Source of the DNA: Desulfuromonadaceae bacterium
Lineage (GTDB): Bacteria; Desulfobacterota; Desulfuromonadia; Geobacterales; Pseudopelobacteraceae
DNA length: 64,000 nt
NCBI GenBank assembly: GCA_028681335.1
Contig: JAQUIT010000006.1
Span: 1 to 64,000 of the forward strand
Direction: 5' to 3'
A model generated the notes under the pieces. The model saw only the letters and a program-made list of their open reading frames with translations. It was not told the DNA's origin and made no database searches. Position numbers and translations under genes: made by a program. Shown here piece after piece: positions 1-64,000 of this stretch. The stretch's first letter is position 1; every line of letters starts with the position of its first letter.

Positions 1-494
1 ATGAAAACAGCCTCTCTGTTCGAGACATCATGCGCCCCCCCTACTTTATCCCCGAATCCAAGAACCTGGAACAGCTGCTGCAGGAATTCAAGCGCAAGCG
101 TATCCACCTGGCAATTGTCATTGATGAGTATGGCGGCACATCCGGCCTCATCACAATCGAGGACCTGCTGGAAGAAATCGTGGGGGACATTCAGGATGAG
201 TACGATCGCGAGGAATCCCTCCTGACCATAAACCCTGACGGTAGCGTAATTGCCGACGGGCGTCTGCCTGTTGAAGAACTTGAAGAACACTTTGATATAG
301 AGATCGAACGTGACAACTTCGATTCTGTCGGAGGCCTTGCCTTCCACCTCACCGGTAAAATACCGGCGATTGGCGACACTATTAATGGCAGTGGACTGTG
401 CATGAAAATCATTGATGCCGATCTACGGCGGGTTAAAAAAGTCAGCATCTCTCTTATAAGCGGCACTCCTGCAGATGAATCGAGGCGTGATTGA
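1..494 (+). CDS. corC: CorC/HlyC-family protein, 3' part (5' end outside window)
   Basis: The gene is open at the left window edge and read in frame 3. The visible part begins ENSLSVRDIM, the end of the first CBS domain. The second CBS domain follows (IDEYGGTSGLITIEDLLEEI), then a transporter-associated CorC_HlyC domain (VIADGRLPVEELEEHF to about residue 150). Such proteins are linked to Mg/Co efflux or to ribosome and membrane homeostasis in bacteria. The stop overlaps the TTG start of lnt by 3 nt (491-494), implying translational coupling. The same ybeX-lnt order is found in E. coli. The exact substrate is not known from sequence. Confidence 0.9.
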   Translation, partial: ENSLSVRDIMRPPYFIPESKNLEQLLQEFKRKRIHLAIVIDEYGGTSGLITIEDLLEEIVGDIQDEYDREESLLTINPDGSVIADGRLPVEELEEHFDIEIERDNFDSVGGLAFHLTGKIPAIGDTINGSGLCMKIIDADLRRVKKVSISLISGTPADESRRD

Positions 495-2053
495 TTCCTC
501 TGATTTCTGTATCTCTATTCCGGCAGATCTTTGACCGCCGGGGATGGCTGGCGATCACCAGCGGTATCCTCATCGCCCTCTCCTTTCCGAATGCCGGCCT
601 CTCCTTTCTGGCTTGGATAGCACTCATTCCGTTACTGATCGCTATGGAAGCAAGCTCACCAAAAGAGGCTTTCCGCGTCGGTCTGACTTGCGGTATTTCC
701 GCATACGCCATCATCCTTTACTGGCTCAATATCGTCTTTACGCATTACGGTCACCTACCATGGGTTGTGAGCATCCCGGTCTACCTGTTGCTCGTCCTCT
801 GGCTGGCGCTATTCTACGCTTTAAGCACTTTCATCGCCCGGATGGGAGAACTATCGGGCATCAAGGCTGCTTTTACCCTGCCGGTTGCCTGGGTCGCCTT
901 TGACTTCATCCGCTCGTTCCTGTTTTCAGGTTTTGCATGGGGCATGCTGGGACACTCCCAGTTCCGCATCTTGCCGCTGATCCAGATTGCCGACCTGGCC
1001 GGTGTCTACGGAATCACCCTGTTAATCGTTCTGGCGAATACCGTCCTGCACCGAGCCCTTCGCGCCGTATCAGGCGTCGGCGTCCCCTATCCGGTTAAAA
1101 GTGCGGCAGTGATCCTTCTCCTCCTCATTGGCACACTATTCTACGGTTTCAACAGATTGAACGAACCTGAAAACAGCAACTCAAAACCACTACGGGTTGC
1201 CCTGATACAGGGGAACATCTCCCAGGACGTCAAGTGGAGTATAGACTTTCGCGAACAGACTATTGACACCTACGTGCGCCTCACCAGAGAGGCATCCAAG
1301 GATGGGGTTGATCTGATAGTCTGGCCGGAAAGTGCCGTGCCGTTCTTCTTCCAGGATGAGCCGCTCCAGGCAGAGCGTATCAGAAATCTGGCACGGGAAA
1401 CCAGCGCCTGTATCCTGTTCGGCAGTCCGGCCCACGAACTCCGCAACGGCAGGAGCACCCTCCTGAACAGCGCTTTCATGGTATCTCCAAGCGGCGAAAC
1501 AATCGGTCGCGCCGACAAGATGCACCTGGTGCCATTTGGCGAATATGTACCGATGGGTAACATCCTGACTTTCATTAACAAGCTGGTTGTAGGCATCGGC
1601 GACTTCGCCCCCGGAGAACACGCGGTCATCCTTGATACCGGAAGCACAAAACTCGGCGTTCAGGTTTGTTATGAAGTGATTTTTCCGGAACTGGCACGTC
1701 AATACGTCCAGGCCGGTGCCCGTGTCCTGGTTGCCATCACCAATGATGCCTGGTTTGGTCGTTCATCGGCACCCTATCAGCACCTGGCCATTGCGACCTT
1801 CCGTGCCATCGAAACCCGCACTCCGCTGATTCGTGCCGCAAACACCGGAGTGACCGCAATTGTTGATCAGAACGGCCATATCAGCACCATGACGGGACTT
1901 TTTGTAGAAGCGTTTCGCACCGGAGAAATCCAGCCTGGTAGCGGTAAATCACTTTACCTAACTATCGGTGACACTCCGGCATGGCTCTGCGTACTGCTGA
2001 CAGCCGGAGTGGTCCTGTTAATCGTGATCAGACGTAAAAAAAACAATTTATAA
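491..2053 (+). CDS. lnt: Apolipoprotein N-acyltransferase
   Basis: Inner-membrane enzyme that N-acylates the terminal cysteine of lipoproteins, the last step of lipoprotein maturation. At 520 aa it has the usual family length. About six N-terminal membrane helices (residues ~18-215) precede a nitrilase-type periplasmic domain (~230-490) and a C-terminal helix. The catalytic Glu-Lys-Cys triad is visible: Glu280 in VWPESAVPFF, Lys343 in ADKMHLVPFGEY and Cys393 in GVQVCYEVIFPE. The start is TTG at 491 with GAGG five bases upstream, overlapping the corC stop. prfB follows after 19 nt. Confidence 0.96.
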   Translation: MIPLISVSLFRQIFDRRGWLAITSGILIALSFPNAGLSFLAWIALIPLLIAMEASSPKEAFRVGLTCGISAYAIILYWLNIVFTHYGHLPWVVSIPVYLLLVLWLALFYALSTFIARMGELSGIKAAFTLPVAWVAFDFIRSFLFSGFAWGMLGHSQFRILPLIQIADLAGVYGITLLIVLANTVLHRALRAVSGVGVPYPVKSAAVILLLLIGTLFYGFNRLNEPENSNSKPLRVALIQGNISQDVKWSIDFREQTIDTYVRLTREASKDGVDLIVWPESAVPFFFQDEPLQAERIRNLARETSACILFGSPAHELRNGRSTLLNSAFMVSPSGETIGRADKMHLVPFGEYVPMGNILTFINKLVVGIGDFAPGEHAVILDTGSTKLGVQVCYEVIFPELARQYVQAGARVLVAITNDAWFGRSSAPYQHLAIATFRAIETRTPLIRAANTGVTAIVDQNGHISTMTGLFVEAFRTGEIQPGSGKSLYLTIGDTPAWLCVLLTAGVVLLIVIRRKKNNL

Positions 2054-2072
2054 GTCAGTAAGGAGTTACCGT

Positions 2073-3198
2073 ATGTACCGAGAAGAACTTGCAAAGATGA
2101 AGGATTGTGAAGAGCGGATCGCCAAGCTTCGGGGGGCTCTTTGACGTAGAAGTCAAGCGTGAATCGATCATGGAGATTGAATCGATCATGGCCGTACCGG
2201 GTTTCTGGGACGATACAAAGAAGTCACAGGAAATCATCAAAAAACGTACGACGCTGGAAAAAATTGTCCAGATGTGGGATGGACTCGTGCGCCAGGTGGA
2301 AGACGTTCGTGTGATGATTGAACTGGGAGAGGAGGCGCAGGACACTGAGACTTTGGCTGAAGTTGGCGAAATGACCGCCCGACTGATAAAAGAGGTTGAG
2401 GCAGCTGAGTTTCAGCGCATGCTTTCCGGCCCTCATGACCGCAACTCCTGCTTTATCACCATAAATCCGGGAGCAGGCGGCACCGAGTCCCAGGACTGGG
2501 CCGAAATGATCCTGCGCATGTATCTGCGTTATTGCGAGAAGAAGGGATGGAAGACGGTCATCACCGAATATCTGCCCGGAGATGAGGCCGGCCTCAAATC
2601 GGCAACCTTCAACGTCAGCGGCGAGTACGCCTACGGTTACCTCCGGGCGGAAGCCGGCATTCACCGTCTTGTCCGTATATCGCCATTTGACAGTAATGCC
2701 CGCCGTCACACATCGTTTGCCTCGATGTACGCATTCCCTGAAATTGAAGAGGATGATATCGATATCAAGATCAGCGATAGTGATCTAAAGGTTGATACAT
2801 TCCGCTCCGGCGGTGCAGGCGGCCAGCACGTCAACACCACCGACTCGGCTGTCCGCATTACCCACATTCCATCCGGCATTATTGTCGCCTGCCAGTCTGA
2901 GCGAAGTCAGATATCGAACCGCGGCACCGCGATGAAAGTACTGCGAGCAAAACTGTATGAACGGGAAGTAGAGGAGCGTAAAGCAAAATCCACAGAAATT
3001 GCTGCCGAAAAGAAAGAGATCGGCTGGGGGAGCCAGATCCGCTCCTACGTACTGCACCCTTACAAGATGGTTAAGGATCTCCGTACAGGGGTTGAGTCCG
3101 GCAACCCGGATGCAGTCCTGGATGGCAATCTGGATGAGTTCGTGGTGGCTTATTTGATGGGGGTAAGACGCAACGTCACTGATACGGATCAGGAATAG
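2073..3198 (+). CDS. prfB: Peptide chain release factor 2 (programmed +1 frameshift)
   Basis: Recognises UGA/UAA and triggers peptide release. The ATG at 2073 follows AAGGAG. The zero frame encodes 23 residues (MYREELAK...LRGAL) and then meets an in-frame UGA at 2142-2144. Translation resumes in the +1 frame at GAC 2143, for about 374 aa in total. The SPF tripeptide that reads the stop codon is in RISPFDSNARRH, and the peptidyl-hydrolysis GGQ motif is in SGGAGGQHVNTT. An annotation starting at the ATG in the downstream frame (2107) would lose the true N-terminus. It lies directly after lnt and is probably cotranscribed. Confidence 0.97.
2130..2145 (+). promoter_or_regulatory. prfB +1 programmed frameshift site
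   Basis: The sequence CGGGGGGCTCTTTGAC carries a G-rich Shine-Dalgarno-like stretch three bases before the slippery CUU, then the in-frame UGA and a C. This is the classical RF2 autoregulation signal: when RF2 is scarce, the ribosome slips from CUU to UUU and continues at GAC. Confidence 0.95.
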
Positions 3199-3283
3199 AA
3201 TCTCGCCTGACTGAGTTCCTGACCAGCGTTCTTCGCCCTGCTCCAACCATTTTGCTGAAGATTCTAGAGCATTCAAGCACAAA

Positions 3284-3327
3284 CAAACAAAGGGCTACCG
3301 CCAAGACGGTAACCCTTTGTTTGTTTT
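3284..3327. terminator. Bidirectional terminator between prfB and tRNA-Thr
   Basis: A 17-bp stem with one mismatch (CAAACAAAGGG... pairing with CCCTTTGTTTG) encloses the loop CCAAGA. A T-rich tail follows on the + strand. The A/T-rich outer stem gives a similar tail on the minus strand, so it can end both prfB and the convergent tRNA transcript. Confidence 0.85.
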
Positions 3328-3328
3328 C

Positions 3329-3403
3329 TGGAGCCGTTGGTCGGAATCGAACCGACGACCTGCTCATTACGAGTGAGCTGCTCTACCCCTGAGCCACAAC
3401 GGC
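3329..3403 (-). tRNA. tRNA-Thr (anticodon CGU)
   Basis: On the minus strand the sequence folds as a cloverleaf of 75 nt. The acceptor stem is GCCGUUG/CAACGGC. The anticodon loop CUCGUAA lies between GCUCA and UGAGC, and the T-arm contains GGUUCGAUUCC. The 3' CCA is encoded. Anticodon CGU reads ACG, hence threonine. Confidence 0.96.
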
Positions 3404-3579
3404 ATAAATCTCGTTGACTGCATCCACGCCAACCAGAACGTAGACAACAGAAACGTGAAAATACCTTATAGTGTGGCAGCTGTCAATGCCCTAAGGAGCT
3501 TTCCTGGCAAATTTCTCCTTTACCACCGCGCTAATTACGGCTAGTATCAAAGACCAATTTCAATTCACTTTTCTCTAAA

Positions 3580-4419
3580 ATGGCGCTCCCAATGATTTTT
3601 CGTACACAACTGATATTTTTGCTACTCTTTTTCGCTGTTACAGCCGCTCAGGCAGCAAAAAACACCGGCGTGACCAGACTTGGCTACGCTATCCAGATGG
3701 GCGCTTTTGCCGATGTCAGAAATGCTGAACGTTTCACGACCAGACTCCAGAATAAAGGAATAGATGCGTTCTATTTTCGCAAGGACAACGGTTTGTATGC
3801 CGTCCGCTTCGGTGACTTCCACAACAAGGAAAAAGCCCGCAGTGCGGCAAAGAAACTTGTGGCGGAACGTCTGATTAGCAACTACTACATCGCCCCGCCA
3901 CATGAAGTCGTCTTTACCCAGCCAAAAGGTCCGGGGTGGCAGAAACAGCCACCGGACGAAATCCGAAAACCATCGTCTTCCATCCAGCCGGTAGTGCCGA
4001 AAGAGACCGTTGATAAACCGGTTGCCAGACCGGCAAAAGACAACAAGGATATGGGGAACATCGCTGCTCGCACCGCCGAACGCTTCGTCGGCATACCCTA
4101 CCGATGGGGCGGCAACAACGTTGTGGATGGCATGGATTGCAGCGGCTTTGTGCGGGCTGTCTACAACCTGTGCGGTCTCAGTATTCCGCGCACTTCGCGC
4201 GACCAGTACAAAGCCGGAGACGCCGTAGCAAAAGATGACCTCAAGGATGGTGATCTGGTTTTTTTTGGCTCTTCAGCGGATAATATCAACCACGTCGGCA
4301 TTTATGTCGGAGGTGGTAAATTCGTGCACGCACCGCGGCAGGGAGAAGAGATCCGTGTAGCAGAGGTGAATGAAAGTTATTTTGAGAAGCGTTTTGTGGG
4401 AGCACGAAGGTATTTTTAG
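3580..4419 (+). CDS. Exported SPOR and NlpC/P60 peptidoglycan hydrolase
   Basis: Predicted periplasmic cell-wall hydrolase cleaving peptide cross-links. A signal sequence (residues ~5-26, ending AAQAA) is followed by an SPOR domain (~34-108), which binds denuded glycan at division sites. A Pro/Lys-rich linker follows, then an NlpC/P60 domain (~150-279). The catalytic residues are visible: Cys187 in MDCSGFV, His238 in NHVGIYVGG and His250 in FVHAPRQG. No convincing ribosome site precedes ATG 3580. ATG 3592 (MIFRTQLI) is an equally possible start. The gene stands between the tRNA and a DUF1015 gene that starts 19 nt downstream. Confidence 0.9.
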   Translation: MALPMIFRTQLIFLLLFFAVTAAQAAKNTGVTRLGYAIQMGAFADVRNAERFTTRLQNKGIDAFYFRKDNGLYAVRFGDFHNKEKARSAAKKLVAERLISNYYIAPPHEVVFTQPKGPGWQKQPPDEIRKPSSSIQPVVPKETVDKPVARPAKDNKDMGNIAARTAERFVGIPYRWGGNNVVDGMDCSGFVRAVYNLCGLSIPRTSRDQYKAGDAVAKDDLKDGDLVFFGSSADNINHVGIYVGGGKFVHAPRQGEEIRVAEVNESYFEKRFVGARRYF

Positions 4420-4438
4420 TAAGTTACGGAGATAACGT

Positions 4439-5680
4439 ATGGCAACAATCAAACCATTCCGGGCTTTACGCCCACCGAAAGATCTGGCAGAAAAGGTTTC
4501 AGCCCTTCCCTACGACGTCATGAATGTCGCGGAGGCGTGCTCTATGGCCGCAGGAAACCCCAACAGTTTTCTGCACATTTCCCGAGCCGAAATAGACCTT
4601 CCGTCCGAGATTGATCCGCATGATGAATCTGTGTATCTGCAGGGCAAGCTAAATCTGGCTGAATTCATCCGCCGTGGAATATTGAAGCAGGACAGTAGCG
4701 ACTGCTTCTACGTCTACCGCCAACGGATGGGCAGTATCAGCCAGACCGGCCTGGTTGTCTGCGCCAGTGTTGACGACTACCAGTCAGGTGATATTAAAAA
4801 ACACGAGCTTACCCGAGCCGACAAGGAAGAAGACCGGGTCAAACATATAGACTATCTGGATGCCAATGATGAGCCGGTATTCTACCTCTCACGTTCCTGC
4901 GCAGAGGTAGAGAAAATCATCGAAGGTGTTACCAACACCGTGCCGGAATATGATTTTATCTCCGATGACGGAGTTGGCCATACCGTCTGGATCCTCTCCG
5001 ACAAGACACAGATAGATCGCCTGATCATCCTCTTTGCTGCCATACCGAGACTGTACGTTGCCGATGGGCACCACCGTAGCGCTGCCGCCAGTCGTGTCCG
5101 GGAGCTACGGCGAGACAAAAACCCGGAACACAGCGGGAGCGAAGAGTACAACTCGTTTCTGACCGTAATATTCCCCGAGAACCAGCTCAACATAATGTCC
5201 TACAACAGGGCTGTCAAAGACCTTAATGGACGTAGTGTTGATGAGTTTATTGCTCAAGTCAAATGCTGCTTCAACATAACACCCTCTTCTGTTCCAGTCA
5301 TTCCGGCAGAAAGACATGAGTTCGGCATGTATCTGGACGGCTGTTGGTATCTTCTGGACGCCCTGCAGGCAGTAGTCAACGAGCATGATACCGTTGGTTG
5401 CCTGGATGTCTCCATTTTGCAGAACAATCTTCTCTCTCCGCTCCTCGGCATAGACAATCCACGTACTGACCAGCGCATTCATTTCGTAGGGGGCATTCGC
5501 GGCAACGAAGAACTGGTCAGGTTGGTTGATTCCGGTGAATTTGCAGTGGCATTTGCACTCCACCCGACATCCATCCGGGAATTGATCGAACTGGCAGATC
5601 AGGACCAGATCATGCCACCCAAATCAACCTGGTTTGAACCCAAGCTGCGCAGCGGTCTGTTTGTGCATCTGCTGAGCTAA
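4439..5680 (+). CDS. DUF1015 family protein
   Basis: 413 aa, full length for DUF1015, a widespread family whose enzymatic role is not established to my knowledge. Family hallmarks are the N-terminal IKPFRALRPP and ALPYDVMN segments, the central ELTRADKEEDR, and the YVADGHHRSAAASR motif around residue 205, which resembles a phosphate- or metal-binding site. No signal peptide is present, so it is probably cytoplasmic. ATG 4439 has GGAG eight bases upstream. The gene is followed by a strong bidirectional terminator. Confidence 0.88.
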   Translation: MATIKPFRALRPPKDLAEKVSALPYDVMNVAEACSMAAGNPNSFLHISRAEIDLPSEIDPHDESVYLQGKLNLAEFIRRGILKQDSSDCFYVYRQRMGSISQTGLVVCASVDDYQSGDIKKHELTRADKEEDRVKHIDYLDANDEPVFYLSRSCAEVEKIIEGVTNTVPEYDFISDDGVGHTVWILSDKTQIDRLIILFAAIPRLYVADGHHRSAAASRVRELRRDKNPEHSGSEEYNSFLTVIFPENQLNIMSYNRAVKDLNGRSVDEFIAQVKCCFNITPSSVPVIPAERHEFGMYLDGCWYLLDALQAVVNEHDTVGCLDVSILQNNLLSPLLGIDNPRTDQRIHFVGGIRGNEELVRLVDSGEFAVAFALHPTSIRELIELADQDQIMPPKSTWFEPKLRSGLFVHLLS

Positions 5681-5713
5681 CAACGTACCGGCGGCAAAGC
5701 AAGCGTTGACACT

Positions 5714-5754
5714 AAAAGACCTCCGGGGGTTCTGTTACCCCGGAGGTCTTTTTT
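5714..5754. terminator. Bidirectional terminator between DUF1015 gene and thiC
   Basis: A 15-bp perfect stem (AAAAGACCTCCGGGG pairing with CCCCGGAGGTCTTTT) encloses a short loop, with T-runs on both strands. It sits between the convergent DUF1015 gene and thiC and serves both. Confidence 0.93.
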
Positions 5755-5774
5755 ACTTCAAGGATACATTTCTC

Positions 5775-7067
5775 TTATCTCTTCATCGCATCATCCATTA
5801 ACTTATAGGCACAGAACTCACCGCACATCGTACAGGCACCGTGATCGGCTACGGGAGAGTTTGCCCGGTATTCACGAGCCTTATCAGGATCCATAGCCAG
5901 CTCAAACTGGCCTTCCCAGTCCAGCTTTTTCCTGCATTTTGCCATGGCAATATCCTTCGCCATAGCCCCTTTGACTCCCTTGGCAATATCAGCGGCGTGG
6001 GCGGCGATACGGGTAGCAATAACACCATCACGCACATCCTGCACATTCGGCAAACAGAGGTGCTCTGCCGGAGTAACATAACAGAGGAAGTCTGCCCCGG
6101 CGGCGGCCGCAATGGCACCACCAATGGCACAGGTAATATGGTCATAGCCCGGCGCAATATCTGTTACCAGTGGCCCAAGAACATAGAACGGGGCACCGTG
6201 ACAAATCCTCTTTTGCAGCTGTATATTGGTTTGAATCTGGTTGAGCGGCACATGGCCAGGCCCCTCGATCATAACCTGCACACCGGCTTCCTGGGCACGT
6301 TGTGTCAACTCACCGAGCAGGATCAGTTCATGAATCTGGGCCCGGTCTGTCGCATCGGCCAGACAACCGGGACGAAATCCGTCACCAAGCGAAAGGGTCA
6401 TATCATATTCTTTGGTGATCTCCAAAAGCTTGTCGAAATGTTCAAAAAGCGGGTTCTCCTTATTGTTGTAGCTCATCCACTCAATGGTGAAGGCCCCGCC
6501 GCGCGAGACGACGTCCATTATGCGCCCTTCATTCTTCATCCGTTCGACGGTACCGCGTGTGACTCCGCAGTGTACGGTGATGAAATCGACCCCATCCTCT
6601 GCGTGCTTGATGATCCCGGCAAAAATATCATCAACCGTCATATCGACGATCGCTTTGTTCTTGTTGCGGACCGCATCCAATGCCGCCTGATAGAGGGGAA
6701 CAGAGCCGATACAGGCGCTGGTTTCGGCAATGATCGCCTTCCTGATCTCATCCACCGGACCACCGGTTGAAAGGTCCATAATTGCATCGGCACCGTACTT
6801 GACCGCGATGCGGGCTTTTTCCAGTTCCTTTTCCATGTCGGTATCATCTGATGAAGAACCGATATTTGCGTTGACTTTGGTGCGTAGTCCGGCACCAACG
6901 GCCAGAGGCGTACCATTCGCATGCTTGTTGTTATGACAGATAACAATATTGCCGGCGGCGATGCCGTCACGAATAAATTCTGGCGGGAGACCTTCTGCTG
7001 CTGCGGCAATTTGCATTTTTTCGGTGATAACACCTCTGCGGGCATATTCAAGCTGAGTCATGTTCAT
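5775..7067 (-). CDS. thiC: Phosphomethylpyrimidine synthase
   Basis: Radical-SAM enzyme converting aminoimidazole ribotide to HMP-phosphate, the pyrimidine half of thiamin. 430 aa, the short bacterial form without the extra N-terminal domain. The C-terminal CTMCGEFC motif (near residue 414) carries the [4Fe-4S] cysteines. [16 protein letters not shown] and NIGSSSD are conserved active-site segments. Two in-frame ATGs lie 6 nt apart (7067 and 7061), and AAGGA elements suit either. It follows thiED by 36 nt and is under the same TPP riboswitch. Confidence 0.97.
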
Positions 7068-7103
7068 AATCCTTGATCCTTTAGGTAAAATACTAACTAT
7101 CTA

Positions 7104-8576
7104 CTAAAACTGCAGCAGCTCACGCGCTGCCATGAAATGGTTAACCGGGCTATGCCCTTTACCCAGAGAGCGGGCAGTACGAATAGCAGAGGTGATGAAT
7201 AATTTTGACCGTTCAACAGCGGTCAGCAATGGCTCACCCTGAGCAAGCAGGGCAGCAATAGCCGATGCATAGCTGCAGCCGGTTCCGTGGGTGTTACTGG
7301 TGAAGATCCTTTCGGAACTGATGCGATGACAGCGACTGCCGTCGAAAAGGATATCGGTTGAGAGTCGCCCGGCCATATGGCCACCCTTGACAAGCACATT
7401 GGCGGCTCCCAGCGCATGAAGATCAATGGCAGCCTGCTCCATCTCCGCCTCGTTCGTTATCGATCTCCCCAGAAGACGTTCCGCTTCCGGAACATTGGGA
7501 GTCAGCAGATAGGCGAGCGGGAGCAGCTGATCGGTGAAGACACTGACCGCTTCACACTCAAGCAGTGCTGCCCCCCCCTTGGCAACCATTACCGGATCAA
7601 TAACCAGCGGAATGATGGTTTTTTGTTCACTGAGGCGTTCCGCCAAAGCAGAGATCATAGCCGGAGTATGGAGCATCCCGGTCTTGATGACATCAATCGG
7701 AATATCTGACAGTACGGCGTCCAGCTGATCACACATAAAGCTTGGCGGCAACCCGTGGATCGAAACGACGCCGCGGGTATTCTGGGCGGTCAGAGCGGTC
7801 AGAACTGTGGCAGCATAACTACCGAGAAGGGAGATCGTCTTGATATCCGCCTGAATGCCGGCTCCTCCACCTGAATCACTCCCGGCAACACTCAATACGG
7901 CCCCGCGCGGGAATGGGCGAAGACGGTTAAAGAGCAATGAAAGCTCCACAACGGCAACGTCAGGACGCAGCGACGAGAGCACCGAAGAAATCACTGCCAG
8001 AGCGTCCGCTCCAGCCTCTATCACCCGACAGGCGTTAGCGACGGAAATTCCGCCGATCGCCACGATCGGTATTTTAATCGAACCACGTATCGACTCAAGC
8101 CCCTCCGCTCCGGGAAGGTGCGAGATGACCTTGCTACCGGTCGGATACATCGCTCCAAAACCGATATAATCGGCGCCATCCAGCTCTGCACGCAGAGCCT
8201 CTTCCAGATCATGGGTCGACTTGCCGATGACCTTGTCCGGCCCGAGCACTTTCCTGGCATCAGCAATAGTGCCATCATCCTGTCCAAGATGAACTCCATC
8301 GGCGTCCAGCTCTTTGGCAAGCTGAAGGTTATCATTGACGATAAAAACCGTACCAAAGCCGGCACAGAGGCGCTTCAACTCGCCCCCTTCCGCTAAACAT
8401 TCGTCATAATCCTTGCCCTTGGCGCGGTATTGCAGTACCGAGACCCCACCTCGAAGCGCCTGACCAACGCGCTCTACAAGGTCATCTCCCTGATCGGTAA
8501 TCAGATACACACCAGAGATATCGGGCAGCGTTGAAGCATTGTTGACGACAAGGCGAAATTGTTTGGTATCACCCAT
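7104..8576 (-). CDS. thiED: Bifunctional thiamin-phosphate synthase / HMP-P kinase (ThiE-ThiD fusion)
   Basis: A 490-aa fusion. The N-terminal ThiE part (residues ~18-210: VYLITDQ, GVSVLQYRAKGK, VHLGQDD, AIGGIS) couples HMP-PP and thiazole phosphate. The C-terminal ThiD part (~225-485: SVAGSDSGGGAGIQADIKT, DPVMVAKGG, HGTGCSYASAIAA) phosphorylates HMP and HMP-P. The ATG at 8576 is chosen because the longer open frame to 8768 runs back through the riboswitch and its terminator. This enzyme plus ThiC covers pyrimidine synthesis and coupling. The thiazole genes are not in the window. Confidence 0.95.
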   Translation of the reverse strand: MGDTKQFRLVVNNASTLPDISGVYLITDQGDDLVERVGQALRGGVSVLQYRAKGKDYDECLAEGGELKRLCAGFGTVFIVNDNLQLAKELDADGVHLGQDDGTIADARKVLGPDKVIGKSTHDLEEALRAELDGADYIGFGAMYPTGSKVISHLPGAEGLESIRGSIKIPIVAIGGISVANACRVIEAGADALAVISSVLSSLRPDVAVVELSLLFNRLRPFPRGAVLSVAGSDSGGGAGIQADIKTISLLGSYAATVLTALTAQNTRGVVSIHGLPPSFMCDQLDAVLSDIPIDVIKTGMLHTPAMISALAERLSEQKTIIPLVIDPVMVAKGGAALLECEAVSVFTDQLLPLAYLLTPNVPEAERLLGRSITNEAEMEQAAIDLHALGAANVLVKGGHMAGRLSTDILFDGSRCHRISSERIFTSNTHGTGCSYASAIAALLAQGEPLLTAVERSKLFITSAIRTARSLGKGHSPVNHFMAARELLQF

Positions 8577-8650
8577 GATGCGGCTATTCCTGGACTTGAA
8601 AGACGGGATAAGTGCGTTAAAAAATGAGCAGACAGTTCTAACGAAATTAC

Positions 8651-8684
8651 AAAAAAAACCGCTCTGACTTATGACATCAGGCGG
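8651..8684 (-). terminator. Riboswitch expression-platform terminator
   Basis: On the minus strand a hairpin (CCGC-CTGA pairing with TCAG-A-GCGG) is followed by eight T residues. It lies between the TPP aptamer and the thiED start, so TPP binding would favour this terminator. Confidence 0.85.
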
Positions 8685-8710
8685 CTGGATATTTTTACAT
8701 CCCGCAAGCC

Positions 8711-8821
8711 GCTTTCCTACGCCGGAATTACCCGGTTCAGGTGCAAAGGGTTCCCGCTGACCGAACACGTGAAACGTTCAGTACAGGCGGATCTCAGTTC
8801 ATGGAACTCCCCCAGGGCCTT
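8711..8821 (-). promoter_or_regulatory. TPP (THI-box) riboswitch aptamer
   Basis: Read on the minus strand, the conserved THI-box elements occur in order: a G-rich 5' strand, ACTGAGATCC, ACCCTTTGCACCTGAACC, and GGTAATTCCGGCGTAGGAA. It controls thiED-thiC through the hairpin at 8651-8684. Confidence 0.95.
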
Positions 8822-8832
8822 GTTGTGTTTGT

Positions 8833-8861
8833 ACATTACTGCAACGAAGCGGCAATGTCAA
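8833..8861 (-). promoter_or_regulatory. Sigma-70 promoter of the thiED-thiC operon
   Basis: On the minus strand TTGACA and TAATGT are separated by exactly 17 nt. The predicted start lies a few bases before the aptamer, which fits a riboswitch leader. Confidence 0.75.
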
Positions 8862-8887
8862 TCTGTACAACTATGTTTCTACATGGA

Positions 8888-9733
8888 TCAGAATTCCTTA
8901 AAGACAGAAATTCCACCTCCATAATCTGGACTCCCGTCACTTAAGCCCTTAAGAGCATAAGTCTCGCTGTATGTTCTCTCGCCAAAGCGCCACACCATTT
9001 TCAGTCGCGCTTCCAGTGGTGCCGACATACCGTCAAACAGACGTGAACCTGAACGGCCATAGACTGACGTAAAGAAACGCTCACTCCAACTATATCCAAT
9101 ACCGGCATCTGCCGTCACGAAATTCAACGCACCGGTTTCATTGTATGATGCTCCCTGAAAGATGTAACGTCCCTCGGCAAATGGCTGCCAGTTCCCCAGC
9201 CACTTGGAGACGGCCACCCCCGGCCCGGCATCAAACTTACCGGTACCAAGCCCCTTGGTGTCATCTGCCGTCGGAAACTTTATATAAAATGTCGGGCGGA
9301 TGTAAGGCGTCGTATCACTGTCCTGGATGAGTGCATAACCACCGGTCAACGTTATATCACCGAGCCCAAACACGCTATCATCAGCGACTCCTCCGCCTGA
9401 CAAGGTCGCGCTGCCACCGGTATAGCTGTACAGCCCCCCCATAGTCCTGCGCGCCGTACTCTTGACAGTACCTCCTGTTGCAGCCACACCGGTATTTTGG
9501 GTATGCTGATACATCAGCGGCACGGTCAGCTCCATATCAAAGCGCTCCGTAGGGAACCAGTCGACGATAAGCGGCACAGAAGCGTAGGTACTCGTTGAGT
9601 CAGTACCAAAAGTACCAGTTGAGGCCTCAAATCCGAGACCGATAGCATGCTGCGGCGCATCAGTTACGGCTAGTGCCGGAAGTGTCGTAACGGGTAAAAT
9701 CAGGGCGGACATTAATAGCAAAAACAATCTCAT
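8888..9733 (-). CDS. Outer-membrane beta-barrel protein (Phenol_MetA_deg/transporter-like)
   Basis: 281 aa after choosing ATG 9733, which has GAGGA six bases upstream and begins a clear signal peptide (RLFLLLMSALILPVTTLPALA). The rest alternates hydrophobic and polar residues in strand-like segments rich in aromatic residues (DWFPTERFDMELTVPLMYQ, YIRPTFYIKFPTADD, FAEGRYIFQ) and ends in Phe, typical of outer-membrane barrels. The pattern resembles the Phenol_MetA_deg family, whose role is mostly unknown. It is the last gene of a three-gene unit with the two small exported proteins upstream. The ligand cannot be inferred. Confidence 0.7.
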   Translation of the reverse strand: MRLFLLLMSALILPVTTLPALAVTDAPQHAIGLGFEASTGTFGTDSTSTYASVPLIVDWFPTERFDMELTVPLMYQHTQNTGVAATGGTVKSTARRTMGGLYSYTGGSATLSGGGVADDSVFGLGDITLTGGYALIQDSDTTPYIRPTFYIKFPTADDTKGLGTGKFDAGPGVAVSKWLGNWQPFAEGRYIFQGASYNETGALNFVTADAGIGYSWSERFFTSVYGRSGSRLFDGMSAPLEARLKMVWRFGERTYSETYALKGLSDGSPDYGGGISVFKEF

Positions 9734-9755
9734 GGCTATTCCTCGATATATTTTA

Positions 9756-10283
9756 TTAGCGTCCCATTCTGCCACTGCCCATACGTCCAGGCGATTGCGA
9801 TCTCATAGTGGCTGGTCTGCCGGCATTCCGTGACGCACTTCTTCCAGCGCCTCCACCGGACCATTCAGACTGGCCTGATTCATTGCGAAGCGTAACAGAG
9901 GTGTTAAGTGATGTTTCAGTTATTTTTTGGGCCAGGAGATACACAACGCCATCGCCCCCCTGCGCCTTTGAACCACGGACCGTCACGCTGTCTCCAGGTT
10001 TAAGAGCAATCCCGTGTTCAGCCCAGTAGCCCTGCGGGCCGAGTACCACCACTATCCGAAGGTCACCACTTACCAGTTCCAGCCGGGCGTTACCATGCTC
10101 GTCACCGCTATTAAGCGAAACAATCCGACCGGTCACCGTTGTTACCGTATTGGCATCGTAGCCGGTTTCCAAATTTAGCCCACTCGCCTTGTCATCGCCA
10201 ATTCCCCAGAAAGCGTGAGCAGCAACCGATGATGACATAATAAAGGCCGCCAGCAGGCATATGGTGATTTTTATCGGGTTCAT
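9756..10283 (-). CDS. Small exported protein, OB-like core with Gly/Arg-rich tail
   Basis: About 175 aa from ATG 10283. GGAG lies seven bases upstream of this ATG but too close to the ATG at 10289. A signal peptide (PIKITICLLAAFIMSSSVAAHA) precedes a beta-rich central part (TVTGRIVSLNSGDEHGNARLEL...GDSVTVRGSKAQG) resembling small OB-fold or SH3-like periplasmic proteins. The last ~35 residues are rich in Gly, Arg, Ser and Met. The function is unknown. It sits between the Thr/Gln-repeat protein and the barrel protein, with 22 nt to the latter. Confidence 0.7.
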   Translation of the reverse strand: MNPIKITICLLAAFIMSSSVAAHAFWGIGDDKASGLNLETGYDANTVTTVTGRIVSLNSGDEHGNARLELVSGDLRIVVVLGPQGYWAEHGIALKPGDSVTVRGSKAQGGDGVVYLLAQKITETSLNTSVTLRNESGQSEWSGGGAGRSASRNAGRPATMRSQSPGRMGSGRMGR

Positions 10284-10345
10284 ATTCATACTCCACAAGA
10301 GAGAGGGGGACGCGTCCGCCCCCCACAGGTAGCACTGATTATCGC

Positions 10346-10726
10346 TTACTGAGGAGCGACATCTGTTGTTGGTATTGCCAAGCCACTTCCATCCTGAAGC
10401 CCTTTACCATTACTCGGGCGAACTGTTGAGCCATTAGCAGTTGTGCCGGTTGTCAGAAAAGTGCCATCACGACGTTGCGAATCTGCCGGCTTAACGACTG
10501 ACTCCATTGTTGGATCTTGTACCTTGGTCTGATCCTGTGTCCTGGTTTTACTCTGTGTCCGGGTTTTAGTCTGTGTCTGTGTTTTTGTTTGCATCTGTGT
10601 TTGCGACTGAGTACGCATATTCATCCCACTTCCACCACCGTTGCCGCCGCGAGCCGATGCTTCGCCTGCAAAAGCCATTGCACAAACTGCGACCAGTCCC
10701 ATTACCATCATCTGATTTGTTTTCAT
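10346..10726 (-). CDS. Exported Thr/Gln-repeat protein
   Basis: 126 aa. ATG 10726 is fixed by a perfect AGGAGGT six bases upstream. A signal peptide (MKTNQMMVMGLVAVCAMAFA) and a Gly-rich stretch precede residues 38-70, which are almost only Thr, Gln, Lys, Arg and Ser in a two-residue xT/QT rhythm. A polar tail without cysteine follows. I recognise no family. The composition suggests a disordered or fibrous periplasmic or surface protein. It is the first gene after a candidate sigma-54 promoter and would head an operon with the next two genes. Confidence 0.75.
   Translation of the reverse strand: MKTNQMMVMGLVAVCAMAFAGEASARGGNGGGSGMNMRTQSQTQMQTKTQTQTKTRTQSKTRTQDQTKVQDPTMESVVKPADSQRRDGTFLTTGTTANGSTVRPSNGKGLQDGSGLAIPTTDVAPQ
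10517..10615 (-). repeat. Thr/Gln dipeptide-repeat coding region
   Basis: About 33 codons of degenerate six-base repeats encoding TQ, TK and TR pairs. Codon choice varies between repeat units, so the protein pattern is better kept than the DNA pattern. Confidence 0.75.
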
Positions 10727-10783
10727 TTTTGTTACCTCCTCGTGGATTGTGTACATCTTGTACTTACCTGTTCCACGACTTGT

Positions 10784-10798
10784 GCCAAGAACCAACCA
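10784..10798 (-). promoter_or_regulatory. Candidate sigma-54 -24/-12 promoter
   Basis: On the minus strand TGGTTGGTTCTTGGC gives GG-N10-GC spacing and TGG at -24, but only a partial match elsewhere. It lies about 58 nt upstream of the Thr/Gln-repeat gene start and beside a gene for a sigma-54 activator. Confidence 0.45.
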
Positions 10799-10861
10799 CA
10801 CCGTAACATCTTAATGCTACACGTTTTCTCAATCAGCAGCAATAGTAACTACACAAAACAT

Positions 10862-10880
10862 TGGTGCAGGTTCTGCACCA
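10862..10880. promoter_or_regulatory. Candidate activator-binding palindrome (8-3-8)
   Basis: TGGTGCAG and CTGCACCA are perfect inverted repeats around the spacer GTT. The site lies about 65 nt upstream of the candidate sigma-54 element and 26 nt past the 3' end of the NtrC-type regulator gene, a usual enhancer distance. Confidence 0.6.
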
Positions 10881-10905
10881 GAGGGAAAGTTTTTGCACAG
10901 CGCAT

Positions 10906-12267
10906 CTATTCTGAATTTTCTTCTCCTGCCATGCCGTACCCCTTCAACCTGTACTGCAAGGTACGACGGGAAATCCCCAACCGCTCCGCTGCCAAACGAC
11001 GATTGCCGGCAGTTGCTTTCAGCGCAGCAGCAATCGCATCGCGCTCCGCTTCTTTCAAAATCCCGCCATCTTCACGCAGAACACCATCCTGCAGCGAGCT
11101 GATGCTCTCGGGCAACTCAGCCATTGTCACCTCACTACGCGCCAGGATAACAGCCCGCTCAGTGATATTCTGCAGTTCACGGACATTGCCCGGCCAGCTG
11201 TAGTGACGGAGCGCTTTCAGGGCAGAGGCGGCGATTCCGGACAGTTTTTTACCCATAGTACGTGCATGCAGACGGATAAAGAAACTGACAAGAGCATCAA
11301 CTGCGTCCCGACGGTCACGCAAAGGAGGAAGCTTGATCGGGAATACATTCAACCGGTAATAGAGATCCTCACGAAAATTACCGAGAGACACCTCTTTTGC
11401 CAGATCCCGATTGGTCGCTGCAAGCACCCGCACGTCGGCACGCATTTCCTTGTTTCCGCCAACACGCTGAAAGTTCTTCTCCTGAAGCACTCTCAGCAAC
11501 TTGACCTGCATCGACAACGGCATTTCGCCGATCTCATCCAGCATGATCGTTCCGCCAGAGGCAATTTCGAATTTCCCCTGACGGGCTGCGGAAGCACCGG
11601 TAAAAGCACCACGTTCGTGACCAAACAGCTCACTTTCCAACAGGGTATCCGGAATTGCGGCACAGTTAACGGCAACAAAAGGGCCGGCCCGGCGTTGACT
11701 GGCAAGATGGATATAACGGGCCAGCAATTCCTTACCGGTGCCACTCTCACCGCCAATTAGCACTGTTGCCTCTGTCGCAGCGACTTCCCTGGCCAAGCGG
11801 CGCACCTCCTGCATCGCCACACCGGCAAACAGAATGTCATGAGGTGGGAGTCCATTCGAGCCACTTTCATCAAGTGCCGTTATTTGCTGTTCCCTGCTGC
11901 GCTCTTCCAGAAGCTGTTCCACCATAGTCCTTAAGTAGGCAGGATCCTTAAGTGGTTTGGTAAGAAAGTCATTTACGCCATCCTTGATAGCCGCGACCGC
12001 CTCCTCAACAGTGCCGAAGGCAGTCAACAGAACAAAGAGAGGAGGCACAGAGATCTTGCGACTTGCCCGGAATAGCTCTACCCCCCCCATTTTAGGCATC
12101 TTGAGATCTGACAGAACCAGATCAAATGATGACTTTTGCAGTTGCACCAACCCCGCCACACCATCAGTTGCCTGGGCAACCTCGTAACCGGCATCCTCCA
12201 AAATTGCAACCAGCAGCCCACGAAACGTCTGGTCATCCTCTACAATCAGTATGCGTCCGACTTTCAT
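10906..12267 (-). CDS. Sigma-54-dependent response regulator (NtrC/ZraR type)
   Basis: 453 aa. Receiver domain (residues ~5-115) with the phosphoacceptor Asp in LVLSDLKMPKMGG. AAA+ domain (~145-380) with Walker A GESGTGKELLAR and the sigma-54 contact loop GAFTGAS. C-terminal Fis-type helix-turn-helix (GNRRLAAERLGISRRTLQYRL). The start ATG overlaps the stop of the sensor kinase gene (ATGA, 12264-12267), so the two form one pair. With a ZraP-like gene upstream, a ZraSR-like envelope-stress role is plausible. The palindrome at 10862-10880 may be its target. Confidence 0.95.
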   Translation of the reverse strand: MKVGRILIVEDDQTFRGLLVAILEDAGYEVAQATDGVAGLVQLQKSSFDLVLSDLKMPKMGGVELFRASRKISVPPLFVLLTAFGTVEEAVAAIKDGVNDFLTKPLKDPAYLRTMVEQLLEERSREQQITALDESGSNGLPPHDILFAGVAMQEVRRLAREVAATEATVLIGGESGTGKELLARYIHLASQRRAGPFVAVNCAAIPDTLLESELFGHERGAFTGASAARQGKFEIASGGTIMLDEIGEMPLSMQVKLLRVLQEKNFQRVGGNKEMRADVRVLAATNRDLAKEVSLGNFREDLYYRLNVFPIKLPPLRDRRDAVDALVSFFIRLHARTMGKKLSGIAASALKALRHYSWPGNVRELQNITERAVILARSEVTMAELPESISSLQDGVLREDGGILKEAERDAIAAALKATAGNRRLAAERLGISRRTLQYRLKGYGMAGEENSE

Positions 12268-13490
12268 GCTGCTCCTTCAGGCAGAACTGCCGGCAATTTC
12301 ACGCTAAAGAGTGCTCCACCCTCCGGCGCTTCGCCTGCCACAATAGTTCCACCACAACTATCGACAATTTTTTTACACAGCGCCAACCCCAACCCGGCGC
12401 CCCTTGCTTTACTTGTTCGGAACGGCTCGAACAGCACTGCCCGTATCTCCGGATCAACTCCAGGGCCGTTATCCGCTATGGAAATGTCAACTTCGCCATC
12501 ATCAACAGTGGCAACCAGAGCAATGTCACCTCCATCGGGAAGAGCCTGAATGGCATTGGTAAGCAAATTGAGCAGTAAGCGATGGAGTTGATCATCCGGA
12601 CAATTCACCATCACCTGTTCCGCAACACTCACAACCATCCTGACTCCGGCTATTTCCAACTGCGGTGCCAAAAGTGTGGACAACTGTCCGACAACGGCGG
12701 ACAGATTACCCGTCAGCAACTGCTTGGCGTCACTGCGCGTGTAGAGAAGGATATCATCAGCCAGCTGCTCCAGACGGAGAGATTCCCGGACAATAAGCTG
12801 CGCATAATCGCGTTCCCTGCCATCGGGAAGACGTTCTGCCAGCAACTGTCCATACCCCTTGATACCGGCCAACGGGTTACGCACTTCATGAGCCAGCACC
12901 GCGCCAACCTCACCGAGGCGCTCAAGTTCATTCTGCCGTGCAAGCCGTTCTTCCTGGGCAGCCTGGCGGCGCAGCAGCAGATAAACGGTTCCACCCAGTA
13001 CCCACCCGAGCACCAGCAGCGAAATAATAAGGGAGACACCAAACTTAGCCCGGCGCATTACCGCCTCAGAGCGCCAGGTATGGAGAGCAAGTCGCAACAC
13101 AGACACTTTACCAGACAGATGAAACGGGGCCTGAAATTCATAGACGTATTCGCCGGTGCCAAGACGGACCCGCTCTTCGCCCAGGACACCGCTTGCCAGG
13201 ACACTGCGGTAGCGGCCGTCCCCGACTTCATTTCCGGTAAGGTCTGGATTACTGTGAAAAAGAATCCTTCCGGAAGGAGAGATAAGCATCGCATAAGCAA
13301 TCTCGGGGGATTGGAACGAAGTCAGAGCATTCAGGGAAGGGTCGCGGCCGGCAACACCCTCCATCGCAGAGGCAATGGTCAGCGCAAGGCCGCGCAGATT
13401 ATCATCGGCAACAGGAGCGGCTGACGAGTAGTTACGCAAAGCAAACCAAGAGAGCCCAACGGTGAGCAAAAAGGCGACCATTAGTATCAA
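12264..13490 (-). CDS. Membrane sensor histidine kinase (ZraS-like)
   Basis: 408 aa from TTG 13490. An N-terminal helix, a periplasmic sensor of about 100 residues (~25-125), a second helix (ISLLVLGWVLGGTVYLLL), HisKA with the phospho-His in LAHEVRNPLAGIKGYG, and HATPase with DNGPGVDPEIRAVLFEPF and GLGLALCKK. It is cognate to the overlapping sigma-54 regulator. The start is uncertain: TTG 13490 has no ribosome site, but 11 codons upstream an in-frame CTG (13523) has GGAGG five bases before it and would give TVKPRRSISIL, a more usual basic N-terminus. Confidence 0.92.
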   Translation of the reverse strand: MILMVAFLLTVGLSWFALRNYSSAAPVADDNLRGLALTIASAMEGVAGRDPSLNALTSFQSPEIAYAMLISPSGRILFHSNPDLTGNEVGDGRYRSVLASGVLGEERVRLGTGEYVYEFQAPFHLSGKVSVLRLALHTWRSEAVMRRAKFGVSLIISLLVLGWVLGGTVYLLLRRQAAQEERLARQNELERLGEVGAVLAHEVRNPLAGIKGYGQLLAERLPDGRERDYAQLIVRESLRLEQLADDILLYTRSDAKQLLTGNLSAVVGQLSTLLAPQLEIAGVRMVVSVAEQVMVNCPDDQLHRLLLNLLTNAIQALPDGGDIALVATVDDGEVDISIADNGPGVDPEIRAVLFEPFRTSKARGAGLGLALCKKIVDSCGGTIVAGEAPEGGALFSVKLPAVLPEGAA

Positions 13491-13548
13491 TATGGAAATG
13501 CTGCGGCGCGGTTTAACTGTCAGAGTTTCCTCCGCTACAGATAGCAGC

Positions 13549-14892
13549 TTAAGGGATAACCACGCTAAACGAGGTTCCGGAGCCTACCGAGCTCCTGACC
13601 GACAACGTACCGCCATGGGCGGTAACCAGCTCTTGTACGATGGCTAGCCCCAGACCGAGGCCACCATTTTTCCCCTTGTAAAAGCGCTCGAAAACGTGGG
13701 GTAAATCTTCTTCCGGAATGCCGCAACCGTTATCGATGACCTGCAGACGTACACTACTGTTTTCACAAGAAGCAACCAATACCACCCGCCCGCCTGAGGC
13801 AACAGCTTTTAAACTGTTACTGACAAGATTGATAATAATCTGACTAAGACGATCCGGGTCGGCATTAATCCGCAAATCATCTGGGCACTCCAGCAGCAGT
13901 ACGGCATCTTTATCGGCAAAGGTCCGTTCAAAACGGCCGACAATAGCGGTAAGGTACGGTTTGAGTATAAGCGTTTCCTTATGCAGATTCAAGGTCCCAG
14001 CCTCTGCCAGGGATAATTCATCAACACCATCCAGAATTGCTGTCAGACGCCGCGCCTCGTCGTACAGAGACTGCAATGCACTCCGGTCGGTCGGCAGTAC
14101 GTTGTCCAGCATCCCTTCAAGTTCACCCGAAATGATCGCCAGAGGTGTGCGCAACTCATGAGCGGCATTGGACAGCAGCGTGCGACGCAGTTTCTCTTGT
14201 GCCTCCAGGCCATGAGCCATGAGGTTGAAGCTCTCCGACAAGCGGCCGATTTCGTCATTGCCATAAATTGTGACGCGGCGGGACAAATCCCCCCCCGCAA
14301 TGTCGCCTGAAGTAGCAACCAGTTCAAGAATCGGGCGGGTGACTCTGCGAGAAGCAATAATGCCGGCGATAATTGAGACCAGCCCCAGAATAGTTACCGA
14401 CACCAGCAAGACACGCTCAGAGGAGCTGACAAAATAATCTTCTTTTAACCGTCCGAGCATCCGCACTTCCAGCCGTCCTATCTCGTCATCGCGTAGATAG
14501 AGGGGATAGGGTACCGGAATCCCCTTTACAACGCGTGGATCATATCCGCTTGATTCCAGTACCCGTTTACGCATCAGCGGTGTCCAGGAGGAAGCAGCCT
14601 GCTCCGTATCGATCACCAGCCTGCCGCCTGAATCAAAAAGCCTGGCCTCAACTCCGAGTTGCAGCGCCCAGGCCAGGTCCGTAGCCAACGCGTCTCTTTT
14701 CCACCCGGCGTTATGGTCATACCCCCCTTCGATAAGTGCGACGACACGGTGAATCCGATCCTGTGACTCTCCCTCCAGATAGCGAGCAAAATCACGCATG
14801 ATCAGCGCACGTAACACAAAAGCGGATGACAGGGCGATGACAGAAATCAGAACAAACAGCAGCAGGAATCTGCAGCGCAGATTACAGCGCAT
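13549..14892 (-). CDS. Membrane sensor histidine kinase (OmpR-pair sensor)
   Basis: 447 aa from ATG 14892, which overlaps the last 11 bases of the regulator gene. An N-terminal helix (FLLLFVLISVIALSSAFVL), a periplasmic domain to about residue 160, a second helix, HAMP (~185-235), HisKA with AAHELRTPLAIISGELEG, and HATPase with DNGCGIPEEDLPHVFERFY and GLGLAIVQE. Partner of the OmpR-type regulator immediately upstream. The signal is unknown, but the leading ZraP/CpxP-like gene suggests envelope or metal stress. Confidence 0.94.
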   Translation of the reverse strand: MRCNLRCRFLLLFVLISVIALSSAFVLRALIMRDFARYLEGESQDRIHRVVALIEGGYDHNAGWKRDALATDLAWALQLGVEARLFDSGGRLVIDTEQAASSWTPLMRKRVLESSGYDPRVVKGIPVPYPLYLRDDEIGRLEVRMLGRLKEDYFVSSSERVLLVSVTILGLVSIIAGIIASRRVTRPILELVATSGDIAGGDLSRRVTIYGNDEIGRLSESFNLMAHGLEAQEKLRRTLLSNAAHELRTPLAIISGELEGMLDNVLPTDRSALQSLYDEARRLTAILDGVDELSLAEAGTLNLHKETLILKPYLTAIVGRFERTFADKDAVLLLECPDDLRINADPDRLSQIIINLVSNSLKAVASGGRVVLVASCENSSVRLQVIDNGCGIPEEDLPHVFERFYKGKNGGLGLGLAIVQELVTAHGGTLSVRSSVGSGTSFSVVIP

Positions 14893-15586
14893 CGCGCTCT
14901 CCGGCAAACAGATAACCGACACCATACACGGTTTTGAGATATTGCGGCGACCGGGGATCATTTTCAATTTTATGGCGGAGATTCTTGATGTGGGCGTCGA
15001 TGCTGCGATCATACCCTTCGAATTGATAGCCGAGCGCACGGGAAACCAGTTCGTCGCGGGTAAAGGTCCTACCGGGGGATGTAGCCAGGATTTGAAGGAG
15101 TTTAAACTCAGTAGGGGTAACAGAAAGGGGGTGACCATCCCTGCTTATTTGATGGCGAACGGAGTTCAGAATCAGTGCGCCACTGTTGAAAGATGAGATA
15201 CTATCTACCGAGGAAGAACCGGCGGCGTAGCGTTTCAGCACGGCTTTCAGCCGACAGACAAGCTCACGCGGACTGGCAGGCTTGACCATATAGTCATCAG
15301 CCCCGAGGGCAAATCCGGCAATGCGCTCATCCTCGGACGACTTTGCCGTCAGCATGATAACAGGAAAATCGCCTAACTCCTTAAGGCTTTGGCACAACTC
15401 CTCACCGCTTCCATCCGGCAGTCCCAGGTCTAGAACAACTGCCAGAGGCAGTTCTGTTTCGGCCTTCTGAAGGGCTTCGCATACTGTTGACGCGTGAACG
15501 GTTCTGAAATCAGCCCCTTCAAGGTAGGCTTTTACAATCCGGGCCAACTTGGTATCATCTTCAACAATCAGGACAGGTGGAAGCAC
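14882..15586 (-). CDS. OmpR-family response regulator
   Basis: 234 aa. GTG 15586 is taken as the start because GAGG lies five bases upstream and the protein then begins directly at the receiver (LPPVLIVEDDTKLARIVKAYL). The phosphoacceptor Asp is in AVVLDLGLPDGSG, with the conserved Lys in DYMVKPASPREL. The C-terminal winged helix contains RSIDAHIKNLRHKIE. The start is 7 nt after the PepSY-like gene. The 10-bp direct repeats at 16577-16595 are a candidate operator. Confidence 0.95.
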   Translation of the reverse strand: MLPPVLIVEDDTKLARIVKAYLEGADFRTVHASTVCEALQKAETELPLAVVLDLGLPDGSGEELCQSLKELGDFPVIMLTAKSSEDERIAGFALGADDYMVKPASPRELVCRLKAVLKRYAAGSSSVDSISSFNSGALILNSVRHQISRDGHPLSVTPTEFKLLQILATSPGRTFTRDELVSRALGYQFEGYDRSIDAHIKNLRHKIENDPRSPQYLKTVYGVGYLFAGERDAL

Positions 15587-15593
15587 ATGAACC

Positions 15594-16004
15594 TCAGTAT
15601 AGTGAGCGGATGCGGCCGGAACGCTTGTCAATCATAACCCGGTCAACGACTTTGCCGTCCTTGTCGATAATTTCAGCCTTGAAACCCCACCTTTTTTCGG
15701 TGACTTCGGAAACAGTGTACTCCTGTCCGGCAAAATATTGCAGAAGAAGTTGTCTGGCCTCAGCCGCATCGGCAACCGGCTGAGGTGCACCATACAGGTC
15801 ACCCCGTCGCTTGCCGCACCTACCGCGCATTTCAGGCCTGCAGGTAACGTCACCGTTTCTGTACCAGCCACGAGCACCACCGCAATCCGCTTTTCTACCG
15901 TGCCCCCGATAAATCACGGTTGCATCGATGGATTCCGCCGCCTGCAACTCAGGCGTAAATCCGGTAGTGCAGAGCACTATTGACAGTAGCAGTAGAAGTT
16001 TCAT
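15594..16004 (-). CDS. Exported PepSY-like protein
   Basis: 136 aa from ATG 16004, with GGAG eight bases upstream. A signal peptide (KLLLLLSIVLCTTGFTPELQA) precedes a Cys/Arg/Gly-rich middle (ADCGGARGWYRNGDVTC) with four cysteines. The C-terminal half looks PepSY-like (EARQLLLQYFAGQEYTVSEV...GKVVDRVMIDKRSGRIRSL). PepSY proteins often accompany envelope two-component systems. It lies between the ZraP/CpxP-like gene and the OmpR-type regulator, so it may tune signalling. The PepSY assignment is by pattern only. Confidence 0.7.
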   Translation of the reverse strand: MKLLLLLSIVLCTTGFTPELQAAESIDATVIYRGHGRKADCGGARGWYRNGDVTCRPEMRGRCGKRRGDLYGAPQPVADAAEARQLLLQYFAGQEYTVSEVTEKRWGFKAEIIDKDGKVVDRVMIDKRSGRIRSLY

Positions 16005-16060
16005 ACCAAGCGCTCCGATATTTAAAGGGTGCCGGAGCATAGCCCCGGCACCCCGCATAA

Positions 16061-16501
16061 TTACTTCTGACCGAGCGGGACATTACTGGAGGGAGCCATC
16101 ATCCCCTTGCCGCAGAACCCCATCCCCTTTTTACCAAATCGGCCCATTCTCTGGCCGCACTCGCCGTCCATTCTGTTAACCGGCAAACCACTCTGGCTGC
16201 GAATTTCCATGATTTTTGTCTGCAGGGTGCTAATTTCCGCCTGCAGAGCAGCAATCTTTTCCTTGTCAGGCGTACCCTTCAGATTTTCCCGTTGTAACTC
16301 AAAACGTTTGGTCATCATTTCCTGACGAAGATCAATGGTGTCAGCCTGAAACTTTTTTACCTGTTCCGTATAGGTGCCATTCTGTGGGCAGGTTTCACAT
16401 CCTATACCCATTCCCATACCATTTCTGTAACCGGCTTCGGCAATACTGAACATGGAAACAGCCAACCCCAGAGCCATAACTACTACGGACATTTTTTTCA
16501 T
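16061..16501 (-). CDS. Periplasmic ZraP/CpxP/Spy-like protein
   Basis: 146 aa. ATG 16501 is supported by AGGAGG seven bases upstream. A signal peptide (KKMSVVVMALGLAVSMFSIAEA) precedes Met/Gly-rich segments containing CETC and CGQRMGRFGKKGMGFCGKGMM. A long helical centre (QADTIDLRQEMMTKRFELQ...KIAALQAEISTLQTKIMEI) is typical of zinc-resistance-associated and CpxP/Spy proteins. These act as metal-binding periplasmic chaperones or sensors. It is the first gene of a six-gene unit with two two-component systems. Confidence 0.8.
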   Translation of the reverse strand: MKKMSVVVMALGLAVSMFSIAEAGYRNGMGMGIGCETCPQNGTYTEQVKKFQADTIDLRQEMMTKRFELQRENLKGTPDKEKIAALQAEISTLQTKIMEIRSQSGLPVNRMDGECGQRMGRFGKKGMGFCGKGMMAPSSNVPLGQK

Positions 16502-16576
16502 TTGCGCTTCCTCCTGATTCATTTAGTTAACTGATAGTTATAGATATATCCGAGAGTTGAGAATATCTTATGAAGG

Positions 16577-16595
16577 AATTGTGAACAATTGTGAA
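16577..16595. promoter_or_regulatory. Tandem direct repeat, candidate OmpR-type operator
   Basis: AATTGTGAA occurs twice with a 10-bp period. Tandem repeats one helical turn apart are what OmpR-family regulators bind. The site lies about 75 nt upstream of the ZraP/CpxP-like gene that leads the operon. Confidence 0.5.
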
Positions 16596-16611
16596 GGCGC
16601 GTTTTTTCTAG

Positions 16612-17421
16612 CTACCTGTCAGCCCCCGGGGTAATGGAAAGAATGCCGTCAAGCTCCTTCATTTCAGCAGCGGTAAGGGCCACAGGCAGCATCCTTGACC
16701 ACGGTTTTATCTCTCGCGGATTTTTAAGCCACGTGCTCAGCCTGCGGCCAGTCCAGGGCAAATTATTCCTGAACGTCTCCGGATAATAGACTGAAAATAG
16801 TCCGGACAGATTAGGACCTATTGCCCCTGTGCCACTAGCGCCAAAACGCTCACTCAGCAACCGGTGACAGCTGCCACACTTCCGGGAGAATACATCTGCA
16901 CCACTTTTCCCAGTGGTATTGAAATGTACCCGTACCGGCCCGGACACTGCCATTTCACGCCCCACTGAACCGGCAAGAAGGGTATTTACCAACGTGGTGA
17001 TCTGTGCCTCCGTCAGCGCAAAATCCGGCATATTGGCAACCGGATGCCGCACCAACAGCGCTATTTCTCCGGCGCTTTTACGTATAACCGAACTATCAAG
17101 ATTTACTGCAAGACGATTACCGCGGCCTCCACTGACATGACAGCGACGACAGGCAAGCGTGTCCAGCAGTCGTTGCCCATCCCGCAACTCTATCTGGTTG
17201 CCGAGCATAAAGTTGGCATATTTCCCTTCACGCAATCCGGCATGGGCAATATTCTTACGTTCAGAAGCAGCGTTACCGCGATGGCAGTCAACACAACGAC
17301 CATGTTCTACATAATGAACCGGGTGACATAACAGACAAAGCTGTCGCACCTGCCCTCCCCGCCCCCACGCCGGGATGGCTGCCGTAAAGAGGGCAACTGC
17401 GATTAAAAGAGCAGAGACCAA
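16612..17421 (-). CDS. Tetrahaem c-type cytochrome of a b6-type complex
   Basis: 269 aa. It starts at TTG 17421, supported by AGGGGG five bases upstream and a 19-bp overlap with the subunit IV gene. A signal peptide (VSALLIAVALFTAAIPAWG) precedes four CXXCH sites: CLLCH, CVDCH, CRRCH and CGSCH. The first three lie in the N-terminal third. The last sits in a mono-haem cytochrome c-like domain with a distal Met candidate (WSRMLPVALTAAEMKEL). It likely takes electrons from the cytochrome b subunits encoded just upstream. Confidence 0.9.
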   Translation of the reverse strand: MVSALLIAVALFTAAIPAWGRGGQVRQLCLLCHPVHYVEHGRCVDCHRGNAASERKNIAHAGLREGKYANFMLGNQIELRDGQRLLDTLACRRCHVSGGRGNRLAVNLDSSVIRKSAGEIALLVRHPVANMPDFALTEAQITTLVNTLLAGSVGREMAVSGPVRVHFNTTGKSGADVFSRKCGSCHRLLSERFGASGTGAIGPNLSGLFSVYYPETFRNNLPWTGRRLSTWLKNPREIKPWSRMLPVALTAAEMKELDGILSITPGADR

Positions 17422-17813
17422 TCAGCCCCCCTGAAAAACATCGCCACTATGGTCAGCAGAACAATAGCAACAACCGCCATAACAGTCAGAGCCGAAACAA
17501 ACTTCTGTTCACGCGGAAACCAGCTGGCTCTGTGGACGTGTGAGCTTATCGACAACCAGGGAAGAAGCAGCAAGACGCACCCCAACAGTATGACCGGATA
17601 GATCATAAATCGCGACCAACTGACCATCTCCTGAATCCAGAGCAGAAACCAGGCAGACTTTGCCGGGTTAGGTGTAACCGCCGGATTGGCCTGTTCCTGA
17701 AGCGGTGCCGGCATCATCACCGCCAGAGTTAGCAGAAGTATCGCCAGAGCATACATAGAGCGGCTGATAAGTCTGAAAAAACCGGGAGAGCTTTTAACGA
17801 ATCCGTTTTTCAT
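17403..17813 (-). CDS. Cytochrome b6-f subunit IV-like protein
   Basis: 136 aa with three membrane helices. The segment NPAVTPNPAKSAWFLLWIQE aligns with the start of the C-terminal half of cytochrome b, where quinol-oxidation (Qo) sites normally carry PEWY. Here that stretch reads KSAWF. It starts at an ATGA overlap with the cytochrome b6 gene (17810-17813) and overlaps the tetrahaem cytochrome gene downstream. Together with those genes it forms the membrane core of a quinol:cytochrome c oxidoreductase. Confidence 0.85.
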   Translation of the reverse strand: MKNGFVKSSPGFFRLISRSMYALAILLLTLAVMMPAPLQEQANPAVTPNPAKSAWFLLWIQEMVSWSRFMIYPVILLGCVLLLLPWLSISSHVHRASWFPREQKFVSALTVMAVVAIVLLTIVAMFFRGADWSLLF

Positions 17814-18430
17814 AGATACGGCAACACCCCTTTGTTCTTTCTGACCCGGTAGAAATGCAACAGTGACAGCAAAAAGACCCCAAGCGGGATGATGACGATG
17901 TGAAGAGCATAAAAGCGAAGTAACGACAGACCTTCTCCGACCCCGTCCGGCACAAGCAGAGAGCGCAGCAGTGCTCCGAACGGCAGCGTCGCCAACAGCT
18001 CCATACCGGTCTGGGTCGCCCAGAAGGCCAGCTGGTCAAATGGCAGCAGGTAACCGGTATAGGCTTCAAAAACTGTCAGTATCAGGAGCAGGCAGCCGAC
18101 CACCCAGTTCAGTTGTCGAGGTCGCTGATATGCCCCGGTCAGAATCACCCGCAAAGTGTGCAGCAGTACGAGGAGTAGCAGCACATGCGATGTAACACGG
18201 TGCAGATTGCGCAGGTATTTGCCTCCCCAGACCGAAGACTCAAGAAAAAGGATTGAATTAAATGCCCGCTCAGGCGTCGGCTGGTAGTAAACGATCAACA
18301 GCAAGCCACTGACCAGCATGATCAGGAAGGCTGTAAAAGCCAGCCCACCAAGACAGAGGGTATAGCTGATACGCAGATTACGTTCCAGAACTACGCGGGG
18401 GAAGAGATGCTTGAGAAATTCAGTAATCAT
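17810..18430 (-). CDS. Cytochrome b6-type dihaem subunit
   Basis: 206 aa from ATG 18430 (TTG 18442 is an alternative, and neither has a good ribosome site). Four membrane helices carry two histidine pairs: NLHRVTSH...LLH (14 apart) and ALHIVIIPLG...LLH (15 apart). The 14/15 spacing is characteristic of cytochrome b6 rather than mitochondrial cytochrome b. The protein ligates two b haems and oxidises menaquinol, passing electrons to the Rieske and c-type partners. First gene of a three-gene unit. The Rieske gene lies at 21660-22055. Confidence 0.92.
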   Translation of the reverse strand: MITEFLKHLFPRVVLERNLRISYTLCLGGLAFTAFLIMLVSGLLLIVYYQPTPERAFNSILFLESSVWGGKYLRNLHRVTSHVLLLLVLLHTLRVILTGAYQRPRQLNWVVGCLLLILTVFEAYTGYLLPFDQLAFWATQTGMELLATLPFGALLRSLLVPDGVGEGLSLLRFYALHIVIIPLGVFLLSLLHFYRVRKNKGVLPYL

Positions 18431-18554
18431 GGATTCAATCAATCAGTGACGATGTCATTAGGAATAATTTTGCGTACGCGATCTTATAGCATGATTATCT
18501 TGATATTGGTACGCCAGCAAGTAATCACCCGCTGAAAAAACTGCGGTGAAATGC

Positions 18555-20240
18555 TCACATTCTCCCGGAGCGGATGATCGCATAAACGAGCCAGAGCCCA
18601 ACAACTCCCGCCACGGTATACCCCATAAATGCCAGCACCGGAAAACCCATAACTTTTGGCCCTTTATCCGTCTGCATAATTATGGAAGATCCTATTATCA
18701 TGGCGGCCAGAATCATGCTGGTTGAGAGGCGGTTGATGGAACGGTCAAAATCGGCCGTAAATTTATCCAGACCGCGATGTTCCAGGTCGATCTTGAACTT
18801 GTTGCGATTGATGCGATTGATGATCTCTTTCAGGTCACGAGGAATATTGCGTGCCAGATTCAGATATGACGAGAGGATCTGGTTGACGTCACGGGAAATG
18901 CGTAACGGGGAGTATTTCTGCCTGAGCGCTTTCACAATGAAAGGGCGCAGGTGCTCGACCATATCGAATGCCGGATCTAGCATACGCCCCGTCCCCTCGA
19001 CCAGCACCAGTGACTTTGCCAGCATCATCAGATCTGGTGAAATCCTGATATTGTAGAGGGTAATGATCTCAATGAACTCCATCAACATGCGCCCAACTTC
19101 AATATCTTGGAGAGGGATTTCATAATAGCCGTCAATGAAATTGAACAGGTCACGCTTAAGGGCACGAATATCAAGATTGTCAGAGATATCACCGGCAAAG
19201 AGCAGCAGGGAGACGACCTCATCCATATCGCGATTAACAATTGCCGCCAGGATGTCAGTGAGGAATTTTTTAAGATCATCATCCAGGCGCCCCACAATAC
19301 CGTAATCAAGCAGGCAGATAACGTTATCCGGAAGGATCAGCGCATTCCCCGGATGAAGATCGCCATGAAAAAAACCGTGATCGAGTACCATCTCAAGAAA
19401 ACAATCCGCCCCGCGATGGGCAAGCAGCGCCGGATCAAGCCCCTGTTCAAGAAGTTTCCCCCGCTCTGAAATCTTTACCCCGGCGATGTACTCCATTGTC
19501 AAAATTGCGCGCGAGCTCTGTTCCCAATAGACACGCGGGAAATACATCCACGGTGTTTTACCGAAATTGTCGCGGAATTTTTCTATGGTGTGCCCTTCAC
19601 GTGAAAAGTCCATCTCCCTACGGATCGTACGGGCAAATTCACGCACAATCCCGACCGGATCATACAGTTCGCTGCCCGGCACATGCCGCTCGGCCAGACC
19701 GGCCAACGCCATCAGAGCACTTATGTCCGCTTCCACCACCTCGACAATTCCCGGCCGCCGCACCTTGATAACCACATCCTCACCGGTCAGCAAACGGGCT
19801 CTATGCACCTGTGCAATAGATGCAGCCGCCAGTGGCACAGGATCAATTTCTGCAAAAAAATGTTCCACAGGGGCGCCAAGACCGGTTGAAATCTGGATCA
19901 GAACCTCTGCAAAAGAGAAGCTAGGCACATTATCCTGCAGCTTTTCAAATTCATGAACAAAAGCTTGCGGTATAACATCCGCCCGAGTGGAGAGAATCTG
20001 CCCTAACTTGACAAATGTCGGCCCCAACTCCTCCAGGGCAAGCCGCATCCGTTCGGCAGCCGTAAGCCGTGCTATATCGGGCATAGGGCGACGAAACAGC
20101 CTTCTGCTTCGTACAACAACGTCCGCAAGCCCCAGCATCTCGAGCGCCTGATCAAAACCGTGTGTGCTGAGGACACGAACAATGTTCAAATAACGCCTGA
20201 TGCTACGTATATTACGGTTAATACTGAGGAATTTCACCAT
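18555..20240 (-). CDS. UbiB/ABC1-family atypical kinase
   Basis: 561 aa, full length for the family. Kinase-like hallmarks: the N-terminal KLGQILSTRADVIP (KxGQ), the Ala-rich loop VPLAAASIAQVHRA in place of a P-loop, HGFFHGDLHPGNALI (catalytic loop) and CLLDYGIVG (the DFG-equivalent). Two C-terminal membrane helices (ILAAMIIGSSIIMQ and a final hydrophobic segment). UbiB proteins support quinone biosynthesis and lipid or quinone handling. It lies between cytochrome b and Rieske genes, which fits menaquinone physiology. It starts 4 nt after the phasin-like gene. Confidence 0.92.
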   Translation of the reverse strand: MVKFLSINRNIRSIRRYLNIVRVLSTHGFDQALEMLGLADVVVRSRRLFRRPMPDIARLTAAERMRLALEELGPTFVKLGQILSTRADVIPQAFVHEFEKLQDNVPSFSFAEVLIQISTGLGAPVEHFFAEIDPVPLAAASIAQVHRARLLTGEDVVIKVRRPGIVEVVEADISALMALAGLAERHVPGSELYDPVGIVREFARTIRREMDFSREGHTIEKFRDNFGKTPWMYFPRVYWEQSSRAILTMEYIAGVKISERGKLLEQGLDPALLAHRGADCFLEMVLDHGFFHGDLHPGNALILPDNVICLLDYGIVGRLDDDLKKFLTDILAAIVNRDMDEVVSLLLFAGDISDNLDIRALKRDLFNFIDGYYEIPLQDIEVGRMLMEFIEIITLYNIRISPDLMMLAKSLVLVEGTGRMLDPAFDMVEHLRPFIVKALRQKYSPLRISRDVNQILSSYLNLARNIPRDLKEIINRINRNKFKIDLEHRGLDKFTADFDRSINRLSTSMILAAMIIGSSIIMQTDKGPKVMGFPVLAFMGYTVAGVVGLWLVYAIIRSGRM

Positions 20241-20243
20241 CTG

Positions 20244-20540
20244 CTAGTTGTTACCGCGCGATTCCAGTTCATCAACCCGTTTGGCAAGCCGGTCATACTC
20301 TTCACGACTAACCATGCCCAGGCGGTCAACGACCTTTTTAACTTCGTTTTCAGCCATTTCAGTGACTTTTTCCTTGTTTTCTTTTGCAAGCGTCTGAAGC
20401 TTCTCAACCAGCTGCTTTCCTTCATCTTCGCTCAACTTGAAGCGGTCTTTCATTTCTGCGACCAACTCTTCAGCCTTCTTCTGGGTAATTGCAGCAACAC
20501 CGATCGTCGTCATAACAGCTTTTTCAAACAATTCAAGCAT
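20244..20540 (-). CDS. Phasin-like coiled-coil protein
   Basis: 98 aa. It starts at ATG 20540 with GGAGG five bases upstream. After a short hydrophobic N-terminal segment the protein is almost entirely charged amphipathic helix (EELVAEMKDRFKLSEDEG, VEKLQTLAKENKEKVTEMA) and ends in a short coiled coil (EYDRLAKRVDELESR). It resembles the small phasin/PhaI-related proteins often found directly upstream of ubiB. The role is unclear. Translation is likely coupled to the kinase downstream. Confidence 0.78.
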   Translation of the reverse strand: MLELFEKAVMTTIGVAAITQKKAEELVAEMKDRFKLSEDEGKQLVEKLQTLAKENKEKVTEMAENEVKKVVDRLGMVSREEYDRLAKRVDELESRGNN

Positions 20541-20714
20541 GGTGTACCTCCAAGGCTCAATATTTCACATCTTTGTTAAGCTTATCATAAGAGCTTTCTG
20601 TTGCAAACAGAGCAGTCCCTTCTGTATTTACTTACGTGTGCATTCAACACGTTCTATTTATTCATAGCCTATGCTATGCTCCACAAGGATACTAGGCATA
20701 ATAAGGAGAGTAGC

Positions 20715-21644
20715 ATGGCCTCCATTACCAACGCGCTCATACCTGTACTGGCATTGATTCTGGCCGGCTTTATCATCCAGCGCACCAACTTTCTTCCGCC
20801 GTCATTCTGGCCGTCGGCCGAGAAACTGACCTATTTCCTGCTCATGCCTGCGACTCTGATACACAACATGGCCGGCAAGCAGATCGGCTCCCTGCCATGG
20901 TTGAAGATACTACTGACCGTCGAAGGCGCTATCATGGCAAGCGCGACGCTGGTCACACTCTGGTGGCTTGTCAACCGCCGCATGGGCGGTCGGGCCTTCA
21001 CCTCACTTTTCCAGGGCGGTGTCCGCTTCAATACCTTTGTGGCACTGGCGGTGGCGGAAAATCTGTTCGGCATAGACGGCCTGTTCCTCGCTGCCATGGG
21101 GGCAGGATTCATGATTATTCTGATCAACGTACTCTGTGTCTCGGTTTTTTCTCTTGCGGTCGGCGATGGCAAAGGCATAAACATCAAACGCCTGTTTGCC
21201 GACCTTTTGCGCAACCCGCTCATTATAGGCTGTGTCATCGGTGTGGGACTTAATGCCTCCGGACTCAAACTGCCGCAGGCGATCGACGGCATACTCGCTC
21301 TAGGAGGAAAAGCCGCTTTCCCGGTAGGGCTTATGGCCGTTGGAGCGGCATACCGGGCCGAGAATCTGATGCTGCACTGGCATCCACTGCTGGTAACGAG
21401 CACCGTTCAGTTCATCTGCAAACCAATGATAGCATGGGGACTTGGCACCACCATGGGGCTCTCAGGCCTGGCCTTGAGTGTCGTTGTCTTGCTGTTCAGC
21501 GTCCCGACGGCCCCTTCAGCCTATATCCTCTCGCGGCAAATGGGTGGCGATCATGACAGCATGGCCGCGATCATTACCGCACAGACCTGCCTGTCGTTTT
21601 TCACCTTGCCGCTCACAATCTGGCTGTTGCGCCAAAGCCTGTGA
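20715..21644 (+). CDS. AEC-family (auxin efflux carrier-like) transporter
   Basis: 309 aa from ATG 20715, supported by AAGGAG seven bases upstream. The longer frame to 20601 lacks one and enters the divergent promoter region. About ten membrane helices. Family features include the N-terminal LIPVLALILAGFIIQR, a central GGVRFNTFVALAVA and the C-terminal VPTAPSAYILSRQMGGD. Bacterial AEC members export small carboxylates such as malate, but the substrate here cannot be inferred. It is the only + strand gene in this region and converges on the Rieske gene. Confidence 0.9.
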   Translation: MASITNALIPVLALILAGFIIQRTNFLPPSFWPSAEKLTYFLLMPATLIHNMAGKQIGSLPWLKILLTVEGAIMASATLVTLWWLVNRRMGGRAFTSLFQGGVRFNTFVALAVAENLFGIDGLFLAAMGAGFMIILINVLCVSVFSLAVGDGKGINIKRLFADLLRNPLIIGCVIGVGLNASGLKLPQAIDGILALGGKAAFPVGLMAVGAAYRAENLMLHWHPLLVTSTVQFICKPMIAWGLGTTMGLSGLALSVVVLLFSVPTAPSAYILSRQMGGDHDSMAAIITAQTCLSFFTLPLTIWLLRQSL

Positions 21645-21659
21645 AAGTCGTTAATGATT

Positions 21660-22055
21660 TCACGCTACCACTTCTACCCGCTCACCATGCAGCTCCACTT
21701 TTATACGTTCAAGCGGTCGATCTGCAGGGCCTTTAAGCACCTTTCCCTGGTGATCGAAGCGGCTACCATGACAGGGGCACGACAGCGCATCTTCCGAAAC
21801 GGCTACCGTACAGCCTAGATGGGTGCAGACCAGACTCAAAGCGTAGATACCACTACCATCCCTCAGCAGTGCTATACGCTCTTCACGGAATACCAGTGCC
21901 CCGCCCGTCGGCACATCTGCAGCCATTGCGCTGGCCAGCACGCGGCGCTTTCCGCTAGATCGTGGTGTCAGGTAGCGTACCAACAGAGCTCCGGAAGCAA
22001 ACAGCAGAGTCAGTGTTTTGATGAATTTTCGACGTGATTGAGAAACGTTTTCCAT
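21660..22055 (-). CDS. Rieske [2Fe-2S] protein, TAT-exported
   Basis: 131 aa. The N-terminus has a twin-arginine motif (SRRKFIK) and one helix that may stay as a membrane anchor. The cluster ligands are in CTHLGC and CPCHGSRF, giving the two Cys/two His pattern. It is likely the Rieske subunit of the b6-type complex at 16612-18430, although three unrelated genes intervene. Its start lies 46 nt inside the upstream 9-haem cytochrome gene, so translation of the two is tightly linked. Confidence 0.93.
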   Translation of the reverse strand: MENVSQSRRKFIKTLTLLFASGALLVRYLTPRSSGKRRVLASAMAADVPTGGALVFREERIALLRDGSGIYALSLVCTHLGCTVAVSEDALSCPCHGSRFDHQGKVLKGPADRPLERIKVELHGERVEVVA

Positions 22056-23206
22056 TTTTCGATATATACCTTTGTATAAGCGGGACTTTTACTGCTCATG
22101 CGCAGATAGCGTGACGCCTCTACAAAACTGCCGTTGCTTACCCGCTGCCCTTTCTGCAGCCAGAATGATTCCAACCCCATGCCATCTTTTTCAAGATTAT
22201 AGATCCTGCTGGAAACAGGCTCAAGGAGAAAGCGGACCGGATTATCATGACACCCTTCGCAGGTTACGCTGCCGCGTTGAACAGTATGGGGGAAAAATGC
22301 CCGCCACTCTGCCACTAGCAGTGTGTTCTCCGGCCCATGGTTTCTGGCTGTCATGATGTCGGTGTAATAGGAGATAAACATCGGCCGGATCGGGCTGATT
22401 TTACCCCTGGAGTTTATTCCAAGCGGAGGTGCATCCTGCTTTTTAAGAAAAGCACTGCGCAGATACTCTGCACTGGCTCCGGAATTAAGGTCAAAGTCGT
22501 CCTTCATGCGCCTGTCGCGAAAGCGGAGGAAAAATGTGCCGTACTCCTGGGCTGCCCAGACCGAATGGCAGGCGTAGCACTCCAGTCGTTCCATATGAGC
22601 CGGGATACGGTGTTCAGGAATTTTCAAGTCTGGCTTATGGCAGTCGCGACAGCCTTTGGACGCTTTCCTACCCTCTGCCAGACTTTTCATTGAATGACAG
22701 GCACCGCAGGTCATACCGGCGACATAGTGCACATCAGGAAGCATCTTCAGGAATGTGGAACCATTGACAACTGTTCCGCGCTGATAACGCATATTGTCCT
22801 CACGCGGAGCACGACCGGAATAATCCCAACCGGTGTAGTAACCGTTATGACACTTTTGGCAAACCGCCACAGACGGCTTCGCAACCGCCCCTTCAAAGTG
22901 ACAGTCAAGGCACCCGTTCAAGTGGCAAGAGTTGCAGTTTTTATCCCAAAAAGAAGAATCGAACCGCCCATAGCTGCGCTGCACAAACTGCTTCTCACCG
23001 CTGCGTGTCCCCATGGCGTGATCAAATATTTTCTCATACCCCCGATGGCAGACGGCACATCCGCCCCCCCGAGTGAAGCTGACGGCACGTTCATTGCGAC
23101 TTGAATTTTGATGGTGGCACGAAGCGCAGGTTCCAGCCTGAGCAGCGTTTGCATTCAAAGCCAGAGCCAGACAGAAGCAGGCAATAAGAACAGATATCCA
23201 ACGCAC
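22010..23206 (-). CDS. Nine-haem periplasmic c-type cytochrome
   Basis: 398 aa from GTG 23206. The longer frame to 23266 would read through the terminator of the preceding gene, so it is rejected. A signal peptide (RWISVLIACFCLALALNANA) precedes nine CXXCH motifs: CASCH, CAVCH, CNSCH, CLDCH, CQKCH, CGACH, CRDCH, CYACH and CEGCH. The first eight cluster before residue ~225. A haem-free stretch of about 90 residues separates the ninth. It probably accepts electrons from the Rieske/cytochrome b complex and carries them across the periplasm. Confidence 0.93.
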   Translation of the reverse strand: MRWISVLIACFCLALALNANAAQAGTCASCHHQNSSRNERAVSFTRGGGCAVCHRGYEKIFDHAMGTRSGEKQFVQRSYGRFDSSFWDKNCNSCHLNGCLDCHFEGAVAKPSVAVCQKCHNGYYTGWDYSGRAPREDNMRYQRGTVVNGSTFLKMLPDVHYVAGMTCGACHSMKSLAEGRKASKGCRDCHKPDLKIPEHRIPAHMERLECYACHSVWAAQEYGTFFLRFRDRRMKDDFDLNSGASAEYLRSAFLKKQDAPPLGINSRGKISPIRPMFISYYTDIMTARNHGPENTLLVAEWRAFFPHTVQRGSVTCEGCHDNPVRFLLEPVSSRIYNLEKDGMGLESFWLQKGQRVSNGSFVEASRYLRMSSKSPAYTKVYIEKWKTFLNHVENSSKH

Positions 23207-23228
23207 GAGGTCACATTCCTTTCCATGT

Positions 23229-23257
23229 AAAAAGGGGCATGCTGACTGCCATGCCCC
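23229..23257 (-). terminator. Terminator after the Lys-rich small protein gene
   Basis: On the minus strand GGGGCATG pairs with CATGCCCC around an eight-base loop, followed by five T residues. It separates the 23284 gene from the 9-haem cytochrome gene. Confidence 0.85.
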
Positions 23258-23283
23258 CCTGATCAAAACATATCAAGCAATAA

Positions 23284-23487
23284 TTAGCAGCCGGAAACTT
23301 CTTTTTTACCCTTGGCTGCAGGTTTTGCTTCTTCTTTTTTCTTCTCGTCCTTCTTGGTGCCCTTCTTCTCTTTTTTAACTTCTGCCTTTACGCCCTTTTC
23401 ATCTTTTTTTTCTTCGGCGGCAAAAGCTACCATTGAGAAACTAAGAACCATTGTTGCTGCAACAAGCATAACAAGCATTTTTTTCAT
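23284..23487 (-). CDS. Small exported Lys/Glu-rich protein ending in Gly-Cys
   Basis: 67 aa from ATG 23487, with AGGAG six bases upstream. A signal peptide (KKMLVMLVAATMVLSFSMVAFA) leaves a mature part of about 44 residues made almost only of Lys, Glu, Ala and Gly, with a single cysteine as the last residue (KKEVSGC). No family is recognised. Its own terminator follows and a GC-rich repeat lies upstream. It shares the Gly-Cys end with the small proteins at 25174 and 47116. Confidence 0.75.
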   Translation of the reverse strand: MKKMLVMLVAATMVLSFSMVAFAAEEKKDEKGVKAEVKKEKKGTKKDEKKKEEAKPAAKGKKEVSGC

Positions 23488-23582
23488 ACATTCTCCTTTT
23501 GAGTATGAGACCTGCACAGCAGGCCCGGTGTTTGTTTATCATACTAAATAACGAGGGTCATACAAAAAACTTAGAAACGACT

Positions 23583-23618
23583 CCCCCTCCCTTGACGGAA
23601 GGGGGTTGGGGTGAGGGA
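23583..23618 (+). repeat. GC-rich dispersed repeat, copy A
   Basis: Begins CCCCCTCCCTTGACGGAAGG and continues with a G-rich half ending GTGAGGGA. It forms an imperfect hairpin. Intergenic. Same family as the copies at 29639, 30029 and 47036. Confidence 0.8.
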
Positions 23619-23655
23619 ATCTTTTGACTTTTACAAGAGGCTGTGAAGCCAACCA

Positions 23656-25044
23656 TCACTCCTTGGTGATTTTATAACTGCCATCCTTCTGAATTTCAAT
23701 CTTGGCATTAAGAAACTTTACATTGGTATAACCGAGATTTTTTAGAGCATTGTAGGCCATTTCAGCACGAACGCCGGTCGAACAATGGGTAATTATCAGT
23801 TTATCCTTAGGAATCTCAGCCAACCGATCCTTGATCTCGTCAGAAGGGATCGACGTAGCGACCTTAAGCATACCACCAACTACTTCGTCAGCATTACGAA
23901 CATCAATAATCATAACATTGGCTGGAAGCTGGGCAGCATATTTTTGAAACTCGTCAACATTAACCTCACCCGGGCGGGGCTTGGGTGTGTAGGATGCCTT
24001 AACGGAAAGCTTACCGGTGGCGATTTCCAGCTTTGCAGCCTGCCAGGCGTCAAAACCGCCGTCCAGAACCAGAACATTTTTAAATCCGGCTTTAATAAGA
24101 GCCGAAGCCACAACTGCCGCATCTTTACCGCTTTTCTGATCATAGACAATGACCGGAGCATTTTTCTTGATATCAAGAGCTTTTACCAGCTTTACCGCTT
24201 TCGTTGCCGGGAATGTCACGGCTCCTTTGATAAAGCCTTTTGCAGCATCCTTTTCTGCCCGGGCATCAAGCAAAACGTGGGGAATATCCTTATTCATCCA
24301 GGCTTCTTTAAGAAACGGAGCCGTGGTTAAGGCAAAGTGTTTCTCCTGCCACCCCGGTATACCGTCCTTAAAAACCTTCACGTTTGTGTAGCCAAGCTTC
24401 TGAGCTTTGCCGGCGGAACCGGGGCTCAGGTTACAGGTCACACCCTGACAATAAAAGACGATGAGAGCATTTTTATCCTTTGGCAACAGCTTTTCAGCCA
24501 TCTTGTCAAAGGCACCAAACGGAAAGCTAACGGCAGTCGGAATGTATCCCTGCTGGAAACGTGGCATTGGACGCGAATCAAACAGGAAGTATTTTCCTTT
24601 TTCCGGCCCCTTTGCGACAAGTTTTTCCACGTCTGCAATCTTATAGAGCATGTCGTCTGAAATCTTGACCGGAGGCTTTTCATATACTTTCACTGCGCTT
24701 TTGACGCCGTTTGCCTCAACGAACTCAATTTTAATTTCATGCCCTTTATTGATCTTACGGAGAAATTCACCATCACCGGTTTTACCTTCTCCGTTTACAA
24801 CCTTGATTTCATCCTCGTCAAACTTGATCAGCTCAACCGAATTGTCGATCTTCATCTGAATTGTTTTGGTCTTGAACGCAGCGCCATCATAGTAGCCATA
24901 CAGCTCCCCGGCTTCAGCCTTATGGCACGCCATGCATGGTTTCGCGATATTTGGTCTGGCTGCCGGGGCAGGATCTGCGGCAAAGACTGATGTGGCAGCA
25001 ACAACTGTAGCAAGTATCGTAAGCAGAACAGTTTTCTTTGTCAT
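23656..25044 (-). CDS. Exported haem-c protein with three rhodanese-like domains
   Basis: 462 aa. A signal peptide (residues 1-23) is followed by one c-type haem site, CMACH at residues 37-41. A beta-rich spacer runs to about residue 120. Three rhodanese-like domains then occur at ~130-235, ~250-345 and ~365-440. Domain 1 has a cysteine-containing loop (YCQGVTCN, Cys199) and domain 3 has HCSTGVRAE (Cys421). Domain 2 has no active-site cysteine (YDQKSGKDA). It therefore combines electron transfer and sulfur or selenium transfer in the periplasm. It lies downstream of a large porin gene, like the rhodanese/porin (ext-type) clusters of Geobacter, but a terminator intervenes. Confidence 0.88.
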   Translation of the reverse strand: MTKKTVLLTILATVVAATSVFAADPAPAARPNIAKPCMACHKAEAGELYGYYDGAAFKTKTIQMKIDNSVELIKFDEDEIKVVNGEGKTGDGEFLRKINKGHEIKIEFVEANGVKSAVKVYEKPPVKISDDMLYKIADVEKLVAKGPEKGKYFLFDSRPMPRFQQGYIPTAVSFPFGAFDKMAEKLLPKDKNALIVFYCQGVTCNLSPGSAGKAQKLGYTNVKVFKDGIPGWQEKHFALTTAPFLKEAWMNKDIPHVLLDARAEKDAAKGFIKGAVTFPATKAVKLVKALDIKKNAPVIVYDQKSGKDAAVVASALIKAGFKNVLVLDGGFDAWQAAKLEIATGKLSVKASYTPKPRPGEVNVDEFQKYAAQLPANVMIIDVRNADEVVGGMLKVATSIPSDEIKDRLAEIPKDKLIITHCSTGVRAEMAYNALKNLGYTNVKFLNAKIEIQKDGSYKITKE

Positions 25045-25093
25045 AAAGTGTCCCCCTGTCAGAAATTAAATTAAATAGTCTGTAACTGCGGGT

Positions 25094-25141
25094 AAAAAAA
25101 ACACCCACCAGCTTCTCGTTAAACCGAGATACTGGTGGGTG
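25094..25141 (-). terminator. Strong terminator after the 25174 gene
   Basis: On the minus strand a long stem (CACCCACCAG pairing with CTGGTGGGTG, extended by CTCG/CGAG with one mismatch) is followed by eight T residues. It ends the porin-small protein transcript before the rhodanese gene. Confidence 0.93.
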
Positions 25142-25173
25142 CGAGTGTCATATTCAACACATTTTTAACAGGC

Positions 25174-25497
25174 TTAGCAACCGGCTGTTTTCTTGAACAG
25201 ACGGGCAACGTTCTTGCCGTCTGTAACGTTGTACTTGACGCGTACTTCGTCGCCAACAACAATACGCTTGTCGCCGAACTTCTCAACAGTCATATCGTCA
25301 GTTACAGTAATAACGATAAGTGCTGCGCTTTTAGTATCTTTCAGGGTGGCTGTCACTACTTTTTTGTCAGCAGAAACTTCGAACTTGGTGATTACGCCAA
25401 CCATCTTGATTTCTTCAGCGCTAGCAGGGGTTGAAAAGGATACGAGGGAAACTGCTACCAAAACCAACATTGCAACTACGGATACAAACTTTTTCAT
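25174..25497 (-). CDS. Small exported beta-rich protein ending in Gly-Cys
   Basis: 107 aa from ATG 25497, with AGGAG six bases upstream. A signal peptide (KKFVSVVAMLVLVAVSLVSF) precedes a compact beta-rich domain (MVGVITKFEVSADKKVVTAT, then VGDEVRVKYNVTDGKNVARL). The only cysteine of the mature protein is the final residue (KKTAGC). It looks like a small OB- or SH3-like periplasmic protein of unknown function. It follows the porin gene after an intercistronic hairpin and is closed by a strong terminator, so it is probably coexpressed with the porin. Confidence 0.78.
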   Translation of the reverse strand: MKKFVSVVAMLVLVAVSLVSFSTPASAEEIKMVGVITKFEVSADKKVVTATLKDTKSAALIVITVTDDMTVEKFGDKRIVVGDEVRVKYNVTDGKNVARLFKKTAGC

Positions 25498-25572
25498 GGT
25501 ACGGCTCCTTAATGATGCAGATTTTTATATATAATAGCAGGCTCAATAAAAATCTGCAAAACTTTTTTTGCA

Positions 25573-25608
25573 GTTCCCGGCAGCAGGTTTCACCAAACTG
25601 CCGGGAAC
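25573..25608. other. Intercistronic hairpin without U-tract
   Basis: GTTCCCGGCAG and CTGCCGGGAAC are perfect 11-bp inverted repeats around a 14-nt loop, between the porin and the 25174 gene. No T-run follows on the minus strand, so it more likely stabilises or processes mRNA than terminates. Confidence 0.7.
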
Positions 25609-25621
25609 GTACTGTTGTTGT

Positions 25622-27349
25622 TTAGAACTTCACTTCGAATGTTGCATAGATATCCTGTGCAGTTTTTACTGGAGCAAGCAGCAGCATATCTGTGGACTGG
25701 ATTGAAGAGATCTTCACAGGAGCGCCGACCCAGTTGTTGCTGCCGGTGTACTGGAAGTCATAATACTGGTAGCCGACTTTGAAGAAAGTCTTGCTGAAGT
25801 AAGAAGAGATCGGCTTCAGATCAAGCTCCTGAATTACATATCCCTCGTACACATTACCACGTGTACCGACTTTGCTGGTCCACATATCGTCAGAAGCCGG
25901 GGCAAAGGTGATCCAGTCTTTTGAACCATGGTTGTATTCGAAACCAAGTTTTGTTTTGGAAGGCAGGTCATAACGTACGCCGGCATATGCAGCATAACCG
26001 GTTTTATCCGACGGTGCTTCAGGAGCAAAGAATGCGCCTGTGCCAAGTCCCATGAAGCCAGCCTGAGCTGAAACATTGTCGTTAGGGTGTGTGATGCTCA
26101 TACCGAAGTCAGCGAAGAAGTTCAGCTTACCAGGACCGATATCCTTGAGAGTAGTCATAGCGCCGGCACCGTACCAATCGATCGAACCGAGGTTGGTGGA
26201 AGGAGCGGTATTACCGAAAGTTGAGTCACTCATAACCGGGAAATCGAAGATATTGAAGCCACGGTTCCACTGCAGCCATACACGCAGTGGGTCAGTGTCA
26301 ACAGGAATCAAAGCAACACCAAGCATATCAGTATCTTTTACGGTGTTTGTAGATGTTTTGAAACCGCTGTCAAAACCACGACCATAACATACCTTGGCAT
26401 AAGCGCCTGGCAGCGGCTCGATATCAGGAGCCCAACCGATGGTCATACCGTCAAATGCATAGTCAACCAGCAGCGCAGGTGTGCCGCCATTACCGGGACG
26501 CTCGTTGTTGAGCTTGAGGTTGGTTGGTGCGCCATTGCTTGATGGACGACGACCAACCGAGAACCATACCGGCTGCTCGGCGATATTGCTCCATGTTGCA
26601 TAGGCACGGTCAACGTTCAGCAGACCAGTGGATGGCACGTGACCAAGAGTACCGTCAAATGCGCCGACGCGGTCGGAGAAGTAGCTACCGGTTGTAGCAT
26701 TGTCGTCCTGCGAACCGAATGTTTTGTACATATCAAGTTTTACGTTAACAGTAACGTCCTGAGTAGCCTTGGCATGCAGGTCAAGGTCGAACTTGCTCGT
26801 GTAAAGAGTTTCATTTTTGGGTTTCGATGCTGGGACTTCTACTGCGTAGTTTTTTATAGCACCTAACATATTAGCATTATCAGTTAAAAACTGGCCAGCT
26901 TGACTTACTGTTTTCACCTTATTCATATTATCAGAGAAAGTCATCATCTGACCTATGTATCCCTGCCATACGGATGAAGCACTTGGTGTAGTAAGGCTAG
27001 TTGCAAGAACCGGATTTCCTAATGCGTCGTAATAATATACATTTGACGAATTAAAAAAACCTGATTGCATCGTGTTCTGAGCATTTGCAAACGTAGCCAT
27101 AGCATCCGTATAACCTGCTGTCTCTCCATGCAGATTATCCATGCGGAAGCGGTACGAGCCGCCGATTGACAACCACTTGCTGAGGGATTTGTCCTGAACA
27201 CGCTGGACGGAACCTTTGAGATCGTTGACCTCTTGTGTCAGTTTGTCGACCTTAAGCTGCAGATCGGCATCTGCTGCCTGAGCAGCCATTGGGAGCATCA
27301 TGCCTGCAAACGCGATACAAGCCAGTTTCTTCGCCATCTTCTGTTTCAT
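25622..27349 (-). CDS. Large outer-membrane porin (DUF3373-like)
   Basis: 575 aa. A signal peptide (KKLACIAFAGMMLPMAAQA) precedes a short coiled coil (LQLKVDKLTQEVNDLKGSVQ) typical of porins tethered to the cell wall. Many amphipathic strands follow (WLSIGGSYRFRMDN, TVNVKLDMYKTFG, WFSVGRRPSSNG, KLGFEYNHGS), ending in FEVKF. GGAGGT precedes the ATG. It resembles DUF3373 porins of Geobacter, including the ExtI type that I recall being tied to selenite and tellurite reduction next to a rhodanese. That link is inference from arrangement. Confidence 0.82.
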   Translation of the reverse strand: MKQKMAKKLACIAFAGMMLPMAAQAADADLQLKVDKLTQEVNDLKGSVQRVQDKSLSKWLSIGGSYRFRMDNLHGETAGYTDAMATFANAQNTMQSGFFNSSNVYYYDALGNPVLATSLTTPSASSVWQGYIGQMMTFSDNMNKVKTVSQAGQFLTDNANMLGAIKNYAVEVPASKPKNETLYTSKFDLDLHAKATQDVTVNVKLDMYKTFGSQDDNATTGSYFSDRVGAFDGTLGHVPSTGLLNVDRAYATWSNIAEQPVWFSVGRRPSSNGAPTNLKLNNERPGNGGTPALLVDYAFDGMTIGWAPDIEPLPGAYAKVCYGRGFDSGFKTSTNTVKDTDMLGVALIPVDTDPLRVWLQWNRGFNIFDFPVMSDSTFGNTAPSTNLGSIDWYGAGAMTTLKDIGPGKLNFFADFGMSITHPNDNVSAQAGFMGLGTGAFFAPEAPSDKTGYAAYAGVRYDLPSKTKLGFEYNHGSKDWITFAPASDDMWTSKVGTRGNVYEGYVIQELDLKPISSYFSKTFFKVGYQYYDFQYTGSNNWVGAPVKISSIQSTDMLLLAPVKTAQDIYATFEVKF

Positions 27350-27860
27350 ACTACCTCCATGGTGTTAAGTGTGTTGCTGCCTGTTGTGAAAAATCCCAAA
27401 CCAAACAATCCGAGTTAAACGATAAACTCAGGTACCCACCTCCCTTGCAGATTAATTGAACACAGTAACGTGCTGAACAATCGCAAACAGAGGACTGTAT
27501 ACTGCATACTCTGTATCCGTGTCTACAATAAAGTAAAAGTTTCTAAATATCCATATCTCTGCATATTGCAATATAGCGGGAGGGCTGCCTGACGTAATCA
27601 GCTCATTTCGTGCTGTATTTAACTATATTGTTCAGTTGCATGGTAGGGTTTGAATCGCTGAAATGGGGTTACAGACTGGTGATATGCTGTAGACTTGTAT
27701 CGCTATACAGCTCATCAATACTCAAGGAACATGCGTAAATAGATACGGTTTCTTCAATTGTCATTTTTCACACAACCATGTCAAATCAGCATAGTTTTAA
27801 ACTTGTATAATCACAATAAATCAGTATGTTTTAAATAGTGTCAGAATACCAGGGGGAAAT
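27350..27860. other. Gene-less 511-bp region between porin and toxin-antitoxin module
   Basis: AT-rich and without a credible ORF. The left part is the porin leader. A GCTGTA/TACAGC inverted repeat lies at 27686-27711. The right end carries the antitoxin promoter and its repeats. No RNA gene was recognised. Confidence 0.6.
27786..27837 (+). promoter_or_regulatory. Antitoxin promoter region with direct repeats
   Basis: TCAGCATAGTTTTAAAC (27786) and TCAGTATGTTTTAAATA (27821) are direct repeats 35 bp apart. They flank TATAAT at 27806-27811, an arrangement expected for autoregulation by the RHH antitoxin. Confidence 0.5.
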
Positions 27861-28121
27861 ATGAACACTAAAGTGTTTACCGCGCATGTCCCGATACAAC
27901 TAGCTGAAAAAATAGACCAAATAGCCGCTCGCATGGATCGGTCGCGTGGGTGGATTGTCAAACAGGCTTTGGGTGCATGGATAAGCCAAGAGGAAGAGCG
28001 CAGACGTCTCACACTGGAAGCGTTAGCAGATGTTGACGCGGGGTACGTGCTTGATCAGCAGGCTGTTCAAGCATGGGCAAACAGCCTTACTACAGAAGCA
28101 CCACTGCCGGTGCCACAGTGA
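27861..28121 (+). CDS. Ribbon-helix-helix antitoxin (CopG/ParD type)
   Basis: 86 aa. The N-terminus carries an RHH DNA-binding fold (KVFTAHVPIQLAEKIDQIAA, then RSRGWIVKQALGAWI), and the C-terminal half should wrap the toxin (EEERRRLTLEALADVDAG...VQAWANSL). GGGGGA lies just upstream of the ATG. The toxin reading frame begins 5 nt after the stop. It likely represses its own promoter through the repeats at 27786-27837. Confidence 0.88.
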   Translation: MNTKVFTAHVPIQLAEKIDQIAARMDRSRGWIVKQALGAWISQEEERRRLTLEALADVDAGYVLDQQAVQAWANSLTTEAPLPVPQ

Positions 28122-28125
28122 TGGT

Positions 28126-28395
28126 TTGAAATGGACCAGCAAGGCATTGTCCGATCTGGTGAAACTCCATGAATTTCTGGCAGCGGTGAATAAGTTGGCC
28201 GCTGCACATATGGTGCAATCACTTTCTGCAGCACCTTTACGCCTTATTGAGCAACCACGCATTGGTGAAAAACTTGAAGAGTTCGATCCACGCGAAGTGA
28301 GGCGCATTATTGACGGTTTCTATGAAATTCGCTATGAAATCACCGGGGCAGTTATATACGTGCTGCGACTCTGGCATACAAGGGAAGATCGATAG
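28126..28395 (+). CDS. RelE/ParE-family toxin
   Basis: 89 aa from TTG 28126 (LKWTSKALSDLVKLHEFLA). An upstream in-frame start at 28030 would lie inside the antitoxin gene. The C-terminus has the family signature (VRRIIDGFYEIRYEI...VIYVLRLWHTREDR). ParE toxins poison gyrase and RelE toxins cleave mRNA; the sequence does not decide between them. The TTG start and lack of a ribosome site imply low expression coupled to the antitoxin. Confidence 0.85.
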   Translation: MKWTSKALSDLVKLHEFLAAVNKLAAAHMVQSLSAAPLRLIEQPRIGEKLEEFDPREVRRIIDGFYEIRYEITGAVIYVLRLWHTREDR

Positions 28396-28504
28396 ATGTG
28401 ACGACCCTGCCATAAATGGATAAACCAAACTAATAGCTACTTAAGGCAAACCCTTACTACCCTTCACTGCACCTACATCCGCTATCTGTAAAGCATCCAG
28501 ATAG

Positions 28505-29338
28505 TTACACCTCTAGAGCATAACCAACCATCGCGGCCTGAAACTCTTGCGGAAACTCCCTCAGCAACCGTGCCGATGCGGCAAAACCGGTGCAGTGGCT
28601 GGCGGCCAGCTTACGTATCCCCATCCCACGCAGTGCGGCTATGGTAGCCCCCAGCTGTTCCTGCCCACAGAACCCCAGGTGTGTGCCGCCGATGACGGCA
28701 TACACATCACGCCGGCCGGTCATGTTGGCGACGTGCTCCAGTGTGTTTATCAGCCCGGCGTGGCAACAACCCAAAATCAGCACAAGCCCCTTCCCGGTTT
28801 CCAGCAGCAGTGACTGATCGTCCGGCGTATTGTCAGAGTCCTGACCGCCACAATCGCAATAGAGCCCCTGATCGCCGGTCTCGAAAGCTGTCACACGCGG
28901 CACCGCACCGGTCAGGAACAGCCCGGGGGCAAGCTCGCGAAAGTCCTGCGAAAGATCGAAGGTGGCCCCTGCCGCCTCTAATTCCCCACGACCGACAGGT
29001 ATACCGATTGGATAGCATTCCGAAGTATCCTTGACCCGATAGCGCGGCGCAAAAATACCCGGATGCCCGTACACAACTTTGGGACCGCACTCGTCAAGCA
29101 ACGGCTTCAGGCCACCGGCGTGGTCATAGTGCCCGTGAGAGATCACCACCTGTTTGACTTTAGACAGATCTTTGTTCATCCGCCGGGCATTGTGCAGCAA
29201 CGTCAAGCCCTGGCCGGTATCAAACAGCAGAGGATCACCAACCGCCGGTTCAATAAGGGCGGAAAAACCGTGTTCACCGAGCGTGCCGGAGATGGGACCA
29301 ACCGAGTTTTCACAGAGTACCGTGATGCGGGCTTTCAT
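28505..29338 (-). CDS. MBL-fold metallohydrolase
   Basis: 277 aa. The metal site motif [10 protein letters not shown] is near residue 70. Further metal ligands are likely in [13 protein letters not shown] and near ASHCTG at the C-terminus. The order matches the MBL group related to the methanopterin-pathway enzyme (7,8-dihydropterin-6-methyl ... 5'-phosphate synthase). In bacteria these are mostly of unknown substrate. No signal peptide. The ATG overlaps the stop of the DUF2892 gene (ATGA). Confidence 0.9.
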
Positions 29339-29559
29339 TTACAGCAGTTGTTCTTCGGAAAACGCGGCACACCCATTTTTGCAAGAATGTTAAAGAGTGG
29401 GCAGAACTGAGTAAAACCGGACTGGAGCAAGTTCAAGCCGACAAAACCGGTAAACCAGAGCCAGTTGGGAGAGTGAAAATGAGCCAGAAGAAGTGAAATA
29501 AGAATGAAACTCCCGGCGATGATGCGAATGATACGTTCTATATAGTATTCTTCTTTCAT
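29335..29559 (-). CDS. DUF2892 (YgaP-like) membrane protein
   Basis: 74 aa with two membrane helices ([17 protein letters not shown] and [19 protein letters not shown]) and a short cytoplasmic tail [11 protein letters not shown]...NNCCK. DUF2892 segments are the membrane part of YgaP-type rhodaneses and occur as separate small proteins near sulfur and metal genes. Translation is coupled to the MBL gene by a 4-bp overlap. Function unknown. Confidence 0.85.
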
Positions 29560-29601
29560 GGTTTTGCTCCTATTCGATGTTTTAATGTCATTATTTCATT
29601 T

Positions 29602-29940
29602 CTATTCAGCACTGTTATTTTGGTTTTTGTATTTAGCTTCCCCTCCCTTGACGGGAGGGGATTGAGGGGAGGGTGAAGCCACTTGCAAACAACGTGTTCT
29701 GACAATTTCAAGAGCACCCTCAATATTCTGAATTACATCATTATCCCAGAACCGTAACACGATAAAACCGTTCGCTCGCAGACAGGCATCTCTTTGTTTG
29801 TCATACACAGAATTTTCTGCATGCTGTCCACCATCTAGCTCTACAACAACCCTCGAATCGAAAGAAATAAAGTCTACAATGTATGATTCAATCGGTTGTT
29901 GCTTGCGGAACTTGATACCATCAATCTGACAGTTTCTCAA
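29602..29940 (-). CDS. DUF559 endonuclease-fold protein, N-terminus degenerate
   Basis: 112 aa by the TTG at 29940. The core shows the PD-(D/E)XK-like DUF559 pattern: IKFRKQQPIESYIVDF, VVVELDGGQH and GFIVLRFWDNDVIQN. In-frame codons upstream still encode family sequence (IELRNNTTDVERLLWRYLRN) but no ATG, GTG or good start was found before repeat copy C is reached. The true start may be lost or non-standard. The C-terminal 20 or so residues (SPSPQSPPVKGGEA) are encoded by repeat copy B. The gene is thus bracketed by inverted repeat copies. Confidence 0.78.
   Translation of the reverse strand: MRNCQIDGIKFRKQQPIESYIVDFISFDSRVVVELDGGQHAENSVYDKQRDACLRANGFIVLRFWDNDVIQNIEGALEIVRTRCLQVASPSPQSPPVKGGEAKYKNQNNSAE
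29639..29678 (+). repeat. GC-rich dispersed repeat, copy B
   Basis: Begins TCCCCTCCCTTGACGGGAGG and ends GGGGAGGGTGAAG. It overlaps the 3' end of the DUF559 gene. Copy C on the other side of the gene is inverted relative to it. Confidence 0.85.
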
Positions 29941-30028
29941 ATACCGCCAGAGTAACCGCTCAACATCAGTAGTGTTATTTCTCAGTTCAATGGCATATTC
30001 TTGGAGGGAAGACGTAGTTGCATGGCAG

Positions 30029-30070
30029 CTTCCCCCACCCCCTAGCCCCCTCCCGCAAGTGGAGGGGGAA
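30029..30070 (-). repeat. GC-rich dispersed repeat, copy C (inverted)
   Basis: Read on the minus strand it begins TTCCCCCTCC and ends GGGTGGGGGAAG, matching copies A, B and D with a slightly different centre (ACTTGCGGG). It lies at the 5' end of the DUF559 frame. Confidence 0.82.
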
Positions 30071-30146
30071 CTTTTAAAGCAATTGCAAAAACCAAATCGA
30101 ACAACGCTGGTTTAATTTATGCGATCTGCAAAACATCTTTTCAGGT

Positions 30147-30572
30147 CTATTTCCGCCCCAGCATCTCCGCGATTTTCCCGGCGACCTCGCCGGTCAAAAC
30201 AGGGCAAGCACCCTTATGGGTCTTACGGATAACCTTGCAACAGGTCACGCCGTACTTCTCACTGAACCATGCGTGCAGTTCTTTGGTTAGATGGTTAACT
30301 TCTTTTTTATCCTTCACGACAAGACCGATGGCGGCAGTGCCGCCTGATACGGCTCCACAGATACATCCTGAGTTGGAACCGAAACCAAACCCGGACACCG
30401 TGCCTACTACCGATTCAGGCACCTCTGGGGCAAAATTCTTCCGCACGGTTTCAAGAACAGATTCTGCACAATGATATTTTCCCGAGCGATAAAGGCTCTC
30501 CGCTTCTATCTGACATTTTCCTGCCATCGCCAGACCTTCAAGTGTTGGTTTTGCTTTTTTAGACCAGAACAC
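30147..30572 (-). CDS. CGCAxxG-type putative redox protein
   Basis: 141 aa. GTG 30572 immediately follows the RND gene stop, with GAGGAGG eight bases upstream. The protein has the conserved CICGAVSGGTAAIG motif, a pair CC in YGVTCCKVI and a further cysteine in KGACPVL, the pattern of the C_GCAxxG_C_C family of putative redox-active proteins. Cytoplasmic. Its position as the last gene of the RND operon suggests a redox step connected with the exported compound, but this is inference. Confidence 0.82.
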   Translation of the reverse strand: MFWSKKAKPTLEGLAMAGKCQIEAESLYRSGKYHCAESVLETVRKNFAPEVPESVVGTVSGFGFGSNSGCICGAVSGGTAAIGLVVKDKKEVNHLTKELHAWFSEKYGVTCCKVIRKTHKGACPVLTGEVAGKIAEMLGRK

Positions 30573-33500
30573 CTATTCGTCCTCCTCTACTACTTCTTCG
30601 TTTATATGATGATGTTCCTTCCAATTCTGAACCATGTAATAAAGAATCGGTATGGTAACTCGTGACAGCGTTGTGGAGGCAATTTCACCAAACATCATGG
30701 CGATGGCCAAACCTTGGAAAATCGGATCAAAGATGATGACGAAGCTGCCGACCACAACCGCTGCAGCTGTCAACAGCATGGGGCGGAAACGGACCGCACC
30801 GGCCTCGATGATGGCTTCATCCAACGGCATCCCTTCACGGCGTTTCATTTCGGCAAAATCTATCAGAATGATTGAGTTTCGCACGATAATACCGGCCAGA
30901 GCGATGAAGCCGATCATGGACGTGGCGGTAAAAAACGCTCCTAAGGCGGCGTGCCCCGGCAGGATACCGATTAACGTCAACGGAATGGGCGCCATAATGA
31001 CGAGTGGCGTGGTAAAGTCCTTGAACCATGCGACCACCAGAATATAGATCAGTACCATGACGGCACCAAAGGCGATGCCAAGGTCACGAAACACCTCATA
31101 GGTGATGTGCCACTCACCATCCCACTTCATCCCGATGTGCTCTTCACTCCAGGGCTGGCGCGATGCCAGCACCTCTATTTTATGCCCGTCCGGCGTCGGA
31201 ATGGCATTTATTTCATTATGCATCTTAAGAATTGCATAGACTGGGGCCTCAATCTCCCCGGCGACATCGGCGGTCACATAAATTACGTTCTTGAGATTTT
31301 TACGGTAAAGGGTTTTCTCCTCACTTCCAGTGCTGGTTCGCACCAGTTGTGACAGTGGTACATTCCCCTTTGTTCCCGTTACGTATATCGACGACAACGC
31401 CGCCAGGGAACTCCGCTGGCCGACTGGCAACCGCAGGTTGATTGCCACCGGTGTTTTCTCCTTGGGCAGATGGAGCAGTCCGGCATCCTGGCCATTCAGG
31501 GCTATATGCAGGGTTTTGGCGACATCTTCCACGGCGACGCCGGAAAGAGCGGCTTTTTCACTATCAACAGTCAAGGTCACCTTGGCCTGATCATCCTCAC
31601 GGTACCAGTCAACATCCACCACGCCAACGGTCTTGGCCAGGATCGCCTTTACTTTGGCAGCGACGCCTGCCCGTGAAGCATCATCAGGACCGTAAACTTC
31701 GGCTACAAGTGTTGCCAGCACCGGCGGTCCCGGTGGAATCTCGGCCACTTTGACGCGGGCCCCGTATTTGTCGGCAATGGTTTTAACCAACGGCCGTATG
31801 CGCTTGGCAATAGCGTGCGACTGATCCTTGCGGTCTCCTTTGGGAAGCAGATTGACCTGAATATCCGCCAGTGCGGAACCTCTGCGCAGATAATAGTGCC
31901 GCACCAGACCGTTAAAATTAAAGGGGGCACTGGTACCGACATACTCCTGGAAATCTGTTACCTCCGGCACTGTACGCAGAGCGTCACCCATCTCACGGGT
32001 CATGCGGGCGGTCTGCTCCAGCGGCGTGCCGTCCGGTGCGTCAATAATCACCTGCAGTTCGTTCTTGTTGTCAAACGGCAGCATCTTGACCGTAACCGCC
32101 TTGAAGTAAATGAGAGAGCACGATAGCAGCAGCAGGACAACAACAGATGCCAGGAAGCCGTAGCGAAGACGTTTGTCGTGAATGAGTCGTCCCATCCAGT
32201 GACGATAAAATGCCGTCATTTTTGAATCTTCAGGCTCTGCATCAGAACCGTGGTGAGATTCCCCCTTCATAAAGCGGAAAGCAAAATAGGGGGTAACAAT
32301 GAATGCTATCAGCATGGAAAAGAGCATTGCCATGCTGGCACCGACCGGAATCGGTCGCATGTATGGCCCCATGAGGCCGCCGACAAAACCCATTGGCAAA
32401 ATTGATGCTATAACGGCAAAGGTTGCCAGCACCGTCGGGTTGCCGATTTCATCAACCGCCTTGATAGCAGCCTCCAGCGGTCTCATGAACGTGGTTGTGA
32501 AGTAGCGGTGTATATTTTCCACGACAACAATGGCGTCATCAACCAGAATTCCGATTGAGAATATCAGGGCAAAGAGCGTAATACGGTTTAATGTGTAGCC
32601 GATCAGATAGAAGATCAGCATCGTCAGCGCCAGGGTAACCGGAATGGCGATGGCCGCCACCGCGCCGGCGCGCCACCCCATAAAAATCGCAATCAGGATA
32701 GTAACTGAAATGGCGGCGAGGAACATATGGAAGAGCAGTTCGTTGTTCTTTTCCCGGGCCGTTTCGCCATAATTACGGGTAACCGTCACCTGGACATCTG
32801 AAGGAATGACTTTACCCTTCAATGACTCTATTTTTTTGACCAGATCTTCGGCCACCCAGGTTGCATTTGACCCGGTTCGCTTGGCCACAGCTATGGTTAC
32901 GGCGGCATAATCATGCTTAGGGTTACCGGATATATTTTTATGTGCCGCCGCCGGCCCCATGCCAAAAAAGACATAATCCTCTGCTTCGCTGAGTCCGTCC
33001 TCAACAGTGGCAACGTCCGACAGATACACCGGCTTACCACCATAGACACCGATGACAACACGCTTTACCTCTTCGGCATCATTGAGAAAGCCGCCGGTCT
33101 GCACCAGCATCGACTTGTTACCGCTTGAAAAGCTGCCCGAAGGTAGGGATGAATTACCTTTTTGCAGTGCGCCTGCCACCTGCAGCGGTGAAATATTGAA
33201 TCCGGCCAGGCGTGGTGCATCCAGAGTGACGCGCAGCTGCCTCGACAATCCACCGGTTATTGTTGTTTCAGCAGTATTCGCACTCTTTTTAAGTTCATCG
33301 GCAACTTCACTCGCCAACATGCGCAGAGTGCCGTGGTCATAACGCTCCGACCAGAGTGTGACAGCCAGGATCGGGACATCATCGATTGACTTGGGCACCA
33401 CCAGAGGCTCCAAGGCACCCGGCGGGAGCAGCGTACGGTTACTCATCACCTTGTTGTACAGCTTGACCAGCGACTCTTCCAACGGCTGGCCCACCTGGTA

Positions 33501-33800
33501 GCGAACCGTGATGATCCCCACTCCCGGGCGGCTCATGGAATAGAGGTATTCAACTCCCTTGATCTCCCACAGCTTGGCCTCAAAAGGCTTGACCACCCTC
33601 TCCTGCACTTCCCGCGGTGATGAACCGGGCATCGGCAGATAGATATCTATCATCGGCACCACGATCTGCGGCTCTTCCTCACGCGGTGTCATCTTGATAG
33701 CGAAGAAACCGAGCAGTAGTGAAGCAACAACTATCAACGGCGTCAGCTTGGAATTGATAAAGGTGCGGGCTATTTTTCCGGCAAAACCGAGATTTTTCAT
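30573..33800 (-). CDS. RND-family efflux pump, inner-membrane subunit
   Basis: 1075 aa, the proton-driven pump of a tripartite system. Twelve helices with two large periplasmic loops. The N-terminal region carries TPREEEPQIVVPMIDIYLP and PGSSPREVQERVV. The TM4 motif GILVDDAIVVVENIHRYF has the paired Asp residues of the HAE1-like group rather than the metal (HME) group. The C-terminus ends in a His/Glu-rich tail (EHHHINEEVVEEDE). It lies between the adaptor gene (3 nt gap) and the CGCAxxG protein. Substrate not predictable. Confidence 0.95.
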   Translation of the reverse strand: MKNLGFAGKIARTFINSKLTPLIVVASLLLGFFAIKMTPREEEPQIVVPMIDIYLPMPGSSPREVQERVVKPFEAKLWEIKGVEYLYSMSRPGVGIITVRYQVGQPLEESLVKLYNKVMSNRTLLPPGALEPLVVPKSIDDVPILAVTLWSERYDHGTLRMLASEVADELKKSANTAETTITGGLSRQLRVTLDAPRLAGFNISPLQVAGALQKGNSSLPSGSFSSGNKSMLVQTGGFLNDAEEVKRVVIGVYGGKPVYLSDVATVEDGLSEAEDYVFFGMGPAAAHKNISGNPKHDYAAVTIAVAKRTGSNATWVAEDLVKKIESLKGKVIPSDVQVTVTRNYGETAREKNNELLFHMFLAAISVTILIAIFMGWRAGAVAAIAIPVTLALTMLIFYLIGYTLNRITLFALIFSIGILVDDAIVVVENIHRYFTTTFMRPLEAAIKAVDEIGNPTVLATFAVIASILPMGFVGGLMGPYMRPIPVGASMAMLFSMLIAFIVTPYFAFRFMKGESHHGSDAEPEDSKMTAFYRHWMGRLIHDKRLRYGFLASVVVLLLLSCSLIYFKAVTVKMLPFDNKNELQVIIDAPDGTPLEQTARMTREMGDALRTVPEVTDFQEYVGTSAPFNFNGLVRHYYLRRGSALADIQVNLLPKGDRKDQSHAIAKRIRPLVKTIADKYGARVKVAEIPPGPPVLATLVAEVYGPDDASRAGVAAKVKAILAKTVGVVDVDWYREDDQAKVTLTVDSEKAALSGVAVEDVAKTLHIALNGQDAGLLHLPKEKTPVAINLRLPVGQRSSLAALSSIYVTGTKGNVPLSQLVRTSTGSEEKTLYRKNLKNVIYVTADVAGEIEAPVYAILKMHNEINAIPTPDGHKIEVLASRQPWSEEHIGMKWDGEWHITYEVFRDLGIAFGAVMVLIYILVVAWFKDFTTPLVIMAPIPLTLIGILPGHAALGAFFTATSMIGFIALAGIIVRNSIILIDFAEMKRREGMPLDEAIIEAGAVRFRPMLLTAAAVVVGSFVIIFDPIFQGLAIAMMFGEIASTTLSRVTIPILYYMVQNWKEHHHINEEVVEEDE

Positions 33801-33803
33801 GGC

Positions 33804-34919
33804 CTACTCCACCCTTGCGCCTTCTACGACCTTATCAACACCGGCTACAACAACACGATCTCCTTCGGACAGACCGGAAAGGACCTCTATCCGGGCACCG
33901 CTTTCACGACCGACCCTGACAATGCGCATATGGACGATGTTTTCCTTATCAACGGTCCAGACTGACGTCATTGCGCCGCGGTTAACAACGGCCTGTTTCG
34001 GCACAGTGATACCGTTGGTAGTCGTCCCGAGGCTGATTGAGCCCCGCCCGAACATTCCGGACTTCAACCCCTTCTGGCTCAGTGCTATCTTGGCAATGAA
34101 GGTGCGGCTGCCCGGATCGGCCGCCGGGACGATATCGCCAATTTTAGCTGTAAACGGGGCACCCACGGAATCAAGCGTTACCCGCAACGGCGAACCCGGT
34201 TTAACCATGGCCGCCATATTTTCCGGCAAAGCCAACTCTAATTGATAGCTCCCGTCGTTTTCGATCGTCATCAGCGGTTGACCAGGGAAGACAGATGCTC
34301 CCAGATCGGCCTGCTTGCTGACGACTACGCCGGAAATCGGGGCGATAATTTTCGTATAATCAGCCATTGTGCTAGCAGCTCTGGCACCTTCCTGGGCCTG
34401 TTTGAGCCTTGAAGCGGCACGCGCCACCCCTTGGGCAGCCATATCTTTTTCAGTCTGCCTGACATCAAACTCCTGACGACTGATAGCCTGCTCGCTGTAG
34501 AGCTTCTCGTAGCGATCAAATGTCATGTCAGCCAGCTTTTTCCGGGAATGTGCTTCATCAAGTCCGCGGCGGGCTTCGTCAATAGCGGCCGTTGCCACAG
34601 CAGCCGAGGCCTGATTTTCCTGGGCATCCAGTTGTGCCAGCAACTGCCCCTTACGCACCCGGTCGCCTTCACGAACTCGCAGCACGTTTATGCTGCCGGG
34701 AATACGGGGAGAGACAACCGAACTGGTGCGTGCACGCACGCTACCGACAACATCCAGCACATCTGTGGTGGCAACAAGTTTCACGACCTCAAGAGAAGTT
34801 CCCTTGACGACAACAGCAGGAGCACCTTCGGGCTTACCTGCATCGTGTGTCTTTGAACATCCTGCAGCCAAAAATGCAACGATCAGCAGAACCGCCGCAC
34901 GAAATAGATTGTTACTCAT
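33804..34919 (-). CDS. RND periplasmic adaptor (membrane fusion protein)
   Basis: 371 aa. The signal peptide ends in a lipobox (IVAFLAAGCSKTHDAG), so it is probably a lipoprotein anchored in the inner membrane. The barrel-sandwich hybrid (PRIPGSINVLRVREGDRVRKGQLLAQLDA) is split by an alpha-hairpin, followed by beta-barrel and membrane-proximal domains (VPKQAVVNRGAMTSVWTV). ATGA overlap with the TolC-like gene (34916-34919). It connects pump and outer-membrane channel. Confidence 0.94.
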   Translation of the reverse strand: MSNNLFRAAVLLIVAFLAAGCSKTHDAGKPEGAPAVVVKGTSLEVVKLVATTDVLDVVGSVRARTSSVVSPRIPGSINVLRVREGDRVRKGQLLAQLDAQENQASAAVATAAIDEARRGLDEAHSRKKLADMTFDRYEKLYSEQAISRQEFDVRQTEKDMAAQGVARAASRLKQAQEGARAASTMADYTKIIAPISGVVVSKQADLGASVFPGQPLMTIENDGSYQLELALPENMAAMVKPGSPLRVTLDSVGAPFTAKIGDIVPAADPGSRTFIAKIALSQKGLKSGMFGRGSISLGTTTNGITVPKQAVVNRGAMTSVWTVDKENIVHMRIVRVGRESGARIEVLSGLSEGDRVVVAGVDKVVEGARVE

Positions 34920-36256
34920 TTAAGTATCTCCTTCACAAATGTTCCTGACATATAATAGACCCGTCCGCCTGCCAGCGCATAACCGGCCTCGGCGTCAACC
35001 AGATTTGCCCGGGTCTGGTTAAGTGCCGTCTGGGCATCAAGCAGCTCAACCATTGTTGCCAGTGAGTTTTCATAACGTCTGGTCAGAAGCCTTACCGTCT
35101 CTTCAGCATCCTTGACAGAGTGGCGTGTAACCTCAAGACGCTTGGCCGCTTCATCACGCCGAACATAACTCTCCTTCAGCTGATACCTGACATCTTTACG
35201 TGCCGATTCCAGCATCTCGCGGGCGGCAGATTGACCGGAAAGCGCCCGGCGCCGCTCACTGTTGGTCCGGAAGCCCTCGAATACATTCCACTTGAGTGAA
35301 ACACCGGCGGTCCAGGCCTCATTATCAGAAGCAAAGGGTGCATCTTTGGCGTTCAGCTGATAGGAGGCAAAAGCACCTACTGTCGGCAGATACCCGCTCC
35401 AGGCGAGCTTAAGCGCTGCATCGGATTTTTCGAGATCGGCATACGACTGTTTGATTTCAACCCGGTTATCGAGGGCATCCCGGACAACTTGATCGTTTAT
35501 GGCGACAACCTCAATTTCGTCCGAGAACCCGCTTATTTCATAGTTACTGTCTTCAGGCATACCGATCAGCATTGCCAGCTTCATGCGGGCAAGGACCAGG
35601 TTATTTTGAGCAGATATATGCTGCTGTTCAACCATTGAGAGATGGGTACGCGAGCGCAGCTCATCCGACCGGAGTCCAACCCCGGTGGATGTCCTGACAA
35701 CGGCAATGCGCATGTTCTCCCTGGCATCGCCAACAGCCTTATCGGCGGCCTTCAGTTGAGCATCAGCCTTCTGCACATCGAGATACGTATAAAAAACCTG
35801 AAAAGCAATACCCTGACGCGCCGCCTCCAGCTCCAGCTCGGATTTCTGCGCATCCTTGACAGCCAACGTTTTGAGCGAAGAGAGCGAAGGAACATACAGC
35901 GGCTGCTGGATTGACAGAGCCGTTTTGAAATCATGCTGCGCAGAGGGGTTGTTGAGGTTGCTGATCAGGAAGTCGTTGTTTGTAAAACGTCCCTCATCGA
36001 GCTTCATCATGAACGTATTGGTCGGCGAATTGGTGGCAGCAAAGGTTTCTTCAAAAGAGACAACCGGCAGATAACGGGAGTTGGCAGCATCGATCCCCTG
36101 GCTGGCGGCATGGGAATTAAAACCGGCAGCCTTGATCTGATTATTGTTTACAAGTGCCATGCTGATCGCATCCCTGAGCGACAGCTTCACCGTCTCAGCC
36201 TCTGCGGCGACAACTGAAAGCAGCAAAAGTGCACATATGATTATTAAACGATACAT
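34916..36256 (-). CDS. TolC-family outer-membrane channel
   Basis: 446 aa from ATG 36256, which has GGAGG close upstream and begins the signal peptide YRLIIICALLLLSVVAAEA. The ATG at 36280 lies in the AT palindrome and gives no signal sequence, so it is rejected. The two structural repeats of TolC are visible (LSLRDAISMALVNNNQIKAA; VELLDAQTALNQTRANLVDAE). First gene of the pump operon. Three palindromic elements lie in its upstream region (36279-36487). Confidence 0.93.
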   Translation of the reverse strand: MYRLIIICALLLLSVVAAEAETVKLSLRDAISMALVNNNQIKAAGFNSHAASQGIDAANSRYLPVVSFEETFAATNSPTNTFMMKLDEGRFTNNDFLISNLNNPSAQHDFKTALSIQQPLYVPSLSSLKTLAVKDAQKSELELEAARQGIAFQVFYTYLDVQKADAQLKAADKAVGDARENMRIAVVRTSTGVGLRSDELRSRTHLSMVEQQHISAQNNLVLARMKLAMLIGMPEDSNYEISGFSDEIEVVAINDQVVRDALDNRVEIKQSYADLEKSDAALKLAWSGYLPTVGAFASYQLNAKDAPFASDNEAWTAGVSLKWNVFEGFRTNSERRRALSGQSAAREMLESARKDVRYQLKESYVRRDEAAKRLEVTRHSVKDAEETVRLLTRRYENSLATMVELLDAQTALNQTRANLVDAEAGYALAGGRVYYMSGTFVKEILK

Positions 36257-36278
36257 ATTCCCTCCGCACATATTATTC

Positions 36279-36298
36279 ATTTTATATATATATAAAAT
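36279..36298. promoter_or_regulatory. 20-bp perfect AT palindrome upstream of the tolC-like gene
   Basis: ATTTTATATATATATAAAAT is a perfect palindrome 23 nt upstream of the chosen start. It may be an operator or a start-proximal structure in the mRNA. Confidence 0.55.
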
Positions 36299-36387
36299 AT
36301 TGAATATGTCAACGCCTAATTTTATATCACGAGCTTCTCAAATGGAGTAATGGCGGCTGACAACCGGTAAGCAAGAGGGTTAAACTG

Positions 36388-36428
36388 TTGATGCATCACA
36401 ACCTCTTACGGGGATAGTGATGCATCAA
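36388..36428. promoter_or_regulatory. Paired TGATGCATCA palindromes
   Basis: TTGATGCATCAC (36388-36399) and GTGATGCATCAA (36417-36428) are perfect inverted copies, each containing the self-palindrome TGATGCATCA. Their centres are 29 bp apart, about three helical turns. Confidence 0.65.
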
Positions 36429-36470
36429 ATAATTAACGTGGAGACGTTCTTGTCAATTGCGCTCACGTAT

Positions 36471-36487
36471 ACTGGTTTTAAACCAGT
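36471..36487. promoter_or_regulatory. 8-1-8 palindrome ACTGGTTT-T-AAACCAGT
   Basis: A perfect 8-bp inverted repeat around one base, in the same intergenic region. Its shape fits a TetR- or MarR-type operator. No such regulator gene is adjacent. Confidence 0.5.
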
Positions 36488-36565
36488 CCGATGCCATTGC
36501 CGTTATGACACAATCTTACCAGACTTTTCACATTTATACATAGTCGGATAGGTCAAATCATTGAT

Positions 36566-37036
36566 TCACGGTTTAACCAGACCGGCATCCTCAAGAAACT
36601 CCTTGGCACTGTCACCGCGCAGGTTTTCCGCCAGCCCTATCAGACCATCGGTAAGATATCTGGCATTGTACCCCTTGGTGCGCAGATACGCCATGGCTAT
36701 GGACGAACGATCCTTGTGCGGACAGGCGGTAACAATAATCTTGTCCCTGGGCAACTCGGCAAGACGCTTGGGCAACTCATTCAACGGAATGAAGAGCCCG
36801 AAACCCATACGCCATGCCCTGGTTTCTTCCGGAAAGCGGATATCCACCAGAACCGCCTTCTTTTCCTCCAGCAACTTGAGTAGCTTTTTGCTGTCGGTCT
36901 TCATGTCGGCGCGGGTGTCATAGTCGAAGTTGGTCAGAAAAGTATCAAAGTCTGATGCCTTTTCCTCAGCCATACCCGGGATAGTGGAACAGAAGGAAGC
37001 TATCAGTATACATGCGGCGATAACTATATTTTTCAT
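36566..37036 (-). CDS. Exported single-domain rhodanese-like protein
   Basis: 156 aa from ATG 37036, supported by GGAGG seven bases upstream. A signal peptide (KNIVIAACILIASFCSTIPGMA) precedes one rhodanese domain. The cysteine loop is ACPHKDRSSIAMAYL, an arginine-containing variant of the usual loop, and the domain ends RYLTDGLIGLAENL. It is periplasmic and follows the CcdA-like gene by 68 nt, so it may receive reductant from that system. Confidence 0.85.
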   Translation of the reverse strand: MKNIVIAACILIASFCSTIPGMAEEKASDFDTFLTNFDYDTRADMKTDSKKLLKLLEEKKAVLVDIRFPEETRAWRMGFGLFIPLNELPKRLAELPRDKIIVTACPHKDRSSIAMAYLRTKGYNARYLTDGLIGLAENLRGDSAKEFLEDAGLVKP

Positions 37037-37104
37037 TATCAAGCCTCCGTTATGGCGGTAAGGATCTTGGATCACAACCTGAATACGATACTCTCACTGC
37101 TGCG

Positions 37105-37791
37105 TTAAAAAGATTGCCAGACAAACCATCCCCCCACCAGCGCAACAACTAACCCGCTAACACGTTTTGCCCAGAGGGAGAAATTTGCTACTCCCCGCGC
37201 CTTTACAAACCCCTCGACAAAACCGGTAAAAGTACCGGCAAAAAGCATCAGCAGACAGTGACCGACGGCGTAGCAGAACAGCAGTGCGATGCCGTACAGC
37301 ACCTGTCCCTTGCCCGCCACCAGCGTCAGCAACACAACCAGAACCGGCGTGGCACAGGGGGATGAGACGACACCGAAGAACAGCCCCAGCAGGAAGGCCC
37401 CGACGATGCCGCCACGTTTCGGTTTGAAATCTCGCCGGATCGGGAGACGAATCTCGTACAGCCCCATCATCTGGCCACCCATGATTAGTGCAATGCCACC
37501 GGCGATCAGATACCACCGACCGCCAAGAGTGCCGAACATGGTGCCGAGGAGTCCCGCCGCTGCACCAAATGCGGTGAATGTCAGGGAGAGCCCGAGAATG
37601 AAGACCAGCGAGTAGCGGAAAGCTTTTGCCCGGTCACCGTCGCTGTAACCGCCAACGAAACCGACCACCAGCGGGATTGTAGCCAGCACGCAGGGGGACG
37701 CAGATGACAGGACTCCGGCCAGAAAAACGGCGCCAAAGGCGACCAGTGGATAAAGGGTTATAATCTGTTCAATGTTATCTAAAAAACTCAT
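37105..37791 (-). CDS. CcdA/DsbD-like membrane thiol transporter (ArsG-like)
   Basis: 228 aa, about six helices. The two halves carry the conserved proline-cysteine motifs SSASPCVLATIP and VVSSPCATPVLV, which relay electrons across the membrane in CcdA. A short charged loop (RRDFKPKRGG) links the halves. The ATGA overlap with the thioredoxin gene (37788-37791) shows the two act together. CcdA-like proteins next to small thioredoxins in arsenic regions are also annotated as ArsG of the ArsEFG aromatic-arsenical system; which applies here is open. Confidence 0.88.
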   Translation of the reverse strand: MSFLDNIEQIITLYPLVAFGAVFLAGVLSSASPCVLATIPLVVGFVGGYSDGDRAKAFRYSLVFILGLSLTFTAFGAAAGLLGTMFGTLGGRWYLIAGGIALIMGGQMMGLYEIRLPIRRDFKPKRGGIVGAFLLGLFFGVVSSPCATPVLVVLLTLVAGKGQVLYGIALLFCYAVGHCLLMLFAGTFTGFVEGFVKARGVANFSLWAKRVSGLVVALVGGWFVWQSF

Positions 37792-38168
37792 TTCAAACCG
37801 GCAGCCTTCAGTTCTTTCAGGATGTCGTCTTTGCTCATGAAACCCATGTGGCGCTTCATTTCTTTGCCACTGGTATCAAAAAATATCTGGGTCGGAATCA
37901 TCTGGACACGGTACTTCTGCGCAAGCGACTGGGTTGCCCAGACATCGGTAAAAAGCACATTAGCCCTACCCTGCAGTTCCAGATTTAACTCTTCGAGGAG
38001 TGGCGCCATTTTTTTGCACGGTATACAGGTACGGGCACCGAAATCTGCAACAGTAGGTTTACCGGAGGACAGGGCAGCACGGATCAACGCATCGCTGGAA
38101 GACGGAAGTTCCGCATGGGCCACTGATGCAATAAAGAGAGCGGCAAGAACGGCAAGAAATCGCATCAT
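37788..38168 (-). CDS. Exported thioredoxin-family protein
   Basis: 126 aa. A signal peptide (MRFLAVLAALFIASVAHA) precedes a thioredoxin fold with active site ARTCIPCKKMAP and the cis-Pro loop VQMIPTQIFFD. It is likely a periplasmic partner reduced by the overlapping CcdA-like protein. The 4-bp overlap on both sides (38165-38168 and 37788-37791) implies fixed stoichiometry. Confidence 0.9.
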   Translation of the reverse strand: MMRFLAVLAALFIASVAHAELPSSSDALIRAALSSGKPTVADFGARTCIPCKKMAPLLEELNLELQGRANVLFTDVWATQSLAQKYRVQMIPTQIFFDTSGKEMKRHMGFMSKDDILKELKAAGLK

Positions 38169-38392
38169 AGGACTCCTGATATTTCCGCAACAGAGGCGAC
38201 CTTACCGGAAAAGACAACCTTGCCGTCAACCACCAGCGCCGGCGTACTCATGACACCGTAGGCCATTATTTTAGGTATCTCTTCAACTTTGACGATCTCG
38301 GCACTTTTCCCGCTCTCCTCTACCGCTTTCTTCACATTCTCGTAGAGATTTTTACATTTGGCACAGCCGGTGCCGAGGACTTCGATTTTCAT
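38165..38392 (-). CDS. Small cytoplasmic thioredoxin-like protein (CxxC)
   Basis: 75 aa, the minimal glutaredoxin/thioredoxin fold of the MTH895/TM0996 type. The active site is GTGCAKCKNL and the cis-Pro segment is YGVMSTPALVVDGKVVFSG. No signal peptide. It could deliver electrons to the CcdA-like protein from the cytoplasmic side, or act in metalloid reduction. It starts 3 nt after the [2Fe-2S] protein gene. Confidence 0.92.
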   Translation of the reverse strand: MKIEVLGTGCAKCKNLYENVKKAVEESGKSAEIVKVEEIPKIMAYGVMSTPALVVDGKVVFSGKVASVAEISGVL

Positions 38393-38394
38393 GT

Positions 38395-38664
38395 TTATTC
38401 TCCTTTAGTTGTGATGCCTGCTTCAAGCAGCATCGTGATTTCTTTCGAACAACACCTGCCCCGCGGAGAAAGCTCCTTGCAGCGCCCCTTCGTGCAGGCA
38501 CCGGTTATCCGGCGGATGTCATCCATGTTCCTGGCGCCGTTCTGAATTGCGTCCTGTATTGAGCGCTTACTGACAGAGTTGCACCAACAGACAAGTTCGT
38601 CCAAAGGCGCTTCCAGGATGTTTTCAGTATAAGTATTACTAATCAATGGCTGTGTCCGCAACAC
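38395..38664 (-). CDS. BFD-like [2Fe-2S]-binding protein
   Basis: 89 aa from GTG 38664, chosen for GGAGG four to five bases upstream. It overlaps the CDF gene by 22 nt. The BFD-type cluster ligands are VCWCNSV and ACTKGRCKELSPRGRCC, with helix-turn segments between (SIQDAIQNGARNMDDIRRI). Similar modules occur in CopZ and NirB-type proteins as electron relays or metallochaperones. Likely an electron carrier for the thioredoxin genes downstream. Confidence 0.82.
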   Translation of the reverse strand: MLRTQPLISNTYTENILEAPLDELVCWCNSVSKRSIQDAIQNGARNMDDIRRITGACTKGRCKELSPRGRCCSKEITMLLEAGITTKGE

Positions 38665-39575
38665 CGCGCCTCCCGTTCGACGTGATTAAACTCCTTGATC
38701 AACGGACCACCATTGCAACTACTTGGACAGTCAAACTGTATTGTTGTATGGGTAATATGAAAACCGTGCTCCAGTTCATGCTCTATGGTGTGCAATAGTT
38801 GGCTGCGCTCTCCTTCATGCTCCGGTTCAATTTCAACATGAGCAGACAGGGCAAAAATATGTGAGCAGACCGACCAGATATTGAGATGGTGAACGCCGGC
38901 AACCCCCTCTATTGCGCGAATAGTTGCAGCAACGTGTTCGACTGACATCCCGCGCGGCACCCCCTCCATAAGTATATGGACCGCTTCGCGCAGTACCCGA
39001 CCGGCGCCGACCAGGATAAGCAGGCCAATGGCGATGGAAATAAGCGGGTCGGCCTGATACCAACCGGTGTAGTGCATCAGAACAGCAGCGGCAATAACCC
39101 CCACTGAAGCAGCCGCATCTCCCAGTACATGCAGAAAAGCACTGCGCACGTTCAGGTCATCATGTGAATGGCCGTGCAGCCCCTTGGCCGCCAGCAGGTT
39201 GGCAACCAAACCGAATACCGCTATAACCAGCATCGTGGTTGTATGAACCTCTTGCGGCGCAATCAGCCGCTTGCTCCCCTCATAGAGGATACCGACCGCC
39301 ATCAGAAAGACCGTCAGGCCATTGATCAGCGATGCCAGAACCTCGGCCCGATGCCAGCCATAAGAATGGAGTTCGCTCGGAGGTTGCGCAGCCAGCTTGA
39401 TTGCTGCCAGCGACAACACCAGCGCAAACAGATCCAGAAACACATGCCCCGCGTCAGAGAGCAGCGCCATGGAATTGGACCAGAGACCGCCGATGATTTC
39501 CGCCACCAGAGTGACGGCGGTCAGGGAAATCGCAAAAATCAGGCGTTTCGAGATGGATTGGTCAATATTTGCCAT
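38643..39575 (-). CDS. Cation diffusion facilitator (CzcD/ZitB-like)
   Basis: 310 aa, six helices with metal-site motifs LLSDAGHVFLDLFAL (HxxxD in TM2) and HVLGDAAASVGVIAA (HxxxD in TM5), and a cytoplasmic domain with HHLNIWSVCSHIFALSAHVEI. It ends in CCGHSH, a possible metal-binding tail. Proton-coupled export of Zn, Cd or Co is the usual role. It lies 11 nt after the permease in the ArsR-led operon. Confidence 0.93.
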   Translation of the reverse strand: MANIDQSISKRLIFAISLTAVTLVAEIIGGLWSNSMALLSDAGHVFLDLFALVLSLAAIKLAAQPPSELHSYGWHRAEVLASLINGLTVFLMAVGILYEGSKRLIAPQEVHTTTMLVIAVFGLVANLLAAKGLHGHSHDDLNVRSAFLHVLGDAAASVGVIAAAVLMHYTGWYQADPLISIAIGLLILVGAGRVLREAVHILMEGVPRGMSVEHVAATIRAIEGVAGVHHLNIWSVCSHIFALSAHVEIEPEHEGERSQLLHTIEHELEHGFHITHTTIQFDCPSSCNGGPLIKEFNHVEREARCCGHSH

Positions 39576-39586
39576 TTAAATCTCTC

Positions 39587-40534
39587 TCAGAGAATTGCGT
39601 TAAACAGATAGCCGACACAGATGATAGCCACGGCCACTGTGCCAAAGAATACCACCAAAAGCCGATTCTTCAGGACGTTCTTCAGAATGATGGCCTCCGG
39701 CAGTGAGAGCGCCGTGACCGCCATCATAAACGCGAGCACAGTGCCGATCGCCATCCCCTTCTCCATCAGCGCATGAACAATGGGGATGACCCCGGCAGCA
39801 TTGGAATAGAGCGGCACCCCAACCAGAACAGCCAGAGGCACGGCAAACATATTGTCACGACCTGCGTAGCGGACCAGAAAGTCCTGCGGCGCATAGCCGT
39901 GGATAAAGGCGCCCAACCCAACCCCGATAACGACATAGGGCCAGATTTTCTTCAACAATTCAAAAGTATACCCACGGGCATATTCAAGCTTCTCGCGGAA
40001 GGTTTGCTTTACAATTTCAGTTTTGCCGACCTGCATCTCCCAGACATAATCCTGGACGTACTTCTCCATCTTCATCTTGCCGATAATGATGCCGCCTATA
40101 ATTGCCACCAGCAGGCCGGTGGAGATGTAAATAAGGGCTATTTTCCAGCCGAACAGTCCCCAGAGCATGATCAGCGCTATTTCGTTTACCATTGGTGAAG
40201 AGATAAGGAACGAAAACGTCACCCCCAGAGGCACGCCGGACTCGACAAAACCGATGAAGAGAGGCACCGCCGAACAGGAACAGAATGGAGTCACAATTCC
40301 GAGCAGGGCTGCCAGAACGTTACCAACGTACTCCCGTTTATGGGAGAGCATCCGCTTGGTTCTTTCAGGTGGAAAGGAGGAGCGGATTATCGCCACCACG
40401 AAGATAATGGTAGTGAGCAGCAGGAAGATCTTCAGCGTATCATAGATGAAGAAGTTGAGCGCCTCGCCCGAATGGGTGCCCGGCACAAGACCTATGGTAT
40501 CAAAAACGAGCCAGTCGGCAAATTGTTTGAGCAT
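39587..40534 (-). CDS. Permease (DUF318/SO_0444-like)
   Basis: 315 aa, about eight to nine helices. Family hallmarks are GIVTPFCSCSAVPLFIGFVESGVPLG in the first half (with CSCS) and YSNAAGVIPIVHALMEKG in the second. Related permeases export organoarsenicals (ArsP) or Cu/Zn. It begins just after arsR, so the regulator probably controls it directly. The substrate is not decided by sequence. Confidence 0.9.
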   Translation of the reverse strand: MLKQFADWLVFDTIGLVPGTHSGEALNFFIYDTLKIFLLLTTIIFVVAIIRSSFPPERTKRMLSHKREYVGNVLAALLGIVTPFCSCSAVPLFIGFVESGVPLGVTFSFLISSPMVNEIALIMLWGLFGWKIALIYISTGLLVAIIGGIIIGKMKMEKYVQDYVWEMQVGKTEIVKQTFREKLEYARGYTFELLKKIWPYVVIGVGLGAFIHGYAPQDFLVRYAGRDNMFAVPLAVLVGVPLYSNAAGVIPIVHALMEKGMAIGTVLAFMMAVTALSLPEAIILKNVLKNRLLVVFFGTVAVAIICVGYLFNAIL

Positions 40535-40535
40535 G

Positions 40536-40859
40536 TCAGCCTCTTTCCATTACATTGATCAACTCACTACGCATCTCGACTTCGCGCTTGACGATGGCTG
40601 TTGCCCGGTCGACAATTTCAAAAACTTCGGGATGCTTTACCGCGTAGTAGATCTTGACCCCCTCCTTACGGCGCGAGAGGATGCCGTGGGTCTGCATGTA
40701 AGCCAGGTGGCGGGAGGTATTGGACTGTTCTTCGTCGATGGCAGGAAAAATCTCGCAGACGCATCGTTCGCCGTCGCGCAGGAACTCAACGATCTTCAGG
40801 CGGGTCGCCTGAGCCATGGATTTGAGGACATCGGCAAGGTAACTGTTAGTTGAACTCAT
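40536..40859 (-). CDS. arsR: ArsR/SmtB-family metal(loid)-responsive repressor
   Basis: 107 aa from ATG 40859, with GGAG six bases upstream. Winged-helix fold with the metal box DGERCVCEIFPAI (CxC in the helix where ArsR has ELCVCDL) and recognition helix DEEQSNTSRHLAYMQTHGIL. It should repress when metal-free. Its own promoter carries a 20-bp operator over the -10 element, and the same operator stands before the 50620 operon. It heads a run of about eight minus-strand genes ending near 36566. The divergent neighbour is acr3. Confidence 0.93.
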   Translation of the reverse strand: MSSTNSYLADVLKSMAQATRLKIVEFLRDGERCVCEIFPAIDEEQSNTSRHLAYMQTHGILSRRKEGVKIYYAVKHPEVFEIVDRATAIVKREVEMRSELINVMERG

Positions 40860-40875
40860 GACACACTCCGTTCTT

Positions 40876-40919
40876 ATATGACTATACAATCATATATGCC
40901 CGGACGCGTTAATCGTCAA
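40876..40919 (-). promoter_or_regulatory. arsR promoter with operator over the -10
   Basis: On the minus strand TTGACG, 17 nt and TATATG form a sigma-70 promoter (-35 at 40914-40919, -10 at 40891-40896). The operator ATATGATTGTATAGTCATAT (40876-40895) begins inside the -10, with ATATGA/TCATAT as inverted ends. An equivalent unit is at 50443-50486. Confidence 0.88.
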
Positions 40920-41041
40920 GAAAAAAGTCCCCTTTTGATGAAACGTCGGGCAGGAATACACGTTGATGCAGGCAGGACGTAACTTGCTATATATTCGAAA
41001 GTGGATACTATAATATCATCTTTATATCCGCGAGGGGCATT

Positions 41042-42094
41042 ATGTCTGAACACCTTTCCCACAAACTTTCCTTTCTCGATCGCTGGCTGACCATGTGGAT
41101 CTTCACTGCCATGCTTATAGGTGTTGGCCTTGGCTATTTCCTCCCCGGCACAGAAACTTTCATCAACTCCTTCCAGGTCGGCACCACCAACATCCCGATC
41201 GCTGTCGGCCTGATCCTGATGATGTACCCACCCTTTGCCAAGGTGAAGTATGAGGACATGCCGGAGGTCTTCCGGAACAAGAAGATCCTGGGGCTGTCGC
41301 TGGTACAGAACTGGCTCATCGGCCCGGTGCTGATGTTCGTGTTGGCGGCGCTGCTGCTGCCGGACAAGCCGGAGTACCTTGTGGGTCTCATCATGATCGG
41401 CTTGGCACGCTGCATCGCCATGGTTATTGTCTGGAATGAGCTGGCTAAAGGAAATACCGAGTACGCCGCAGGACTCGTAGCTTTTAACAGTATTTTTCAG
41501 GTTCTGTTCTACAGTGTCTATGCCTGGTTCTTCATCACGGTGCTGCCGCCGCTGGTGGGGCTTAAGGGAATGGTTGTGGACGTTAGCATCCGCCAGATTG
41601 CGGAGAGCGTCTTTATCTACCTCGGTATCCCCTGTATAGCCGGAACCCTGACACGCTACATCGGTTTAAAAATTATGGGCAAGGAACGTTACCATCGGGA
41701 GTTCGTCCCAAAAATAAGCCCGCTGACACTGATCGCTCTCCTTTTCACCATAGTGGTAATGTTCAGCCTGAAAGGGAATCTGATTGTCCAGTTGCCGCTG
41801 GATGTGGTACGGATTGCTATCCCGCTTTTGATCTACTTTGTAGTGATGTTCCTGGTCTCATTCTGGATGGGTAAAAAGATGGGGGCTGACTACAGCAAAA
41901 CAACCACGCTGGCATTTACCGCTGCCAGTAACAACTTTGAGCTGGCAATAGCGGTATCAGTGGCGGTGTTCGGCATCAACTCCGGCGCAGCTTTTGCTGC
42001 CGTAATCGGCCCGCTGGTGGAGGTGCCGGTGATGATAGGACTGGTTAATGTAGCGTTTTTGTTTCGGAAACACTGGTTTGGCAACGAAGCATAA
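41042..42094 (+). CDS. acr3: Arsenite efflux transporter Acr3
   Basis: 350 aa, about ten helices. Acr3 features: [20 protein letters not shown] at the N-terminus, [15 protein letters not shown], and [19 protein letters not shown] with the functional cysteine of TM4. The C-terminal [19 protein letters not shown] carries the conserved Asn/Glu. It extrudes arsenite (and antimonite). Divergent from arsR. GAGGGG lies six bases before the ATG. ACTATAATATCAT at 41006-41018 resembles the arsR operator. Confidence 0.95.
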
Positions 42095-42122
42095 TCCTCT
42101 TCAGGAAAGCAAACAATAACAT

Positions 42123-43103
42123 ATGAACTTGACCGATACCTTCAATCGCCAGATAAACTACCTGCGCCTCTCGGTGACGGATCGCTGCAACATGCGTTGT
42201 TTTTACTGCATGCCGGCAGAGGGGGTGCAGAACATCGGCCATGATGCGGTGCTCTCCTATGAAGAGCTACAGCTGATCGCCGAGAGTGCCGTCAGTTTAG
42301 GGATCGAAAAAATCCGGATCACCGGCGGAGAACCAACGGTTCGCGCCGGGATTGTGCAGTTTATGGCCGGATTGGCTGCGATCCCCGGCTTGCGTCACCT
42401 GGCCCTGACGACCAACGGTCAACTGCTGGAGAAGATGGCTTCAGAGCTGTATCAGGCCGGGGTGCAACGACTGAACGTGAGCCTGGATTCGCTCAATCCG
42501 CAGACGTTTCATAAAATCACCCGTGGCGGGGATCTGACCAAGGTTCTGGCTGGTCTCGATGCAGCGGTGGATGCCGGTTTTCCGCCACCCAAAATAAATA
42601 TCGTCATCATGCGGGGGATAAACGACGCCGAGATCCTTGATTTTGCCGAACTGACCCGCAGCCGCGGCAATTCGGTCCGCTTTATCGAGTACATGCCGGC
42701 GGTAAAGGATGATGGATGGCAACGACTCTGTTTCCCTGGCGAGGAGGTGCTGCAAAGGATCAGGGAACGATACTCCCTTGAATCGGTGAACAAAGGGAAC
42801 TTTGCCGGGCCGTCCCAGGATTTTCGCATCCCCGGTGCCACAGGGAGCATCGGCATCATTACCGCCGTGTCAGGTCACTTCTGCAGCGACTGCAACCGGA
42901 TTCGTGTCACGGCCCGCGGGCAGGCAAAGGGGTGTCTTTTCAGTGATGAAAAGACAGATCTGGCCCCGTTTCTGCGGCCGCCAGACCGGGAAGGCCTGGC
43001 AAAAGTGCTACAGGAAATTGTGCAGTCAAAACCTGAAGGTCACGGCATCAGGTGCGGCGAATACTCTCACAGCAACTTCAGCATGGCCCAGATAGGAGGA
43101 TGA
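42123..43103 (+). CDS. moaA: GTP 3',8-cyclase
   Basis: 326 aa radical-SAM enzyme of molybdopterin synthesis. The SAM cluster cysteines are C22, C26 and C29 (RCNMRCFYCMP). The C-terminal cluster ligands are CSDCNRIRV and GQAKGCLF. It ends in the catalytic GG (SMAQIGG). 28 nt after acr3 and directly before a decayed MOSC gene with its own ribosome site. It supplies cofactor for molybdoenzymes, one of which is encoded at 44177-46429. Confidence 0.96.
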   Translation: MNLTDTFNRQINYLRLSVTDRCNMRCFYCMPAEGVQNIGHDAVLSYEELQLIAESAVSLGIEKIRITGGEPTVRAGIVQFMAGLAAIPGLRHLALTTNGQLLEKMASELYQAGVQRLNVSLDSLNPQTFHKITRGGDLTKVLAGLDAAVDAGFPPPKINIVIMRGINDAEILDFAELTRSRGNSVRFIEYMPAVKDDGWQRLCFPGEEVLQRIRERYSLESVNKGNFAGPSQDFRIPGATGSIGIITAVSGHFCSDCNRIRVTARGQAKGCLFSDEKTDLAPFLRPPDREGLAKVLQEIVQSKPEGHGIRCGEYSHSNFSMAQIGG

Positions 43104-43106
43104 TAA

Positions 43107-43226
43107 ATGGCTGAGGTAGTCGCTGCCTGCGTCAGCGAGAACAAGGGCAAGCAAAAAGCCGGTCGCATCTGTGCAACTGCGGGTGGACCAGGGTATCGCG
43201 TAGAGGATGCCCATGCCGGTGACTAG
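43107..43226 (+). pseudogene. MOSC-domain gene remnant
   Basis: A good AGGAGG stands before ATG 43107, and the frame opens MAEVVAACVSENKGKQK, as MOSC proteins do. It then loses frame: the next 15 residues match only when read one base over (KKPVASVQLRVDQGIA). The original frame returns for EDAHAGD, a MOSC hallmark, followed by TAG at 43224. Two small indels and a truncation leave 39 codons. MOSC genes usually sit beside moaA, which supports the reading. Confidence 0.75.
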
Positions 43227-43278
43227 ACGTAAACGCGAGGACCTGATAGAAAAGTAATGAATAACACATATCTGGCAT

Positions 43279-43307
43279 AAAAAAGGCCGGCGGAGGGAAC
43301 CGCCGGC
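43279..43307 (-). terminator. Terminator of the molybdoenzyme operon
   Basis: On the minus strand GCCGGCGG pairs with CCGCCGGC around six bases, followed by six T residues. It lies 45 nt after the ferredoxin subunit stop. Confidence 0.9.
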
Positions 43308-43351
43308 ATAACAGGGAGGAGGGTTATATGAATATATCCCGGTTCTACAAT

Positions 43352-44116
43352 TTAGCTAAGCTTAAAACTACCTAACTGTTTAAGGGACGGCCGCAACATC
43401 CTTGCCATGAAGATGCGCCGGTAGTTGACCTCGGCCAGTGCTGTAGGCGTTGAGTTCTGGGTCAGCAGACTTATATCCTTTTTCTTGCCATAGTAACGGA
43501 CATTAGGCCCGATCTTTACTTTGGCGCTTTCCAGCCTGACAGCCCCCTTGCCAACATATTGGGAAATCTCCGCTTTTTTATCGTTTAAATCACCACAAAT
43601 ACGTGCTCGGGCAAGACAGGTCTGAACACAAGCCGGTTCAAGCCCAACAGCTGTTCGTTCAACACAGAGCGTGCATTTGTCCGCTTTGGGGACGCCACCC
43701 TCTTCGAACAGATAGCGCGCCGTATAGGGGCAACTATCGGCGCAGGCTCCACACCCGAGACAGCGTTCTTTGTCAATTTGCACTGTGCCGTTAAATGGGT
43801 CTTTCCACGTAGCGGCAACGCTTAGCGTCTTTTTCTCACCGGTTTTGGGGTCGCTGAAAGTGACCGCAACCTTGTCGGCCGGGCAGCTTTCGACACAAAC
43901 CGGGCTGTCGCAATGATTGCAGAGGCCGACGTAATAGGTGGAAGCCAAACCGTGCGGAGTAGCATCGGGGCCGAGGCGCTCAACCCAGTTTCTGCGCTGT
44001 TTCCTGTTTGCGCTGTCCAGGCCGACGGGGACGTCCCATTCTGCCCTGCAGGCGACGCTGCAGGCATGACAGCCGACGCACTTGTTCAGATCTATGACCA
44101 TACCGTATTGACTCAT
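43352..44116 (-). CDS. Four-cluster ferredoxin subunit of a molybdoenzyme
   Basis: 254 aa of the NrfC/PhsB/DmsB type. Four [4Fe-4S] sites are visible: CVGCHACSVACRAEW, CNHCDSPVCVESCP, CLGCGACADSCPY and CTLCVER...ACVQTC. No signal peptide, so it would be co-exported with the TAT-signal-bearing catalytic subunit. It relays electrons to the molybdopterin centre. No NrfD-like membrane gene follows; a terminator does. Confidence 0.94.
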   Translation of the reverse strand: MSQYGMVIDLNKCVGCHACSVACRAEWDVPVGLDSANRKQRRNWVERLGPDATPHGLASTYYVGLCNHCDSPVCVESCPADKVAVTFSDPKTGEKKTLSVAATWKDPFNGTVQIDKERCLGCGACADSCPYTARYLFEEGGVPKADKCTLCVERTAVGLEPACVQTCLARARICGDLNDKKAEISQYVGKGAVRLESAKVKIGPNVRYYGKKKDISLLTQNSTPTALAEVNYRRIFMARMLRPSLKQLGSFKLS

Positions 44117-44176
44117 AATTATCTCTCCATCGCTCTATGTTTCAGAAGGACTCACCGGTAATAATGCCCGATTCGT

Positions 44177-46429
44177 TCAGGCAGGAATACTGAGCACCTT
44201 GCCATCTTTCATGATCCGCACAAAACTGGTACGCATCCCGTGCGCACCGGTTTCCGGGTCAACCGCCGGATTAGTGATCAATGCCTGATCATCAAACCCC
44301 TTGTTCACACCATTGGTCATGGCTGGATTTTTTGTACCGTAGCCATGGGCGGTAAAGATCGTATCTTTGCGAATACCCAAGGTAACCTTAAGGACGCCGG
44401 CTTTTACTGAGACAACGCCATCCTGATTGACCAGATTGATCCTGTCACCGTTTTTCAGGCCAAGCTTTTCTGCCGTTGTCTGATTCAGCCAGATAGGATT
44501 CTCCGGTATCTCCGCGTTCAACCAGACATTATTCATCGTACGGTTAAAGGTATGGACCGGCACTCTGCCGTACACCAACCGGGCAAAACCCTGTGGTGGT
44601 TCCGCCACAGGAGTATAGCTCGGCGCGCCTGAATAGCCAGCATCAGCCAGATCTTCATTGAAAAACCTGACCGGATAGACCATGCCATACGGGTCCGTAC
44701 CCGACTGCAGGTGAATGCCGTCCTCTTTCCTGATTTGGGCCACAGAAAGTTGGGCACCGGCCAGAATCTTGTCTACCATCGCTTCAGCGGAGGGGGCCGG
44801 AATCTGTTTGGTGTGTCCAAGTCGTTTTGCCAATTCATTCGTAATCCAGACCGAATCTTTGCGCTGATGATCGGCAGAGACTGACGAGACAAGCGGCATG
44901 CGCGGGGCAATGTACTGTTGATGCTTGTCGTTAAGGTCCCACTGAACTCCGGTTTTCACGATATCGTACCTTTCCAGGTAGGAGAGTTCCGGCAGCAGAA
45001 TATCGGCGTACATGGTAATGTCCGTCGGCATGACATCAACCACCATGACAAAATCCATCTGCTGCAGCATTTTTATGGTTTCCTGTTGACCAGGAATAGT
45101 CTGGATCGGGTTCTGCCCCCAGGTGATACATGCCTTGATCGCATAAGGCTTGCCGGATATTGCCGTATCCCTCAGCATCTGGGTCGGAGTACCGGGAGGT
45201 GAGAACTGGTGTTTTTCAGCCATTTTATGCAGAGCAAACTCTTCGGCATGTTCAGCGCCGATATCAGGCCAGGCAACCTTGCCCAGCTTGGGCCCTTTGG
45301 GTACGACAAAGCCTCCCTTGGTACCGATGGCTCCCAGTAAGCCGGTAAGACAGGCCAGCGCCCGTTCGCGCTGAAAATCAGTACCGTACCAGGTAACGTG
45401 GCGGCCGGGATGAATAGACACATGGGGGGCATTTGTGGCAAGGAGATCGGCAACTTCCTTGATCTGCGCAGCAGGAACATCACAGATTTTTGCCGCCCAA
45501 TCCAGCTCGGCATGGGCGATAGCTTTGGCAAACTTGTCAAAACCCTCACCGTTCTTCTGCACATAAGCGCTGTCGTAGGTCTTTTTCTTGACCAGGTAGT
45601 TCATCACCGCCAGCAGGAAGGCGGTATCAGTACCAGGTTTGATCTGTACCCAGACATCTGCCTTCGCTGCCGAAGATGAAAAACGTGGGTCAACAACAAT
45701 CAACTTTGCACCGTTTTCAAGCCCCTTCAGGTATTGCTTAACATGGGAAACATGGATGTTTTCGCCGATATGCGTACCAACCAGGAGAATAGCCTTGGCA
45801 TTCGGCATATCAACATTTTCACCGGCCTGAACACCAAAGGTGTTGATATACGCCATATCACGCGGACCGCGGCATTGAAAGAAGGAAGCCTCTGAGTTAT
45901 TGGGAGTACCGACCACTTTCTCAAAGTAGTGCATCGGATAGGTGGCAGAAGCGCCATGAGGAAATATGGCAATTCCTTGCGGCCCATTGTTTTTGATAAC
46001 ACCCTGCAGGCGCGATGCGCATTCGTCCAAAGCCTCATCCCACGAGATACGCTTCCATACCGGTGCACCACGCTTGCCGACATTTTTCAACGGATATTTG
46101 AGGCGATCCGGGTCGTAGAGCAGTTTGACTCCGGCATTGCCGCGTGCACAGATACTTGCACCGTTATCAATACTTTTGGGGTTGCCTTCCAGCTTCACCA
46201 GTTTACCGTCACGCAGTTTGCCGACAAGCTGGCAACGCCAGAAGCACATTTCACAGACGCCTCCTGTAACAGTGGTGGTATCGCCAAAGCTGCCGGGGGC
46301 GGTAAACGGTTTTCTAACAAAACCGGACCGGGCCTGCGCCCCTGAGGCCAGCCACGTTGACAGCGCAGTTGTCAACGCTGCAGAGGCCGACGCCTGCAGG
46401 AAACTCCTTCGGGTCATCTGAAATGCCAT
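44177..46429 (-). CDS. TAT-exported molybdopterin oxidoreductase (Psr/Phs/Arr-like)
   Basis: 750 aa from ATG 46429, with GGAGG eight bases upstream. The TAT motif MTRRSFLQ is at residues 5-12. The [4Fe-4S] ligands are C59, C62, C66 and C94 (C-x2-C-x3-C-x27-C). Cys186 in FFQCRGPRDMA is a candidate Mo ligand, as in thiosulfate, polysulfide and arsenate reductases. The C-terminal MopB domain contains NVWLNAEIPENPIWLNQ. The substrate (sulfur, selenium or arsenic oxyanion) is not decided by sequence. It follows its TorD-like chaperone gene. Confidence 0.92.
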   Translation of the reverse strand: MAFQMTRRSFLQASASAALTTALSTWLASGAQARSGFVRKPFTAPGSFGDTTTVTGGVCEMCFWRCQLVGKLRDGKLVKLEGNPKSIDNGASICARGNAGVKLLYDPDRLKYPLKNVGKRGAPVWKRISWDEALDECASRLQGVIKNNGPQGIAIFPHGASATYPMHYFEKVVGTPNNSEASFFQCRGPRDMAYINTFGVQAGENVDMPNAKAILLVGTHIGENIHVSHVKQYLKGLENGAKLIVVDPRFSSSAAKADVWVQIKPGTDTAFLLAVMNYLVKKKTYDSAYVQKNGEGFDKFAKAIAHAELDWAAKICDVPAAQIKEVADLLATNAPHVSIHPGRHVTWYGTDFQRERALACLTGLLGAIGTKGGFVVPKGPKLGKVAWPDIGAEHAEEFALHKMAEKHQFSPPGTPTQMLRDTAISGKPYAIKACITWGQNPIQTIPGQQETIKMLQQMDFVMVVDVMPTDITMYADILLPELSYLERYDIVKTGVQWDLNDKHQQYIAPRMPLVSSVSADHQRKDSVWITNELAKRLGHTKQIPAPSAEAMVDKILAGAQLSVAQIRKEDGIHLQSGTDPYGMVYPVRFFNEDLADAGYSGAPSYTPVAEPPQGFARLVYGRVPVHTFNRTMNNVWLNAEIPENPIWLNQTTAEKLGLKNGDRINLVNQDGVVSVKAGVLKVTLGIRKDTIFTAHGYGTKNPAMTNGVNKGFDDQALITNPAVDPETGAHGMRTSFVRIMKDGKVLSIPA

Positions 46430-46430
46430 A

Positions 46431-46997
46431 CTACGGTTCCTCCCTGGTAAAAAAGTCAACCAATGTGAGTAGTGTTGAATAAAACTGGTTTGTGGATCCA
46501 CTGAGAACACGTTCCCTGAAAAGCGGGAACCATCTGCGGAAATGTTCGTTTAAAAACTGTTCAGCCTTATCACCCTGCTGCTCTTCAATCAACAGGGCAA
46601 GAAATTCAAGCTCCAACACCAGATGATCCGGAATATCTCCTTCTCCCTCAACATCAAAACCATGCAGCTGGTAAAACTGTTTCACCCATACAGCCGACTG
46701 GCCGTACAAATTCCCTTCATGGTCAAGATAAATAGAGCTGTATGGCGGGGCAATCACTGCGGGTGCAGCGTTTATGAACAACCGGGTATACTCTATCTGC
46801 AACAATTCAAGCCCGTCCGACTCGGCATTGTAATTCCAGTGCAAGCCTGTGGCATCACTGTTAAGGGCAAGGTTCTGTTTAATATTCCCCAGCAGATCAA
46901 AATATGGCTCAGTGAGCCACGCCTGCTCGGGGTAGCGAAAGGATTGTGCCAAAAAGCGATATAACGACGCAGGAGTTTCTGATTGAGGACAGTTCAT
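46431..46997 (-). CDS. TorD/DmsD-family chaperone
   Basis: 188 aa from ATG 46997. A TTG at 47033 would add 12 residues but lies 2 nt from repeat copy D and has no ribosome site. Helical protein with the family pattern LYRFLAQSFRYPEQ, EYTRLFINAAPAVIAPPYSS and PDHLVLELEFLALLIEEQ. It binds the TAT signal and guides cofactor loading of the molybdoenzyme encoded immediately downstream (1 nt gap). The upstream region is interrupted by a repeat that may have replaced the original leader. Confidence 0.9.
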   Translation of the reverse strand: MNCPQSETPASLYRFLAQSFRYPEQAWLTEPYFDLLGNIKQNLALNSDATGLHWNYNAESDGLELLQIEYTRLFINAAPAVIAPPYSSIYLDHEGNLYGQSAVWVKQFYQLHGFDVEGEGDIPDHLVLELEFLALLIEEQQGDKAEQFLNEHFRRWFPLFRERVLSGSTNQFYSTLLTLVDFFTREEP

Positions 46998-47035
46998 TGG
47001 CAGCCGGTCCGTTTTTTGGGTATTTGTTTTCAAAG

Positions 47036-47073
47036 CCCCCTCCCTTGACGGGAAGGGGTTGGAGGGATGGTGA
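47036..47073 (+). repeat. GC-rich dispersed repeat, copy D
   Basis: Begins CCCCCTCCCTTGACGGGAAG and ends GGAGGGATGGTG. It lies between the TorD-like gene and the small protein gene at 47116. Same orientation as copies A and B. Confidence 0.82.
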
Positions 47074-47115
47074 TCAATACAGTTCCTGAAAAGATTGCAT
47101 CTCTTCGGGATTTAC

Positions 47116-47397
47116 CTAGCACCCCTGCATGGTTGCAGCCTTATCAACCCTGACGGTGTCGCCGGCTTTAAGTTCGTCAGCAGTACGAGCCTTGATCGTT
47201 ACTTTGGTGCCGTCAACGGCAGTAACCTTTCCGGCTTTGCCGTTCAGCTTAACACCAGCACCTTTTTTCAGTTTGGCATCGGAGCCCATATCAACAACAG
47301 CGGCACCATCGGCAACGGAAACGACCTTACCTTCGGCGGCGAAAGCAGCAGTGGCAGCAAACAGTGACAGGGCCAGCACAATGATTGTTTTTTTCAT
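47116..47397 (-). CDS. Small exported beta-rich protein ending in Gly-Cys
   Basis: 93 aa from ATG 47397, with AAGGAG ten bases upstream. A signal peptide (KKTIIVLALSLFAATAAFA) precedes a small beta-rich domain with repeated V-D/G turns (GKVVSVADGAAVVDMGS, GKVTAVDGTKVTIKA, LKAGDTVRVDKA). The final residues are MQGC, the only cysteine. Pattern and size resemble the 25174 protein. Function unknown. It is coded between a porin operon and the molybdoenzyme chaperone. Confidence 0.75.
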   Translation of the reverse strand: MKKTIIVLALSLFAATAAFAAEGKVVSVADGAAVVDMGSDAKLKKGAGVKLNGKAGKVTAVDGTKVTIKARTADELKAGDTVRVDKAATMQGC

Positions 47398-47557
47398 TAG
47401 ATGTGTTCTCCTTTTAATGTGATGAGCATGGGTGGTCAGCCAAATACCTGACTTGTGCCGGATGTTCCTGTTTTTTCCTGTAAATGTAAAACGAATGTTT
47501 GGCATAGCCAAACAACAAACAGGAATAGTGACCCTCTTTGACAGTACCAGACGGTTA

Positions 47558-47848
47558 TCAGTCTGAGATCGGCTTGGCGTTCCATTTAACACGAACAGAC
47601 GGCTTTTTTTCAGGTGTCTTTTCAGTCAGCTTCTCGTCCGCTCTGGTTGGCGGCGTTTCACCTTTTTGAAGCTGCTGCGACGATGTCCCGCTGACATACT
47701 GCCATGAGTTGACGGTCTGGCTCGGTTCATCAAGAATAACGGTCTGCGTCTTGCCGGAACGATAGGTTATCACCAGTGAATCAGCCTGACAGGTGCTTGT
47801 GGCAAACAAAATCAGGGCGAAGGCAGAAATAGCGGAAGCTGGACTCAT
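47558..47848 (-). CDS. Small exported protein of unknown function
   Basis: 96 aa. AAGGAG lies nine bases before the ATG. A signal peptide (SPASAISAFALILFATSTCQA) precedes a short beta segment (SLVITYRSGKTQTVILDEPS) and a charged Lys/Glu/Pro-rich tail. No family recognised. It lies 69 nt after the porin stop, with a hairpin between, and 161 nt before the 47397 start. Confidence 0.7.
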   Translation of the reverse strand: MSPASAISAFALILFATSTCQADSLVITYRSGKTQTVILDEPSQTVNSWQYVSGTSSQQLQKGETPPTRADEKLTEKTPEKKPSVRVKWNAKPISD

Positions 47849-47881
47849 AAGGGTACATTCTCCTTGCAGAAGGTTAGAGTT

Positions 47882-47906
47882 GGGTGCCGGAAATTGCCCG
47901 GCACCC
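47882..47906. other. Intercistronic hairpin without U-tract
   Basis: GGGTGCCGG and CCGGCACCC form a perfect 9-bp stem with a 7-nt loop between the porin and the 47558 gene. No T-run follows on the minus strand. It parallels the hairpin after the other porin (25573-25608). Confidence 0.7.
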
Positions 47907-47916
47907 TGATTGTTCT

Positions 47917-49350
47917 CTAGAATACCACCTGCAACATCGTACGGAAAGTATCAAAATTCTTGACGCTGGCAAGACCGGTCGTACCTGCAACGGGAAGAGT
48001 TGCCGGGGTATCGAAATCGGTTTTCAAAAATTCACCCGTAATTCGTACCCGCTGATCACCGCTCACATAATAGTTGACGCCGACCCCATATTGTTTGATT
48101 TTCTGGTTGTTCACACCAAGCAGGTGGGCAAATTTCCAGTTTTCAAACAGCGCGTATGGCTGGATTTTACCTGCTTTTCCAACGGTAATCGGTAAAATAT
48201 GTGCAGCCTTAACATAGTAACCTTCCTTCTGGCCGTTCAAACCGCTGATCACCGCAATACGTTCGGCAGAAGCAAAACTTGTCTTGTACGCATCGTCAAA
48301 ATCAGCATTCAGGTACTGGGCGGTAAGCGTCGGAATACCGAATGAAGTTGGATATTCAAACATCATATCAACCGCATAAGCCGTATAATCAACGGTCTCA
48401 TTATTAGTATTTCTCGATGCAACCTTTGTGACAACGGAACCAGCCGGAATTACAGGAGCAGGACCTTGACTTGTCGTGCCGTTTGAGTAGGTAAATACAT
48501 TGGTAGTATTCCTGAATGCAGCGTCCGGTTGAAAAGCCATACCAAAGCCGATATTAAAGACTTTCTTCTCGCCAAAATAGGTGCCTTGATAGCCGGAACC
48601 ACCTTCAGACTCAAGGAAGTCAACGGTTGCTCGACCAACGTACTGAAGACTGGTCTTCGGCGCGGTGGTAGAGGTCGCAATCAGCCCGGCTGTAGGACCG
48701 AGCGGGATCTGTGATGCCGCTGTCCCTTCACGTCCCTGGAATATACCGGCAAAATAGGTGAGCCGTTCGTCCATGAAGCGCCCGGAAGCCACAGCCCCCA
48801 TATCACGACTGAACTTCGCCGGAGAGGTGCCGTACGCACTGTAGACGAACATAGAGCGATCCAGGGAAAGCGGGGCAAAGCAATCATCAAGGTTAGCACG
48901 GGTCAGAGGGATCTTCGTGAGGCCAACCTTCAGGTTGAGATACTCATTCAAGCGGCCAATGGCATAGGCATCAATAACCCGCACATCGCGATCGTTCCAG
49001 TCGGTCTCCTGAGCAGAAAGACCATACATGATCGGCGTTTTGGTCGACCCGGTATTACCGCACGTCTGAATTTTGTATCCCCAGGTTTCATCTATCATGC
49101 CGGTCAAACCAAGACGATTACGCATAAAGTGGATATCGGTGCGGCTTTGATCGCCATTAGGTCCACCACCGTAATCAGTATTTTCCACATAGATCTGCCC
49201 TTTCAGGTCAATCTGTAGAAAACCACCTTCATCACCGAACTCGATGCGTGGTCCTGCCTGTGCCTGAGCCGCAAAACCCAAGCCCAGCAGTAGTGCCGAA
49301 CCTGCCGCCACCGCCTTGCAACTCTGAGAAAATCCCGGTTTTTTCAGCAT
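47917..49350 (-). CDS. Outer-membrane porin (OprO/OprP-like)
   Basis: 477 aa. AAGGAG precedes the ATG. A signal peptide (ending GFAAQAQA) is followed by barrel strands with the phosphate-selective porin pattern: GGFLQIDLKGQIYVEN, DIHFMRNRLGLTGMIDETWGYKIQ, NLKVGLTKIPLTRANL and a C-terminal TMLQVVF. Anion selectivity is typical of the family, which suits an oxyanion substrate of the molybdoenzyme downstream. First gene of a six-gene minus-strand unit ending at the 43279 terminator. The LysR gene diverges from it. Confidence 0.85.
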   Translation of the reverse strand: MLKKPGFSQSCKAVAAGSALLLGLGFAAQAQAGPRIEFGDEGGFLQIDLKGQIYVENTDYGGGPNGDQSRTDIHFMRNRLGLTGMIDETWGYKIQTCGNTGSTKTPIMYGLSAQETDWNDRDVRVIDAYAIGRLNEYLNLKVGLTKIPLTRANLDDCFAPLSLDRSMFVYSAYGTSPAKFSRDMGAVASGRFMDERLTYFAGIFQGREGTAASQIPLGPTAGLIATSTTAPKTSLQYVGRATVDFLESEGGSGYQGTYFGEKKVFNIGFGMAFQPDAAFRNTTNVFTYSNGTTSQGPAPVIPAGSVVTKVASRNTNNETVDYTAYAVDMMFEYPTSFGIPTLTAQYLNADFDDAYKTSFASAERIAVISGLNGQKEGYYVKAAHILPITVGKAGKIQPYALFENWKFAHLLGVNNQKIKQYGVGVNYYVSGDQRVRITGEFLKTDFDTPATLPVAGTTGLASVKNFDTFRTMLQVVF

Positions 49351-49496
49351 GACAATTCTCCTTTTGTCGGGGTATTATCCCGACTGTACAAGAGTGGTAA
49401 TAAATCTGCTGTCATATGTATCAGCTTTGCTGTAAAAGAAAATTGAATGATTGTGATGGCTCGATAACAGATTGTAATAGAAGGAAAACACTATAT

Positions 49497-50411
49497 ATGG
49501 AATCGGTATATCTAAAGACACTGGTAGAAGTGGTAAAGGCTGGCAGCATATCCAAGGCGGCCGATAAGCTCTGCGTCACACAGCCGGCAATTTCACGCCG
49601 CATCAAGTTTATCGAAGAACAGTACGGTTACCCGCTTCTTGATCGCAGCGGACAGACGCTGTTGCTCACAACTGCAGGGAGGCTTGTCTTTGAAAAAGCC
49701 GAAAAACTCCTGGAGATCGAGCGGGAGCTGCTCTCCGGCCTCAAGTCAATGCGGGAAAACAAAAGCATCGCCTTTATCTGCACCCCCACCTTCGGCATTG
49801 TCCACCTGCCAACAATCATGCGGGAATTCATGATGGAATTTAATGACCTGGCAGATCTCTCTTTCATGTTTGACACACCGGGCAAAATTGTCGAAGCGCT
49901 ACGCGATGGCATGTATGACCTTGCTATCATCGAGCATTGCGAATGTTTTGATTTTTCCAACCTGGCAACAGTTGCCCTGCCGGGTGACGAGATGATCTTT
50001 GTCAGCTCTCCAGCACTTGCCATTCCTGCCGGCAATCCCGGCAATGACGCTCTATTCGCACAAAACGTCTTTGTCCGAAAAGAGGGATGTTGTTCAAGAA
50101 CACTTCTTGAGGGCAATCTGCGCGCTATCGGTAGCGAACTCTCGGACTTCAGGAGCTTTGTGGTTATTGATGATCTGCACATGATTATTCAGGTAACACT
50201 TGAGGGGCAGGGGGTGTCGTTTCTCTCCCGCGAGCTTGTACAGGAGCAGCTTGATGCCGGCCTGCTGCGCGAACACCGCATTGATGGCTTTAGACATCAT
50301 CGCAACAGAACCATGATAATCCATGGCGATTGCCATCAGCAACAAAACCCGCCACTTAACTACTTTATAGACATCCTCACCAAACGCTTTGTTTCACCAC
50401 GCTCCTGTTGA
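49497..50411 (+). CDS. LysR-family transcriptional regulator
   Basis: 304 aa from ATG 49497 (MESVYLKTLVEVVKAGSISKAA). AAGGA lies about a dozen bases upstream, and the longer frame to 49416 has no LysR character. N-terminal winged helix-turn-helix (SKAADKLCVTQPAISRRIKF) and C-terminal substrate-binding domain with three cysteines (NVFVRKEGCCSRTLLEG). Divergent from the porin-molybdoenzyme operon across 146 bp, where TATTA...TAATA ends bracket a possible LysR box. It is likely the operon's regulator. Confidence 0.93.
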   Translation: MESVYLKTLVEVVKAGSISKAADKLCVTQPAISRRIKFIEEQYGYPLLDRSGQTLLLTTAGRLVFEKAEKLLEIERELLSGLKSMRENKSIAFICTPTFGIVHLPTIMREFMMEFNDLADLSFMFDTPGKIVEALRDGMYDLAIIEHCECFDFSNLATVALPGDEMIFVSSPALAIPAGNPGNDALFAQNVFVRKEGCCSRTLLEGNLRAIGSELSDFRSFVVIDDLHMIIQVTLEGQGVSFLSRELVQEQLDAGLLREHRIDGFRHHRNRTMIIHGDCHQQQNPPLNYFIDILTKRFVSPRSC

Positions 50412-50442
50412 ACATGGCGCTGTCCCGGCAACAATTCCAACC

Positions 50443-50486
50443 TTGACATTCCATACGCCAAAGACTATATGATTATGTAGTCATAT
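50443..50486 (+). promoter_or_regulatory. ArsR-type promoter/operator of the 50620 exporter operon
   Basis: TTGACA (50443-50448), 17 nt, TATATG (50466-50471) form the promoter. The operator ATATGATTATGTAGTCATAT (50467-50486) overlaps the -10 exactly as at arsR. It matches the arsR operator at 18 of 20 positions. Confidence 0.88.
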
Positions 50487-50619
50487 AATCTTTAAGCAAC
50501 AGAGTCGCAACGCTCCGTCCCCGCCTCAGGGGTGTTTTTTCGAGGCAATTGAATTCGTAACGACGTTCGTGCTCGTCCTGCTTCTGTTCGACGGAATCCT
50601 CTGAAAGGTAATTTTCGAC

Positions 50620-51264
50620 ATGAAAGAAAAACTCTACGCCCGTGCTAATTATCTGGCGCTGTTCACTATTTTTTACAACCTTGTCGAGGGGGGCGCCTCT
50701 GTCTGGTTCGGAGCCGCCGATGAGACCCTGGCGCTGTTCGGCTTCGGCGTGGATTCGTTCATTGAAGTCATTTCAGCGATCGGCGTCTGGCACATGCTAC
50801 GCAGAATCAGGGCCAATGGCGGAGAATCGCGGGACGAATTTGAGCAACGCGCGCTCAGGATTACCGGTGCAGCATTCTACATCCTGTCGGCCGGGCTCGT
50901 GGTAACGGCCGGTCTTAACCTGTACCAGCAGCACAAGCCGGAGACAACCTTGTGGGGCATCGTAATTTCGCTGCTTTCGATATCCTTCATGTGGTTTTTG
51001 ATACGTCAGAAGACCAGCGTCGGCACAGCACTCAACTCACCGGCCATACTTGCTGACGCCGCCTGTTCCCGAGCGTGCCTCTACCTGTCGCTGGTGTTAA
51101 TGCTTTCCAGTGTTGGCTATGAGCTGACCGGCATCGGCAGTCTGGATGCCATTGGCGCCATACTGATTTCCTGGCTGACCATCCGCGAAGGCAAAGAGGC
51201 TTTCGGCAAGGCCAAAGGGATGAGCTGTTCATGCTGTTGCAGCGCTGCCCAAGCAAAGAATTAA
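50620..51264 (+). CDS. CDF-like cation transporter with Cys-rich tail
   Basis: 214 aa, about six helices related to the membrane part of cation diffusion facilitators (FGFGVDSFIEVISAIGVW in TM2, ILADAACSRACLYLSLVL in TM5), without the usual cytoplasmic domain. The C-terminus ends in a thiol-rich cluster (GMSCSCCCSAAQ) likely to bind soft metals. First gene after the ArsR-type promoter, followed by an adaptor, permease and ATPase. AAAGG precedes the ATG. Confidence 0.85.
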   Translation: MKEKLYARANYLALFTIFYNLVEGGASVWFGAADETLALFGFGVDSFIEVISAIGVWHMLRRIRANGGESRDEFEQRALRITGAAFYILSAGLVVTAGLNLYQQHKPETTLWGIVISLLSISFMWFLIRQKTSVGTALNSPAILADAACSRACLYLSLVLMLSSVGYELTGIGSLDAIGAILISWLTIREGKEAFGKAKGMSCSCCCSAAQAKN

Positions 51265-51281
51265 CCCAAAAGGAGTGCAAC

Positions 51282-52451
51282 ATGGCTTTGCGGAATAAGC
51301 TGGTACGAAACAAAAAATATCTGCTATGGGGCCTTGCCGTCGTTGTCGTGGCTGTCATCGTCAAGATGACGCTCCTCGCCCCGCCGCTGGTGAAGGTCGT
51401 ATCGTTACAAAAGCGTGACCTGACAGCACAGGTCTACGGCAATGGCACCGTCGAAGCCAAGGTGGTAGTTGGCGTTTCCAGTAAAATAACCGGGAGGATT
51501 GTAACGCTGCATGTTGACCAGGGGGATCACGTCAAACGCGGCCAACTGCTCGCCACGCTGGAAAGCGATGACCTGCTCCAGCAGCAGAAGTTGTCCGAGG
51601 CGGGAGTCAGCAAGTCAGCAGCCAACCTGAAAGTGGAAATAGCGAATCTTCAGAAAGCCCGCGCAAACCTGGTTCTGGCAAAAGACAATGCCAGACGCTT
51701 CAAATCCCTGCTTGATGGCGGCATGGTTTCCCGGCAGGAAGCCGAACAGTATGAAAACGTCTATCAGGTCGCCCGGGAGGATGTTGCCCGCAGCGCGGCG
51801 ATGATTGAAGCGGTACGGATGGAACAGGCGGCCAATCGCGCCGGTCTCGGTTTTGCCGGCAGCAAGGTGGCGGACACCCGCATCCTGGCCCCGATGGATG
51901 GAATCATTATCACCCGCAATCTGGAAAAGGGAGCGACAACAACTCCGGGCCAGACAATATTCACGCTGGCCGATCCTGACACGATCTGGGTTACCGCCAA
52001 CGTTGACGAATCACAGCTGAAAGGTGTGGCTGTCGGCAAGAGCGCCGTAATAATGCTTCGTTCTTCACCGGGTGAACAGTGGGCCGGCCAGGTTGCCCGA
52101 CTTGGCTACCAGAGTGACCGCGTTACCGAAGAGCTGCAGGTGAATGTGGCCTTTAAGCCGCCGCGCGTAAACTTCAGGCTGGGAGAGCAGGCTGAGGTTT
52201 ACATCACGACCGAAGCCAAGAAATCGGCCCCTTCCCTCCCCTCCGCAGCGCTGGTAACCAGCGGTAAAAAACGGGGCGTATGGGTCGCGGATAACGGTAG
52301 ACTCAGCTTCAGGGCGGTGACCGCGGGCATACGAGATCGTGGCGATTTTACCGAGATCACCGGAGGGCTTGACGACAACGCGAGAGTTGTCGTTGCAGAC
52401 CCGCTGAAAATGGCAAAATTCCGGGACGGCATGAGGGTCCGGATTCAATGA
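51282..52451 (+). CDS. Periplasmic adaptor (HlyD/MacA-like)
   Basis: 389 aa from ATG 51282, with AAGGAG six bases upstream. One N-terminal helix (YLLWGLAVVVVAVIVKMTLL) anchors it. The lipoyl-like segment (GRIVTLHVDQGDHVKRGQLLATLES) is split by a coiled-coil hairpin (~105-190), followed by barrel domains (ADPDTIWVTANVDESQLKGV). It overlaps the permease gene by ATGA. Together with the next two genes it forms a MacAB-like exporter, although no outer-membrane channel gene is present here. Confidence 0.92.
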   Translation: MALRNKLVRNKKYLLWGLAVVVVAVIVKMTLLAPPLVKVVSLQKRDLTAQVYGNGTVEAKVVVGVSSKITGRIVTLHVDQGDHVKRGQLLATLESDDLLQQQKLSEAGVSKSAANLKVEIANLQKARANLVLAKDNARRFKSLLDGGMVSRQEAEQYENVYQVAREDVARSAAMIEAVRMEQAANRAGLGFAGSKVADTRILAPMDGIIITRNLEKGATTTPGQTIFTLADPDTIWVTANVDESQLKGVAVGKSAVIMLRSSPGEQWAGQVARLGYQSDRVTEELQVNVAFKPPRVNFRLGEQAEVYITTEAKKSAPSLPSAALVTSGKKRGVWVADNGRLSFRAVTAGIRDRGDFTEITGGLDDNARVVVADPLKMAKFRDGMRVRIQ

Positions 52452-53650
52452 ATCTCGCCATACGCGACATACGCTACCACCGGGGCCGGTTTATCCTGAC
52501 ATCGATCGGGTTGGGGCTGTTACTGGGAGTCGTTATCAGCATGGGGGGAATCTACCGGGGACTTATTGCCGATGCCCTGGCGATACTGAACGCCAACAGG
52601 GCCGACATCTGGGTGGTCCAGCAGGACACCAACGGTCCTTTTGCCGAAAGTTCGCGGATACCCGAAGACATCAAATACAGAATTGCAGCGGTTCCGGGTG
52701 TTGCGGCGGTATCACCGCTCGCCTTGCAAACCATCCAGATCGAGCGCAATGGCAAACCGTTCCGTTTTTTCCTGATCGGCTATGGCATGGGCAGTTTCGG
52801 CGGCCCCCCTTCCATCATTGCCGGCAGAAACATCAGCCAGAAACATTACGAAATGGTGGTGGCCAAGTCGATGAAGATCGGGCTCGGAGAGAAGCTCCGT
52901 TTAGGGCAAAACGAATACACCGTCGTCGGCATCGCAGAAAACATTGTATCCTCAAGCGGCGACCCGGCCGCATACGTAACCCTTGCCGACGCCCAGGATA
53001 TCCAGTTCAAAAAGAGCAACCACGCCATCAGGAACGAGAGAACAAAAATAGCGGCCGGTGCCGACGCAATAGCAACGTTTTCCCAACAACAGGCTGATTT
53101 TCTGGCGAACAACATCATTGCGGCAACCGAATCGACACACACGGTCAACACGGTAATGGTGAGGCTGGACGCAGGAGCCGACCTGAAACAGGTGCAGGAG
53201 CGAATCCAGCGCTGGAACTACCTGCGTGCCATCTCCGACGCCGAACAGACCACCATCCTTTCCAAGGGGATGATAGAAAAGGCCCGGATGCAGTTGGGAC
53301 TGTTCAGGGCCATACTACTGGTTATCTCAGGCGTCATTATTTCACTGATCATCTACACCTCAACACTCGACAAGATCCGGGTCATTGCCACCCTGAAGCT
53401 GATCGGCTCCCAAAACCGGGTTATCATCGGCATGATCCTGCAGCAATCACTCCTGATGGGGATACTGGCCTACGGCATCGGCTACGCTGTGATCCTCCTT
53501 ACGTACGAAAATTTTCCCCGCCGGATCGTCCTTGAAGCTTTCGACCTGCAAGCGCTGTTTGTCATCGTCATGGTAATTTGTACGTTTTCCAGCTTTGTGG
53601 GGATTCGAAAAGCGCTCAAGGTCGAACCGGCCGAAGCATTGGGGGGGTAA
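52448..53650 (+). CDS. ABC transporter permease (FtsX/MacB type)
   Basis: 400 aa. An N-terminal helix (RFILTSIGLGLLLGVVISMGG), a large periplasmic domain (~45-270) and three C-terminal helices (LFRAILLVISGVIISLIIY, LLMGILAYGIGYAVILL, ALFVIVMVICTFSSFVG). This mechanotransmission topology is typical of MacB, LolC/E and FtsX. Coupled to the adaptor by a 4-bp overlap and to the ATPase by 1 nt. Confidence 0.93.
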   Translation: MNLAIRDIRYHRGRFILTSIGLGLLLGVVISMGGIYRGLIADALAILNANRADIWVVQQDTNGPFAESSRIPEDIKYRIAAVPGVAAVSPLALQTIQIERNGKPFRFFLIGYGMGSFGGPPSIIAGRNISQKHYEMVVAKSMKIGLGEKLRLGQNEYTVVGIAENIVSSSGDPAAYVTLADAQDIQFKKSNHAIRNERTKIAAGADAIATFSQQQADFLANNIIAATESTHTVNTVMVRLDAGADLKQVQERIQRWNYLRAISDAEQTTILSKGMIEKARMQLGLFRAILLVISGVIISLIIYTSTLDKIRVIATLKLIGSQNRVIIGMILQQSLLMGILAYGIGYAVILLTYENFPRRIVLEAFDLQALFVIVMVICTFSSFVGIRKALKVEPAEALGG

Positions 53651-53651
53651 C

Positions 53652-54347
53652 ATGTACGCAGTAGAAGTGGACAATCTGACGAAGATCTACGGGAAGGGCG
53701 AGACCGCCGTCACCGCGCTGCAAGATGCAGACTTCAAGGTCAAGCGGGGCGAACTGGTCGCCATCCTCGGCCCATCAGGTTCGGGCAAGACCACCCTGCT
53801 GACCTGCATCGGCCTGATCAATGAACCAACCCATGGCAAGGTCGTCATCGATGGAATAACCGTTGCCGATGAGGGATGGCAAGGGGGCATTGACCTGAAG
53901 CGGATGCGCCGGGAAAAACTTGGTTTCATCTTCCAGGCGCATAACCTGATCCCGTTTCTGACTGCACAGGAAAATGTGATGGTGGCGTTGGAAATTAATG
54001 GTCTGAAGCGGTTTGAGGCTAAGCAGCGCTCAGTTGAACTACTGGACGCTCTGAACCTGGGGCACCGGGTCAATAACTATCCGAGCGCACTTTCCGGAGG
54101 AGAATCCCAGCGGGTCGCAATCGCCCGTGCACTGGCCAATCGTCCCAGGGTGATTCTGGCCGATGAGCCGACTGCGGCACTCGACACAGAGAACGGCAGA
54201 AACGTCATGGATCTTCTAAAAAAACTGGCCGTGGAGAACAATTCAGCCATCATGGTTGTCACACACGATCACCGCATGGTGGAAAACTTCGACAGGATTC
54301 TGGAAGTCAGCGATGGCCGTATTGTCGCCGAAAAAAGCAACGTTTAA
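53652..54347 (+). CDS. ABC transporter ATP-binding protein (LolD/MacB type)
   Basis: 231 aa from ATG 53652, just after the permease stop, with a G-run upstream. Walker A is GPSGSGKTTLL, the Q-loop FIFQAHNLIPF, the signature LSGGESQR, Walker B VILADEPTAALD and the switch His TVTHDH-like (VVTHDH). It powers the permease of this operon. The last gene before a convergent hairpin. Confidence 0.96.
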   Translation: MYAVEVDNLTKIYGKGETAVTALQDADFKVKRGELVAILGPSGSGKTTLLTCIGLINEPTHGKVVIDGITVADEGWQGGIDLKRMRREKLGFIFQAHNLIPFLTAQENVMVALEINGLKRFEAKQRSVELLDALNLGHRVNNYPSALSGGESQRVAIARALANRPRVILADEPTAALDTENGRNVMDLLKKLAVENNSAIMVVTHDHRMVENFDRILEVSDGRIVAEKSNV

Positions 54348-54358
54348 ACCCGCTCGCA

Positions 54359-54402
54359 GTGCATTTGACCCGGCTGTCGCTGACTGCCGGGCCGAATGCA
54401 CT
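54359..54402. terminator. Convergent hairpin between ATPase and kinase genes
   Basis: AGTGCATT/AATGCACT and CCCGGC/GCCGGG form a two-part stem with a 3-nt internal mismatch. The flanks are only weakly T-rich, so termination on either strand is probable but not certain. Confidence 0.65.
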
Positions 54403-54407
54403 TAAAA

Positions 54408-55592
54408 TCACACCTCGACCCTGAACTCAGCCCCTCCATCCACGTTACGGGCGGTCAATTTTCCAGCCATATTCTGTTCAATAATCACCTTGGACATATA
54501 CAGGCCGATACCGGTCCCTCTGTCCGGACCACGAGTAGTGAAATAGGGATCGAATATTTTAGGCAGGATGTCATCTGGAATGCCGCCGCAGTTGTCGCGG
54601 ACAGTTACGACAGAGCGCCCGTTCTCGCTGGCGATGCGGATCATGATCCGAGGAAGGGGGATATTACGTTCAATTGCCGCCTCGCGTGCATTGGAAATAA
54701 TATTTATCAGTACCTGGGCATATTCGTTTTGATAGCCGGTCGCCGCCACCTCATCGTCGCTTTCGATTTCCACCTTGATCTTGTGGCTGCCCAGATTCGG
54801 TGAGACTAGTTCCAGAGTGCGTCCGACCACCTTGCTGACGAAGAACCCCTGCCTTTCCTTGTCCACCCGAAAAAAATTTCGCAGGTCATCGATCTTGCTG
54901 GACATTTGCAATAGAACTTCCATTGCTTCGTGAATATCATTACCCATTTCCTCACTGGTGAGCGTACCGGAGTCATACTGCATCTGTATGTTCTGGATGA
55001 TCAGGGCGACATTGTTGAGCGGCTGGCGCCACTGATGGGCGATGTTGCCAATCATCTCACCCATGGCCGCCAGACGGCTCTGCTGAATCAGTGTCTGATC
55101 TTTGCGACGCAGATCGGCAACCATCTCGTTGACACGCGCTTCCAGTGTTTTGTGCAACACCCTCAACTCTTCATCAGCCAATTGGCGTGCTTTACGCTCC
55201 CTGACCTCATCAAGTGCGCGCTGCATTGCCAGGGGTAGTTTATCAAGCCGGCTCTTCAACACATAGTCGGTGGCACCCTGTTTGAGGAGCTCTACGGCAT
55301 TCTCTTCGCCGATGGCACCGGAAACGCAGATGAACGGAACTCCGGGACAAAGCGATTGCAACAGACGGAGCGCTGCCGGGGCGTTGAAAGCGGGGAGCCG
55401 GTAGTCGGCAAGAACAAGATCGTAGGCGCAGTTACACAGGAAATTCGTGTACTGTTCCTCGTTGCAAGCCCAATCAATATGCAAAGAAAAACCTGCCGCG
55501 AGAAGACGTTCCCTGATGATCTCAACATCTTGAGGAGAATCCTCTACATGCAAAATCCGCAGAGGTCTCACTGAGTCGTTTTTATCGTTCAT
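54408..55592 (-). CDS. REC-led histidine kinase
   Basis: 394 aa: receiver (residues ~10-130, Asp in [14 protein letters not shown]), a coiled coil (EELRVLHKTLEARVNEMV), HisKA with the variant box NIAHQWRQPLNNVAL, and HATPase (DNCGGIPDDILPKIFDPYF, GTGIGLYMSKV). No membrane segment, so it is cytoplasmic and takes its input through the receiver. Its receiver is closely similar to that of the kinase at 58283-60613. It overlaps the Rcp1-like regulator gene by 11 bp. Confidence 0.93.
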   Translation of the reverse strand: MNDKNDSVRPLRILHVEDSPQDVEIIRERLLAAGFSLHIDWACNEEQYTNFLCNCAYDLVLADYRLPAFNAPAALRLLQSLCPGVPFICVSGAIGEENAVELLKQGATDYVLKSRLDKLPLAMQRALDEVRERKARQLADEELRVLHKTLEARVNEMVADLRRKDQTLIQQSRLAAMGEMIGNIAHQWRQPLNNVALIIQNIQMQYDSGTLTSEEMGNDIHEAMEVLLQMSSKIDDLRNFFRVDKERQGFFVSKVVGRTLELVSPNLGSHKIKVEIESDDEVAATGYQNEYAQVLINIISNAREAAIERNIPLPRIMIRIASENGRSVVTVRDNCGGIPDDILPKIFDPYFTTRGPDRGTGIGLYMSKVIIEQNMAGKLTARNVDGGAEFRVEV

Positions 55593-56040
55593 GTTCAGGC
55601 ACTCCGTCCGGCGGCAGTTCGTTGATCATGGCCCAGAAAACTCCGATATGGCGAACAGCATCGATAAACTCACTGAATTTAACCGGTTTTACCACATAGG
55701 CGTTACTTCCCAGTTCGTAACTCCGGATCAGATCATGCTCCTCCCGCGAAGAGGTCAGCATCACCACCGGAATAGTTTTCAACGCCGCATCAGCACGGAT
55801 GGCCCGTAACACCTCGATACCATCCATGCGCGGCATCTTGATGTCGAGGATAGCCACGGCCGGATTGCCGCGTTTACGCTGACTGAATTCCCCCTCGCAG
55901 CGCAGGTACTCCAGCGCCTCTACACCGTCCCTGACGACAGCGACCCGGTTGGCCAGATTGTTGTCAGCCAGCGCCTCAAGGGTTAATTCAAGATCGCTGG
56001 GATTATCTTCGGCAAGCAGGATCGGCTTTAAATCAGACAT
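55582..56040 (-). CDS. Single-domain response regulator (Rcp1-like)
   Basis: 152 aa, receiver only. Acidic pocket ILLAEDNPSDLEL, phosphoacceptor Asp in VAILDIKMPRMDG, conserved Thr/Ser in VVMLTSSREEHD and Lys in VVKPVKFSEF. The Rcp1 type pairs with phytochrome-like or PAS kinases, so the kinase at 56052 is the probable partner. It lies 11 nt after that gene and overlaps the next kinase gene. Confidence 0.93.
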   Translation of the reverse strand: MSDLKPILLAEDNPSDLELTLEALADNNLANRVAVVRDGVEALEYLRCEGEFSQRKRGNPAVAILDIKMPRMDGIEVLRAIRADAALKTIPVVMLTSSREEHDLIRSYELGSNAYVVKPVKFSEFIDAVRHIGVFWAMINELPPDGVPEHER

Positions 56041-56051
56041 TCATTCCCCCT

Positions 56052-57653
56052 CTATTTTGGTAGCGTAAAATAAAATCTGGCTCCCCGGTTCAGCTCCGCC
56101 TCAGCCCAGACCCTACCACCATGCCGTGTGATGATGCGCTGTACGGTGGCCAGGCCGATTCCGGTACCTTCGAAATCTTCCAGAGCATGCAGACGTTGAA
56201 AAACACCAAAGAGCTTACCGGCATACTGCATATCGAAACCAACACCATTATCTGCGACAACAAAGACAATTTTACCGTTATCCTCGCTGGCGCTGACCTC
56301 GATCCTGGCGACCTCCCTTGTCCTCGTATATTTAACGGCATTATCCAGCAGATTGACCCAAACCTGACGGAGCAGGGCATAATCACCGCGTACGGACGGC
56401 AGGTCACCGATGACCCACTCAATCGTGCGCCCATCAGCAGGGGTCTTTAAAGGAATCAACGCTTCCTGAAGCGCCTGATTCATTGACATGCTTTTCTGAA
56501 CCATCTCTGCCCGCCCGGTCCGCGAAAACTGTAGCAGGTCGTCAATCAACACCCCCATCTGGCATGCCGAAGCGGCGATGGTATCCAGATAGTGCAGACC
56601 TTTTTCGCTCAGATCAGCTCGACAGCGTGAAACCATCAAATCTACATAGCCGTCAATATGCCGCAACGGCGCACGCAGGTCGTGCGAGACAGAGTAACAG
56701 AATGCCTCCAGCTCCTGATTGGCCGCTTCCAGTTGCGTCGTTCGCTCAACCACCCGCTGTTCCAGATCAGCATTCAACCGTTTGATTTCCTCCTCCGCCT
56801 GCTTACGCTCGGTGACATCTGATGCAATTTCCAGACGCACAATACGACCATCGACCCATTGCAACGCCCTGTCGCGCACATCGTACCAACGCCCGTTTAT
56901 GGTGTTCTGAAATTCCCAGCAATAAATTCCCGCCGGATTACCGGTACCATCAAGCAGCTTGTCGTTGCTGCAGAAACTGCACGGCCCCTCCTGCCCGGTC
57001 TGCATCACCTTCCAGCACAATTGACCAACAGCCCCTCCGAAGTGCTCTTTAACAAAATTATTTACAAACAGCAGTTCGTAGGTTTTCATGTCGGCAACAT
57101 AGACAATGGCGTCGAGGCCGTTTAAAACTGTAAGCAGTCTTTCGTGCGATGCTTTTGTCACCTCCTCCGCCCGAGCGCGCTCGGCCATTTCAATCTGAAG
57201 CTGGTCCCGTTCCTCCAGCAGCTGACGCTGTATTTCCTGTTGTTTTTCGAGTTGCTGGTTGAGGGTGGTGAATTTACTGCCTGCTGACTGAAATGAGGAA
57301 CAGCGCAGAAAAACAAGAGGCGCGGCGTCTGATTTCCTCTGTATGCGCTGCCCAAAGCAGCGATACTTTATCTCCTGACCGTCTTTTCCGCGACAGGAGA
57401 GGAGGCCGGGGATTTGTTGCCGGTTTCTGGAGCAGACCACCAGATGCCGCAGTACCATTTCGGCAGGGGTTATGACAAAGTCGGTGATTGGCCTTCCCGG
57501 CAGCTCATGACTCGCACCGCCAAGCATCCGTACTCCGGCCTGATTGGCCTCTACCAACACACCATCGTGTGTTAACAGGAAACAGGCGTCCGGCCAGGGA
57601 TCACACAACGCTGAAAAGAGTTCGGCCAACATTGTCCCCGCTTCATCCACCAT
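56052..57653 (-). CDS. PAS-domain histidine kinase (phytochrome-like output)
   Basis: 533 aa. PAS domain 1 (residues ~10-120), a coiled coil (~130-170), PAS domain 2 (~175-290), then HisKA with FCYSVSHDLRAPLRHIDGY and HATPase (VVADNGVGFDMQYAGKLFGVF, GTGIGLATVQRI). No membrane helices. PAS 2 has CSFCSNDKLLDG, a cysteine pair of unknown role. The start overlaps the MetOD1 gene by 11 bp. The FSVSHDLR-like box matches kinases that signal to Rcp1-type regulators such as the one next to it. Confidence 0.93.
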   Translation of the reverse strand: MVDEAGTMLAELFSALCDPWPDACFLLTHDGVLVEANQAGVRMLGGASHELPGRPITDFVITPAEMVLRHLVVCSRNRQQIPGLLSCRGKDGQEIKYRCFGQRIQRKSDAAPLVFLRCSSFQSAGSKFTTLNQQLEKQQEIQRQLLEERDQLQIEMAERARAEEVTKASHERLLTVLNGLDAIVYVADMKTYELLFVNNFVKEHFGGAVGQLCWKVMQTGQEGPCSFCSNDKLLDGTGNPAGIYCWEFQNTINGRWYDVRDRALQWVDGRIVRLEIASDVTERKQAEEEIKRLNADLEQRVVERTTQLEAANQELEAFCYSVSHDLRAPLRHIDGYVDLMVSRCRADLSEKGLHYLDTIAASACQMGVLIDDLLQFSRTGRAEMVQKSMSMNQALQEALIPLKTPADGRTIEWVIGDLPSVRGDYALLRQVWVNLLDNAVKYTRTREVARIEVSASEDNGKIVFVVADNGVGFDMQYAGKLFGVFQRLHALEDFEGTGIGLATVQRIITRHGGRVWAEAELNRGARFYFTLPK

Positions 57654-58215
57654 AATATTCTCTGCCCCTGGCTACAGAGGATTCCTCGGTCTGCTGCAGG
57701 TAGACGACAACCCTGCACCCCCTGTTCCCCTGCGCAATTGTCTCCTCAAGGACAACTTTGGCATAACCAAGATTATTTGCAGCGATAACCCCAAAGACGT
57801 TGGAGGTCATCATGCACATGGACGGACGGTTCAGCACCTTGTCAGCAAACGGACACCTGCTGTTGATAAAGACAATTTTGCTTTCATCCTGCTGTGCGAT
57901 GCTGAAGCAGCCTTGAATCCTCCGTTTCAGGTCAACAAGGACATCTGCCACCTGCCGGCGTGAAAGAGAACTGCCCCCCAGTTCCTGTTTGTAGATTGAA
58001 TTAATCCATTCGCCGATGTTCTGCCCGACCAGACTGATATAGCCGGCCGCCTCCTCGTATCCAACGATTTCCTCAAGGGTGCCGGCCAGCTCTCTGATAA
58101 GAGTCCGTAAGAAGACATCCCGTTCAAGGGGAATATTGAGCCGCTCAACGTCACTTGGCAACACGTCATTGCCGGACTCATGCTCGGCATGTAAAATCAG
58201 ATTCTGTTCCGGCAT
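57643..58215 (-). CDS. MetOD1 (methanogen output domain 1) protein
   Basis: 190 aa from ATG 58215, supported by AGGAGG six bases upstream (the GTG at 58218 is rejected). The C-terminal half has the MetOD1 signature CPFADKVLNRPSMCMMTSNVFG followed by ANNLGYAKVVLEE. Two Cys residues in that motif may bind metal or sense redox state. The N-terminal part is helical (VFLRTLIRELAGTLEEIVGYE). MetOD1 is usually a sensor or output module of signalling proteins. Here it stands alone among kinase genes, translationally linked to the PAS kinase. Confidence 0.82.
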   Translation of the reverse strand: MPEQNLILHAEHESGNDVLPSDVERLNIPLERDVFLRTLIRELAGTLEEIVGYEEAAGYISLVGQNIGEWINSIYKQELGGSSLSRRQVADVLVDLKRRIQGCFSIAQQDESKIVFINSRCPFADKVLNRPSMCMMTSNVFGVIAANNLGYAKVVLEETIAQGNRGCRVVVYLQQTEESSVARGREYYGG

Positions 58216-58282
58216 CACTTTCCTCCTTTGATTTGGCAGTTATCTCGACGACAACGTAAAAGCTGTTTTCGGCTGATGAAAG

Positions 58283-60613
58283 TCAGGCATCCCTGTCAAG
58301 CATCTCTCTCACCTTCTTCATTAACTCTGCAGGCTTGACAGGTTTCATAATCAAATCCACCCCCCTATCAAGCTCTCCCCGGCTCTGGATAAAATCGGCA
58401 GTATAGCCGCTGGTAAAGAGAACCTTGACATCGGGGTGGTCCTGCTTGATCTGCCTGTAGGCTTCCATGCCGCTTTTTTTAGGCATGATCATATCCATAA
58501 GAATCAGCTTTATCGCCAGGCTGTTCGCATTGAATTTCTCAACAGCCTCCTCCCCGTCTTTTGCGCTGATCACCTCATAGCCGTAATTTGTAAGGAACAT
58601 CTCCACAACCTTACGAACGGCAGCATCATCTTCAACCACAAGAATCGTCTCTGTGCCACCTTCCACCGGCTCGGCAACACGTTTTTCTTGATCTGCCAAT
58701 TCTTCTTCGGCAATCAGTGGTAAAAATATCTTGAACGTGGTCCCCCTGTCTTTTTCACTATAGACATAGATGAATCCGTTGTGCTGACTGACGATCCCGT
58801 GGACGATCGACATACCGAGCCCGGTCCCCTTCCCCGCCTCCTTGGTCGTGAAAAATGGTTCGAAGATCCTGTTCCGGGTCGCCTCATCCATGCCGCTGCC
58901 GGTGTCCGACACCGTTACGAGGGCATAGCTCCCCGGCTTGCCCCAGCCATGATTATGCACGAAGGAATCATCTATGTGCTGAAGAGCGGTTTCTATGGTC
59001 AGCTCCCCCCCTTTGGGCATGGCATCGCGGGCATTTGTCGCCAGGTTCATAAGGACCTGCTCAATCTGGCCGGCATCAGCCATGACTCTGAGGGTCACAT
59101 CATTGTAAATAACTTTCAGCTTGATATCCTCACCAATGATCCTGACGAGAAACTTCTGCACCTGCTGTACAAGATCGTTCAGATTGACCGGTTTGGTGTC
59201 CATAACCTGCTTACGGCTAAAAGCCAGCAGTCCACGGGTCAACTGCGTTGCCTTCTCTGCAGCCGATTTAATATGTTCAAGCGCCTCTTTTTCCGTGTCA
59301 TCGAACTTCGGCCGCATGCTCAGCAAAGAGCAGTAGCCCATGATCACCGTCAGAATATTATTGAAGTCATGCGCCACACCACCGGCCAGCTGCCCGATTG
59401 CTTCCATCTTCTGTGATTGCAGCAACTGTTCCTTAAGCTTCTTTTTATCCGTGACATCTTCCTTGATAGCCAGATAGTGGGTGATGACACCCTTGCTGTC
59501 CTTGATGGGAGAAATGGTCGCCTCTTCCCAGAACAATTCACCATTCTTTTTCTTATTGAGAAACTCCCCCTCCCAGACATTGCCGGAGGATATTGTGGAC
59601 CACATTTTTTGGTACACCTCGGGGGTGATCGCGCCTGACTTCAGGATGCGCGGGCTACACCCTACAGCCTCGCCGGCTTCGTAGCCGGTAATTTGTGAAA
59701 ATTTGGGATTAACGAACTCTATGACACCCAGTGTATCGGTGATCACAATAGAAATGGGGCTTTGCTCAACCGCCTGAGAGAGTTTCCGCATTTTTTCTTC
59801 ATTCTGCTTCCGCTCGGTAATGTCCATGAATGTGACAACCGAGCCGATTATGCTGCCATGCTTACGAATAGGATACGACCAGTACTCGGCGGGAAAGCTG
59901 CTACCGTCCGCCCGCCAGAGCACCTCATCATCCACATGCATATTTTCTCCATGTACGATCGCCCTGAACATCTGGCACTCTTCAGACCTGAAAGGTGTGC
60001 CGTCAGCATGGGTATGGTGAATCAGAGTATGCATGTTCTTGCCAAGAAGCTGGTCCGTACGTTCATACCCCAATATTCTGAGGCAGGCAGCATTGAAAAG
60101 GGTGCAGAGCCCATCCATGTCAACCCCGTAGATCGCTTCTGCCGTCGAGTTGAGAAGCAGCTGTACCAGCTCCGAACTGTCACGCAGTGCCTCCGTTGCC
60201 AGCCGGTGTGCTGTGCGCTCCCTGACTTCATTGAGCGCCCGCTCCATTGCCAACGGAAGCTTGTCCAACCTGTTTTTGGAGACATAGTCAGTAGCCCCCT
60301 GTTTAAGGAGTTCAACGACCTTTTCTTCGCCAATGGCTCCTGAGACACAAATAAACGGTACGCCGGGATGGATCGATTGCATCAGGCGAAGTGCCTCCGG
60401 CGCCTCGAATCCGGGAAGACGATAGTCGGCAAGCACAAGATCTAACTCACCTTTCTGCAGGAAAGCGGAATATTCCTGTTCATTGGCAGCCCACTCCACC
60501 TGCAGGAAAAAACCGGCGTCGGCCAGCCGTTCCCGAATGATCTCGGCATCTCCCGGAGAATCCTCAAGATGCAGAATCCGCAGAGGCCTGCCCCCATTCT
60601 TCTCGTTATCCAT
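58283..60613 (-). CDS. Hybrid histidine kinase REC-PAS-PAS-HK-REC
   Basis: 776 aa from ATG 60613 (AAGGAG upstream). Receiver 1 (~8-125, [14 protein letters not shown]), PAS domains at ~145-265 and ~275-395 with the PAC segment [14 protein letters not shown], HisKA with [17 protein letters not shown], HATPase ([32 protein letters not shown]) and a C-terminal receiver ([15 protein letters not shown]). Soluble. The N-terminal receiver is near-identical in pattern to that of the 54408 kinase, suggesting both receive signal from the same source. Confidence 0.94.
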
Positions 60614-60856
60614 AAAGGAGCACTCCTTCCGATAACAGTTCATTCACTGATACCGTGTGCCAACCTGCGATGGGACATGCTTTCACTTTGATAAGAGGAG
60701 CACTTCGGCCGTAGGGCGGCATTTCATGAAGTATCCATGGGCAAGCGTATCACAAAGCACTCCACTGTCAACGGAGTCCTGGCCTCGCTTCATGCTACAA
60801 CTTTAGTTCTGGGGGGGGAGGTTAATTGGACAGGCGTAAAAAACATCCTAATAAAA

Positions 60857-61471
60857 TTACAGCAGTTGGGAATCACCAAACAGTTCTGACTCAACATGTC
60901 CGGGTTTATACGTTTTCAACGGAAGAGAGTTAACGACTACATGCAACCTGCCCTCACGTTTAAGGATTCTTTCAGCATAGTGGTAACTCCTGTCTGGAGG
61001 TGTTGTTCCGCCGTTGTACCAGGCCAGCGCCTTTACCTTGTTGCCGTTGCAGCGAATCAAGAGATCAGAGATTATTCTTTCGGCCTGACCGGCCTGGCCA
61101 TGCAAATCTTTTGGCACCGCCCCCCAGTTGGCAGCTTTTACCTGCCAGGCCCCCTGTTCACCCGCCGATCCCACCGCGACAGGATCGCCACGGCTCTCTT
61201 CAATGGCAACACTAAGCAGCAGATTTGCCATGGGACTATGCCGGACTGAGGCGACAAGTGCTGCCGGATTAGCGACCCCGTGAGCAGCAACAAATTTTGC
61301 CCGCTGTTCATTGATACTATCAAGTACATCTCGGTTCTTTACTGTCTTCCTCCATATACCGGCGTGCACTCCGACCTCAGCTCCAACCAGTCCGCCCGCT
61401 ATGACCACAGCAACTATTGAGTATACTCCAAGCACAGCTGTAGTAAGTGGTTGATAATACTTTTTACGCAT
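60857..61471 (-). CDS. Lytic transglycosylase-like protein
   Basis: 204 aa. One N-terminal helix (residues ~10-33) anchors or exports it. The SLT fold is recognisable: VAIEESRGDPVAVG with the catalytic Glu, GEQGAWQVKAANWG, and VKALAWYNGG with a Tyr-Asn pair. The tail lacks extra domains. It cleaves glycan strands, possibly to make room for an envelope structure. It is the last gene of a minus-strand group with the 61523 and STAS genes. AGGAG precedes the ATG. Confidence 0.85.
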   Translation of the reverse strand: MRKKYYQPLTTAVLGVYSIVAVVIAGGLVGAEVGVHAGIWRKTVKNRDVLDSINEQRAKFVAAHGVANPAALVASVRHSPMANLLLSVAIEESRGDPVAVGSAGEQGAWQVKAANWGAVPKDLHGQAGQAERIISDLLIRCNGNKVKALAWYNGGTTPPDRSYHYAERILKREGRLHVVVNSLPLKTYKPGHVESELFGDSQLL

Positions 61472-61522
61472 ATTCGGTTTCTCCTGTTTAATCCATGGTC
61501 AGTCACAATCCCATAGGCTTAT

Positions 61523-62047
61523 TCATTGTTCATGAGCAAGGACAGGAAATCTGGAACGTGACCCGGACTCGGGAGGTTCCATAAGTAACTCCCTGAGGAG
61601 ATCAGCTTCCTGTTTCAAGTATTCCTGCCGATACGTTTCTCTTTTCTCTATTTCTGCCATCATCTCTTGGTTCCGCTCCAGCTCACAACGGACATCCCTG
61701 TTGCCTATCATCTCGTGCATCACCTGTTCATTTTGCAGCAACTCCTGGCGCAGTTCGCTTACCTGTAGCATCTGCCGTATAAAGCGGGGATGCTGCATCA
61801 GCTCCTGGCGCAAGCCGTGGCTCTGGAGTATTGCGTGAATGCGGGAACGATCCTGAAGCAGTTGCAGCGACAGTTCCTCGTCGTTCAGCGCACTTTTCAG
61901 CTCATGGAAGGCCGGAGTCTTCTGTCCGTCCCCCTGCATCTGTTGTGCGAGAAGACCGTTAATATCCCGGGCAAAGGCTTGAACATCCCGCGGGGAACAG
62001 ATCAGAACAAACAGTACAATGAACATTATTTCTCTGTAGCCAATCAT
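61523..62047 (-). CDS. Exported coiled-coil protein of unknown function
   Basis: 174 aa. AAGGAG lies five bases before the ATG. A signal peptide (FIVLFVLICSPRDVQA) is followed by a nearly continuous amphipathic helix rich in Gln, Glu and Leu, with repeated LRQELMQ, LRQELLQ and VRCELERNQ units of about 15-22 residues. Probably periplasmic and elongated. No family recognised. It sits between STAS and transglycosylase genes and may be a structural partner of one of them. Confidence 0.72.
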   Translation of the reverse strand: MIGYREIMFIVLFVLICSPRDVQAFARDINGLLAQQMQGDGQKTPAFHELKSALNDEELSLQLLQDRSRIHAILQSHGLRQELMQHPRFIRQMLQVSELRQELLQNEQVMHEMIGNRDVRCELERNQEMMAEIEKRETYRQEYLKQEADLLRELLMEPPESGSRSRFPVLAHEQ

Positions 62048-62060
62048 AGTGTCTCCTTGA

Positions 62061-62387
62061 CTAACCGGCGATCAGAGCCGAATCGGCATATGTTTTTGTA
62101 CTGCAAGGCCCCATCAATGCATGCATGGCGCTCCGCAACCTTTCCGGCACATTGACCAGGGTTGGTTCTACCCCCCGAAACCTTGCACACTGCATCCACA
62201 CGTTGAGAAGCTCCAGACCGCACATATCGGCCTCTTTCATGAGACCACAGTCAATAAGAAGTGTTTTTTTACAGCCTGACTCCAGCTGCTGTAATGAAAG
62301 TGCCAGTGAATCTATATTTCGGGTAACTCCGGTAAGAGTCCAATCACCTTCCAAACGTGCACCTGGACCAATCATACGAATAGTCAT
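62061..62387 (-). CDS. STAS-domain protein
   Basis: 108 aa. Beta-alpha STAS fold with LEGDWTLTG at the N-terminus and KTLLIDCGLMKEADMCGLELLNVW. The usual phosphorylated Ser of anti-sigma antagonists (D-S-S/T-G) reads DMCG here, so regulation by phosphorylation is doubtful. GGGGAGG precedes the ATG. First of the three minus-strand genes reaching to 60857. Confidence 0.85.
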   Translation of the reverse strand: MTIRMIGPGARLEGDWTLTGVTRNIDSLALSLQQLESGCKKTLLIDCGLMKEADMCGLELLNVWMQCARFRGVEPTLVNVPERLRSAMHALMGPCSTKTYADSALIAG

Positions 62388-62758
62388 GCAAGCCTCCCCG
62401 TTTTATCTTTTTTATGTTCAGGTGTGCTTTACACAAGCCATGCCAAAACACTTCCAGCATTTAACCTGTTTTTTCAGCTGGTTACATGGCAAGAAGTTTC
62501 CGACTGTGGTAAGGTATTTTACACGGCAGGCTAACAAGCAGGAGGAGACATCTCTGATAGCGGGAAGTTATGAAACGTTACTTTTTTACCACGAGCTCTA
62601 CATGTAACATTAATAAGAGTGACTTTTCCGCTTAATGGTATATTTACTATAAAACAATCAAATGTTTGGTTGTAAGTTTCAAAAAAAGAACGCATCATAT
62701 AAACTTGCTAACAAAAACAGCTAGACCTTTATTCTTGTGATGCCGTCAAGGAGACGTT
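62388..62758. other. Gene-less 371-bp divergent intergenic region
   Basis: Contains leaders for the minus-strand STAS gene and the + strand haem sensor. TTGCTA and TTTATT 17 nt apart (about 62706-62734) are a weak promoter candidate for the sensor. A 55-codon + frame starting at 62440 lacks a ribosome site and was not called. No RNA gene was seen. Confidence 0.5.
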
Positions 62759-64000
62759 ATGGAGCAAAAAACTTCTCTATCAAAACGTTATGCCTTGCTG
62801 CTTGGTATAATTTGGACTTTGTTGCTCATCATGTCATCGGGATGGGATTATATCCGGCATGATAAAAGTACAAAGGATATTGCAAGAGCTGAAGGTTACA
62901 TTGCCTTCCAAAAAGATACTCTCTACCGAAAATGGGCTTCCAACCATGGAGGCGTCTATGTACCGGTAACCGAACAAACGCAGCCAAATCCAAGCCTTTC
63001 ACACATTCCTGAACGGGACATCACAACCCCCTCTGGCAAGCGACTCACCCTTATAAATCCAGCCTATATGACCCGGCAGGTATTTGAGATGGCCGACAAC
63101 GAAGGAAACTTTGTCAAAGGCCATATAACGAGCCTAAACCCCATCAGACCTGAAAATGCTCCTGATTCCTGGGAACGCAATGCGCTAAAGGCTTTTGAAG
63201 GAGGTGCTAAAGAAGTTAGTGAAATTCAGACTATAAATGGCCAACAATACATGCGTTTCATGCGACCATTCATAGTTGATGATCCATGCCTTAAATGTCA
63301 TGCCCCCCAAGGCTACAAACGTGGCGATCTCCGAGGCGGCATCAGCGTGTCGGTTCCCATGGCCATTTACACAGTGGGTTCCAATAAACTTCTCGCCGGT
63401 AGTGCTTTTACCCACTTTATGTTTTGGATAATGGGAATTGGCTTAATCTCATATAGCTCCCGAAGGTTGTCACAAAGCTACGCTTTGCTGCGTGACAAGA
63501 ATATCCAGCTTGAACATGAAATAGGTGAACGGGAAGTAGCCCAGGAGAATCTTCAGGAACAGGCATGCCAGCTGGAAGAGGAAATCCTCGAGCGTCAGCA
63601 GACGCAACATACCCTTGCCCAGAGTGAAGAGAGGTTTCGCACTGCGATTATAAATGCACCGTTTCCCATCATGATTCACGCTGATGACGGTCAAGTGGTT
63701 CAAATCAGCTCCACATGGACTGAAATTACCGGGTATACGCTCTCCGACATCCCAACCATACGTGATTGGGTACGCAAGGCATATGGAGTCAATCACGAGG
63801 TGGTGGAAGCATATATTGACAATCTGTATAACCTCGGAGCCCGGATTGACGAAGGAGAATACAAGATAACCACTCTGAGTGGCGAAACCAGAATATGGGA
63901 TTTCAGCTCTGCTCCTTTAGGGATTCTTTCCGATGGACGCAGGCTTGTTATCAGTATCGCTAAAGACATCACTGACAGGAAGCTCACGGAAGATGCACTT
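62759..64000 (+). CDS. Haem-c sensor (DUF3365/Tll0287-like) with PAS domain, 5' part
   Basis: Open at the right edge: 414 codons visible from ATG 62759, with AAGGAG five bases upstream. A membrane helix (YALLLGIIWTLLLIMSSGW) leads a periplasmic domain (~35-215) of the DUF3365 type with one c-haem site, CLKCH at residues 177-181. A second helix (~218-238) and a long coiled coil (~245-300) follow. A PAS domain (FRTAIINAPFPIMIHADDGQ...WTEITGY, to ~410) ends with VISIAKDITDRK. The rest, outside the window, is probably a kinase or cyclase. Likely a periplasmic redox sensor. Confidence 0.9.
   Translation, partial: MEQKTSLSKRYALLLGIIWTLLLIMSSGWDYIRHDKSTKDIARAEGYIAFQKDTLYRKWASNHGGVYVPVTEQTQPNPSLSHIPERDITTPSGKRLTLINPAYMTRQVFEMADNEGNFVKGHITSLNPIRPENAPDSWERNALKAFEGGAKEVSEIQTINGQQYMRFMRPFIVDDPCLKCHAPQGYKRGDLRGGISVSVPMAIYTVGSNKLLAGSAFTHFMFWIMGIGLISYSSRRLSQSYALLRDKNIQLEHEIGEREVAQENLQEQACQLEEEILERQQTQHTLAQSEERFRTAIINAPFPIMIHADDGQVVQISSTWTEITGYTLSDIPTIRDWVRKAYGVNHEVVEAYIDNLYNLGARIDEGEYKITTLSGETRIWDFSSAPLGILSDGRRLVISIAKDITDRKLTEDAL

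Follow-up and report, generated by a model that had tools for sequence, protein, structure and literature searches.

An ArsR-type repressor and a predicted relic operator probably link two separated operons that look like pieces of one ancestral operon

In the window, the stretch of 64,000 nucleotides from a Desulfuromonadaceae bacterium analysed here, an arsR operon and a CDF-like/MacAB-like exporter operon start from nearly identical promoter-operator units. Judging from sequence, one CVC-type ArsR probably controls both operons, the exporter promoter being the relic arsR promoter of a former composite operon, now served in trans. On the same grounds, both seem to derive from a single ancestral ArsR operon that was split.

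Results

Two promoter-operator units in the window

The arsR promoter-operator (40876..40919, minus strand) consists of TTGACG-N17-TATATG with the operator ATATGATTGTATAGTCATAT at 40876-40895, and the same unit stands before arsR in relatives. The exporter promoter-operator (50443..50486, plus strand) consists of TTGACA-N17-TATATG with the operator ATATGATTATGTAGTCATAT at 50467-50486, and is kept in the relatives G027 and G029. Direct reading confirmed what the initial annotation had described, namely TTGAC followed by G or A, then TATATG after 17 nt, and an operator of 20 bp, exactly at both places, with operators that differ at 2 of 20 positions (18/20 identical) and have inverted ends, ATATGA/TCATAT. 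The window contains two copies of the motif TTGACN-N17-TATATG, one in each unit and none elsewhere, and the operator pattern, with up to 3 mismatches allowed, matches only there (0.02 matches expected from shuffles).

Other genomes supplied 28 arsR-side sites, 20 of them distinct, for a weight matrix; L049, which has no clear site, was excluded. The matrix gave scores of 30.8 for the arsR-side site (31.3 on the other strand) and 30.2 for the exporter site, against 14.2 for the next-best window position and a maximum of 20.1 over 100 Markov-resampled windows. The runner-up, at 36235, was rejected as a site because its score lies inside the range of the resampled windows.

The operator search across the genome (4.0 Mb), which had been proposed as a check, returned with a first pattern only the arsR and exporter places at fewer than 3 mismatches. 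Three further places at 3 mismatches lie inside ORFs named by eye as cheW-like, glycosyltransferase-like and dnaA; with a slightly different pattern, the dnaA site and C13:13815, the latter also intra-ORF, match at 2 mismatches. All of these were rejected as regulon members, being within ORFs, and no intergenic match other than the arsR and exporter units was detected in the genome. The ACR3 gene (41042) was likewise rejected as a third target, since the 146-bp gap upstream of it offers at best a match to 9 of 12 end positions.

The ArsR protein and its possible inducers

The arsR gene (40536..40859, minus strand) encodes an HTH_5 repressor whose only cysteines are C33 and C35. Its scores (HTH_5, 39.7 against a cut-off of 22 bits; HTH_metalloreg, 82.1 against 55 bits) place it in the ArsR/SmtB family, as does the inverted-repeat operator predicted to overlap the core promoter of its own gene. 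It is the single ArsR-family gene in the window, as annotated; the whole genome has one further HTH_5 gene (C23:52567), which is of another subtype, without the CVC motif. Both EQSNTSRHL and CVCE are present in 34 of 34 ArsR homologues.

The R773-type As(III) sensor (type 1 site) is described, in the part of the source available, as using three cysteines, equivalents of C32, C34 and C37 (PMC11868830), whereas the window ArsR has C33 and C35 alone. The inducer may be As(III), methyl-As(III) or another soft metal; the candidates are not narrowed to arsenite, because the ArsR has two cysteines only and the adjacent ACR3 pump is without such an operator.

Gene content of the two operons

Behind arsR by 1 bp, on the minus strand, lies arsP (39587..40534; ArsP_1 permease, Pfam 282.7 bits), followed by genes for a ZitB-like CDF transporter with a dimer domain (38643..39575; profile matches), a BFD-like [2Fe-2S] protein (38395..38664; Fer2_BFD), whose start is uncertain and which overlaps its neighbour, an ArsE/MTH895-type thioredoxin-like protein (38165..38392; TIGR00412, 111.8 bits against a cut-off of 62), a thioredoxin with an N-terminal stretch that by eye resembles a signal peptide (37788..38168), a CcdA/DsbD_TM membrane protein (37105..37791; profile match) and a rhodanese domain protein (36566..37039). 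The rhodanese gene is probably the end of this close-packed operon, because a 285-bp gap comes next. Membership of the TolC-MFP-RND genes behind the gap (30573..36280, minus strand) is uncertain. As a separate observation, the gap holds a promoter-like match.

The exporter operon, on the plus strand, comprises a 133-nt leader (50487..50619), CDFx (50620..51264), a MacA-like periplasmic adaptor (51282..52451; HlyD/RND_mfp), a MacB_PCD/FtsX permease (52448..53650; domain match) and a separate DevA/LolD/MacB-like ABC ATPase (53652..54347). CDFx is a CDF-like six-helix membrane protein with a cysteine-rich C-terminus and no dimer domain. Its Pfam Cation_efflux score (35.9 against a cut-off of 26.6) and its membrane fold are those of a CDF protein, and the best structural match of its predicted model is YiiP (8f6k, E=8e-5); in a second CDF test it scored below the cut-off (TIGR01297, 27.1 against 82.35), with no ZT_dimer match.

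The annotation of the exporter as MacAB-like stands insofar as the ABC exporter, which is split, has MacB/FtsX domains, but by family cut-offs it is not MacAB. The adaptor reaches 115 of the 342 bits set for the MacA equivalog (NF008606), and for MacB the score is 201.2 against 966 (NF007826). MacB is an ATPase and a permease fused in one protein, whereas here they are two separate ORFs (52448-53650 and 53652-54347). The DevBCA cut-offs are not reached either (DevC, 43.5 against 290.35; DevA, 227.5 against 295.8). The operon resembles those of MacAB/DevBCA-type tripartite ABC exporters in combining adaptor, MacB_PCD/FtsX permease and ABC ATPase, and differs from them in the separate permease and ATPase and in scores below the MacA, MacB, DevA and DevC cut-offs.

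Operators and fused operons in relatives

Across the family, ATATGA-N8-TCATAT overlaps arsR promoters, and TTGAC precedes the -10 in 28 of 28 arsR-side sites, at 17 nt (20) or 18 nt (8). The site, with at most one mismatch, was found in 36 of the 50 family genomes with an ArsR orthologue (a match of at least 56% identity), whereas it was found in 1 of 26 without (Fisher p=4e-9), an association that is partly circular because the consensus was derived from arsR-side sites.

In G025, a single such promoter heads arsR-arsP-CDFx-zitB-BFD-arsE-trx-ccdA-tolC-macA-ftsX-ABC, that is, both window operons in one. Shorter fused operons occur in G004, G015, G031, G033, G040 and G046; the G033 unit was left out of the unit alignment. 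Two more species with split operons, G027 and G029, have retained the exporter-side operator, which there heads CDFx-zitB; its position relative to CDFx is -153, -151 and -151 in G000, G027 and G029, respectively. Counting against shared control, such a site is absent from the operon position at 19 of 30 CDFx loci in one survey and at 66 of 78 in another, and G028 has the exporter genes without it.

The annotated claim that ArsR represses both operons is supported as the best reading of these data: the site tracks the ArsR orthologue, a single arsR promoter heads both gene sets in relatives, and the exporter operator is kept in G027 and G029. A single ArsR would serve two gene sets because the second set, though no longer accompanied by a repressor gene, still has the operator.

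The exporter leader and the origin of its promoter

The arsP 3' end can be aligned with the 133-nt leader and with the leaders of the two other split species; positions ~50520-50604 correspond to a decayed arsP 3' end, with the arsP stop codon at 50602-50604. When the leader was compared with four arsP-CDFx junctions, 0, 0 and 14 of 2000 shuffles were as good. With the last 20 nt omitted, the signal was weaker (22, 97 and 119 of 2000), and at the protein level it was modest for G000 (16/300). No riboswitch was matched in the leader at the Rfam gathering score. A terminator-like stem (50516-50534) was rejected as an attenuator, as its T-run aligns with arsP FF codons and it is not kept in G027 and G029.

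The decay of this leader (56-64% identity among G000, G027 and G029) would also suit a site that is merely the fossil of a deleted arsR locus, either unused or bound by ArsR with no physiological effect, and in G028, whose ArsR falls in the window's sub-group, the same four genes, CDFx-MacA-FtsX-ABC, run without an operator in front of CDFx. However, three species have kept the -35, the -10 and every one of the 12 operator end positions although their flanks and leaders diverged, and the exporter genes are intact, which makes a fossil unlikely.

Copying or transposition of the operator from the other locus's arsR promoter, instead of its retention from a local arsR, would explain why -35, spacing and operator resemble each other in the two units. 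This origin is improbable, because the spacers and flanks of the units are unlike, the leader aligns with arsP-CDFx junctions, the order LysR-operator-CDFx matches G015 and G025, where arsR-arsP stand between, and the exporter operator is 19/20 identical to the arsR operator of G015 and G025 (plus strand). Ownership of the exporter site by another regulator, such as the product of the LysR gene directly upstream in the window, G015, G025, G027, G029, G033 and G040, has equally little probability. In the examined stretches of G003, G004, G008, G011, G020, G028, G031 and G046, arsR has the same site but that LysR gene is missing, for which reason the LysR protein was rejected as owner; the genome's other HTH_5 protein is of another subtype.

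Alternation of TetR and ArsR at the MacB-like module

The MacB-like module is TetR-linked at 20 of 38 loci and ArsR-linked at 6, the latter scattered over the module's tree; 12 show neither sign, with less than 2 kb upstream covered at G009, G032b, G034 and G035. G037, counted as having neither, probably belongs with the ArsR-linked loci; its upstream trx-ccdA genes reach the contig end. G060 was counted as TetR-linked on a TetR-TolC-MacA part ~5.8 kb before the permease gene. G045 and G071, whose operators have two end mismatches, entered the ArsR-linked count because their operons contain arsR. The initial annotation knew of no MacAB-like exporter in an ArsR regulon; the titles and abstract starts searched describe none of this kind, but ArsR operons with the module do occur in the relatives G013, G025, G044, G045 and G071.

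Discussion

In the preferred reading, retention of a local operator, the genome's single CVC-type ArsR would bind both operators as a dimer and, since each operator overlaps a -10 box, keep RNA polymerase from both promoters, that of its own operon and that of the CDFx/MacAB-like exporter genes. Binding of a thiol-reactive metal(loid) at C33/C35 would release it, and both operons would be switched on together. The exporter promoter would be the relic of the arsR promoter of a composite operon (operator-arsR-arsP-CDFx-...), from which arsR and most of arsP were presumably lost in an ancestor that the window's line has in common with G027 and G029; the retained operator would now respond in trans to an ArsR that belongs to a different sub-group and whose gene lies 9.6 kb away. 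The MacA-FtsX-ABC module, which most of the classified relatives have in TetR-linked form, would have come behind CDFx in the line of the window. The takeover step lacks an intermediate, because no genome with both ArsR sub-groups was seen among the relatives.

A broader reading is tentative and on balance doubtful: a two-cysteine ArsR sub-family of the Desulfuromonadales might run a modular arsP-CDF-thiol-redox regulon against something other than inorganic arsenite (methylarsenite, or a thio or soft-metal species), and a split MacB-type exporter, usually run by TetR, might have been captured several times. In the window's line this would have happened via an orphan operator that lost its original repressor by deletion and came under one from another sub-group, acting in trans.

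The proposed history would be a readable case of regulon spread: after a composite operon has broken up and one part has lost its repressor gene, the surviving operator comes under the control of a related repressor. Metal(loid) stress in Geobacter-like bacteria, which are related to arsenate-respiring strains, would thereby be tied to a MacB-type ABC exporter and to a CDF-like protein. The operator consensus ATATGAYTRWDTARTCATAT predicts regulon members in this family, and the history raises the testable question of whether an ArsR can recognise an operator that belongs to a different sub-group.

ArsR repressors with dispersed targets are already known from other bacteria. A literature search at the level of titles and abstract starts, covering few subscription papers, found no description of this ArsR/CDFx-MacAB regulon. 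Geobacter sp. OR-1, a cultured relative, has the fused arsR-arsP-CDFx operon (locus L123); its genome note names two arsenic islands and does not name this arsP operon. Published ars operons with the same redox gene set contain arsC in 7 of 8 instances and, in the portions available, no ABC exporter; the window arsR operon, unlike most of them, has no arsC among its genes.

In Thermus thermophilus, as here, one ArsR/SmtB repressor, TtSmtB, serves dispersed promoters and arsenic-related genes, its targets being its own gene, a Zn/Cd-type ATPase gene and arsC; the available part of that report mentions neither a CDF/MacB-type exporter nor a split-operon origin (PMC5658604). The Agrobacterium tumefaciens ArsR1 stimulon likewise extends beyond the repressor's own operon but, as far as the accessible text goes, involves phosphate and other genes and different motifs (PMC7965956). 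In Pseudomonas putida, the available text describes ArsR1 and ArsR2 as cross-regulating each other's promoters, Pars1 and Pars2, so that two repressors serve two promoters, whereas here one repressor would serve two promoters with other target genes (PMC7994332). The operator lies over the -10 of a sigma-70 promoter in both systems, as footprinted in P. putida and as predicted here, and Pars1, in the portion of the source available, contains ATAGTCATAT, as does the window's arsR-side operator (PMC7994332).

The same operator at two operons

The minus-strand arsR-arsP-zitB-BFD-arsE-trx-ccdA-rhodanese operon (promoter-operator 40876..40919) and the plus-strand CDFx-MacA-FtsX-ABC exporter operon (50443..50486) are preceded by the same 20-bp inverted repeat, ATATGA-N8-TCATAT, overlapping the -10. 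Re-reading of the sequence confirmed both units at the positions assigned in the initial annotation. In the 64 kb, TTGACN-N17-TATATG has exactly two matches, these two units, and the operator pattern with ≤3 mismatches matched only at the arsR side and the exporter side (0.02 expected). A weight matrix was also built on arsR-side sites from other genomes (28 sites, of which 20 are distinct). It gave 30.8 for the arsR-side site, or 31.3 when read on the opposite strand, and 30.2 for the exporter site; the next-ranked window position scored 14.2 and the top score over 100 resampled windows was 20.1.

The genome-wide search for the 20-bp operator, proposed in the initial annotation, was run over 4.0 Mb (40 contigs). 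Beyond the two window units, the near matches were three places with 3 mismatches and, in a second pattern search, one more with 2; all of them fell within ORFs. The whole genome contains two HTH_5 genes, the second without the CVC motif.

On the arsR side, which encodes ArsR, ArsP, a ZitB-like CDF, a BFD [2Fe-2S] protein, two thioredoxin-like proteins, CcdA, and a rhodanese, the genes from arsR to ccdA are close-packed (gaps -22 to 11 bp), rhodanese follows 65 bp after ccdA, and TolC-MFP-RND lies beyond a 285-bp gap after rhodanese. Published ars operons already include examples that carry ccdA and thioredoxin genes. The exporter side encodes CDFx, a MacA-like adaptor, a MacB_PCD and FtsX-domain permease, and a separate ABC ATPase. 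The predicted structure of CDFx has six helices (pLDDT 79.7), with the zinc transporter YiiP as the top PDB match (8f6k, E=8e-5); a domain search found no dimer domain, and C149, C153, C203, C205, and C207 were invariant among 20 sequences compared.

The operator accompanies an ArsR orthologue

Among 76 family genomes surveyed, 50 carry an ArsR orthologue (56-100% identity). Sites with ≤1 mismatch were found in 36/50 genomes with the orthologue versus 1/26 without (p=4e-9), and sites with ≤2 mismatches in 43/50 versus 6/26 (p=8e-8), an association that is partly circular, as the consensus was derived from arsR-side sites. The operator type appears to go with the ArsR orthologue and is a putative ArsR site. 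EQSNTSRHL and CVCE are conserved in 34/34 ArsR homologues. The spacing from TTGAC to the -10 at the 28 arsR-side sites is 17 nt in 20 and 18 nt in 8, and it is 16-18 nt in 19/20 aligned promoter-operator units, the twentieth having been wrongly cut and left out. The footprinted P. putida Pars1 operator (PMC7994332) contains the right half of the window arsR-side operator, ATAGTCATAT, and likewise overlaps the -10.

One genome, G022, is an exception: its operator (locus L084:10114-10133) lies directly before arsP-CDFx-zitB, and a homologue search found no arsR orthologue in the assembly. Genome G028 combines CDFx-MacA-FtsX-ABC with a window sub-group ArsR, yet lacks the operator before CDFx. 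An operator-like site was absent at 19/30 CDFx loci in a first survey (~1.5 kb each). Among 78 named CDFx loci, several of which probably coincide with contigs of the genomes named here, the operator was in operon position in 10 (≤1 end mismatch) and in 2 more (2 mismatches), and 66 were without it.

A single ArsR with dispersed targets is already known (PMC7965956, PMC5658604). In genome G020, a second operator with exact ends (L075:9945-9964) stands before a zitB gene alone, a further indication that the regulon is dispersed. Two further genomes (loci L149 and L150) each have two CDFx copies ~6.2 kb apart, 73% identical to the window CDFx, each copy behind a weak ArsR-like match (26%).

The exporter promoter as a probable former arsR promoter

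Genome G025 has a single operator followed by arsR-arsP-CDFx-zitB-BFD-arsE-trx-ccdA-tolC-macA-ftsX-ABC-rhodanese, its TolC being only 25% identical to that of the window. The two window operons were probably once a single operon of this kind. Shorter fused operons, with CDFx directly behind arsR-arsP, occur in G004, G015, G031, G033, G040, and G046. The split arrangement, with arsR at one locus and LysR-operator-CDFx at another, is seen in the window (genome G000), G027, and G029, on separate contigs in G029; the gene behind CDFx in G027 and G029 is zitB, not the MacAB module.

The operator lies at -153 (G000), -151 (G027), and -151 (G029) relative to the CDFx start. The operator-CDFx leader (50487..50619 in the window) aligns with the arsP-CDFx junction of the fused operons, including the stop and ribosome site, and AATCCTCTGAAAGG is common to G000 and G025 in this alignment. 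Shuffled leaders reached the best local score against four arsP-CDFx junctions in 0/2000 (G000), 0/2000 (G027), and 14/2000 (G029) cases, and in 22/2000, 97/2000, and 119/2000, respectively, when the last 20 nt were omitted; the protein-level leader-arsP test gave 16/300, 3/300, and 0/300. Because the leader resembles the arsP-CDFx junction, the exporter promoter would most simply be the old arsR promoter, left standing once arsR and the greater part of arsP had gone. Across the three genomes the leaders have diverged (pairwise identity 56-64%; CDFx 83-86%), while each of the 12 operator end positions is conserved. No description of an orphan operator left from a lost local arsR was found among the open-licence papers searched.

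The ArsR proteins of the window, G027, and G029 group with those of G020, G021, G030, G011, and others, not with G015/G025, despite CDFx identities to the window of 90% (G015) and 88% (G025). This mismatch suggests that the exporter operator was taken over by an ArsR of another sub-group. Among the family genomes compared, none was seen with both sub-groups.

ArsR and TetR links of the MacAB module

Full-length permease relatives (75-87% identity) were found in 36/75 other family genomes. For 20 of the 38 MacAB loci examined (L229, L231, L233, L236, L241, L242, L244, L245, L254, L257, and others), a TetR gene of one type lies upstream, with TolC-MacA-FtsX-ABC downstream and an ATGTGA-N8-TCACAT repeat (≤1 end mismatch) in each; this repeat has the identical 20-bp geometry to the ArsR operator, with one base changed per half. 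Six loci (window, G013, G025, G044, G045, and G071) are ArsR-linked, sitting either within an ArsR operon or downstream of its operator, and no TetR gene was found upstream of them in the stretch examined. The other 12 show neither sign. The TetR type is absent from the window's genome (best match 29%).

On the permease tree, the six ArsR-linked loci need 5 changes (shuffled mean 5.8), a clustering no better than chance. This scatter suggests that the ArsR link was gained or lost repeatedly. Among the open-licence papers searched, none was found to describe an ArsR regulon that includes a MacB-type exporter.

Inducer and neighbouring genes

The only cysteines of the window ArsR are C33 and C35, so that the As(III) site of the R773 type, which has three cysteines, is incomplete here. 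Cys37 of R773 ArsR is not known to be required for derepression, and As(III) is therefore a possible inducer of the two-cysteine window ArsR. SpArsR, a two-cysteine ArsR, is reported to respond to methyl-As(III), not As(III) (PMC11868830, PMC13236881). No ArsR-type operator was found at the ACR3 arsenite pump gene (41042-42094). In several relatives, ACR3 adjoins another ArsR (38-44% identity); a whole-genome HTH_5 search found no separate ACR3-linked ArsR gene in the window's genome.

Between both operons, at 43352-47033, are a PhsA/PsrA-like molybdopterin oxidoreductase and its iron-sulfur and chaperone subunits, all under equivalog cut-offs; this block also adjoins the operator in G015, G025, and G027. 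Ahead of the exporter operon, the LysR gene at 49416-50411 matches NF041036, multiheme cytochrome-associated regulators (351.6 bits, cut-off 210). Elsewhere in the window, Rfam places a TPP riboswitch at 8697-8823 and a tRNA at 3332-3403, both on the minus strand.
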